NCBI GenBank assembly: GCA_003556385.1
Contig: PWRA01000117.1
Coordinates: forward strand, 1-36,492
Length of the DNA: 36,492 bases
Source of the DNA: Dehalococcoidia bacterium
Lineage (GTDB): Bacteria; Chloroflexota; Dehalococcoidia; GIF9; AB-539-J10
Direction of reading: 5' to 3'
Within the stretch, counting starts at the first letter, position 1. Every line of letters begins with the position of its first letter. Below, one piece after another: positions 1 to 36,492 of the stretch. The notes under the pieces were generated by a model, which did no database searches, was not told the origin of the DNA, and worked only from the letters and a program-made list of their open reading frames with translations. A program made the position numbers and the translations under genes.

Positions 1-466
1 GCTGGAAGCCGATAGCAGGGTCGATAGTGCACCGAAATATCTTCTCCGGGCTCGATTGAGCCACTTCTTCGATTTCCACTCCACCGGCTTGACTGGCTAT
101 CATCAGTGGCAGACGGCTGATGCTATCAACCAGTATACTAAGGTAGAGCTCCCTCGTTACATCGCTTGCCTTCTCCACCAGAACCTTGCTTACTGGCGCG
201 CCATCCGACCCCGTTTGAGGGGTAACCAGTCTCGATCCTATAAGGTCGCTCGCTGCCTTCTCGGCATCTGCGGCGCTCTCAACCAGCCTTATGCCGCCTG
301 CCTTGCCTCTTCCGCCTGCATAGACCTGCGCCTTGACTACCACGGGGCCATCGATGTCAGCCGCTATCCTTCGGGCTTCGTCAGGGCTAGAGGCCGCCCT
401 CCCCTGAGGGATCGGGATGCCGTGTTCAGCCAGGAGCGCCTTGGCCTGGTATTCGTGGACCTTCAC
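1..466 (-). CDS. sucC: Succinate-CoA ligase (ADP-forming) beta subunit, N-terminal part, cut by window edge
   Basis: Reading the minus strand from a GTG at 466-464 gives about 155 residues that run off the left edge. The protein opens with MKVHEYQAKALLAEHG and continues with an ATP-grasp segment containing VVVKAQVYAGGRGKAGG, the N-terminal signature of the SucC family. SucC binds nucleotide and works with SucD to interconvert succinyl-CoA and succinate with ATP formation in the cytoplasm. The GTG start is chosen because AAAGGAGG lies 4 bases upstream; the overlapping ATG (468-466) is followed directly by a stop. A promoter-like pair lies at 548-576. The catalytic C-terminal half and any sucD lie outside the window. 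Another ATP-grasp acyl-CoA ligase (for example malate-CoA ligase) cannot be excluded from this fragment. Confidence 0.88.
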   Translation of the reverse strand, partial: MKVHEYQAKALLAEHGIPIPQGRAASSPDEARRIAADIDGPVVVKAQVYAGGRGKAGGIRLVESAADAEKAASDLIGSRLVTPQTGSDGAPVSKVLVEKASDVTRELYLSILVDSISRLPLMIASQAGGVEIEEVAQSSPEKIFRCTIDPAIGFQ

Positions 467-547
467 ATCGCCTCCTTTCGCCTCTGATCGGTCCGGACTG
501 ATGCTGGTTCACTAAAGGGGATCGAATGTATTTCGAGCTTGAGGCCT

Positions 548-576
548 ATTGTAGCTGCTTCGTTCATAAAGCACAA
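548..576 (-). promoter_or_regulatory. Predicted sigma70 promoter of sucC
   Basis: On the minus strand a -35 element TTGTGC (571-576) and a -10 element TACAAT (548-553) are separated by 17 bases. Transcription would start near 541, giving a leader of about 75 bases before the sucC GTG. The -10 matches consensus at 5 of 6 positions; the -35 is weak. Confidence 0.45.
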
Positions 577-596
577 TCGTCTGATGAGCCAGACGA
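577..596 (-). terminator. Stem-loop between tRNA-Ser and sucC
   Basis: A perfect 7-bp inverted repeat (TCGTCTG / CAGACGA) with a 6-base loop sits between the tRNA-Ser gene and the sucC promoter. It may end or stabilise the tRNA transcript. No T-run follows, so intrinsic termination is not certain. Confidence 0.35.
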
Positions 597-616
597 CTAC
601 AACGGCTGTGTGTCAC

Positions 617-632
617 ATGGCGGAGTCGCCAT
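617..632 (-). terminator. Stem-loop just downstream of tRNA-Ser(TGA)
   Basis: ATGGCG and CGCCAT pair perfectly around a 4-base loop, 8 bases after the encoded CCA end of the tRNA. It is a likely 3' processing or termination hairpin for the tRNA transcript, although it lacks a T-tract. Confidence 0.35.
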
Positions 633-640
633 TCTCCCGG

Positions 641-731
641 TGGCGGAGGGGGTGGGATTCGAACCCACGCTCCGATGGAATCGGAGAGCGGTTTTCAAGA
701 CCGCCGCCATAAGCCGCTCGGCCACCCCTCC
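641..731 (-). tRNA. tRNA-Ser (anticodon TGA), CCA encoded
   Basis: The minus strand folds as a class II tRNA. The acceptor stem GGAGGGG (731-725) pairs with CCCCTCC (651-645), followed by discriminator G and encoded CCA. The anticodon loop is CTTGAAA with anticodon TGA. A long variable arm (CTCCGAT/ATCGGAG-type stem) and the T-arm GGGTTCGAATCCC are clear. It reads UCN serine codons, mainly UCA. A strong promoter lies immediately upstream at 741-769. Confidence 0.96.
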
Positions 732-740
732 CGTAACCAG

Positions 741-769
741 ATTGTAGTTCGGGTGGCGTATTATGTCAA
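741..769 (-). promoter_or_regulatory. Strong sigma70 promoter of tRNA-Ser(TGA)
   Basis: A perfect -35 TTGACA (769-764) and -10 TACAAT (746-741) are separated by 17 bases. The predicted start lies 2-4 bases before the mature tRNA, as expected for a stable RNA gene. The rest of the gap up to 1034 holds no recognisable gene. Confidence 0.75.
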
Positions 770-1034
770 TCTACCGATCCGGACTGAAAGTATTCTTGGT
801 CAGGATCACACAGCCCTACCAGGTCTACACCGCGGGATGTCCGGACGGCATCCCACCGGTCACAGATAATTATATGGCTGTGGAGGCCTGTTGTAAAGGC
901 AACTGGTCGGGCGCGTAGGGCGGATCGGAGGACGCCGGTGCGAGACAGACTTCGCTTATGTCGGTCCTGGTCGTTATGGTAGACTTGGCGGGTCAACCGG
1001 GGAGCACTCTGCTTAGAGGAAGGAGAGTTCAGAG

Positions 1035-2978
1035 ATGGCTACAGTGGAGTTCAGTAGGCTTTTTGAGCCGATCAACATAGGCGGGATGCCGATAAAGAAC
1101 CGCATAGTGATGCCGCCTATAGGGACAAACTATGCCGAGGACGGGGGCGCTATCGGCCAGCGGGCGATTGATTATTACGAGGCCAGGGCTAGGGGTGGGG
1201 TGGGGCTGATCATCGTTGAGGGTAGCGCTCCGAGTATGCAATCGACCATGCCTCACCAGGCATCCCTCGGAGACGACAAGCTGATACCGGGCTGGCGCAA
1301 GCTCACGGCTGCCATTCACAAGTATGATGCCAGGGTAGCCATTCAGATAATGCACTCCACCATGGAGCACCGGGACCGAAAGATAGTACAGGTCGCTCCC
1401 TCGCCTGTTGTCGTGCCCGCCAGGTTCACGGGCCGCCCGGGATCGCCCCCGGTCGAACTGACCGGCGAGGAGATCGGTGAGCGAGTCGTGTGGTTTGCCT
1501 CCGCAGCCCGACGGGCCAGAGAGGCGGGGTTTGACGGGGTGGAGGTACACGGTGCCCATCAGTATCTGGTGGCCGCATTTCTTTCTTCGGCGACCAACCG
1601 CCGACAAGACCGGTACGGCGGCCCGATCAAGAACAAGGCCAGATTCGTCGTAGAGATACTGCATTCTATCAGGCAGGAAGCAGGCCCCGATTTTCCCGTC
1701 TGGGTCAGGCTCAATGGCCGGGAGTGGGGGGTTGAGGACGGAATCACGATCGAGGAGACCCGGGAGGTAATACCGCTACTGGTGGAGGCCGGCGCACAAG
1801 CGATCCACGTATCCGGTTATGGTGCCGGCCGCTTCATAACCACCGCTCCGATTGCCGACACGCCGGGCGCTTTGGTGCCCCTGGCTGAAGAGGTCAAGAA
1901 GGTGACTGATGTGCCGGTCATTGGCGTGGGACGGCTCGACTTCGAACTGGGCGAGGAGTTTCTGGAGGCAGGCAAGGCCGACCTCATAGCCATAGGCAGG
2001 CGCCTTATGACAGAACCGTGCTTAACCCGTAAGATGTCGGAACGGCGGTTCGACGAGGTTAGGCCGTGCATAGGCTGCATGGAATGCATCGAGCGGCTTC
2101 TTTTCGCCCAGTGGGGCGAGGGCGTGATCTGCGTCGTTAATCCAATGCTGGGCAGAGAGAATGAGTGCCGGATCGAGCCCGCGGCAGAGGCCAAGAATGT
2201 GGTGGTTGTTGGTGGCGGTCCCGCAGGTCTGCAGGCAGCTATTGTGGCGGCACATAGAGGACACAGGGTGACCCTGTTTGAAAGGGAGTTGAAGCTTGGT
2301 GGTCGACTCAATATAGCTGCGCGACCTCCCTTCAAGGGCGACATCCTGCCGTGGATAGATTACCTGACCCGTGAGACCGCGAGAGCCGGCGTGGCGGTCA
2401 GGCTGAGTACAGCTGCCGACCCCGAAACCGTCGTTGCTACGAATCCCGATGCCGTTGTCATCGCCACGGGAAGTATACCTGCCATGCCCGATATTCCGGG
2501 CACTGATCGCCCACTTGTGGTCATGGCCGAGGACGTGCTTTCAGGCAAAGCGGAGACCGGACAGGAAGTGGTCATCATCGGTGGCGGAATGGTCGGCTGC
2601 GAGACAGGGCATTATCTTGCCGCACAGGGTAACACAGTGACCATCCTGGAACTACTGCCGCGAATGGCCAACGACATGTTCTACATGACGCGGCGCCGTC
2701 TCATGGACGCCCTGAGGAGCCATGGGGTGACCATGCTGACAGGCGTGACCTGCGAAGAGATTAGCGAAGACGGCGTCAGCGCAATAACCACTGAGGCTGA
2801 CAGGGTAAGCACCGGCGCCGACACAGTTGTCATAGCAACGGGCTACCGGCCGGATGAGCGCCTGTATAGAGCTCTTGAGGGCAGAGTCAGCGAACTGTAT
2901 TGCATAGGCGATTCGGCCGAACCGCGGCGGATAATGGAAGCGGTCAGGGAAGGACACCGCACCGGTCTGACGCTGTGA
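1035..2978 (+). CDS. FadH-like NADH:flavin oxidoreductase (Old Yellow Enzyme barrel, 4Fe-4S, FAD/NAD domains)
   Basis: The 647-residue protein has the architecture of 2,4-dienoyl-CoA reductase and trimethylamine dehydrogenase. Residues 5-340 form an FMN-binding TIM barrel (KNRIVMPPIG near 21-30, HGAHQYL near 177). A cysteine cluster follows at C345, C348, C351 and C366, and two Rossmann regions lie from about 389 (VVVVGGGPAGLQAA) and about 513 (VVIIGGGMVGCE). Such enzymes pass electrons from NAD(P)H via FAD and a [4Fe-4S] cluster to FMN to reduce an unsaturated substrate, often an enoyl-CoA. The substrate cannot be read from sequence. AGGAAGGAGAG lies just upstream of the ATG. The third cysteine is one residue closer than in E. 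coli FadH (CX2CX2C rather than CX2CX3C). It is a single-gene unit converging on the DUF6125-like gene. Confidence 0.85.
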   Translation: MATVEFSRLFEPINIGGMPIKNRIVMPPIGTNYAEDGGAIGQRAIDYYEARARGGVGLIIVEGSAPSMQSTMPHQASLGDDKLIPGWRKLTAAIHKYDARVAIQIMHSTMEHRDRKIVQVAPSPVVVPARFTGRPGSPPVELTGEEIGERVVWFASAARRAREAGFDGVEVHGAHQYLVAAFLSSATNRRQDRYGGPIKNKARFVVEILHSIRQEAGPDFPVWVRLNGREWGVEDGITIEETREVIPLLVEAGAQAIHVSGYGAGRFITTAPIADTPGALVPLAEEVKKVTDVPVIGVGRLDFELGEEFLEAGKADLIAIGRRLMTEPCLTRKMSERRFDEVRPCIGCMECIERLLFAQWGEGVICVVNPMLGRENECRIEPAAEAKNVVVVGGGPAGLQAAIVAAHRGHRVTLFERELKLGGRLNIAARPPFKGDILPWIDYLTRETARAGVAVRLSTAADPETVVATNPDAVVIATGSIPAMPDIPGTDRPLVVMAEDVLSGKAETGQEVVIIGGGMVGCETGHYLAAQGNTVTILELLPRMANDMFYMTRRRLMDALRSHGVTMLTGVTCEEISEDGVSAITTEADRVSTGADTVVIATGYRPDERLYRALEGRVSELYCIGDSAEPRRIMEAVREGHRTGLTL

Positions 2979-3122
2979 GCGTTCCGGCGGGCCCCGTGCC
3001 GCTCGTGGTCGTCGCGAAGGGGGCGGAGCATCCCCAATCTGCGCGGCCAAGCGACCGCGAAGTGCACGTCCCGCAGTGCCTCTATGCATTCGCGCGGTTC
3101 GGCGTGCCCGGCTGTCGGACCA

Positions 3123-3641
3123 TCACTCTATGGAGACCAGCCACTCGCACGAGACGTTGGCTGGTATGCCCTCAGATCCGACCTCAGGAGGTGTGAAAAC
3201 CCTCTGCACCTTAGCCCCGGGGTTGATACCTTTGAAAAACCCGGTGCGAACTCGCAGCCCACCCTTGCCGCAATCGTAATGCTGTGCCCCCCACTTCTTG
3301 GCCGCACGTTGTACCGAACAGTCCAGCGTGCGCATTGTGAAACTGTCGGCCGTCAGGTCCACTACCTCAATGTCCTCGAAAGCAGCCCAGTGGGAGTGCT
3401 TCAAGAATCTGGTCAGTTCCCCGATCCCTTCGCCGGGAGTGCCCAGAACCCTGGCCAGCCGCCGGGCCTGGTATGCACCGAAGTCCTCATGGAGCTGGTA
3501 GTACTCCTCGCTGCCATACTCGTCGGGAGCCTTCATCGCTATGAAGATCTCGAACCTCATCCAGATGTAGTTGAAGCTGTACAGCTGCTGGAGCATGATG
3601 TCATGGAGAGTGTCCTTCTCTAGCGCGTGGATGTCCAACAT
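3123..3641 (-). CDS. DUF6125-like protein (resembles the L-2-amino-thiazoline-4-carboxylate hydrolase family)
   Basis: This 172-residue soluble protein has no signal peptide. Its helical N-terminus resembles the DUF6125 start (ALEKDTLHDIMLQQLYSFNYIWMRF region). The C-terminal half has the family pattern of a CxxQ..R segment (LDCSVQRAAKK), a second Cys (YDCGKG), an F-K-x-I-x-P motif and a final C-x-W (VSCEWLVSIE). Family members are common in anaerobes and are usually annotated as cytosolic proteins or ATC hydrolase-like; their true role is unclear. GGAGAAAGG lies upstream of the ATG. It sits alone between yraN and the convergent FadH-like gene, so context gives no functional clue. The family assignment is from memory of the motif pattern. 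Confidence 0.6.
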   Translation of the reverse strand: MLDIHALEKDTLHDIMLQQLYSFNYIWMRFEIFIAMKAPDEYGSEEYYQLHEDFGAYQARRLARVLGTPGEGIGELTRFLKHSHWAAFEDIEVVDLTADSFTMRTLDCSVQRAAKKWGAQHYDCGKGGLRVRTGFFKGINPGAKVQRVFTPPEVGSEGIPANVSCEWLVSIE

Positions 3642-3722
3642 TCGCCTTTTCCTTTCTCCTTATCTTCGGTCGGCTCCTTAGAAGGCCGCCTCAGGCCGTG
3701 GCCGGTTCTGTCCGCCGGTTAA

Positions 3723-3739
3723 CCGGGCAGAATGCCCGG
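3723..3739 (-). terminator. GC-rich stem-loop after yraN
   Basis: CCGGGCA and TGCCCGG form a perfect 7-bp stem with a GAA loop, 13 bases past the yraN stop. It probably closes the rsmG-to-yraN block, though no T-run follows. Confidence 0.4.
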
Positions 3740-3751
3740 GACCGCATGAGC

Positions 3752-4144
3752 TTAGAAGGTGAACGGATGGTCTTGTTCAATGGCATTTTCGATGTGTTCA
3801 ATGCGGGTGGTCTTACCCCTATCGTCCAATTCTATCGCGACCACGTCTATACGCCATAGAGAAGGGAGGTCCTGATGAGCAGTTGTATAGGTCAGAGCCG
3901 ATGCGACTATCCTTCTCTTCTTGGCCTGTGTCAGTGATTCCTCCGGAGTGCCGAAGGCCGGGCTACACTTCGTGCGGACCTCAACGAACACAAGGCAGTC
4001 CTGCCGCTGAGCGATGATATCGATTTCTCCGTGACGACAACGAAAGCCCGTCTCGCGAATACGGTAACCACGCTTCCTCAGTAACTCCCGGGCTGCCTTC
4101 TCCCCCAGCTGCCCGAGTTTCTGACGGTCGGTTGCCCTATTCAT
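3752..4144 (-). CDS. yraN: YraN/UPF0102 family nuclease-fold protein
   Basis: This 130-residue protein has the PD-(D/E)XK nuclease fold typical of UPF0102. It carries RCRHGEIDIIAQ (E40, D42) and then FVEVRTK (E55, K59), the expected catalytic spacing. The length matches the family (about 115-130). The precise role is unresolved; it is usually linked to DNA repair or recombination. Its ATG overlaps the rnhB TGA by 4 bases (ATGA), showing translational coupling. The rnhB-yraN pair is a widely conserved arrangement. Confidence 0.88.
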   Translation of the reverse strand: MNRATDRQKLGQLGEKAARELLRKRGYRIRETGFRCRHGEIDIIAQRQDCLVFVEVRTKCSPAFGTPEESLTQAKKRRIVASALTYTTAHQDLPSLWRIDVVAIELDDRGKTTRIEHIENAIEQDHPFTF

Positions 4145-4860
4145 AAGGGAACCTTACTTGACCCGCCTTCCTGTCCTTCAGTACCAGCAAAGCCAGCGGC
4201 GCGGAGTTGCACGGCATTCGCAGGGTCGGGCGTCCGGCCCTGGATTATGCTCCTGACAGGGGCGAAGTAGCGGCGGTGGGCCGGCGATGCCCCGAGCTTT
4301 CGCAGACAGGATATGTGTCTCCCTGTCCCGTAGCCTTTATGCTGAGCGAATCCGTATCCTGGATAAGTCCGGTCAAGCTCTATCATCATGCGGTCTCTAG
4401 TCACCTTCGCTATGATAGAGGCACAGGCTATGGACAGACATGACCTGTCGCCTCCGGTTATCCCCCTCTGCGGGATCGGACACTGTGACAGGCCGAGCCT
4501 GTCGATGAGCAGGAAACCGGGTTGCCTGGAGAGCTTCTCCACGGCCTGCATCATGGCCAGCCTAGTGGCCTTGAGGATGTTCACCGCATCTATCACCTGG
4601 GGCGAGACGATGCCGGTGCCGACGGCCACAGCCTCGTGGGCGATCAGATCAAAGAGAGAATCACGCCGGGTGCGGTTCAGGCTCTTGCTATCCCGGACCA
4701 GTTCAAACCAGGCAAGGCTCGCCGGCAGAGGCAGGATAACGGCGCTGGCGACAACGGGACCGGCCAGCGCCCCCCGGCCGACTTCATCGATGCCCGCGAT
4801 AAACTCATATCCCTGTGACCTGAGCTCGTTTTCGTAAGCAAGGTCCGGTGATTGCGGCAT
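4141..4860 (-). CDS. rnhB: Ribonuclease HII
   Basis: RNase HII cleaves the RNA strand of RNA-DNA hybrids and starts removal of single ribonucleotides misincorporated in DNA. The 239-residue protein carries the signature GIDEVGRGALAGP (D25, E26), then DSKSL, LLIDRLGL and SIACASIIAKVTRDRMM, which supply the acidic metal site. The C-terminal tail of about 30 residues beyond the core has no recognised motif. The ATG is preceded by GGGAGAGG. It lies 13 bases after tmk and overlaps yraN, so it is part of the housekeeping operon. Confidence 0.93.
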   Translation of the reverse strand: MPQSPDLAYENELRSQGYEFIAGIDEVGRGALAGPVVASAVILPLPASLAWFELVRDSKSLNRTRRDSLFDLIAHEAVAVGTGIVSPQVIDAVNILKATRLAMMQAVEKLSRQPGFLLIDRLGLSQCPIPQRGITGGDRSCLSIACASIIAKVTRDRMMIELDRTYPGYGFAQHKGYGTGRHISCLRKLGASPAHRRYFAPVRSIIQGRTPDPANAVQLRAAGFAGTEGQEGGSSKVPL

Positions 4861-4873
4861 ACCTCTCCCGAAC

Positions 4874-5494
4874 TCAACGCGAAGTAGGCAAAAGCGTGCC
4901 TACCCTGTCCCAGATTTTGTCGGCGACCTCAGTTCTCCCTAACGAGGCATCGATAACGAGCCATCGGTCAGGGTCGGAAGCCGCCATTGCGCGATAACCG
5001 TCCCTGACTCGACGATGGAACGACAGATCCTCCGTCTCAAAGCGGTCTCTTAGCGTCCGCTTCCTTTCCAGTCCCAGTTCGAACGGCATATCCAGCAGAA
5101 TGGTGAGGTCCGGCCTCAGGTCGCCGATAGCCAGCGCGCTGATAGCCTCCACTGTGGCCAGGTCGAGTCCCCGGCCGTATGCCTGATAGGCGACCGTGGA
5201 ATGGATGAAGCGGTCGCAGATGACCGCGTAGCCGCCCTGCAAAGCCGGGCCGATCAGTTCAGCTACCAGTTGTACGCGCGATGCGGCAAAGAGGAATAGT
5301 TCAGCCCACGGCGAAATGGACGAGTCCCGCCTCTTCTTGAGCAGCTTCCTCATCTCGTCGCCCAGAGTTGTGCCTCCGGGTTCATGAGTCAGCACCGCCG
5401 GGACGTTTTCGTGCTCGAGCCTCTTGAGCAAGAGCCTGGCCTGGGTGCTCTTACCCGAGCCCTCGCCCCCTTCGAAGGTGATGAACAGGCTCAA
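4874..5494 (-). CDS. tmk: Thymidylate kinase
   Basis: Tmk phosphorylates dTMP to dTDP in the last specific step of dTTP synthesis. The 206-residue protein begins with the P-loop FEGGEGSGKSTQ (residues 8-18). It has the DR-containing dTMP site (ICDRFIHSTVAYQAYGRG) and a LID-like Arg segment (ERKRTLRDRFE). The length is typical. The start codon is TTG (5494-5492), with GAGG spaced 6 bases upstream and only 3 bases from the stop of the preceding ATPase gene, so translation is probably coupled. No in-frame ATG near the N-terminus would keep the P-loop strand. Confidence 0.93.
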   Translation of the reverse strand: MSLFITFEGGEGSGKSTQARLLLKRLEHENVPAVLTHEPGGTTLGDEMRKLLKKRRDSSISPWAELFLFAASRVQLVAELIGPALQGGYAVICDRFIHSTVAYQAYGRGLDLATVEAISALAIGDLRPDLTILLDMPFELGLERKRTLRDRFETEDLSFHRRVRDGYRAMAASDPDRWLVIDASLGRTEVADKIWDRVGTLLPTSR

Positions 5495-5497
5495 GGA

Positions 5498-6910
5498 TTA
5501 CCTCGGCTTCCTCTTGGGGCCGGGCTCCGTCTCCGCGTTACCAGCGCTGAAGCCGTGCCGTCCGGCCAGGAGACGTTGCAGATGCTGAACATATGTCGGC
5601 TGGGCCTCGCGGGGATAGAGAGCATCGAGACACTGCCTCATCTGAGCGGCGTTATTGCTCTTCAGGACGTAGATCGGTATGCCCAGCGCCTCTGCATCCC
5701 TTATCTGCTGTGGCTTCCGGCGGTAGTAGCTTCGCGTCGTAATAAGCAGATCGGCGTGTTTCAAATCGGTAGCGATCTTCAAAGGCATCCGCGCTTCCTT
5801 GGCGAGTTGCTCCAAGCGAGACCGGTTGGCGCCGAAGAGGTAGAAGCGCAACGGTTTTTCGCCCTGTTTCTCTTCCTGCTCGGCTTCCGGCCGGAAGGAC
5901 GAAGTCGTCGCCTCCTTTTTCACCTCACCGTGTTCGTCGATCCGGCGTACCTCGGTCCTGGTGGGCCGCTGGTGGAGGAGACCATCAACCGCTTCCGTCA
6001 CTTCGGGGTGCACGGTCACCTCGTAGTAGTCGACGATCTCGACCAGGATGTCAAAAGTGGGCGGAGCCTTGCGCTCCAGGATAGATTTCTGTGTCCGACG
6101 TCGCTTGGCCTCCTCATCGCTCAGAGTGACGGTCTGGATGCCGCCGATGAGGTCTGCCAGCGTGGGGTTCATTATCAGGTTGTCCAGATTGCCTCCATGT
6201 GCCGTACCTATCAGTTGCACCCCGCGCTCCGCGATGGTCCGGGCGGCCAGAGCCTCGAGTTCCGTCCCTATCTCGTCGATGATTATGACCTCAGGCATGT
6301 GGTTCTCCACAGCCTCGATCATCACGGCGTGCTGTTCCGCAGGGCTGGCCACCTGCATGCGCCGCGCATGTCCTATCGCCGGATGCGGGATATCACCGTC
6401 GCCCGCAATCTCATTGGAGGTATCGATGACGATAACGCGTTTCTTGAAATCGTCCGCCAGCACCCGCGCAACCTCCCGCAACATAGTGGTCTTACCTATG
6501 CCCGGCCGCCCCAGCAGCAATACGCTCTGGCCCGATTCGATGAGGTCCTGGATTATCTTAACAGTGCCGAAGACGGCCCTGCCCACGCGACAGGTCAGAC
6601 CGATAATCTGACCGTTCCTGTTCCGTATGGCCGATATGCGATGTAATGTCTGGTTGATCCCCGCGCGATTATCCCCGCTGAACTGGCCGATCCTTGAAAC
6701 TATGTAGTCGATGTCCGCCTGAGTGACCTCTCTGGAATCGAGGATCAGGTCTCGCTGGGGAAAGCGCGCCTCGGGGAGGCGCCCCAGGTCCAGGATTACC
6801 TCCAGCAGTTCACTGTGATCAGGCTGCTGATAAAGGGGCTCACGGATATTCAGTGGCAGTATGTCAAGCAGCGCGTTGAGATCGTCTGTAACTACTCTTC
6901 GCAAACACAT
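5498..6910 (-). CDS. SpoIIIAA/Ycf45-type AAA ATPase with C-terminal Rossmann-like region
   Basis: From the ATG at 6910 this is a 470-residue P-loop ATPase. Residues 1-125 match the SpoIIIAA-like N-terminal region, with Walker [14 protein letters not shown] (about 133-145) and Walker B VIIIDEIG (about 208-215). A charged linker (about 315-350) precedes an alpha/beta region (about 355-435, starting RFYLFGANR). Bacterial relatives are annotated as R3H or single-stranded nucleic-acid-binding ATPases of unknown target; a true R3H motif is not clear here. Start choice is uncertain. TTG 6922, ATG 6910 and TTG 6904 are all in frame, and GAGGAG is spaced 6 bases from 6904 but abuts the ATG. All overlap the end of pdxT by 41-59 bases. 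Role unknown. Confidence 0.8.
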
Positions 6911-7481
6911 CTCCTCGATCAATACTAAGGAAGTACTTGTGAAACCTCAGGTCATTGGTCAGTTCGGGGTGAAAGGAGCAGGCCAGGCGGTTCTCCTGCT
7001 GAACTGCCACTATGACGCCGTCCGAGAGTCGGCACAGTACTTGCACCCCGTCATCCGTCGCCCTGACAACCGGAGCGCGGACGAAGACCCCCGGGAACGG
7101 CCTGTCTCCGAGTACCGGAATCGACAGTTCTGATTGAAAGCTGTCCGCTTGCCGCCCAAAGGCGTTCCGGTCCACTTCGATATTCATCGCACCCAGGCTG
7201 CTTCTGTCCGGATCGGTTGGCTCCCGTGCGAGGAGGACCATCCCGGCGCATGTTCCGAACACGGGCAGTCCTCTACCGATCAGCTCTCGTAGCGGCTCAA
7301 GCAGGCCGTATTCCCTCATCAGTATCTTGAGAGAAGTACTCTCTCCTCCGGGAATCACGATGCCGTCAAGATCGTCTATGTGTGAGGGAAGCCGCACAGG
7401 ATAGGCCCCGGCACCGCAGCGGGACAGGATTGATATATGCTCGGCGAAGCCTCCCTGTAGGGCTATGACACCTATTCTCAC
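6864..7481 (-). CDS. pdxT: Pyridoxal 5'-phosphate synthase glutaminase subunit PdxT
   Basis: PdxT hydrolyses glutamine and passes ammonia to PdxS for de novo pyridoxal phosphate synthesis. The 205-residue protein has the class I glutaminase triad: C78 in VFGTCAGM, and H171 and E173 in [17 protein letters not shown] marks the oxyanion loop. The start is GTG directly after the pdxS TAG. The C-terminus is about 10-15 residues longer than usual, and this extension overlaps the next gene. It forms a two-gene unit with pdxS. Confidence 0.95.
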
Positions 7482-8363
7482 CTACCATCCCCTGCCGGAT
7501 AGCAGCTCGTGTTCGGGTATGGCTTTCATGTCCAGGCCTGCCATGGCTTCTCCAAGGTCTCCCGACGCCTCGGCCACGATGGCCGGGTCCTGATAGTGGG
7601 TGGTGGCCTTGACGATGGCCTGTGCTCGGACTACGGGATTGCTGGACTTGAAGATGCCCGACCCCACAAACACACCCTCGGCCCCCAACTGCATCATCAG
7701 GGCAGCATCGGCCGGCGTGGCTATCCCACCCGCGGCGAAGTTGACTACAGGCAACCTGCCCGCCCTGTGTACTCTGGCCACGAGCTCAAGTGGAGCTCCC
7801 AGAGCCTTAGCCTCAGTGGCCAGTTCCTCCTTAGGCAAAGCCTTCAGTCTCCGAATCCCGTCCTGAACTGCCCTCATGTGTCGTACAGCTTCAATGATAT
7901 TGCCCGTCCCTGCCTCACCCTTGGTACGCATCATAGCCGCACCTTCACCAATGCGCCGTAGCGCTTCACCAAGCTCCCGGCATCCGCACACGAAGGGAAC
8001 CCGGAAATCGTGTTTCCAGACATGGTGGCTTTCATCCGCAGGAGTAAGCACTTCAGACTCGTCTATGAAATCGACGCCGAGCGCCTCCAATACCTGAGCC
8101 TCGACGAAGTGGCCGATCCGGCACTTGGCCATCACGGGTATGCTCACCGTCTCCATGATCGCCGCTATTATCGTAGGGTCGGCCATGCGGGCGACTCCCC
8201 CATCCGCGCGAATGTCTGCCGGCACTCGCTCGAGCGCCATGACTGCGCAGGCGCCCGCATCTTCGGCAATCCTCGCTTGCTCCGGGGTGACTACATCCAT
8301 GATCACCCCACCCTTCAGCATCTGGGCCAGGCCAGTCTTAACTCTCCAGGTGCCTTTCTCCAT
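7482..8363 (-). CDS. pdxS: Pyridoxal 5'-phosphate synthase lyase subunit PdxS
   Basis: PdxS condenses ribose 5-phosphate, glyceraldehyde 3-phosphate and ammonia into pyridoxal phosphate. The protein shows MKGGVIMDV-like and [19 protein letters not shown] segments, the catalytic-lysine region [11 protein letters not shown], and [21 protein letters not shown] near the C-terminus. Starting at the ATG (8363) gives 293 residues, the usual family length. The frame extends upstream to a TTG at 8399, but that codon lies in the -35 box of the predicted promoter and adds residues foreign to the family. The promoter suggests an almost leaderless mRNA. pdxT follows without spacing. Confidence 0.96.
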
Positions 8364-8370
8364 TAGCTCT

Positions 8371-8399
8371 ATTATAACGCTGTGTGACTCAGACTGCAA
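8371..8399 (-). promoter_or_regulatory. Promoter of pdxST, possibly leaderless
   Basis: A perfect -10 TATAAT (8376-8371) lies 17 bases after TTGCAG (8399-8394). The expected start, about 7 bases after the -10, falls at 8364-8363, on the pdxS ATG itself. No convincing Shine-Dalgarno sequence precedes the ATG, which agrees with leaderless initiation. Confidence 0.6.
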
Positions 8400-8414
8400 A
8401 GTGTGATCTTGCGC

Positions 8415-9164
8415 TCATCGGGGATCCGCATTGCCTCTCACCTCCCGAATGGGCCGCCGTTTTGGCAGTCCCGCACGCCGGGGGTATCGGTCCGGTGTCG
8501 CCGATATCTTATCAACTAATACCAGGTAACGCACGTCGCCGGCTTCACCAAGTTCTACCGTCTCAATCCGGTCCAGTCTGCCGCCCAGAGTGCGGATGGC
8601 GCTCCGCGCCGCTTCGATCTCCTGCTCAATGTCCCCTTTCTTGTGGGCCACAAATCGTCCTCCGATCCGACAAAAGGGAAGAGTCAGTTCTGCCAGCGCG
8701 GGCAACGGGCCTAGGGCGCGGGAGACCACCAGGGAGAACCGCTCGCGGTAGAGCTCGAGATGAGCCGTTTCCTCAGCTCTGCTGTTGAGCACCTCCACGT
8801 CCACCAGGTCAAGTTCGCCTACGATGTGGCGCAGGAAAGCCGCCTTTTTCCCCGTGGACTCGAGGAGCACGAGGCGGCATTGCGGCAGCGCGATCTTGAG
8901 CGGAACCCCGGGGAACCCGGCGCCTGCGCCTATGTCTATGAGGCTGAAACCGGGCTCTTCGCTCTCATCCGCCGGCAGCACCCCGATGACGGTCAGAGAA
9001 TCGAGGAAATGCCTGACCTGTACCGCCCGGTAGTCGGTGATCGCTGTAAGGTTGATCCTCGTGTTCCACTCAACGAGTTCCCGGTAGTAAAGGTCGAATT
9101 GCCTTACCTGTGCGACAGTGAGCTGTAATCCCAGCCTGCGTGCTCCTTCAATGAGCTCTTTCAT
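8415..9164 (-). CDS. rsmG: 16S rRNA (guanine-N7) methyltransferase RsmG (GidB)
   Basis: RsmG methylates N7 of G527 in 16S rRNA using S-adenosylmethionine. The 249-residue protein has the family hallmarks INLTAI (37-42), HFLDSLT (52-58) and the SAM motif IDIGAGAGFPG (76-86), followed by LLESTGKKAAFL and VVSRALGPL. The basic C-terminal tail (RYPRRAGLPKRRP) is also typical. The ATG has no strong ribosome-binding site. The gene lies 51 bases upstream of the pdxS start on the same strand but is separated from it by the pdxS promoter. It is divergent from the AbrB-like gene across a 200-base spacer. Confidence 0.94.
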   Translation of the reverse strand: MKELIEGARRLGLQLTVAQVRQFDLYYRELVEWNTRINLTAITDYRAVQVRHFLDSLTVIGVLPADESEEPGFSLIDIGAGAGFPGVPLKIALPQCRLVLLESTGKKAAFLRHIVGELDLVDVEVLNSRAEETAHLELYRERFSLVVSRALGPLPALAELTLPFCRIGGRFVAHKKGDIEQEIEAARSAIRTLGGRLDRIETVELGEAGDVRYLVLVDKISATPDRYPRRAGLPKRRPIREVRGNADPR

Positions 9165-9308
9165 CTTGAGTCAGGACTGACATCCCGGGGCGGGCCCGCA
9201 ACCGGTTTGCTCTGATCCTTGCGGGGAGCACCTCAATTCTACCATGATCTTCGCTCATGTTTGATGCGGTCGCCGTGAGTGTGCGAAGGCGGGTCGCCGG
9301 CCTGCCAT

Positions 9309-9338
9309 TTGACCGATTAGTAAGAAAAATCCTACAAT
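9309..9338 (+). promoter_or_regulatory. Promoter of the AbrB-like gene and export operon
   Basis: TTGACC (9309-9314) and TACAAT (9333-9338) are separated by 18 bases and each match consensus at 5 of 6 positions. The ATG of the AbrB-like gene follows at 9367 with AGGAGG 5 bases upstream. As AbrB-type proteins often self-regulate, an operator may lie in this spacer; no clear palindrome was seen. Confidence 0.6.
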
Positions 9339-9366
9339 ACCGACGTAGTCACTGCAGGAGGCGAGA

Positions 9367-9657
9367 ATGGCACAAAGGAATGAGCATGTCATAGGGCGGT
9401 GCTTTGGCACCGCCGTGCTGGGCCCGCGGGGACAACTGGTGGTCCCCGTGGAGGCCCGGAAGGAACTGGGCATAGATGCCGGCAACAAAATGCTGGTTTT
9501 CGGTCATATGAACGGGCAGGGACTCATTCTGGTGAAAGTTGAGACCGCTGAAGAACTGCTCAACGTCATGAGTAGCAAGCTCGATGAAGTTGCCAGGATA
9601 GTTCAGGAGAGCAAGCTCTCCAATGAGGGGGCGCAGGACGAAGGCGATCAGGATTAG
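9367..9657 (+). CDS. AbrB/SpoVT-type DNA-binding regulator
   Basis: This 96-residue protein has the swapped-hairpin AbrB DNA-binding domain in residues 13-60. LGPRGQLVVPVEARKELGI is the hallmark segment, followed by AGNKMLVFG and LILVKVE strands. The C-terminal third is helical and acidic, probably for dimerisation. It resembles AbrB-family regulators placed next to efflux genes. Here it is 93 bases upstream of a MacA-like adaptor on the same strand, so it may regulate the transporter. The ligand or signal is unknown. Confidence 0.85.
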   Translation: MAQRNEHVIGRCFGTAVLGPRGQLVVPVEARKELGIDAGNKMLVFGHMNGQGLILVKVETAEELLNVMSSKLDEVARIVQESKLSNEGAQDEGDQD

Positions 9658-9750
9658 CGACCCGGTTGAAACACACACCAGGTTGTGGCCCGCCCGACGA
9701 TACGGGGTCGCTACAACGAGCATTGCATCACAATGGAGAAGGGGACAGAA

Positions 9751-10812
9751 ATGAAAATGAAGAAACGCCTGCCGATAATGATAGCAGTCAGCCTGATCAG
9801 TCTCGGTGTAGTGCTGGCCATAGTATTCACTTCGCTGGCCGCTCCCGACGATACTCCACCGGATACAGTCACGGTAACCCGGGACGATCTTGTGATAACC
9901 GCTCCGGTCCGCGGCAACCTGGAGATGCCCGACAAAGCATTTCTGTCATTCGGCGTCCCCGGTACAGTGGAGGAGGTGCTGGTTGATGTAGGGGACACGG
10001 TGGAGAAGGATGATGAACTGGCCAGACTTGACGCGCCGTCCTTGAGATTAGCTTTAGAGGCGGCGGAGGCGCAGTACAGAAGTGCCCGAAACGCGTTGCG
10101 AGAGGCGAATAGCCTTCTCAGAGAGGCCAGGGATTTGCTGGGAGACGGAGGACCGGTCACAGACTTGCTGTTGCGTTTTCTCGAACAGCAGGTGGATGGA
10201 GCCAGGTCGGCCGTGGAAATGGCGGAGCTTAACCTGGAATCGGCCAGACTCAATCTGGAACAGGCCGTGATAACGGCTCCTTTCCACGGCGTGGTGGCCG
10301 ACATCAACATAAGTGAAGGCATGGCATTCGCCCCGGCGGCAATGGGCGCTCCGCCCATATCAATGGTCGGCACCGGTAAGATCGAGATGCGCGGCTTTAT
10401 CGATGAACTCGATGTGGCCAGCGTGGAGGTGGGCCAGGAAGCAACTATCTCGCTGGACGCGCTGAGGGACATGGAACTAAAGGGCAAGGTGTCCTTTGTC
10501 TCGCTGATAGGCACGGTGCGGGCCGGGGTGGTTTCCTATGAGACCATTATAACCCTGGAAGACAAGCATGAAGAGCTTAGAGACGGCATGAGTGCCGCCG
10601 CCGACATCATCGTCGAGCGTCGCGATAACGTGCTGCTGATACCGAACAGGGCTATCCGGGGCACCCGGGAAGCCCCGCTCGTTCACGTGTACGCGGACGC
10701 GCAGGTGCAGGAACGGGAGGTGACCCTCGGACTGTCCGATGGCATAGATACCGAGGTCCTGTCCGGATTGAACGAAGGAGAAGAGGTGGTCCTGCCCGGA
10801 CGCAGGACGTGA
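9751..10812 (+). CDS. MacA/HlyD-type adaptor protein of an ABC exporter
   Basis: From the ATG at 9751 this is 353 residues, starting MKMKKRLP and followed by one hydrophobic segment (about 7-30) as an N-terminal membrane anchor. A biotinyl-lipoyl-like strand region (GTVEEVLVDVGDTVEKDDEL), a coiled-coil hairpin (about 100-170) and a beta-barrel region follow, as in periplasmic adaptor proteins. Upstream in-frame starts at 9685 and 9733 are possible, but GGAGAAGGGG sits 6 bases before 9751. In a likely monoderm such adaptors act outside the membrane with MacB-like permeases. The ATPase and permease genes follow at once, so the three probably form one exporter. Substrate unknown. Confidence 0.85.
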   Translation: MKMKKRLPIMIAVSLISLGVVLAIVFTSLAAPDDTPPDTVTVTRDDLVITAPVRGNLEMPDKAFLSFGVPGTVEEVLVDVGDTVEKDDELARLDAPSLRLALEAAEAQYRSARNALREANSLLREARDLLGDGGPVTDLLLRFLEQQVDGARSAVEMAELNLESARLNLEQAVITAPFHGVVADINISEGMAFAPAAMGAPPISMVGTGKIEMRGFIDELDVASVEVGQEATISLDALRDMELKGKVSFVSLIGTVRAGVVSYETIITLEDKHEELRDGMSAAADIIVERRDNVLLIPNRAIRGTREAPLVHVYADAQVQEREVTLGLSDGIDTEVLSGLNEGEEVVLPGRRT

Positions 10813-10842
10813 GCTATGCTTCTTGAGGCACCGGAGTAACGA

Positions 10843-11505
10843 ATGCTTGAACTCGACAACATAACGAAGGTATACAAGGCGGGAGAGACGGAGGTACCTG
10901 CTCTGCGCGGGATCACCTGCGATATCACGGACGGAGAGATGGTATCCATAATTGGACCCTCGGGTTCGGGCAAGTCCACCCTCATGAATATCATCGGCTG
11001 TTTGGATAGGCCTACTTCGGGACAATACCGACTGGACCGAACTCTGGTCAGTGAGCTTGATGACAACCAGCTGGCCGAGATAAGGAACAGGAGGATAGGC
11101 TTCGTATTCCAGAGTTTCAACCTCCTGTCCAGGACGTCGGCTCTGGGCAATGTGGAGTTGCCGCTCATTTACAGCGGCACCGACAACCGGCGGCAACGGG
11201 CGTTAGAAGTCCTCCAGTTGGTGGGACTAGCCAGTCGGGTCACCCATAGGCCGAGCGAGCTAAGCGGCGGAGAGCAGCAAAGGGTGGCTATCGCCCGCGC
11301 CCTGGTCAATAACCCGTCCCTCATCCTGGCCGATGAACCCACCGGCAACCTCGATACCCGCACCAGCGAGGAGATTATCCAGCTTTTTGAGCATTTGAAT
11401 AAGCAAGGGATGACCATCATCCTGGTGACTCACGATCCGGACGTCGCTGCCTGTACTCAGCGCACCATCAGGATACGTGATGGTCTCGTAGAGGCCTCTG
11501 AATGA
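10843..11505 (+). CDS. MacB/LolD-type ABC transporter ATP-binding protein
   Basis: This 220-residue ATPase contains Walker [10 protein letters not shown] (38-46), a Q-loop at Q90, the signature [15 protein letters not shown] (140-154), Walker [10 protein letters not shown] (160-168) and the switch His H197. The size and the sequence [17 protein letters not shown] are typical of the MacB/LolD/FtsE-like class that powers mechanotransmission exporters rather than classical importers. It overlaps the permease start by 4 bases (ATGA) and follows the adaptor by 30 bases. Confidence 0.93.
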
Positions 11506-12752
11506 AGCTCCGGGATCTCGTCGGCATTGCCCTCCGGGCTTTGCTCAGCAACAAACTGCGGTCGTTTCTGACCATGCTGGGCATAATGATCGGTGTGGGC
11601 GCGGTCGTCGCTATCATGTCTCTGGGACAGGCACAGGAGGCGGAGATGGAGGAAGCCTTTGCCGCCCTGGGGTCTAACCTGATCTACGTCATGCCCCGTG
11701 ACCTCGGCGGCGTTGCCATGGGGGGTATGAGGGGAAGTGGGGGTACAACCCTGACCTGGGAAGACGCCCGGGCGATCGACAGAGAAGCTCCTTCGGTGGG
11801 GGGAGTAGCGCCTGCGACGCAGCGTTACAACTCGCAGATCGTAGCCGGTAGAGAGCAACTCCTGGGCATAGTGGCCGGGGTAACACCGCCGTACGAGTGG
11901 ATCAACAATATGAGCGTAGCGGAGGGCGGATTCATAAGCGAGAACGATGACAGGGCGAGGTCCAGGGTGGTTGTCCTGGGAAGCCAGATAGCAGGAAGCC
12001 TTTTCGGGGAGATGGACCCCACGGGTCAGCCCATAAGGATAGACGGTCGCCAGTTCGAGGTCATCGGCGTCCTGGAGACCAAGGGGGTGGGATTCGGAAC
12101 GGAGGATCTGACGGCATACATTCCCTTATCGACCTTCTACGCCACCATGGCCCCCGACCAGGTAACTGGCCGTGGGCACATAGTCCAGACGATCGCCGTC
12201 GAGGCCCGTAGCAAAGACCATATAGACTCCGCCATAGACGAGATCACCGCCATCTTGCGGGACCGCCATCGCATCATGGAGGGCGAGCGGTCGGAATTCA
12301 GAGTCATAAGTATGGAGTCTATAGCCGGCATCGCGGCAGATATGATGGGACTGATCCAGTTGATCCTTGCCGCCATTGCCGGCATTTCGCTGCTCGTTGG
12401 GGGGATCGGCATCATGAATATCATGCTGGTTTCGGTGACAGAACGGATCAGGGAAATCGGGTTGCGCAAGGCTGTGGGGGCGAAGCGACGGGACATTATG
12501 GTCCAGTTTCTCACTGAAGCGGCCGCTCTCAGTTTCCTTGGCGGCACCATCGGGGTAGGGCTGGCGTGGGTGATTATTCAGGTCGGGGCCGCCGTGGCGG
12601 CCGGCGCCGGCTTTCCCATAGACGTCAGACTGGCCGGCAGCGTTGTTGTCCTGGCGCTGGGCGTGGCGATCGCTATCGGGCTCGTCTCTGGCCTATATCC
12701 CGCGATCCGGGCCGCGCGACTCGATCCCATCGAGTCTCTACGCCACGAGTAG
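11502..12752 (+). CDS. MacB/FtsX-type ABC transporter permease
   Basis: The 416-residue protein has the MacB topology. TM1 lies near residues 20-42 ([20 protein letters not shown]), a large extracytoplasmic MacB-PCD domain spans about 45-275, and three more TM helices lie near 280-310, 335-365 and 378-402. The conserved segment [19 protein letters not shown] precedes TM3. It would couple ATP hydrolysis by the upstream ATPase to adaptor movement for export of a drug, peptide or lipid. Its stop is one base from the stop of the convergent folE gene, leaving no room for a separate terminator. Confidence 0.92.
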
Positions 12753-12753
12753 A

Positions 12754-13320
12754 CTATTTTCCCTGGATCAGCGACAGGAATTCGCTACGGGTCGCCACCT
12801 TGCGCAGGAAGATCCCCCTCACCGCCGAGGTTATGATGCTTGCACCAGGCTTCTTGATCCCGCGCATACCCATACACAGGTGCTCTGCCTGGATAACCAC
12901 CGCCACCCCGTCCGCGTGGAGCGCCTCAAAGATGACATCGGCAATCTGCTGCGTCATCCTTTCCTGGAGTTGGGGGCGCCGGGCGCAGATTTCCACCACC
13001 CTGGCCAGCTTGCTCACCCCTACTACTTTGCCTCCGGGACTCGGAATGTAGCCCACGTGGGCAACCCCGTAGAAAGGCAGGAGGTGATGTTCGCACATGG
13101 AGTAGAAAGAGATATCCCGCATGATGACCATCTCCTCATAGCCCTCTTCGAAATCCACTCTTAGCTCGGCCTTCGGGTCCGCATATAGCCCCGAGAAGAG
13201 TTCGGCGTACATCGCTGCCACTCTCTGCGGTGTATCCCTCAGGCTCTCCCTGGCCGGATCCTCGCCGATCGCCTCGATTATGGAGGCCACCGCAACTCTG
13301 ATTTTCTCCTGATCAACCAT
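12754..13320 (-). CDS. folE: GTP cyclohydrolase I (type IA)
   Basis: FolE converts GTP to 7,8-dihydroneopterin triphosphate, the first step of tetrahydrofolate synthesis and of queuosine-type pathways. The 188-residue protein carries the zinc and catalytic motif [12 protein letters not shown] (C76, H78, H79), [20 protein letters not shown], and [16 protein letters not shown] with the third zinc ligand C149. AGGAGAACCTAG precedes the ATG. Tetrahydrofolate supply fits the MetF/MetV genes nearby. A TATAAT with an extended -10 at 13493 predicts a leader of about 165 bases. Confidence 0.96.
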
Positions 13321-13699
13321 CTAGGTTCTCCTCTCTATCGAGCTGGCGCTGCTTAGGTACACGCAGGTGTAGCAACTCAGACCGTGGGTAGAGACGTGGC
13401 TTCAGTATGCTCATGCCCGGGCTGCCAGCGAAGGGTAGACGCCGCGTCAAGAAGATGCACAGCTACGATTTCACAGATCATATGTCGCCTGTATTATATC
13501 ATCGGTTGGACTGGCTACAGCGTCATAGGGTGTGGGTGAGCGCTTCTTTCTGAAAACCGACTCGAAGTGCCGCTTTGCTGGCTCCGGGGAGGCCGAATAC
13601 CATTGTGGCATTTGTCGAGGATGCCTTCGTACTCCACTTGGACCGCCCCCTGCCGCCAGAGGAGCAGGAGGTCCATGCCTACGACCCTTTCCCGATGTG
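13321..13699. other. Intergenic region between folE and the foldase gene
   Basis: This 379-base gap holds the folE leader (about 13321-13486), in which I recognise no riboswitch, and the extended -10 promoter at 13493-13501. The remainder up to the foldase stop contains only short, unconvincing reading frames on both strands and no clear terminator. Confidence 0.5.
13493..13501 (-). promoter_or_regulatory. Extended -10 promoter of folE
   Basis: The minus strand reads TGATATAAT, an extended -10 (TG-N-TATAAT) with a perfect hexamer at 13498-13493. No good -35 is seen, which is acceptable for extended -10 promoters. Start expected near 13486. Confidence 0.55.
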
Positions 13700-14941
13700 C
13701 TATCTTCTACGCAAGACCTCGGCGGCAGCCCACCACACTTGTTCCTCGTCGGGGCGTTTGATGGTGCACTCCTCTTTCTTCTCCTCGAACCATTCGTTCA
13801 GGCGCCTCTGCACCATCACTTCCCTATCCTCCTCCTCAAGCTCGCGTTCGTCCCGGTCCAATACCTCAACTATCCAGAAGCCACCGCTGGTCTGGACCGA
13901 TTCGTCTCTGACCGGCTCGCTCACCTCGTTGATGGCCAGGTCGAAAGCAGCGTCGTCGAAGGCGTCGCTGTCCATCTGCCCCGGCACCAGCCGGCCTAGC
14001 TCACCTCCGTGGTCCGCGCTTGGATGCTGCGAATATTCCTTCGCTAGAGCAGTGAAGTTACCGCCAGCCAGCTTGGCTCTAACCTGCTCTGCCTCTCCCC
14101 TGCTGCCCAGCAGGATTGCCCTCGCCTCTATCTCTCTCTCATCATCCTCATTGTCGAGGGCATCGGTGACTTCTATGAGCCAGTAGCCAACATTCTTGAT
14201 CGCGGCCTCATCATAGACGGGCTCGCTCAGCTCTCCGGGCGTAAGGTTGAGAGCGACATCGGCGATCAGGGGGTCGGGCATTAGCTCCTCAGGCAGCCAT
14301 CCCAGATCGCCTTTGATGTGCGGATGGTAGGAGAACTCGTCGGCCAAAGCGGTGAAGTTGCCGCCAGCCTTGATCTTGGCTATCACCTCATCCGCTACCT
14401 CCTCATCCTCAACAAGCATTACCCGTACATGAGTGTGCTCCATCTCTCTCTCGCGCAGGAGTGAATCGAAGTGGCCCTCGAGCTTCTCCTGCAACAGGAT
14501 AGAACGGACGATATCTCGGAATATATTGTCATCGGGCCACTCCTCTTCCTGGAGCCTCGCATCTATCTCCTGTTTGCTAATCTCAATCCCCAGGTCTTCT
14601 CTGGCATACTGCCTCATCACCTCGGCATCGATAATACTATCGGCAACCATCTCAGCCATATAGTGTATCCACTCCGGATCCGCCTGTCCGCTGTAGATAT
14701 CCAGCATGTCCACGTAGTATTCCATTCTGAATGAAGCATCGTTTACCCGGATCACGACCTGGCGCCCGGGCGCTACTCTCTCCGTGTAATATTCGGCGCC
14801 GGCCCAGCTCACAAGGCCTATGAGAATAACGGCGGCCGTAATAGTGAGGATGCGTCGTAATCTCATCTGGCGCTGCCAGCGGGACAGCTGCCGTCTGGTC
14901 GGGGCAGGCTTCGGTGTGGCTCTTCTCTGCTTTTTGGCCAA
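13700..14941 (-). CDS. Membrane-anchored parvulin-type peptidyl-prolyl isomerase with two rotamase domains
   Basis: The 413-residue protein has a basic N-terminus, one TM segment (about 30-48, ILTITAAVILIGLVSWAG), a SurA/PrsA-like helical region (about 65-165), and two rotamase-like domains at about 167-255 and 262-355. Each contains a GGNFTALA..YS..P....GGxLGxL-type pattern. The protein would act outside the cytoplasmic membrane to help exported proteins fold. The start codon is TTG (14941-14939), supported by AGGAGG 8 bases upstream. The C-terminal 60 residues are strongly charged. No neighbour shares its strand closely. It is close to PrsA/SurA-like foldases but not orthologous to a named one. 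Confidence 0.85.
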   Translation of the reverse strand: MAKKQRRATPKPAPTRRQLSRWQRQMRLRRILTITAAVILIGLVSWAGAEYYTERVAPGRQVVIRVNDASFRMEYYVDMLDIYSGQADPEWIHYMAEMVADSIIDAEVMRQYAREDLGIEISKQEIDARLQEEEWPDDNIFRDIVRSILLQEKLEGHFDSLLREREMEHTHVRVMLVEDEEVADEVIAKIKAGGNFTALADEFSYHPHIKGDLGWLPEELMPDPLIADVALNLTPGELSEPVYDEAAIKNVGYWLIEVTDALDNEDDEREIEARAILLGSRGEAEQVRAKLAGGNFTALAKEYSQHPSADHGGELGRLVPGQMDSDAFDDAAFDLAINEVSEPVRDESVQTSGGFWIVEVLDRDERELEEEDREVMVQRRLNEWFEEKKEECTIKRPDEEQVWWAAAEVLRRR

Positions 14942-14959
14942 GGGTGCAACCTCCTGAGC

Positions 14960-14989
14960 TTGTACTTCCTTTACGGGAGCAAGTATGAT
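14960..14989 (+). promoter_or_regulatory. Predicted promoter of tRNA-Pro(GGG)
   Basis: TTGTAC (14960-14965) and TATGAT (14984-14989) are 18 bases apart on the plus strand. A start near 14996 would leave a leader of about 27 bases before the tRNA. Confidence 0.45.
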
Positions 14990-15022
14990 AGCATATTATG
15001 TGGGTGGGGAAAAACGAGGCGA

Positions 15023-15096
15023 CGGGGTGTAGCGCAGCCCGGTAGCGCACCTGAATGGGGTTCAGGTGGTCGGAGGTTCAAATCCTCTCACCCCGA
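15023..15096 (+). tRNA. tRNA-Pro (anticodon GGG)
   Basis: The acceptor stem CGGGGTG pairs with CACCCCG, with discriminator A. The D arm is GCGC...GCGC, the anticodon stem CCTGA/TCAGG encloses ATGGGGT with anticodon GGG, and the T arm is GGAGGTTCAAATCCTC. CCA is not encoded. It reads CCC and CCU proline codons. A second proline tRNA (TGG) lies at 34400. Confidence 0.95.
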
Positions 15097-15222
15097 CATT
15101 CATCCCCCCATCATCTGCTAACACCCGCAATTTCGTCTGCTCGTGGTCCGACAAAGTGGGGCGTGTTATCAGCCCTTCGCTGGGTGGGATGATGAAGTTG
15201 GAAGTAGGTATTCCTCGGTGTA

Positions 15223-16113
15223 CTAGCCAGCAAGCCCTGCCGCTTTCAGGATGTCCGGGACTACCTCCTCTTTGCCTATCGCCATGACGTGCACTCCATG
15301 GCAGAGCGATTCGTCTTTCAGCGTGGCGATCATCCTGCCCGCGATCTCTATGCCCTTGTTGAGGGCTTCGCCCTTAGGGGCAGCGGCCATCTCGTCGACC
15401 AGGTCCTGGGGTACGAAGACACCCGGGACGTTGTCGTTCATGTACTTCGCCATCCTGGCCGAGACGAGTAGGATAATGCCGGCCAGTATCTTGACCGGGA
15501 ACGGGCGTGCGTACTCCATGAACCTAGCGAAGTTTTCCAGGTCATATATGGCCTGGGTTTGAAAGAACTCAGCCCCGGCTTCCACCTTCTTTTCGAACTT
15601 GATGAGCTGAGGTTCGATCGGATGTGCCTCGGGCGTGACTATGGCTCCGGCACAGAACTCAACAGCCCCGTCCAGGTCATTGCCGCCCAGGTCAGTGCCC
15701 GATTCCAGCTGTCGGATCGTCTTCAGTAGCTGTGCCGAATCGAGGTCGAAAACACCCTTGGCTTCCTTGTGGTCGCCGACCACCACGGCGTCTCCGGTCA
15801 GGCATAGGACATTTCTCACACCCCGGGTGTGCGCGAAGAGAAGCTCGGCTTGCAGGGCAAGGCGATTACGGTCGCGGCAGGTCACCTGTAGTATGGGCTC
15901 GCCGCCCCGTTCGACAACGCTCAGGCAGCCACCGATGGACGGGAACCGCATGACCGAACTCTGGTGATCGGTGACGTTCAGTGCGTCGACCTTGTCTTTG
16001 AGCAAATCGATATGATGCAGCATCTTCTCGATGTTCGTCCCTTTCGGGGGCCCGATCTCGCTCGTTATTACGAACCTGCCGGACTGTAGAGCGTCCCTGA
16101 AACGCGATGGCAT
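15223..16113 (-). CDS. metF: Methylenetetrahydrofolate reductase, MetF catalytic subunit
   Basis: MetF reduces 5,10-methylene-THF to 5-methyl-THF, the last reductive step of the methyl branch of the Wood-Ljungdahl pathway. The 296-residue TIM-barrel protein has E19 in TSEIGPPKG (the general acid position), NVTDHQ near 46-51 and the family pattern QTQAIYDLENF. It is the short form without the eukaryotic regulatory domain. GGGAGGG precedes the ATG. It lies 11 bases after metV and ends the operon that begins with the FDH-like gene. In acetogens the electron donor to MetFV varies (NADH, RnfC2 or Hdr-type partners). Here the neighbours are NuoE, NuoF-GltD and an FDH-like protein. Confidence 0.93.
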   Translation of the reverse strand: MPSRFRDALQSGRFVITSEIGPPKGTNIEKMLHHIDLLKDKVDALNVTDHQSSVMRFPSIGGCLSVVERGGEPILQVTCRDRNRLALQAELLFAHTRGVRNVLCLTGDAVVVGDHKEAKGVFDLDSAQLLKTIRQLESGTDLGGNDLDGAVEFCAGAIVTPEAHPIEPQLIKFEKKVEAGAEFFQTQAIYDLENFARFMEYARPFPVKILAGIILLVSARMAKYMNDNVPGVFVPQDLVDEMAAAPKGEALNKGIEIAGRMIATLKDESLCHGVHVMAIGKEEVVPDILKAAGLAG

Positions 16114-16124
16114 AGTCCCTCCCT

Positions 16125-16769
16125 TCAGACAATCCGGGTCATCCGGGGCCTGGGCGCGATGTTATAGTTCCGGGCACTGTGATACCTTCGCATGGCATCG
16201 ACCCGGCCCTGGTCCGTTAGCCTCTGATGTATGATAGTCCAGGCACAGTCCTTTTCGCTGTCGACCTCACATTTGCCCTGATTTGTGCCGCCGCAGGGTC
16301 CGTTGAGCAGACCCTTGTGGCACGCGGTCACGGGACAGATCCCGGCGGTCTCACCCAGGACGCACTGACCGCACTGCGCGCAGGCCTCCTGGAAGCAGCC
16401 GGAACCATCTTCAATGCCTATGAACAGGGTGTCGAGAGCTGGGATGACCGGCCTGGCCAGACAGGTACTCATTCTGTGCACCCCCAACGCGCAGCTCATT
16501 ACCAGTATACAGCCGGCATTCCGAATGGCGCCGTTGTTTTCTTCCATGGCCGCCTGGGTCATGTCATCGCAGGCAGTGGGGATAACAATCCAGCCGGTTA
16601 CCAGCTTACCGAGCTGTTGCAGACGCTCCCTCATCGCCAGCACCTCTTCCCTTCCGCCGGTCCTGGTCATGGTGGCGCACGTGCCGCAGCCGGCGATGTA
16701 CACCCGGTCGAATCCCTGTAACTGCTGCTCGATCTCCTCAGGAAGCTTTTGTCTCGTAATAGATTTCAT
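16125..16769 (-). CDS. metV: MetV, cysteine-rich partner of MetF (MTHFR C-terminal family)
   Basis: This 214-residue protein has the hallmark LLNGPCGGTNQGKCEV (about 154-169) of the MTHFR C-terminal Pfam family. It contains many cysteines: C28, C31 and C67 in the N-terminal half, then C125, C130, C133, C136, C145, C150, C159, C167 and C175. In known MetFV enzymes MetV carries an iron-sulfur cluster and zinc and passes electrons to MetF flavin. AGAGGTGA precedes the ATG. It lies 75 bases after the NuoF-GltD gene and 11 bases before metF, so all are probably co-transcribed. Confidence 0.9.
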   Translation of the reverse strand: MKSITRQKLPEEIEQQLQGFDRVYIAGCGTCATMTRTGGREEVLAMRERLQQLGKLVTGWIVIPTACDDMTQAAMEENNGAIRNAGCILVMSCALGVHRMSTCLARPVIPALDTLFIGIEDGSGCFQEACAQCGQCVLGETAGICPVTACHKGLLNGPCGGTNQGKCEVDSEKDCAWTIIHQRLTDQGRVDAMRRYHSARNYNIAPRPRMTRIV

Positions 16770-16844
16770 GTCTCACCTCTCGCCAGGAGCCCTCGGCTTT
16801 CAGTGATCGGCGACCCACCGCATGCCGATAGCCGAATGCATCGG

Positions 16845-19800
16845 TCACTTCTCCAGGTCGCATCTCAGGCAACGCCCGGCCTCCTGCCTTGCTTTCTCCT
16901 CGGAAAAGCCCAACTCTACCTCTGTGAAGCTGTCTTTCCTTTCCTGTATCGGAAGGTAAGGCACCTCCGGCCTGAACTGCGATTCCCAGCTTTCCTCCTC
17001 CTCTCGCATCGGTGCTTCTTCGATGACCTCGGGCTTCAGGTCATACATCTCAACCCGCGAGGCGTCGCCCCTGAGATATTTGTCTATAGCCATCGCTCCG
17101 CGCCGGCCGGCAGCGATGGCATCGATGACCATACCCGGACCGAAGACAAAATCGCCGCCGGCGAAGACCCCGGGGACGTTGGTTACGAGCGTGTTGTCGT
17201 CTACTGCCAGCCGTTCCCAGCGGGTACGCTCAAGAGCGCTATCGGGCGGCAGGAACGACAGGTCGGGAGCTTGCCCGACAGCGGCGATGACAGTATCGGC
17301 CGGGACAAAGAATTCCGAGCCGGGAACAGGGATCGGGCGACGCCTTCCGCCGGGGTCGGGTTCGCCCAGTTGCATGCGGACACACTGCAAACCGGTCACC
17401 TTCCAGTGATCGCTTACGATGCGGGTGGGGCTGACCAGGAAGCTGATGCGCACGCCCTCAGCCAGGGTCTCGTCGCACTCCACCTCGGTGACCGGCATTT
17501 CCTCCCGCGACCGACGGTATAGGACGCCAACCTCGTCGGCCCCGAGGCGCAGGGCCGTGCGGGAGGAGTCAAGGGCCACGTTACCGCCTCCGATGACGGC
17601 CACGCTGCGCCCGATCTTGATGGGCTTGCCGACCTTTACGTCCCTCAGGAACCTCAGACCGTAATAGAAGCCCTCGACATCATCCAGTTCGCCTGGTATG
17701 CCGATGCTCTGGCTCCTTTGTGCGCCGGCGGCGATGAAGACGGCTTCGAAGCCACTGTTCCTGATATCCTCAACGGTGAAGTTCACGTTGACCGGGGTGT
17801 TGTAGTTTATGTCAACTCCCCGCCTCTCTATATAGTCTATCTCCTGCTTGATGACCCGCCTCGGCAGTCGAAAGTCGGGCAGCGCTACCGATAGCATGCC
17901 CCCGCCCACCGGCAGGGCCTCGAAGACCGTGACGGGGTAGCCTATCTGCGCCAGGAAATAGGCACAGGACAGTCCGGCAGGCCCCGCCCCGACCACCGCC
18001 ACCTTCTGGCTCTGAGTCCGGGGAAATGGCTCCGGATCATGTAGCTCATTGAGGTGATCGAAGTACCAGTCGGCGGCAAAGCGCTTGAGGGACCTGATGG
18101 CTACCGACTCGTCCAGCTCGCCGCGGCGGCACCTGCCTTCACATGGGTGATGACAGATCCGGCCGCATATCGCGGGGAAGGGATTGCGCTCTCTGATGGT
18201 GTCTACGGCCTCCAGATATTCACCGCTGGCGATCTGAGACACGTACTTGGGAACGTTGATTCCTACCGGGCACGTATGCTGACACGGCGACACCATGAGG
18301 GCATCGCAGACGGCCGCCGGGCATCTCTTCTCGCGTATGTGCATCTCGTATTCCTGCCTGAAGTAGTCGAGCGTGGTGAGTACGGGATTGGGACAGGTCT
18401 GGCCGAGTCCGCACAGCGAGGACTCCTTTACCGTCCTGGCGATGGTAAGCAAAGCGTCCATGTCCTCCTCGCGCCCCTTGCCCCGGGTGATCCGGGTCAG
18501 TATCTCCAGCATCTGCCTGGTTCCCAGACGGCAGGGGACACACTTGCCACAGGACTCCTCCTGGGTGAAGCTCAAGAAATACCGGGCCACCTCCACCATG
18601 CAGGTGGTCTCGTCCAGCACGACCATGCCCCCTGACCCCATGATGGAGCCCAGTTGTGCCAGCGTTTCGTACTCCACCGGCGAATCGAGGAACTGTGCAG
18701 GTATGCAGCCGCCCGAAGGGCCTCCCGTCTGCACGGCCTTGAACCGCCTGCCTCGCGGGATACCGCCTCCGATATCGAAGATGATGGTGGAGAGGGAGGT
18801 GCCCATGGGCACCTCGACCAGCCCGCTGTTGGCGATCTTCCCCGTGAGGGCAAAGACGGCGGTCCCTCTGGTCTTTTCGGTGCCTATACCGGCAAACCAT
18901 GCGGCTCCCCTGTCGATGATGACCGGGACCGAGGCCAGGCTCTTTACATTGTTGATGGTAGTGGGCCTTCCCTCCAGGCCGGATTGGGCGGGGAACGGGG
19001 GGCGGGGACGCGGCATGCCCCTGCGGCTCTCGATGGACGCCATGAGAGCTGTCTCCTCGCCGCACACGAAGGCTCCTGCGCCTTCCTTGATATGGACGCG
19101 GAAATCAAAACCTGAGCTAAGGATGCCTTCCCCCAGGAAATTCTTCTTCTGCGCCTGCTCCAGGGCAATGCGGATACGCTTCACCGCCAGGGGATACTCC
19201 GCGCGGACATAGATATAGCCCTCGTGGGCGGCCATCGCATACCCGGCGATGGCCAGCCCTTCAACAACAGCGTGTGGGTCTGCCTCCAGGATGGAACGGT
19301 CCATGAAGGCGCCGGGGTCGCCTTCGTCGGCATTGCATATCACGTATTTCTTCTTCCCGGTAGCATTGCGGCAGAATTCCCACTTGAGACCGGTGGGAAA
19401 ACCGGCGCCGCCCCGCCCACGGAGCCCCGACTTCTTGACCTCCTCGATTACCTGGTCTGGCGTCATGAGAAGGGCCTTTCTCAGTGCCCGATAGCCCCCG
19501 CGGGCGACATAGTGGTCGATCCTCTCGGGGTTGATCTGGCCGCAGTTGCGGAGGATCACGCGTTGTTGTCTCCTGTAGAAGTCTATCTCCGAATAGTACG
19601 GTATGGCCTCGCCAGTCGCGGGATCACGGTAGAAAAGACGTTCCACGGGCCTGCCATCCCGGAGATGCGAGTCTACGATTTCAGGGACATCTTCCACCTG
19701 AACGTGGGTATAGAAGATGCCTTCCGGCTCCACGACTACGTTGGGGCCCTGCTCGCAGAAGCCGTGGCAACCGGTGAAATCCACCTCGATACGGGCCATC

Positions 19801-19922
19801 CCCTGCCCGCCGGTCGCCTCACGGAGCGCGTCATAGACAGCGCCAGCGCCGCTGGAGACGCATCCCGTTCCTTCACAGACGAGTACACTACGGCGGTTCT
19901 GCATATCGTTCTCTCTGCTCAT
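16845..19922 (-). CDS. NuoF-GltD fusion: diaphorase joined to an NfnB/GltD-type FAD/NAD(P) oxidoreductase
   Basis: The 1025-residue protein combines four parts. Residues 10-95 are a thioredoxin-like [2Fe-2S] domain (C16, C21, C52, C56). Residues 125-540 are a NuoF/HydB diaphorase with the FMN/NADH loop GLRGRGGAGFPTGLKW (166-181), the CGEETALM and RPRPPFPAQ motifs, and a [4Fe-4S] site (C458, C461, C464, C504). Residues 545-625 are a GltD-type N-terminal Fe-S domain (C547, C551, C586, C590, C594, C598). Residues 640-950 are an FAD domain (VAVVGAGPAGLS) and a second nucleotide domain (VAVIGGGNVALD, LYRRSREEMP). It could oxidise or reduce NAD(H) at the NuoF site and NAD(P)(H) at the GltD-like site, and is a candidate for flavin-based bifurcation. 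ATG 19922 overlaps nuoE by 35 bases; ATG 19904 is an alternative with GAGAG upstream. Confidence 0.9.
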   Translation of the reverse strand: MSRENDMQNRRSVLVCEGTGCVSSGAGAVYDALREATGGQGMARIEVDFTGCHGFCEQGPNVVVEPEGIFYTHVQVEDVPEIVDSHLRDGRPVERLFYRDPATGEAIPYYSEIDFYRRQQRVILRNCGQINPERIDHYVARGGYRALRKALLMTPDQVIEEVKKSGLRGRGGAGFPTGLKWEFCRNATGKKKYVICNADEGDPGAFMDRSILEADPHAVVEGLAIAGYAMAAHEGYIYVRAEYPLAVKRIRIALEQAQKKNFLGEGILSSGFDFRVHIKEGAGAFVCGEETALMASIESRRGMPRPRPPFPAQSGLEGRPTTINNVKSLASVPVIIDRGAAWFAGIGTEKTRGTAVFALTGKIANSGLVEVPMGTSLSTIIFDIGGGIPRGRRFKAVQTGGPSGGCIPAQFLDSPVEYETLAQLGSIMGSGGMVVLDETTCMVEVARYFLSFTQEESCGKCVPCRLGTRQMLEILTRITRGKGREEDMDALLTIARTVKESSLCGLGQTCPNPVLTTLDYFRQEYEMHIREKRCPAAVCDALMVSPCQHTCPVGINVPKYVSQIASGEYLEAVDTIRERNPFPAICGRICHHPCEGRCRRGELDESVAIRSLKRFAADWYFDHLNELHDPEPFPRTQSQKVAVVGAGPAGLSCAYFLAQIGYPVTVFEALPVGGGMLSVALPDFRLPRRVIKQEIDYIERRGVDINYNTPVNVNFTVEDIRNSGFEAVFIAAGAQRSQSIGIPGELDDVEGFYYGLRFLRDVKVGKPIKIGRSVAVIGGGNVALDSSRTALRLGADEVGVLYRRSREEMPVTEVECDETLAEGVRISFLVSPTRIVSDHWKVTGLQCVRMQLGEPDPGGRRRPIPVPGSEFFVPADTVIAAVGQAPDLSFLPPDSALERTRWERLAVDDNTLVTNVPGVFAGGDFVFGPGMVIDAIAAGRRGAMAIDKYLRGDASRVEMYDLKPEVIEEAPMREEEESWESQFRPEVPYLPIQERKDSFTEVELGFSEEKARQEAGRCLRCDLEK

Positions 19923-20391
19923 GGTCTCTGAACAGCGCCTCCGTCTTCCTCGGGTTCATATGGCCATAGACCTGGTCGGCCACAACTATGTTGGGGGCGA
20001 GCGCACAAACGCCGATGCAGGCTACGGTCTCCAGCGTGTATTCCATGTCTGGGGTCGTCTCGCCCTCCTCTATACCCAGATGCTGCTTCACCAGCTTCAG
20101 TATCGTCTTCCCTCCCCGTACATGGCAGGCAGTGCCCCGGCACACCCTGACGATCTTTCTGCCGCGGGGCTCGGTGTAGAGCTGAGTATAGAAACTGATC
20201 ACGCCCTGCACCTGGCTCGGGAAGAGTCCCAGACTCCTGGCTATAATGGATATGGACTGTGGAGGGATGAATCCGACCTCGTTCTGGATTTCCTGTAAGA
20301 GCGGTATCATCGCCCACTTCTGCCCGCTATGTCTGGACACAATGCCCTGTATATGGGCGAGATCGGCCCCCGTGATCGTCGCGTCATCCAT
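19888..20391 (-). CDS. NuoE-like thioredoxin-fold [2Fe-2S] subunit
   Basis: From the ATG at 20391 this is 167 residues: a helical N-terminus, then the thioredoxin-like [2Fe-2S] domain with VCRGTACHVRGG (CX4C) and VACIGVCALAPN (CX3C). Such subunits dock on NuoF and relay electrons in complex I, bifurcating hydrogenases and HylC-type formate dehydrogenases. The frame extends to a GTG at 20433, but the ATG with AAAGGA 9 bases upstream fits the family start better. It lies between the FDH-like gene and the NuoF-GltD fusion and overlaps the latter, which implies coupled synthesis of a complex. All four cluster cysteines are present. Confidence 0.92.
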   Translation of the reverse strand: MDDATITGADLAHIQGIVSRHSGQKWAMIPLLQEIQNEVGFIPPQSISIIARSLGLFPSQVQGVISFYTQLYTEPRGRKIVRVCRGTACHVRGGKTILKLVKQHLGIEEGETTPDMEYTLETVACIGVCALAPNIVVADQVYGHMNPRKTEALFRDHEQRERYAEPP

Positions 20392-20443
20392 CTGGTGCCA
20401 TCCTTTCAGTTCGCCCTCCGGCCTGTCTAACACCGCGCCTGTC

Positions 20444-20464
20444 GTCCGCGCCGCCTGCGCGGAC
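20444..20464 (-). other. GC-rich stem-loop between the FDH-like and nuoE genes
   Basis: GTCCGCGC and GCGCGGAC form a perfect 8-bp stem around a 5-base loop in the 99-base gap after the FDH-like stop. There is no T-run, so it is more likely an mRNA processing or stability element, or a partial attenuator, than a full terminator. Confidence 0.4.
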
Positions 20465-20490
20465 AGGCCGGGGCGCTCCCGGTCGTGCCA

Positions 20491-23193
20491 TTACATCCCG
20501 GGTTCCTTTTCTACTCTCACGCTGCATGCTTTCAGTGAGGGTGCTCCGGTCCCGGGGTCGGTCACGATGGGCAACAAGCCACTAAACGATGTCCCCGGGA
20601 ATGAGACCGGCATGAAGAGCAGCCCCTCGGGCACCGAACCGGACACCTTTACCACCGAGCTGGCCCTGCCAATTGCCGAGACCAGGTTGACCTTCTCACC
20701 TTCGGTGATGGACAGCTCCCTGGCATCGGCTTCACAGATTTCCACAAAGGGTTCGGGGCAGAATCTCTGCAATCGCGGAGACCGTGAGCTTCTCGAGCCG
20801 GTGCCGAAGTGCTCGGGAATGGCCCCGCCGAGCAGGGTAAGAGGATATTCCCTTTGCGCCCTGGCGGGCGGAACGTACTCAACAGGACAAAAGCGCGCGA
20901 AGCCCTCTGCGAACTGCCCGCCGTGCATCCGCCCAACGCCCCGGGAAGCGGTCGACTCAGCCCTGTCCAGACTCCTCGCCTCCGGGTCCACCTGATCGAC
21001 CCCCTCATATGAGCTATAGGCTGGCAACCGACAGCAATCCGCTATCTCATCCAGGACGTCCTGGGCCGAGGAATAGGGCATGGGGGCTCCCATCCTCTCT
21101 GCCACCCGCAGGACTATCTCCCAGTCGGGTAAGCTCTCGCCCGGCGGATCGATTGCCTTCTGCACCTTCCGCACCGTGCCCTCGAAACTGGTGAATGTGC
21201 CGTCTCGTTCGGCGAAGCTTGCCGCCGGTAGAACCACGTCCGCCTGTCTCGCCGTTTCGGTCAAAAACATGTCCTGTACCACGAGGAACTCCAGCGAGGC
21301 CAGGCTTTTGCCGATCAGACTGGAATCGGGGAAGCTCACCATCGGGTTTTCCCCCACGATGTACATGCCTCTGATATTCCGCTCCTGTGCCTGTTGCATA
21401 ATCTCCAGGGCCGTCAGGCCGGGTCTGGCCGGAAGGTCGGCGCCCCAGCGTTCTTCGAATTGCCGCCTGGCGGTCGCATCGGCCAGGCTGTGATATCCGG
21501 GGAGAAATCCGGGCAGCATGCCCATGTCGCACGCTCCCTGACCGTTGTTCTCTCTTTGCAGCGCATAGACGCCGCCTCCCCGGCGCCCGATGTTACCGGT
21601 CAGCAATGCCAGGTTGGCCAGGGCCCGCACGCCGTCCGTTCCTCCGCGGTGCTGAGTGATCCCGGTGCCAAAGACGATTGCCGCCCGGCTCGCCCGAGCA
21701 TAGAGCCGGCCGGCGGTAGTGATCTCCAGAGCCGGAACGCCCGTAGCCCCCTCGACACGGTCCGGGGTGTACTCCTTCAGGCTCTCGACGTAGGCGCTAA
21801 GGTTGTCCGTTCTCCGGCCCACGAACTCCTCGTCCACCAGTCCTTCCTCGGTGATCACCCTGGCCAGCCCGTTCAGCAGCGCCACGTCCGTGCCGACCGT
21901 GGGTCGTAGCCAGAGATGAGCGAACAGAGCGAGCCCGATCCTCCTGGGGTCTGCCAACAGCAGCGTGGCACCTCTCTGCTTGACGGCGCGCTTAATGGCG
22001 TATCCGACGGCAGGAGCCGAGGAGCCGGGGTCGGCTCCGACAACAAAGATAAGGTCGGATTGCTCCAGGTCGCTGAGGTGATTGGTAGTACCCGAGAAGC
22101 CGAGGGTCGAGCCCAGCCCAACGCGGCTGGCGGCGTTATACAGCCGGCCTCCGTTATCGATGTTGTCGGTGCCCAACACGGACCGGGCGAGCCTCTGCAA
22201 GAGATAGTTTTCTTCGTTGGTGCACCGCGACGAGCCCAGCACGGCCAGACTGTCACCGCCATATTCGTCCTTTATGCGCTTGAATCGACTAGCTACAATA
22301 TGTAATGCTTCATCCCAGGATACTTCCTCGAGGCCGCTGTCCCTTCTGGCCCAAGGTGTGAAAAGCCTCTCCGGGCTATGCACAAAATCGCAGCCGTAGC
22401 TCCCCCTGATGCAAAGGGTGCCAGTGTTCGGCGTATCCTCCTTGCCCGGCACCACCCTCACCACGCGATTATCCTTCACTTCCAGGCCCATGCTACAGCC
22501 ACAGCCGCAGTACGGGCAGGTCGTCTGCACGACGGTCTGAGCGGTACCCCTGTACGCTCCTTCCTTTTCCATCAGCGCACCCGTCGGACACAGTGCCACA
22601 CAGGTGCCGCAAAAGCTACACTCGGATTCTTCGAGGGGCAGATCACCCAACGTTGTCGGTACGGTCGTGAATCCCCGCCGGAAGTAATCGATAGCGCCCT
22701 CCACAACCAGGTCCTGACAGGCCCTGATGCATCTAGCACACAGGATGCACTTGCTGAGGTCGCGTTCCAGGAAGGGGTTGGCCTCGACTATGCTGGCTAG
22801 CTGAGGAATCCTCTGCAGATCGACCGCTCCGATGTCCAGGTCCGATGCGATCTTGCGCAACTGGCAGCGGTTGCCCTTGTTGCACACCAGGCAGGCATCG
22901 GGATGACTGGCAAGCATGAGCTTCACTATAGTCCGGCGGCTCTCCAGGACCTTATCGGACAGCGTATTGATCACCATTCCGGGTGCGATGGGAGCGACAC
23001 AGGAAGCGACCAGGGAGCCGCTTCGTTCGTCTTCCACGAGGCACACTCGACAGGCCCCCATCGAGGGAAGCCGGGGATGATGGCACAGAGTAGGAATATC
23101 CACGCCCGATTCCTCGGCCAACTCCAGAACGGTCATACCCGGTTGGCCGCTTACTTCTCGCCCATCAAGCGTTATGGTTATTGTCGGCTGCAA
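20491..23193 (-). CDS. FDH-like/NuoG-like molybdopterin oxidoreductase lacking the catalytic Cys/Sec
   Basis: From the TTG at 23193 the protein has 900 residues. It carries an N-terminal [2Fe-2S] domain (C37, C48, C51, C65), a His-Cys [4Fe-4S] site (H97, C101, C104, C110), two ferredoxin clusters (C149-C152-C155-C159 and C192-C195-C198-C202), a molybdopterin-type [4Fe-4S] site (C226, C229, C233, C261), the large cofactor domain and a C-terminal molydopterin-binding domain (from about 780). The match to FdhA is close (LGSSRCTNEENYLLQ), but the usual ARL-C/U-H motif reads GRL-Y352-N353. Formate dehydrogenase activity is therefore doubtful. The TTG is preceded by AAGGAGG at 7 bases; the upstream ATG at 23241 is buried in a hairpin. 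It is the first gene of the NuoE/NuoF-GltD/MetVF operon. Confidence 0.88.
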   Translation of the reverse strand: MQPTITITLDGREVSGQPGMTVLELAEESGVDIPTLCHHPRLPSMGACRVCLVEDERSGSLVASCVAPIAPGMVINTLSDKVLESRRTIVKLMLASHPDACLVCNKGNRCQLRKIASDLDIGAVDLQRIPQLASIVEANPFLERDLSKCILCARCIRACQDLVVEGAIDYFRRGFTTVPTTLGDLPLEESECSFCGTCVALCPTGALMEKEGAYRGTAQTVVQTTCPYCGCGCSMGLEVKDNRVVRVVPGKEDTPNTGTLCIRGSYGCDFVHSPERLFTPWARRDSGLEEVSWDEALHIVASRFKRIKDEYGGDSLAVLGSSRCTNEENYLLQRLARSVLGTDNIDNGGRLYNAASRVGLGSTLGFSGTTNHLSDLEQSDLIFVVGADPGSSAPAVGYAIKRAVKQRGATLLLADPRRIGLALFAHLWLRPTVGTDVALLNGLARVITEEGLVDEEFVGRRTDNLSAYVESLKEYTPDRVEGATGVPALEITTAGRLYARASRAAIVFGTGITQHRGGTDGVRALANLALLTGNIGRRGGGVYALQRENNGQGACDMGMLPGFLPGYHSLADATARRQFEERWGADLPARPGLTALEIMQQAQERNIRGMYIVGENPMVSFPDSSLIGKSLASLEFLVVQDMFLTETARQADVVLPAASFAERDGTFTSFEGTVRKVQKAIDPPGESLPDWEIVLRVAERMGAPMPYSSAQDVLDEIADCCRLPAYSSYEGVDQVDPEARSLDRAESTASRGVGRMHGGQFAEGFARFCPVEYVPPARAQREYPLTLLGGAIPEHFGTGSRSSRSPRLQRFCPEPFVEICEADARELSITEGEKVNLVSAIGRASSVVKVSGSVPEGLLFMPVSFPGTSFSGLLPIVTDPGTGAPSLKACSVRVEKEPGM

Positions 23194-23215
23194 ACCGGCA
23201 TCCTCCTTCACAATC

Positions 23216-23239
23216 GGGCAGGCCGCGGTCGGCCTGCCC
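23216..23239 (-). other. Strong hairpin between the double-receiver gene and the redox operon
   Basis: GGGCAGGCC and GGCCTGCCC form a perfect 9-bp stem with a 6-base loop, starting 8 bases after the regulator stop and ending 22 bases before the TTG start. No T-tract follows in the minus direction. It may separate expression of regulator and enzymes by attenuation or RNA processing. Confidence 0.5.
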
Positions 23240-23247
23240 ATAAAGGA

Positions 23248-24075
23248 TCACTTGTTCTTGCCCAGGCCCTCTGGCCAGTTGGCCGAGACATAGGCGAAGG
23301 ACGGGGGGAAGTACCGTCCTTCGCCTACCGTCCTTATCCCGGTCAGGAGGTCGGAACTGGCGGCGTTCTTGGCCACAAAACCGCAGGCCCCCACCTGTTT
23401 GGCGACGAACATGTTCTCTTCTTCGTCATACTGAGTTAGAATCAGGACTTTTGTCTCCGGGCATTTCTCGGTTATTCGTTTCGTTGCTTCAAGCCCGCTC
23501 ATCACAGGCATTACTACGTCCATCACCGCTACTTTAGGCGCAAGGCGCTGCACCTTATCAACGGCGTCCCGCCCATCCACGGCCTCACCTATTACTTCCA
23601 TCTCCTCTTGCAGATTCAGCAGGGCGCAGATCGCTTCCCTCACTACGGCGTGGTCATCTACTACCAGCACCCTGATTTTCTTCAGGCCCCTGTCCAGGAA
23701 TCTTTGGGCCCAGGTCACGACTGCACCCGGCTCTACCGGCTTGATCAGGTACTGCTCCGCCTCCAGCTTCAGACCCTCATCCATACGCCATCCCTTGGTG
23801 AGACGCTCTTCGGCCGTTGCGTCCACCACAATGAGAGGGACGTCTCTCAGATGCGGGCTCTGCTTCAACCATTTGTGCAGTCGAAAGGCATCCCCACGCG
23901 GCACTATTGTGCCCAGAATCACCAGGTCGGGTTTCTGCCCGCGCGCTGCCTCCTCCGCCTGCGATCTGTCTCCGGCTGTCAGCACCTGCCACCCTATTGC
24001 CCGGCATTCAGACTGTATGTCTGCGATGAATGCCGGCTCATCATCAACCAGCAGAATACTGACCATCGTTTCCAT
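23248..24075 (-). CDS. Double-receiver protein with a degenerate first REC domain, no output domain
   Basis: This 275-residue protein has two receiver domains and little else. REC1 (about 5-125) keeps the acidic pair in LLVDDEP and the lysine in YLIKPV, but the phosphoacceptor position reads G55 (PDLVILGTIVP). REC2 (about 133-255) is complete: VLVVDDH, phosphoacceptor D186 in VMDVVMP, K236 in FVAKNA. REC2 closely resembles the receiver of the NarL-type regulator next door, yet there is no helix-turn-helix domain. It may act as a phosphate sink or as a partner of the kinase/regulator pair upstream. The ATG at 24075 is favoured over 24078 because AGGAGG lies at better spacing. It directly precedes the redox operon. 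Confidence 0.88.
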   Translation of the reverse strand: METMVSILLVDDEPAFIADIQSECRAIGWQVLTAGDRSQAEEAARGQKPDLVILGTIVPRGDAFRLHKWLKQSPHLRDVPLIVVDATAEERLTKGWRMDEGLKLEAEQYLIKPVEPGAVVTWAQRFLDRGLKKIRVLVVDDHAVVREAICALLNLQEEMEVIGEAVDGRDAVDKVQRLAPKVAVMDVVMPVMSGLEATKRITEKCPETKVLILTQYDEEENMFVAKQVGACGFVAKNAASSDLLTGIRTVGEGRYFPPSFAYVSANWPEGLGKNK

Positions 24076-24215
24076 CATTACCTCCTCGTGAACTCAAACT
24101 CTGAGTAGCCAACCGCGTGCTGCTAACACATCAAGTATAGGGCCGGGCCTACTGATGGAATAGAGGTGTTCACCCCAGATGGCAGGACAATATGCCCGCA
24201 GTTCCTGGTAGTTAA

Positions 24216-24237
24216 CCTCTCACTTATCCGTGCGAGG
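24216..24237 (-). terminator. Stem-loop after the NarL-type regulator
   Basis: CCTCGCAC and GTGAGAGG pair at 7 of 8 positions around a 6-base loop, about 60 bases past the regulator stop. It is a possible terminator or attenuator. A TATACT -10-like box at 24139-24134 further downstream could start transcription of the double-receiver gene, without a clear -35. Confidence 0.3.
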
Positions 24238-24296
24238 TTTCGCCACCATGCAGTGCAGGTCGATCCCGAGGCTGCGGGCACTCTGAGGCAGTAGGG

Positions 24297-24950
24297 TCAG
24301 ACGCTGATGATGCCCTTGCGCAGGGCGTACTTGAACAGGTCGAGACGGTTATGTATGTGGAGCTTCCCCATCAGGTTGGTCTTGTGTCTTTCTACAGTCT
24401 TGGGGCTGATGGCCAGGATTCGGGCTATCTCATGAACGGACCGTCCTTCGGCCAGCATTTTCAGTGTTTCTCTCTCCCGATCGGTCAACTGCTCGAAGGC
24501 GTCCTTGTTTCTGTCTGCTCTGGCTATCTGTCGGTAGTCTTCTACCATGAGTCTGGCTACGGACGGAGATAGAAAGGAATCGCCGCGGTACACGCACCTG
24601 ATCGCCGAGGTAAGCTCTGAAGACGCCGCTGCCTTACTAACAAAGCCGCTCGCTCCCGCTTCGATGACCGGGAAGACATGCTCGCTGTCGTCGTATTGGG
24701 TCAGCACTATGACCTTTATCTCCGGGAACTCCTTGTTTATGCGCCGGGTGGCCTCCAGTCCATCCATGAGAGGCATCACCAGGTCCATCAACACCACATT
24801 GGGCCTCAGCTTTGCAGCTATCTCCAGCGCTTCGCGTCCGTTTGTGGCCTCCCCTACCGCTTCGATATCCTCGGTCAGGGCAAGCAAGGCGCGAATACCA
24901 TCACGTACGATGGCGTGGTCATCAGTCACCAGTACTCTTATTTTTGCCAT
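24297..24950 (-). CDS. NarL/FixJ-family response regulator
   Basis: This 217-residue regulator has a receiver domain (residues 4-120; acidic pair D10-D11, phosphoacceptor D56 in LMDLVMP, K106) and a LuxR-type helix-turn-helix (about 148-210) with LTDRERETLKMLAEGRS and ISPKTVERHKTNLMGKL. It would be phosphorylated by the adjacent kinase and bind DNA. Its ATG lies inside the last 29 bases of the kinase gene, indicating a coupled two-component pair. Position upstream of the redox operon suggests that operon as a target, which is inference. Confidence 0.93.
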   Translation of the reverse strand: MAKIRVLVTDDHAIVRDGIRALLALTEDIEAVGEATNGREALEIAAKLRPNVVLMDLVMPLMDGLEATRRINKEFPEIKVIVLTQYDDSEHVFPVIEAGASGFVSKAAASSELTSAIRCVYRGDSFLSPSVARLMVEDYRQIARADRNKDAFEQLTDRERETLKMLAEGRSVHEIARILAISPKTVERHKTNLMGKLHIHNRLDLFKYALRKGIISV

Positions 24951-26226
24951 ATTCGGTATCCTGCGTTATGGGAATGCGGGCCCAAACGGTGGTTCCTTCT
25001 CCGATCGTGGACTCGACACCGCTGGTGCCGCCCATGAATCCGATCCGCTCCCGCATACTGAACAGACCGCGCCCCCGCCCGCTTTCCTCCACATCCGTGA
25101 TTCTGGAAACATCAAACCCCTGCCCGTCGTCGCTGATCCTGAGTGAGAACTCTTCCGGTTGATAGACCAGCACGATGGACGCCTTCTTCGCCATGGAATG
25201 CTCGGCGATGTTGCCGATAGCGCCCTGGACAACGCGAAACAGGGCCGCCTCTACGTCGGGCGGAAACCGCATCTCCGTCCCCTGGACCTCTGTGGTTACC
25301 TCGATGTCCAGGGGCTGCAGCCTGGTCTTGGCATGCTGACGGGCAGCTGCGGCCAAACCCAGCGTATCCAGCACAGCCGGGTGAAGGTTGGAGATCACCC
25401 TGCTAACTTCCCTGTGTACCTGCACTGTCAGCGACTGGGCCTTCTTCAGCCCGGCGATGAACTGGGCATCCTGATCGCCGGATCTTGCCGATATTTCAAT
25501 CAATGCTTCCAGCTGAAGCGCTATCCCGGAGAGCGATTGACTGGTCTCGTCGTGTAGCTCCCGGGCAATTCTTCTCCGTTCCGCCTCTTCCGCCGCCAGA
25601 TTCTGCCGTGCGAGTTTGCGTAATCTTTCCCGTGCTCCTCGGAGTCGCTCATGCAGTCTTGCCTGCTCGATAGCTATGCCGAGCTGGTCTCCGATAGAGT
25701 GCAACATATGCACATCCCCTTTGGTGAAGCGGTGAGGCATGTGGCTGGCGACATTCATCACGCCCAGAACGCTGTTCTTTGCTCTCAGGGGGACGCTGAT
25801 GAAGGCCCTCAGATCTTCTGAGCTTATCAGATCCATGTAGGCGGCGTCGGGTTCGGATGATATGTCCTCAAGCAGCACCGATCTGCCGTCCTGTGCCACC
25901 TTTCCCGCGACCCCCTCGCCCAGTTTAAGATGCATGCCTTCGGCGTATCTGGCGGATAGTCCACGATAGACGCGGTAGAACAGCATCTGGCTCGGCTCGT
26001 CGAGTAGCATAATGCCACCGACGGCGCCGTTCATGATGCCAAGAACATTGTCCAGGCCGATCCTGAGGATTGCGTCCAGGTCATCCAGTCCGCTGATCGC
26101 CGCCGAGACCCGACTCAAAGCCACCAGATCATGATAGTGTCCTTCCACCTCAACGCCCGACCCCGAACGACCTGTGCCGGGGTCGGCCTGTCCGGCAGCC
26201 CTGTTGCCCCTCTTGTCCTCTTTCAC
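24922..26226 (-). CDS. GAF-domain histidine kinase of the NarX/DegS (HisKA_3) type
   Basis: The 434-residue kinase has no TM segment and is likely cytoplasmic. A GAF domain spans about 35-190, followed by a coiled coil (about 190-220), the HisKA_3 box RRRIARELHDETSQSLSG with H225, and an HATPase domain (about 320-420) with N339, DDGQGFD (366-372) and the GRGRGLFSMRERI lid. The GAF domain suggests sensing of a small ligand, redox state or gas. It contains few cysteines, so an Fe-S GAF sensor is not obvious. The start is GTG at 26226 with AGGGA close upstream. It forms a pair with the NarL-type regulator. Confidence 0.9.
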   Translation of the reverse strand: MKEDKRGNRAAGQADPGTGRSGSGVEVEGHYHDLVALSRVSAAISGLDDLDAILRIGLDNVLGIMNGAVGGIMLLDEPSQMLFYRVYRGLSARYAEGMHLKLGEGVAGKVAQDGRSVLLEDISSEPDAAYMDLISSEDLRAFISVPLRAKNSVLGVMNVASHMPHRFTKGDVHMLHSIGDQLGIAIEQARLHERLRGARERLRKLARQNLAAEEAERRRIARELHDETSQSLSGIALQLEALIEISARSGDQDAQFIAGLKKAQSLTVQVHREVSRVISNLHPAVLDTLGLAAAARQHAKTRLQPLDIEVTTEVQGTEMRFPPDVEAALFRVVQGAIGNIAEHSMAKKASIVLVYQPEEFSLRISDDGQGFDVSRITDVEESGRGRGLFSMRERIGFMGGTSGVESTIGEGTTVWARIPITQDTEYGKNKSTGD

Positions 26227-26659
26227 CGTCCCTTAACTCGCGCGGTTGCCTTAGACCACGAATAACGAGCAAAACCCTGCAGCGTATCCCGCCGTAGCCA
26301 GGAGAATTTTTGCAGGTAAGCCTATACAAAACTACCCTCTTTTGCAACTTGGTTTCCGCTATCTGGGGGCACCCCTGACGGGTAACGCGCCATGCAGTAC
26401 GGATTGCCGGAGGCTGACACCCGGCTCAGGGGGGGAGAACGCGGGATCGTCTTATCACGTGCAGCCGGGCCAACGCCGGCCCGTGCCCGCCACGAAAGAC
26501 CGGGCACCGAGTAACCGCCGGCGTGTTCCGGATCAGCGGGCTCGCAGATAACCGGATGGGTGAATCGGTTATCGGACTGCTGCGGCGAGATTCAGGACGC
26601 ACTGCGTGATAATGAGAACCACCCCCCGAAAACTCCCGGTCGATGATCGGAAGCGTAGA
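26227..26659. other. Intergenic region between the histidine kinase and tRNA-Ser genes
   Basis: These 433 bases hold no convincing gene. Structured elements are an 8-bp inverted repeat at 26547-26573 and a 6-bp GC-rich stem-loop at 26466-26483. The kinase promoter probably lies at about 26300-26350 on the minus strand, but I could not define it well. Confidence 0.4.
26547..26573. repeat. 8-bp inverted repeat GATAACCG/CGGTTATC
   Basis: GATAACCG (26547-26554) and CGGTTATC (26566-26573) are perfect inverted copies with an 11-base spacer. The form suits a dimeric regulator site or a stem-loop after the tRNA-Ser transcript. No T-run follows on either strand. Confidence 0.45.
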
Positions 26660-26748
<89 letters not shown>

Positions 26749-26812
26749 GTTGCTGTTCGTGCCTGCGACAACGTCAGCTACTGGCAAGCTGTCGCTGTCA
26801 CCCTCTGACCGG

Positions 26813-26897
26813 CGGAGAGGGTGGGATTCGAACCCACGAGGCATTTCTGCCTACCGCTTTTCGAGAGCGGCACCATCAACCACTCGGTCACCTCTCC
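26813..26897 (-). tRNA. tRNA-Ser (anticodon CGA)
   Basis: The acceptor GGAGAGG (26897-26891) pairs with CCTCTCC (26820-26814), discriminator G. The anticodon stem CCGCT/AGCGG encloses CTCGAAA with anticodon CGA. The long variable arm (AGGCA/TGCCT) marks class II. The bases after the discriminator are CCG, so CCA must be added or completed after transcription. It reads UCG. The T-arm is identical to that of the neighbouring tRNA-Ser(GGA). Confidence 0.95.
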
Positions 26898-26912
26898 CCA
26901 ATCGAACTACCA

Positions 26913-26918
26913 ATTATA
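26913..26918 (-). promoter_or_regulatory. -10 element of the tRNA-Ser pair
   Basis: A perfect TATAAT on the minus strand predicts a start near 26906, about 9 bases before tRNA-Ser(CGA). No good -35 was found 16-18 bases upstream. Confidence 0.5.
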
Positions 26919-27010
26919 ACACAGAGGTCCGCCTCCGCTTGCCGGCCCTTGGACGTCCCTCTATCCGTGTAGTATGATTGCCTCACTGTGCGCGACCGCA
27001 GGAGCCGTCT

Positions 27011-28021
27011 GTGATCTGGTTCCAGTTCGTTCTCTGCCTGGCAATCATCCTATTTGCGGGAACGAGGCTCGCCCGGTACGGCGATACTATCGCCGATGAG
27101 TCGAGGTTGGGCCGCATCTGGATCGGGGTTGTGCTCATCGCCTTCATCACCACCATGCCTGAACTGGTCACCGGGGTGAGTTCGGTGGCTCTGGTCGGCT
27201 CGCCCGATCTAGCTTTGGGCGTCGTCCTGGGAAGCTGCTGTTTCAACCTTCTCATCGTGGCGTTGCTGGATATCCGACACACCCGCACACCGGTCCTCAC
27301 AATGGCGAGCCCGAGGCATGCGCTAACGATCAGATGGGGGACCATGCTCATCGCCATCGCAGGCGCAGGAATAGCCTTCGGTGGCGTGGCTATCCCCTCG
27401 ATTCCCGGGTGGCTGGGTATCCCGAGCATCCTCATCCTCGCGCTGTACTTGCTGGGCATGTGGTGGATATTCCGTCGCGAGCGCAGCCACCGTTCAGATG
27501 CAGCCCCACCGGTCTCAGCCGCTCCTGACAGTCTCTCTATGAGAGCGGTGGGCATCAGATTTGCCGTGGCGGCAGCAGCAGTCATCGCTGCCGGCATATG
27601 GCTGTCGTATATCGGCGACGGGATCAGTGAGACCACCGGGTGGGGCGGCACGTTCGTCGGGGCTTTGTTCCTTGCCATCACGACCTCGGCACCCGAACTG
27701 GTGATCGCCTTCACTGCCCTCCGCATCGGTGCCGTGGCCCTGGCGGTGGCCGGTCTGCTGGGGGCGAACATGCTGAATATGGCCATTCTGGTCCCGATTG
27801 ACCTCGCTCACGGAGCAGGGTGTGTTCTTGCGGCTGTGTCAAGCAGTCAGCTCATTATTGCCGGCGTGGCGATTACGATGAGCCTGGTGGTGATTGCCGG
27901 GCTGAGGTTTGGCCGCAGTCGTAAACTCCTCAGGATAGCCAGCTGGTATGCGCCCGTGTTGATCGCGTTCTATATAGTCGGCGCCTATGCCCTGTTTGCA
28001 TCAATTTCAGGTATGTGGTAA
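27011..28021 (+). CDS. CaCA-family (YrbG-like) sodium/calcium-type exchanger
   Basis: From the GTG at 27011 this is 336 residues with about ten TM helices in two inverted halves. The alpha-repeats are visible as TTMPELVTGVSSVALVGSPDLALG...GSCCFNLLI and TSAPELVIAFTALRIGAVALAV...GANMLNMAI, the ion-binding pattern of cation/Ca2+ exchangers. The first repeat has GSCCFN where GSNIFN is usual. It would exchange Ca2+ or another cation against Na+ or H+. The GTG is favoured over the upstream TTG (26978) because AGGAG lies 6 bases upstream. A weak promoter may lie at 26949-26978. It is divergent from the tRNA-Ser genes. Confidence 0.87.
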   Translation: MIWFQFVLCLAIILFAGTRLARYGDTIADESRLGRIWIGVVLIAFITTMPELVTGVSSVALVGSPDLALGVVLGSCCFNLLIVALLDIRHTRTPVLTMASPRHALTIRWGTMLIAIAGAGIAFGGVAIPSIPGWLGIPSILILALYLLGMWWIFRRERSHRSDAAPPVSAAPDSLSMRAVGIRFAVAAAAVIAAGIWLSYIGDGISETTGWGGTFVGALFLAITTSAPELVIAFTALRIGAVALAVAGLLGANMLNMAILVPIDLAHGAGCVLAAVSSSQLIIAGVAITMSLVVIAGLRFGRSRKLLRIASWYAPVLIAFYIVGAYALFASISGMW

Positions 28022-28066
28022 ATTGTGGACTGCTGGATAGTGGCTCTCAGGTCAAGTCAAAGGCCG

Positions 28067-28138
28067 GCCCCTGTAGCTCAGAGGATAGAGCACTGGCCTC
28101 CGGAGCCAGGTGCAAGGGTTCGAGTCCCTTCAGGGGCG
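28067..28138 (+). tRNA. tRNA-Arg (anticodon CCG)
   Basis: GCCCCTG pairs with CAGGGGC, discriminator G. The D arm is GCTC...GAGC, anticodon stem CTGGC/GCCAG encloses CTCCGGA with anticodon CCG, and the T arm is AAGGGTTCGAGTCCCTT. CCA is not encoded. It reads CGG. It ends 26 bases before the porG ATG, so the tRNA and the por operon may share a transcript. Confidence 0.95.
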
Positions 28139-28164
28139 GTTTCAGATTAGAGTCGGATTCTCCT

Positions 28165-28722
28165 ATGAGTAAACTCATCGAGATAAGATGGCACGGCAGG
28201 GGCGGATTGGGGGCTGTGACTTCGGCGGAGTTAGTTGCCCGTGCTGCTATAAATGAAGGCAAGTATGCCCAATCCTTTCCCAGCTTTGGACCTGAGAGAC
28301 GGGGCGCGCCGGTGCTCGCTTTCCTCAGGGTGAGCGATGAACCTATCAGAATCCGGACGGTAATACACCGCCCGGACGCAGTGGCAGTGCTCGACCCGGG
28401 CTTGTTACACGCAGTCGATGTGACGGCGGGGCTGAAGAACGGAGGCACGATCATAATCAACTCGCGAAAATCGCCCGCTGAACTGAAGTCTGAGTTCAAA
28501 TTCGAGTGGCCGGTAGCCTCTGTGTACGCCACGAAGATAGCCCGAGAGACGATAGGCCTGCCCATTACCAACACGTCGATGATCGGTGCGCTACTGAGGG
28601 TTATCGAAATCGTTAAGATAAACTCTCTGATGGCTCAGTTTCAAGAACGCTTCGGGTTTCGGGCCAAGGGAAATATCGAAGCCATGAGAAGAGCTTACGA
28701 TGAGACGGTGGTGCAGGAGTAA
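28165..28722 (+). CDS. porG: 2-oxoacid:acceptor oxidoreductase gamma subunit
   Basis: This 185-residue protein matches the PorG/KorG family. It begins IEIRWHGRGGLGAVTSAELV, has QSFPSFGPERRGAPV and the A-x-LDPGLL segment, and ends in a helical region. In pyruvate-type oxidoreductases the gamma subunit binds CoA and completes the active site. The frame extends upstream through the tRNA-Arg, but the family start is the ATG at 28165. There is no clear Shine-Dalgarno site, so initiation may be leaderless or rely on processing of the tRNA. It is the first gene of the porGDAB-nuoE-nuoF-hoxU-like cluster. Confidence 0.93.
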   Translation: MSKLIEIRWHGRGGLGAVTSAELVARAAINEGKYAQSFPSFGPERRGAPVLAFLRVSDEPIRIRTVIHRPDAVAVLDPGLLHAVDVTAGLKNGGTIIINSRKSPAELKSEFKFEWPVASVYATKIARETIGLPITNTSMIGALLRVIEIVKINSLMAQFQERFGFRAKGNIEAMRRAYDETVVQE

Positions 28723-28725
28723 GCA

Positions 28726-29013
28726 ATGACGGACAAGCTAACCTGGAAGGACATGGAAGTAGGCAATATTGTGAAAGAAGCAGGCAATGCCTGCTTCCGC
28801 AGGACCGGCGACTGGAGAACAGAGAGACCCATACTGGACAAGGACAAATGCATCAAATGCGCTCTATGCTGGCTGTATTGTCCCGATGCGTCCATAAAGC
28901 CCGGTGAGGACGGGTATTACGAGGCCGACCTCTATTACTGCAAAGGGTGCGCGATCTGCGCCAGAATATGTCCCGTGGAAGCTATAAGCATGACAGAAGA
29001 GGAGGAGAGATGA
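28726..29013 (+). CDS. porD: 2-oxoacid:acceptor oxidoreductase delta subunit, 2[4Fe-4S] ferredoxin
   Basis: The 95-residue ferredoxin-like subunit has an N-terminal PorD extension (RRTGDWRTERPILDKDKC) and two clusters, C42-C45-C48-C52 and C72-C75-C78-C82, each CX2CX2CX3CP. It takes electrons from the thiamine-diphosphate site in PorB and passes them to an external acceptor. It is 3 bases after porG and overlaps porA by 4 bases (ATGA), so the subunits are made together. Confidence 0.95.
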   Translation: MTDKLTWKDMEVGNIVKEAGNACFRRTGDWRTERPILDKDKCIKCALCWLYCPDASIKPGEDGYYEADLYYCKGCAICARICPVEAISMTEEEER

Positions 29014-30203
29014 GCCGAAGAGTGGCGTTAGAAGCCTCCCATGCGGTAGCGGAGGCAACCAGGATGGCCGATGTCGATGTCATCTCTGCCTACCCGATAA
29101 CACCGCAGACGCATATCCCGGAGCGTCTTGCCGAAATGGTCGCCTACGGTGATCTGGATGCTGCTTATATACCGGTGGAATCAGAGCATTCGGCCATGAG
29201 CGCTTGTCTGGGAGCCGCTGCGGTAGGCGCCCGGACCTTCACGGCCACCGCCGGACAGGGACTGGAGCTCATGCACGAGGTGGTATACGTTGCCTCCGCA
29301 ATGAGATACCCTGTGATCATGGCGGTAGCCAACAGGGCCCTTTCGGCACCGTTGAGCGTCTGGGGCGATCACTCCGACGCCATGGCGGTGCGCGACACGG
29401 GCTGGATACAGGTGTTCTGTCAGAACAGCCAGGAGGCGTTCGACCTGACAATATGGGCCTTTCGCGTCGGAGAAGATCCTCAAGTGTTGCTGCCGGTTAT
29501 GGTCCATCTGGACGGGTTTACGCTGTCACACGTAACCGAGCCGGTCCTGCTACCGGAACAAAGCGAGGTGGATAGGTTCCTCCCCAGGTACCACTACCGG
29601 TTCGCACTGAACCCCGATCAGCCCATGACTCATGGAGCGTTCGGCCCTCCAGAAATATACGCAGAGACGAAGCTGGCTCAAGCAGTGGTGTTCGACAACT
29701 GCAAGAAAACCATACTCCAGGGGTGGCAGGAGTTCCGAGACATTTTCGGGCGCCACTATAACCCGGTGGAGGAGTACAGGACGGAAAACGCCGAGACACT
29801 GCTTCTGACCATAGGCAGTTTCACTGAGACGGCGAAGATCGTGGTAGATGCAAGGCGGGAGAAGGGCGAGGCCGTAGGGCTGATAAGCCTGCGTCTGTGG
29901 CGCCCCTTCCCATTTGAAGAGTTTCGCCGGGCTGTGAGAGGGGCAAAGACACTGATAGTCTTCGAGAGGGCTATATCCTTCGGCCTCGGGGGGCCCGTGG
30001 TTGCCGAGGTCAGGTCTGCCCTGTACGACGAAGAGACAAGGCCCAAAGTTGCCAGCATCATAGGCGGTCTGGGCGGTCGCGACATGTCCGAAGAGGACTT
30101 CGAGTATGTTATCGATAGAGGTAGAGAAGTCGCTGAAAAGGGCTCCGACAGGGTGCTTGAGACGGTCGGCATACGGGGCGAATCGGAAGCGCTCAAGCGA
30201 TAG
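29010..30203 (+). CDS. porA: 2-oxoacid (probably pyruvate):acceptor oxidoreductase alpha subunit
   Basis: PorA is the pyrimidine-domain subunit. The 397 residues contain SAYPITPQT, VESEHSAMSACLGAA, FTATAGQGLELM and LPVMVHLDGFTLSH, which are classical for the pyruvate/2-ketoisovalerate group, with a transketolase C-terminal domain near 260-340. The ATG at 29010 has GGAGGAG upstream and overlaps the porD stop; an earlier in-frame start exists but lies within porD. The four-subunit order gamma-delta-alpha-beta is the archaeal-type and anaerobe-type POR. Pyruvate is the most likely substrate, but 2-oxoisovalerate cannot be ruled out. Confidence 0.93.
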   Translation: MSRRVALEASHAVAEATRMADVDVISAYPITPQTHIPERLAEMVAYGDLDAAYIPVESEHSAMSACLGAAAVGARTFTATAGQGLELMHEVVYVASAMRYPVIMAVANRALSAPLSVWGDHSDAMAVRDTGWIQVFCQNSQEAFDLTIWAFRVGEDPQVLLPVMVHLDGFTLSHVTEPVLLPEQSEVDRFLPRYHYRFALNPDQPMTHGAFGPPEIYAETKLAQAVVFDNCKKTILQGWQEFRDIFGRHYNPVEEYRTENAETLLLTIGSFTETAKIVVDARREKGEAVGLISLRLWRPFPFEEFRRAVRGAKTLIVFERAISFGLGGPVVAEVRSALYDEETRPKVASIIGGLGGRDMSEEDFEYVIDRGREVAEKGSDRVLETVGIRGESEALKR

Positions 30204-30223
30204 CTGTATATAAAGGATAGGAA

Positions 30224-31171
30224 ATGGCAATAACGGAAGTGAAGTTCGGCGACAGGCTGCTAACGTCCAAGGAGTTTCTGGCCGAAGGGCATAATTTCTG
30301 CATCGGTTGCGGCGAGCCCATGGCGATCAGAATGGTCCTGAAGACTCTCGGGGAGAACGTGATAATGGCCATGGCAACCGGCTGTGATGAGGTAACTACC
30401 ACTCCGCTCCCCTATACGTCCTGGCGGATACCCTGGATGCACACGCTTTTCGAGAACACAGCGGCCGAGATCTCGGGTGTGGAGGCCGGACTCAAGATCC
30501 TGATGAAGAAAGGCAGGATTCCTGAGAGGCGTATCACCTGCATCGCCATGGCCGGAGACGGCGGAACAAGCGATATCGGGCTGCAGGCTCTGTCGGGCGC
30601 ACTGGAGAGAGGCCATGACTTCGTGTACATCTGTCTTGACAATGAAGCCTACATGAATACTGGAATCCAGAGGTCGAGTTCTACACCATACGGCGCTTCG
30701 ACCACCACAGCTCCGGCCGGGAAAATGAGCATGGGGCAGATCACCCGCAAGAAGAACATCGTGGCCATCGCGGCCGCCCATGGCATACCATACGTGGCAA
30801 CGGCCTCGCCCAGCTACCACTTTGACCTGATGAGAAAGGTGAGAAAGGCGGCCGATACGAAAGGGCCGGCCTATGTGCATATCCTGACGCCCTGCCCCAC
30901 GGGCTGGAGGTGTGGCGGTGATATCACGGTGCAGATAGGTCAGCTCGCCGTGCAAACCGGCGTCTTCCCCCTGTATGAGATAGAGCATGGGCGTTACCGG
31001 CTCAACGCTGATCCCCCGAGGCTCAAACCCATTGAGGAATACCTGAAGCTACAGGGACGATACCGGCACTTGACAGACGATCACGTGGCAAGAATCCAGG
31101 AGATGGTAAACGAGGACTACGCCGGACTCAAAGAGAAAGCGGCCTGTTTTCCAGTCGAAGCGAAGGAATAG
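30224..31171 (+). CDS. porB: 2-oxoacid (probably pyruvate):acceptor oxidoreductase beta subunit
   Basis: PorB binds thiamine diphosphate and a [4Fe-4S] cluster. The 315-residue protein has cluster cysteines C26 and C29 (FCIGCGEP) and C54 (ATGCDE), with C224 in TPCPTGW as the likely fourth. The cofactor motif runs from MAGDGGTSDIG (109-119) to LDNEAYMNTG (138-147). It converts pyruvate and CoA to acetyl-CoA and CO2, or the reverse, with low-potential electrons sent to PorD. The next gene, nuoE, starts 3 bases after the stop, linking the oxidoreductase to a diaphorase module. Confidence 0.95.
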   Translation: MAITEVKFGDRLLTSKEFLAEGHNFCIGCGEPMAIRMVLKTLGENVIMAMATGCDEVTTTPLPYTSWRIPWMHTLFENTAAEISGVEAGLKILMKKGRIPERRITCIAMAGDGGTSDIGLQALSGALERGHDFVYICLDNEAYMNTGIQRSSSTPYGASTTTAPAGKMSMGQITRKKNIVAIAAAHGIPYVATASPSYHFDLMRKVRKAADTKGPAYVHILTPCPTGWRCGGDITVQIGQLAVQTGVFPLYEIEHGRYRLNADPPRLKPIEEYLKLQGRYRHLTDDHVARIQEMVNEDYAGLKEKAACFPVEAKE

Positions 31172-31174
31172 CAG

Positions 31175-31663
31175 ATGATGGTGTCAACAACAAAGAGCAA
31201 AGGTCTACCGAAGGCTTCCGGGGCGGTGAAGAAGGCTGTCGGCAGCTATGGGAAGGACAAAGAGGCGCTAATCCAGGTCCTTCTTGATCTGCAGGCGGTG
31301 TTTGGATGGTTGCCACCGGGGGTCTTGAGAGAAGTGAGTGAGCAACTGGATGTGCCTGTCGTACAGGTCTACCGAATCGCCAGCTACTATAAGGCTTTCA
31401 GCCTTCAGCCCAGGGGCCGGCACATTATCAAGGTCTGCATGGGCACGGCATGCCAGGTGCGTCGTTCGCCGCAGCTTCTGAACACCATCTCAGCCGTCTT
31501 GAAGATGAAGCCGTGCGAGACCTCGACAGACGGGCGGTTTACTCTGGAGACGGTCAACTGCCTTGGCTGTTGTGCGATGGGTCCTGTGGTTGCGATCGAC
31601 GACGTGTACCACAGCAACCCTTCGACTGCCGACCTCCAGAAGGTATTTGAGTCGGCTGAATAG
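31175..31663 (+). CDS. NuoE-like [2Fe-2S] subunit of the POR-linked module
   Basis: This 162-residue protein has a helical N-terminus (about 20-80) and a thioredoxin-like [2Fe-2S] domain. The cluster motifs are intact: VCMGTACQVRRS (CX4C) and VNCLGCCAMGPV (CX3C). It is a paralogue of the NuoE at 19888 but clearly diverged in sequence. Either of the two adjacent ATG codons may be the start. Its position between porB and the second NuoF suggests that it docks a diaphorase onto the 2-oxoacid oxidoreductase. Confidence 0.92.
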   Translation: MMVSTTKSKGLPKASGAVKKAVGSYGKDKEALIQVLLDLQAVFGWLPPGVLREVSEQLDVPVVQVYRIASYYKAFSLQPRGRHIIKVCMGTACQVRRSPQLLNTISAVLKMKPCETSTDGRFTLETVNCLGCCAMGPVVAIDDVYHSNPSTADLQKVFESAE

Positions 31664-31672
31664 AGGCAAACT

Positions 31673-33604
31673 ATGGCAAGTAAGAGAATCTCCTCGGCAA
31701 AAGAGCTCGAGCAACTGGGAAGGGATATTGCCTCGAAGGCAGATCCGGACAAGCGTATCGTCAGCATATGCACGATGTCGGTCTGCGGACAGAGTCGGGG
31801 CAGCGGCGCTATTGCCGAGAGATTTGCAGAGGAGATCAGGCGCGCCGGTCTCGAGGAGAAGGCAGAGGTAAGGCAGACGGGATGCCAGGGGTTCTGTGAG
31901 AGAGAGCCGGTGGTCATCATCTTCCCGGAGGGCTTCTACTATGTTAACGTCGAGCCTGACGATGTTCCCGAGATCGTTTCGGCGACACTGAGCAAGGGCG
32001 AACTGGTCGAACGGCTTCTCTATACCGATCCTACCACGGGTGAACGAGCAGCCAAAGAATCGGATATTCCATTCTACAGCCACCAGATGCCCATCGTATT
32101 CGGCGACAACCGGCGTATAAACCCCAGGGAGATAGATGATTACATAGGTCTCGGGGGATACGGTGCACTCTCGAAAGCTCTGTTCCAGATGTCTCCGGAG
32201 CAGGTCCTGGACGAGGTGAAGAAATCGAACCTGAGGGGCAGGGGTGGCGGGGGATTCCCAACGGGACGAAAATGGGAAACGACCCGGAACGCTTCTGGGG
32301 AGACGAAATACGTGCTGGTTAACTGCGATGAGGGAGATCCCGGCGCATATATGGACAGGTCTATCATGGAAGGAAACCCGCACTCCGTACTAGAGGGGCT
32401 TCTTATCGGTGCCTATGCCATAGGATCACACGAAGGTTTCATTTATGTTCGCGACGAGTATCCCCTCGCATATGACAACACGATTCAAGCCGTGAAGCAG
32501 GCCGAGGAATATGGACTCATTGGAGAGAACATACTCGGATCGGGATTCGATTTCAGGGTTAGTGTACACCGTGGAGCAGGGGCATTCGTATCGGGAGAGT
32601 CGACTGCGCTCATGAATGCCATCGAGGGTAGAGTTGGTGAACCCCGGATGAAGTATATTCGGACTGCGGTAAGCGGTCTAAAAGGAATGCCGACGTGCTT
32701 GAACAACGTGGAGACCTGGGCAAACGTCCCGCTCATCATCAACAGAGGATCTGAGTGGTTCAACTCGATCGGTACTGAAGGAAGCAAGGGAACCAAGATC
32801 TTCTCGCTGGTAGGCAAGGTAAACAATACGGGGCTCGTGGAAGTGCCTATGGGCATGACCCTCAGGCAGTTGGTCTACGACATCGGTGGCGGCATACCGC
32901 AGGGGAACAAGCTTAAGGCAGTGCAGACAGGAGGACCTTCCGGAGGGGTTATACCCGAGCAGTACCTGGACACTCCGATCGATTTCGATGAACTCACCAA
33001 GCTTGGTTCCATGATGGGGTCCGGTGGGATGGTGGTTATGGATGAGGATACCTGCATGGTAGACACAGCGAGGTACTTCATCAGCTTCTGCTGTGAGGAG
33101 TCCTGCGGGCAGTGCAGTCCCTGCCGGGAAGGGTTGAGGATGCTGCGGGAGATCCTGAATGATATCTGTGAAGGCAAGGGGCAAGAGGGCGACATAGAAG
33201 CGATTGAGGACATCGCTGAGGTAATGCAGGATGCTTCGCTATGTGCGCTGGGTGGCACCGCGGCCAACCCGGCGCTTACCACTCTGAAGTACTTCCGGGA
33301 TGAATACGAGGCCCACATCAGAGAACAACGCTGTCCGGCGCAAGCCTGCCAGGCACTCACTTGCTACTACATTGACCCTGCCCTGTGTACCGCCTGCCTG
33401 ATCTGCCGCCGTAACTGCCCCACGGAAGCGATTTACGGGGAGAAAGGCATAGTACACTGGATCGACCAGGAGAAGTGTATAAAGTGCGATACGTGTTTTC
33501 AGGTTTGTCCCCCTCGTTTCAGCGCCGTAAGAAGGATATCGGGAGAGCCCCTCCCCGAGCCTCCCGCTCCCGGCACCAGGGTTACCCGTGAGGAGAAGGG
33601 GTGA
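31673..33604 (+). CDS. NuoF/HydB-like subunit with C-terminal 2[4Fe-4S] domain and altered NADH pocket
   Basis: The 643-residue protein has an N-terminal thioredoxin-like [2Fe-2S] domain (C33, C38, C71, C75), a NuoF core with LRGRGGGGFPTGRKW (187-201), a [4Fe-4S] site (C478, C481, C484, C524) and a C-terminal ferredoxin domain (C572-C575-C578-C582, C602-C605-C608-C612). This is the HydB/HndC architecture. The FMN loop is kept, but three NADH-contact positions differ from the family: T203 for Phe after GFPTG-KW, S310 in GEST instead of GEET, and R330 where PPFPA has Phe. NADH use is therefore uncertain. It lies 9 bases after nuoE and 6 before the HoxU-like gene. Confidence 0.92.
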   Translation: MASKRISSAKELEQLGRDIASKADPDKRIVSICTMSVCGQSRGSGAIAERFAEEIRRAGLEEKAEVRQTGCQGFCEREPVVIIFPEGFYYVNVEPDDVPEIVSATLSKGELVERLLYTDPTTGERAAKESDIPFYSHQMPIVFGDNRRINPREIDDYIGLGGYGALSKALFQMSPEQVLDEVKKSNLRGRGGGGFPTGRKWETTRNASGETKYVLVNCDEGDPGAYMDRSIMEGNPHSVLEGLLIGAYAIGSHEGFIYVRDEYPLAYDNTIQAVKQAEEYGLIGENILGSGFDFRVSVHRGAGAFVSGESTALMNAIEGRVGEPRMKYIRTAVSGLKGMPTCLNNVETWANVPLIINRGSEWFNSIGTEGSKGTKIFSLVGKVNNTGLVEVPMGMTLRQLVYDIGGGIPQGNKLKAVQTGGPSGGVIPEQYLDTPIDFDELTKLGSMMGSGGMVVMDEDTCMVDTARYFISFCCEESCGQCSPCREGLRMLREILNDICEGKGQEGDIEAIEDIAEVMQDASLCALGGTAANPALTTLKYFRDEYEAHIREQRCPAQACQALTCYYIDPALCTACLICRRNCPTEAIYGEKGIVHWIDQEKCIKCDTCFQVCPPRFSAVRRISGEPLPEPPAPGTRVTREEKG

Positions 33605-33610
33605 GTTGAT

Positions 33611-34240
33611 ATGACGGTAGAACTGCAGATAGACGGAAAGGAAGTCAGGGCAGAGGAAGGGATAACCATACTGGAGGCGGCGAGAGAGGCCGGCATTGCG
33701 ATTCCGACGCTCTGCTACCACACCGAACTAATGCCTCACGGTACCTGTCGGATCTGCAGTGTTGAGGTGGAGACGAGGGGCAGGATGCGAACGGTGGTCT
33801 CCTGTGGCTGTTCTGTAGAACAGGGGATGGTCGTGAAGACGCGGTCTCCCAGGATAGACAGGATTCGCAAGACGCTTATCGAGTTGCTCGCTCCCACCAC
33901 AGCAGTGGACGGAGAACTTGGCGGCCAGATGAAGAAGCTGGCTAGGGAATACGGCGCCGATACTCACAGGTTTGAGTCCCGCTTCCGGGACAGACCCACT
34001 CGATGTATTCTTTGCGGACAGTGTGTACGCTATTGCGACGAGGTGGTCGGCGAGCACGCCATAGGTTTCATGGGCAGGGGCGTAGACCGCAGGGCGGTCT
34101 TCTTCCCGGAAAAGGCAAAGGCCTGTGTCACCTGCCAGGCCTGCTTCAATCTGTGTCCCACGGGCAAGATCCCCTCGGAGACCGACTTCGTGGTTTTCGA
34201 TGGGTTCTCTGTCGATGACTACCTGGCCGGCGAACTGTAA
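33611..34240 (+). CDS. NuoG-N/HoxU-like iron-sulfur subunit lacking the His-Cys cluster
   Basis: This 209-residue protein is a short NuoG N-terminal-like electron carrier. It has a plant-type [2Fe-2S] domain (C35, C46, C49 and C65 or C67) and two ferredoxin clusters (C132-C135-C138-C142 and C172-C175-C178-C182). The region that should hold the His-Cys [4Fe-4S] site (about 92-110) has no cysteine and no histidine ligand, unlike the FDH-like protein at 20491. It has no catalytic domain, so it probably connects PorD or ferredoxin to NuoF. The ATG follows GGGGTGAG. It is the last gene of the cluster, and a weak GCCGGC stem-loop spans its stop (34226-34246). Confidence 0.9.
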   Translation: MTVELQIDGKEVRAEEGITILEAAREAGIAIPTLCYHTELMPHGTCRICSVEVETRGRMRTVVSCGCSVEQGMVVKTRSPRIDRIRKTLIELLAPTTAVDGELGGQMKKLAREYGADTHRFESRFRDRPTRCILCGQCVRYCDEVVGEHAIGFMGRGVDRRAVFFPEKAKACVTCQACFNLCPTGKIPSETDFVVFDGFSVDDYLAGEL

Positions 34241-34308
34241 GCCGGCGCTTCCTCAGGCTGAACCAGTGAGAGTTCCGGTCCCAGCAGCCATAGCGGCAGG
34301 ATCAGGCC

Positions 34309-34337
34309 TTGCTCCAGGCGGCATTTCCATCTAGAAT
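34309..34337 (+). promoter_or_regulatory. Predicted promoter of tRNA-Pro(TGG)
   Basis: TTGCTC (34309-34314) and TAGAAT (34332-34337) are 17 bases apart. The -10 is good (5 of 6), the -35 weak. The tRNA starts about 56 bases after the predicted start. Confidence 0.4.
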
Positions 34338-34399
34338 AAGAAGATCCGGTGCGCTATTGGTGATGCGTCCTCTAGCATCTCTCCGGTAGCAGCCAATAA

Positions 34400-34476
<77 letters not shown>

Positions 34477-34494
34477 GAATAGGGGAGCGGAGGC

Positions 34495-34555
34495 TTAGAC
34501 CTCATGGCTCGTGAAAACGGCTGAATATAGAGCAAATGTGGATTAGACCTCATGG
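34495..34555. repeat. 13-bp direct repeat with inverted similarity to the tRNA-Pro anticodon arm
   Basis: TTAGACCTCATGG occurs at 34495-34507 and again at 34543-34555. The second copy extends to GACCTCATGGTC (34546-34557), the exact reverse complement of tRNA-Pro bases 34436-34447. Part of this match follows from the GACC/GGTC symmetry of the tRNA arm, but the direct repeat is independent of that. Confidence 0.6.
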
Positions 34556-34642
34556 TCTGTCCGGGGCGGGTCCATACGATGACCAATGCACTGGTCTACG
34601 AGCAAACCAACGAGATGCTTCGGCTCAGTGGTTCCTCCGCCC

Positions 34643-35089
34643 TTATGAGTCGCCTCCTCCGAGGAGTAGTCTGAGTTCCGAAATATGCTCCTGCTCGTCC
34701 GCGATGATGTGCCGCAAGCTGTGCTCTAGCTGAAAATACTCGTATTTCAGTTCGCCTCTCATCTCTCGAACCTTTTCCAGGATACCGGTATAGACGTCCA
34801 CGGCATGCTTTTCGTCGTTGAGGTTCACCCTCAGGATCTCCGGTACTGTTCCAGCGGGGTGCCGTTCTGACATATCCATGGAGGGAACTCCATCCAGGTA
34901 GTCGCCGATCATCGTTCTGAACATCTCCTCATGCTTCAGTTCGTCGGCAGCTATCTCCTTTAACCTGGCGATTATCGGCTCCGCATTCAGTCCGTCCACC
35001 TGTTCCGTGTGTGCCAGATACTGGATCCTTGCTGCATGCTCCAGTTCCAGGGCGTCATTCAGCATCTTGACCAATTCTTGCTTTGGCAT
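34643..35089 (-). CDS. Ferritin-like (bacterioferritin/rubrerythrin-type) diiron protein
   Basis: From the ATG at 35089 this is 148 residues forming a four-helix bundle. Ligand-type motifs are ELEHAARIQYLAH (15-27), DELKHEEMF (49-57), NDEKHAVDVY (91-100) and DEQEHISEL (131-139). That is the E...EXXH...E...EXXH pattern of diiron ferritin-like proteins. There is no rubredoxin domain, so it is not a classical rubrerythrin. A role in iron handling or peroxide defence is likely. AGGAGG lies 8 bases before the ATG; the frame continues 37 codons upstream, but those codons cover the promoter. A palindrome overlaps the predicted transcription start. Confidence 0.85.
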   Translation of the reverse strand: MPKQELVKMLNDALELEHAARIQYLAHTEQVDGLNAEPIIARLKEIAADELKHEEMFRTMIGDYLDGVPSMDMSERHPAGTVPEILRVNLNDEKHAVDVYTGILEKVREMRGELKYEYFQLEHSLRHIIADEQEHISELRLLLGGGDS

Positions 35090-35176
35090 AGCTATCTCCT
35101 CCTTTCTTGCTCCGGTGATTACAACCGTAATCATACTCAGTTCTGTGAAGTGTGACCGGCGTGTGCTGCCATGATA

Positions 35177-35190
35177 CTCACTTGAGTGAG
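35177..35190. promoter_or_regulatory. Palindrome CTCACT-TG-AGTGAG, probable operator
   Basis: Two perfect 6-base inverted arms flank a 2-base centre. The element covers the predicted transcription start (about 35189) of the ferritin-like gene, an ideal place for a repressor. The regulator is not identifiable. Confidence 0.5.
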
Positions 35191-35195
35191 GAAAA

Positions 35196-35225
35196 GTCAT
35201 AAAATAGAGGGCAAAAATGTTACAA
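35196..35225 (-). promoter_or_regulatory. Predicted promoter of the ferritin-like gene
   Basis: TTGTAA (35225-35220) and TATGAC (35201-35196) lie 18 bases apart on the minus strand in an AT-rich patch. The leader is about 100 bases long with the palindrome at its start. Confidence 0.5.
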
Positions 35226-35681
35226 AACTATGACATTTGTGCAGAGGTTCCAGCGTCACCGGGAGGTCTACGGCGTTGATCGGCATTGACATTGCGGGCT
35301 TATCGTCATATCCACCTTAGCAGCAGTGTTAAGGCAACGTCCAGGGTCATGGCATTAGTCTCCCGGGGCCGCCACGTGGCTGTCTAATTTGCATCTTATT
35401 CCTTCGTCTGCGCTCTCTCGTTCAGCCTGCGGAGGAGGCTATCTATGGCATTGGGGTGATGTTAGGCGAAGAACAGGAATGGCGCCGTGCGAGAATCGGA
35501 GGTGACCAGGGGCTTGGTGGACAGGATCTTCTTCGGCCAGCCTTTGTCCGACTTCCGCGGCCCAGCCATGGCCTGAGGAGGGACCCCACAGGCGCCGGCG
35601 AAGGAGTCCTTGTCAGTGGCCATGAACCTACTTCGGACCCCCGTTATGCCTACGGCGGAACTCGCATCATGGACTATGCCT
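35226..35681. other. Intergenic region without a convincing gene
   Basis: These 456 bases carry a 53-codon minus-strand frame (35623-35462) and a 103-codon plus-strand frame from 35456. Neither has a recognisable family, and they overlap each other. Around 35430-35460 a GGAGGAGG site precedes an ATG whose frame stops after four codons. This may be a decayed gene; nothing further can be supported. Confidence 0.35.
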
Positions 35682-36179
35682 TTAAGCTGTGCCTGAGGAG
35701 TCGGGCTTGGCTTTCAAAAAAGGAATCGTCAGAGGGTATTTCCACAACTCACCCCGGCCCGCCTTGACGGCTGCCATTATGCAGAAAATCACATCGAGCA
35801 CAAATATAACGCCGAGCAACACGAATCCGATAAAGGCGAGGATAAGAATGCCGGACACAATCGAATATATGATGAAACTGAGCTGCCAGTTTAATGCCAT
35901 CCGAGCATGATTCTTAACTCGTTCTTCTTTGGTAACGAGAAGGATGATCAACGGTCCCAGCCATCCGGTAAATAGGCCCAGGATATGCGCCAGCACCGGT
36001 AGAGTGTTGTCACCCCGTCCGGCTACTCTCGCACCGCATTTGGTACATATTCCGGTCATGGCAGTTGTTGCCGCACCACATGCGGGGCAAAAGCCGCTGC
36101 CGGCCATTGGGCTGGCTCCACAATCGAGGCAGAACTCAGGAGTCCCTGTTAGCTCTTTTCCGCAGCTTCTACAGTACAT
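35682..36179 (-). CDS. Zinc-ribbon DUF4870-type membrane protein
   Basis: This 165-residue protein has two N-terminal zinc ribbons (C3, C6, C17, C20 and C31, C34, C45, C48). A DUF4870/Tic20-like membrane domain follows: LPVLAHILGLFTGWLGPLII (about 59-78), KEERVKNHARMALNWQ before the second helix, and two closely packed helices around 100-140. The zinc ribbons face the cytoplasm. The function is unknown; the family is widespread. GGAGGG lies 4 bases before the ATG, and a good promoter lies at 36258-36287. Confidence 0.88.
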   Translation of the reverse strand: MYCRSCGKELTGTPEFCLDCGASPMAGSGFCPACGAATTAMTGICTKCGARVAGRGDNTLPVLAHILGLFTGWLGPLIILLVTKEERVKNHARMALNWQLSFIIYSIVSGILILAFIGFVLLGVIFVLDVIFCIMAAVKAGRGELWKYPLTIPFLKAKPDSSGTA

Positions 36180-36492
36180 ATTCCCTCCTCATCGAAGCCG
36201 GGTTTTCGCATTTTCATTGGCGAAAGGAGTTTTGCGACCTAGCTATTTGTGAAGGCGACTGTACTCCAACGACCCAGCATCTGTCAATGCCCCTGCGCTG
36301 TACTTAATGCTAGATGATTACACTACAGCCACGCGAGCCGAATCGACGAGCTTGATGCCGTTGAGGCACTTGCTCCGACCTTGGCACTCGCGCGTTTCGT
36401 GATCCCGCGCTCTGGTCGAGAACAGCCACTTCATTGTGTGCCCGATCGGGATTCGGGATGCAGGACTCAGGGCAGACGAGCATCTTCACGCA
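36180..36492. other. Right-end non-coding region
   Basis: Apart from the promoter at 36258-36287, I see only short open frames, such as a 38-codon minus-strand frame beginning MKWLFSTRARDHE at about 36435. None has a recognised family or a ribosome-binding site. A gene beginning beyond the edge cannot be excluded. Confidence 0.35.
36258..36287 (-). promoter_or_regulatory. Promoter of the DUF4870-type gene
   Basis: A perfect -35 TTGACA (36287-36282) and TACAGT (36263-36258) are 18 bases apart. The predicted start near 36251 gives a leader of about 72 bases. Confidence 0.6.

Follow-up and report, generated by a model that had tools for sequence, protein, structure and literature searches.

In the X-type (group III) methylenetetrahydrofolate reductase (MTHFR), named in 2021, NuoEFG homologues are encoded upstream of metFV in Dethiosulfatarculus and 'widely in Desulfobacterales and Chloroflexi' (Yi et al. 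2021, PMC8515935). In the sections of that paper drawn on here, an NAD(P)H site was not detected in MetFV itself and is placed on the partner subunits, and bifurcation is only speculated by the authors. The 6S type MTHFR of Moorella, HdrABC-MvhD-MetVF, resembles the locus described below in carrying an NAD(H)-linked module on MetVF and is proposed to bifurcate, but its electron module is of the Hdr type and that of our locus is of the Nuo/Fdh type; comparative genomics of ANME/SRB, in the sections drawn on, describes HdrABC-MetF and not the present block. The same NuoE, NuoF, GltD and NuoG modules, together with an inactive FdhF-like domain, occur in the StnABC transhydrogenase, which acts on NAD(P) and ferredoxin only and is encoded downstream of metVF in Sporomusa ovata (PMC7483475). 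The FdhF-like domain of StnC lacks catalytic activity and mediates assembly of the tetramer (PMC10482914), and formate activity was not found for StnC (PMC7483475). Dehalococcoides OmeA (CISM), compared here by description, is likewise FDH-like, lacks Sec/Cys, does not use formate and is thought to transfer electrons, with HupX, OmeB and Rdh as partners in a membrane OHR complex.

The window, a stretch of 36,492 nucleotides from a Dehalococcoidia bacterium, encodes on its reverse strand a block of the order FdhA-like–NuoE–NuoF::GltD–MetV–MetF, with the FdhA-like gene first. The FdhA/NuoG-like subunit, whose formate site is lost, spans 20491..23241 (916 codons from ATG 23241; assigned by Pfam, TIGR01591 and alignment to FdhH). 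It is followed by a NuoE-like [2Fe-2S] subunit (19888..20433), with four Cys kept in 34/34 loci, and by a 1025-aa NuoF::GltD fusion (16845..19922) that combines Trx-like 2Fe-2S, Nuo51 FMN/NADH, 4Fe-4S and GltD/NfnB-like FAD-NAD(P)H domains, the last with the motifs GGGNVALD and RRSREEMP; its cluster cysteines are fully or almost fully conserved. MetV (DUF5981; 16125..16769) has 12 invariant Cys in 34 loci, and no solved structure of MetV was found; MetF, the methylenetetrahydrofolate reductase (15223..16113), is the most conserved subunit (71-88% identity). As in the X-type description, NuoEFG homologues lie directly upstream of metV-metF (23241-15223 in the window, and in 32/32 loci), MetV precedes MetF and the MetV cysteines are kept; the sections of that description drawn on do not present the 'NuoG' as a full-length FdhA paralogue whose formate site is lost, and are silent on the GltD fusion and on active-site sisters (PMC8515935). 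The window protein belongs to the X-type gene set and, by analogy, probably works like StnC, although GltD is fused N-terminally to NuoG in StnC and to NuoF in the window, and the complex encoded here is proposed to act on methylene-THF.

This MetV-MetF context was overlooked by the initial annotation, which had cited Dehalococcoides FDH-like proteins as precedent. The comparison with OmeA stands as a functional analogy, but OmeA is not the nearest counterpart, StnC being nearer. No HupX/OmeB-type membrane partners, nor Rdh, occur among the scanned neighbours (13700-34240), and no membrane Nuo subunits lie next to the FdhA-like gene, which adjoins NuoE, NuoF::GltD, MetV and MetF. Among loci whose contig extends at least 5.6 kb past the FdhA-like gene on its downstream side, MetV and MetF follow the gene with the lost site in 26/26 from Chloroflexi and 6/6 from Desulfobacterota, whereas a same-strand MetV up to 9 kb downstream was seen at only 2/15 canonical FDH loci, namely L172, discussed below, and L185, where MetV lies 6 kb away.

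Several further features of these neighbourhoods were recorded. Upstream of the block, and also on the reverse strand, a regulatory trio (23248-26226) conserved in most Chloroflexi loci comprises a two-receiver response regulator (23248..24078), a LuxR-type response regulator (24297..24950) and a GAF sensor histidine kinase with a HisKA_3 domain (24922..26226). On the forward strand, 28015-34240 encodes PorC-PorA-PorB and then a second NuoE, NuoF and HoxU/NuoG-N set, read as a 2-oxoacid oxidoreductase that has an NADH module of its own. Seven Desulfobacterota loci (L035, L037-L040, L043 and L057) carry an additional, divergent MetF-like gene (28-31% identity) immediately 5' of the one for the FdhA-like subunit; the FdhA-like ORF of L043, from Desulfonema magnum, spans just 746 aa, stops 1.9 kb short of NuoE and may be interrupted.

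The FdhA-like gene has an alternative TTG start at 23193, with AAGGAGG just 5' of it, which is likelier than ATG 23241; residues Y352/N353 counted from the TTG correspond to Y368/N369 counted from the ATG, the numbering used here. Pfam, TIGR01591 and AlphaFold2/Foldseek all indicate the FdhA fold and Mo-bisPGD domains, and the FdhA landmark LGSSRCTNEENYLLQ reported in the initial annotation is present. The AlphaFold2 model (mean pLDDT 79, pTM 0.80) superimposes on the alpha subunits of NAD-dependent FDHs 6tg9 and 7vw6 with Foldseek TM-scores of 0.82-0.84, the value for 6tg9 being 0.83; it is cofactor-free, and parts of residues 114-232 are modelled with low confidence, so that it informs on the fold only, without metal geometry. 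Overall fold and Fe-S chain are shared with these enzymes, but the window protein lacks their Sec/Cys, His, Arg and Gln.

E. coli FdhH, as encoded in the MG1655 record, served as the reference for the active-site columns. In the motif GGRLYNAASR, Tyr368-Asn369 (22135..22140; TAT 22138-22140, AAC 22135-22137) occupies the Sec140-His141 columns without indels, confirming the earlier observation of Tyr-Asn in place of the catalytic Sec/Cys-His pair, and the codons together with an ORF free of in-frame stops bear out the exclusion of a hidden selenocysteine. The loss is wider than that annotation described, extending to Arg333, Gln335 and mostly Lys44. Leu561-Gln562-Arg563-Glu564 (21550..21561, coordinates from the ORF start 23241) aligns with Val332-Arg333-Gly334-Gln335, so that the substrate Arg is gone (R333 to Q562) and G334 and Q335 have become R563 and E564. 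Arg279 (22405..22407) stands in the column of Lys44, the Lys between pterin and [4Fe-4S] in FdhH; this change alone is not decisive, because K44R retains some activity in E. coli FDH-H (PMC12176258). A sequencing error, frameshift or chance substitution was rejected as the source of Tyr-Asn, since the frame is open and Tyr recurs among Chloroflexi homologues; a pseudogene was rejected because the ORFs are intact and alignable in dozens of genomes with Fe-S ligands kept, and a substitute Cys as metal ligand because the alignment is ungapped there and the loop of the window protein contains no other Cys.

Conservation was assessed in 30 canonical FDHs and in homologues from Chloroflexi (45) and Desulfobacterota (nine). 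Of the Chloroflexi proteins, 41 have Tyr at the metal column, where Cys, Ser, His and Val occur once each; the His141 column holds Ser (21), Asn (19), Gly (3) or others and His in 0/45; the Arg333 column is Gln in 39/45 and Arg in 0/45; Glu/Asp fills the Gln335 column in 43/45; and at the Lys44 column 32 proteins have Arg and 12 have Lys. The canonical FDHs retain Cys/Sec (30/30), His (29/30), Arg333 (30/30) and Lys44 (30/30), of which only the His and Lys counts are independent, the set having been picked by Cys/Sec and Arg. Near-invariant canonical columns are kept at a level of at least 90% in 32 of 46 cases, the lost ones including the active-site set. Among Desulfobacterota homologues the metal column is mostly Ser, and the loop is eroded further, making the alignment less certain there.

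Single proteins depart from these patterns. One member of the clade with the lost site (L143/L159, G236) has Cys at the metal column (RLCS) without His or Arg, and a canonical-clade FdhA (L025/L204, G025:C15) has RLCH with Leu replacing Arg333. Two Verrucomicrobiota proteins (L049, L050) represent another FdhF-like family, with GVYC for R-L-(C/U)-H and Thr for Arg333, the gene of L050 lying near Mrp-type antiporter and 49/30-kDa hydrogenase-like genes.

The iron-sulfur wiring is retained, as the initial annotation had stated. The ligands C53/C64/C67/C81, H113/C117/C120/C126, C165/C168/C171, C208/C211/C214/C218 and C242/C245/C249 correspond to the N-terminal 2Fe-2S, a His-ligated cluster, two 4Fe-4S clusters and the proximal cluster, and are kept in nearly all 45 Chloroflexi and all nine Desulfobacterota homologues (95-100%); C277 is kept in all homologues aligned.

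A maximum-likelihood tree (quick mode, midpoint root) places the proteins with the lost site in one clade across two phyla (SH-aLRT 100), and a single loss of the formate site would fit this topology. Its sister comprises four FdhAs from the same class with RLCH and Arg intact. Among these, L172 has the order FdhA-NuoE-NuoF-MetV and L174 (G328) the order FdhA-MetV-MetF, its first two genes sharing a 4-bp overlap and NuoEF not being found nearby; their MetVs pair together beside X-type MetVs, in a comparison where only two other MetVs serve as outgroup. The simplest order of events would be that an active FDH was joined to MetVF first and the formate site was lost afterwards; sister loci in which an intact formate site adjoins MetV suggest a formate-linked MTHFR ancestor.

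Canonical FDHs also occur in genomes with the inactivated copy (G009 and G036), as do Sec forms in G034, G171 and, by TGA-containing matches, Desulfonema magnum; no other FDH was seen in the window's own bin, which is fragmented and ~90% complete. A family search for Moco genes recovered FdhD and MoeA from the window's genome, but not MoaC from its ~90% complete bin, although most congeners have it. Elsewhere, a 1182-aa protein was noted in which a DMSO-reductase-family molybdopterin oxidoreductase is fused to a class-V aminotransferase of the cysteine desulfurase type (L129:452-3997, G000:C139), and related genomes G010, G011 and G014 contain 1153-aa frames at similar matches.

Taken together, the window protein is probably a burnt-out FdhA paralogue acting as Fe-S conduit and scaffold of a five-subunit NAD(P)H-linked MTHFR. 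A conduit role is the most likely one because the gene shares its operon with MetV-MetF in every checkable relative, and is further favoured by the loss of catalytic columns that the 30 canonical FDHs keep, by the retained Fe-S ligands and by the persistence of a canonical FDH in several genomes with the inactivated copy. FdhA-like, NuoE, NuoF::GltD, MetV and MetF would form the complex, with NAD(P)H oxidised at the NuoF FMN and/or GltD FAD sites and electrons passing from NuoE into the FdhA-like subunit, along its NuoG-type clusters to MetV and on to the flavin of MetF. The latter would reduce methylene-THF, or presumably run in reverse in organisms oxidising acetyl units. The domain search places two flavin domains in NuoF::GltD, and these sites, together with kinship to Stn and Hyd NuoF subunits, suggest that electron bifurcation is possible. 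From its active-site residues, the FdhA-like subunit is inferred to have no formate activity. The earlier proposal of an electron-transfer scaffold rather than an FDH is thus well supported by the changed Sec/Cys, His and Arg, the intact Fe-S ligands and the linkage to NuoE, NuoF::GltD, MetV and MetF.

Against a pure scaffold, Tyr, Gln and Glu/Asp are partly conserved in their columns and not random, and since the cofactor-domain fold and 32/46 canonical columns are retained, bis-MGD may still bind and some activity may persist. A neofunctionalised molybdo- or tungstoenzyme, with bis-MGD in the pocket, a metal ligated by Tyr or by no protein residue, and another substrate within the complex, would draw on this fairly conserved Chloroflexi residue set, on FdhD and MoeA and on some superfamily members, AioA among them, in which the metal has no protein ligand (PMC10100899). 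We consider it unlikely, given that the metal column shifts to Val, His, Ser and Cys within the clade, that the loop is eroded in Desulfobacterota and that the new residues, A409 and G688 excepted, fall outside the most conserved columns. Its more specific form, in which the pocket contains Mo/W-bisPGD, has a tyrosinate on the metal or close to it and a second shell rebuilt as Gln-Arg-Glu/Asp, and performs a new redox step within the MTHFR complex, is decidedly improbable. Tyr is unlikely as a required metal ligand because Val, His or Ser stand there in intact blocks, and the moderate conservation of its column (32nd percentile of Mo-domain columns) makes a structural role or early fixation likelier than ligation. 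The idea that Tyr at the metal marks a distinct state, contrasted in the initial annotation with Ser in Dehalococcoides FDH-like proteins, consequently lacks support as a functional claim.

The shared modules and the S. ovata gene arrangement would also suit a Stn-like bifurcating transhydrogenase of NADPH, NAD and ferredoxin merely encoded beside metVF; we regard this as rather unlikely, since a common regulon would not require a linkage as close as that seen in the 32/32 loci of two phyla, in which MetV-MetF follow directly, and GltD is joined to NuoF, not NuoG. A formate dehydrogenase with an altered site that passes formate electrons to MetVF is very unlikely: overall FdhA similarity, a TIGR01591 score of 677 bits that barely clears the cut-off of 666.25 and sisters with RLCH and Arg adjoining MetV, which make a formate-driven ancestor plausible, are set against a clade devoid of Sec/Cys, His and Arg and against separate FDHs kept by genomes such as Desulfonema magnum.

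The literature searched contained no report combining Dehalococcoidia, FDH, tyrosine and selenocysteine, no Chloroflexi X-type set whose NuoG-like subunit is a burnt-out FdhA carrying Tyr in its metal column and no active-site sister FdhAs beside MetV. As the TIGR01591 score exceeds the cut-off, NCBIfam would name the window protein formate dehydrogenase alpha; this family, whose members can clear that threshold, is an annotation trap by which genomes can be assigned a CO2/formate chemistry that they do not have. The conduit reading would define the make-up of the unstudied X-type MTHFR and would mean that uncultured Chloroflexi, which are widespread, and sulfate reducers have converted a catalytic FDH subunit into wiring that serves the Wood-Ljungdahl methyl branch.
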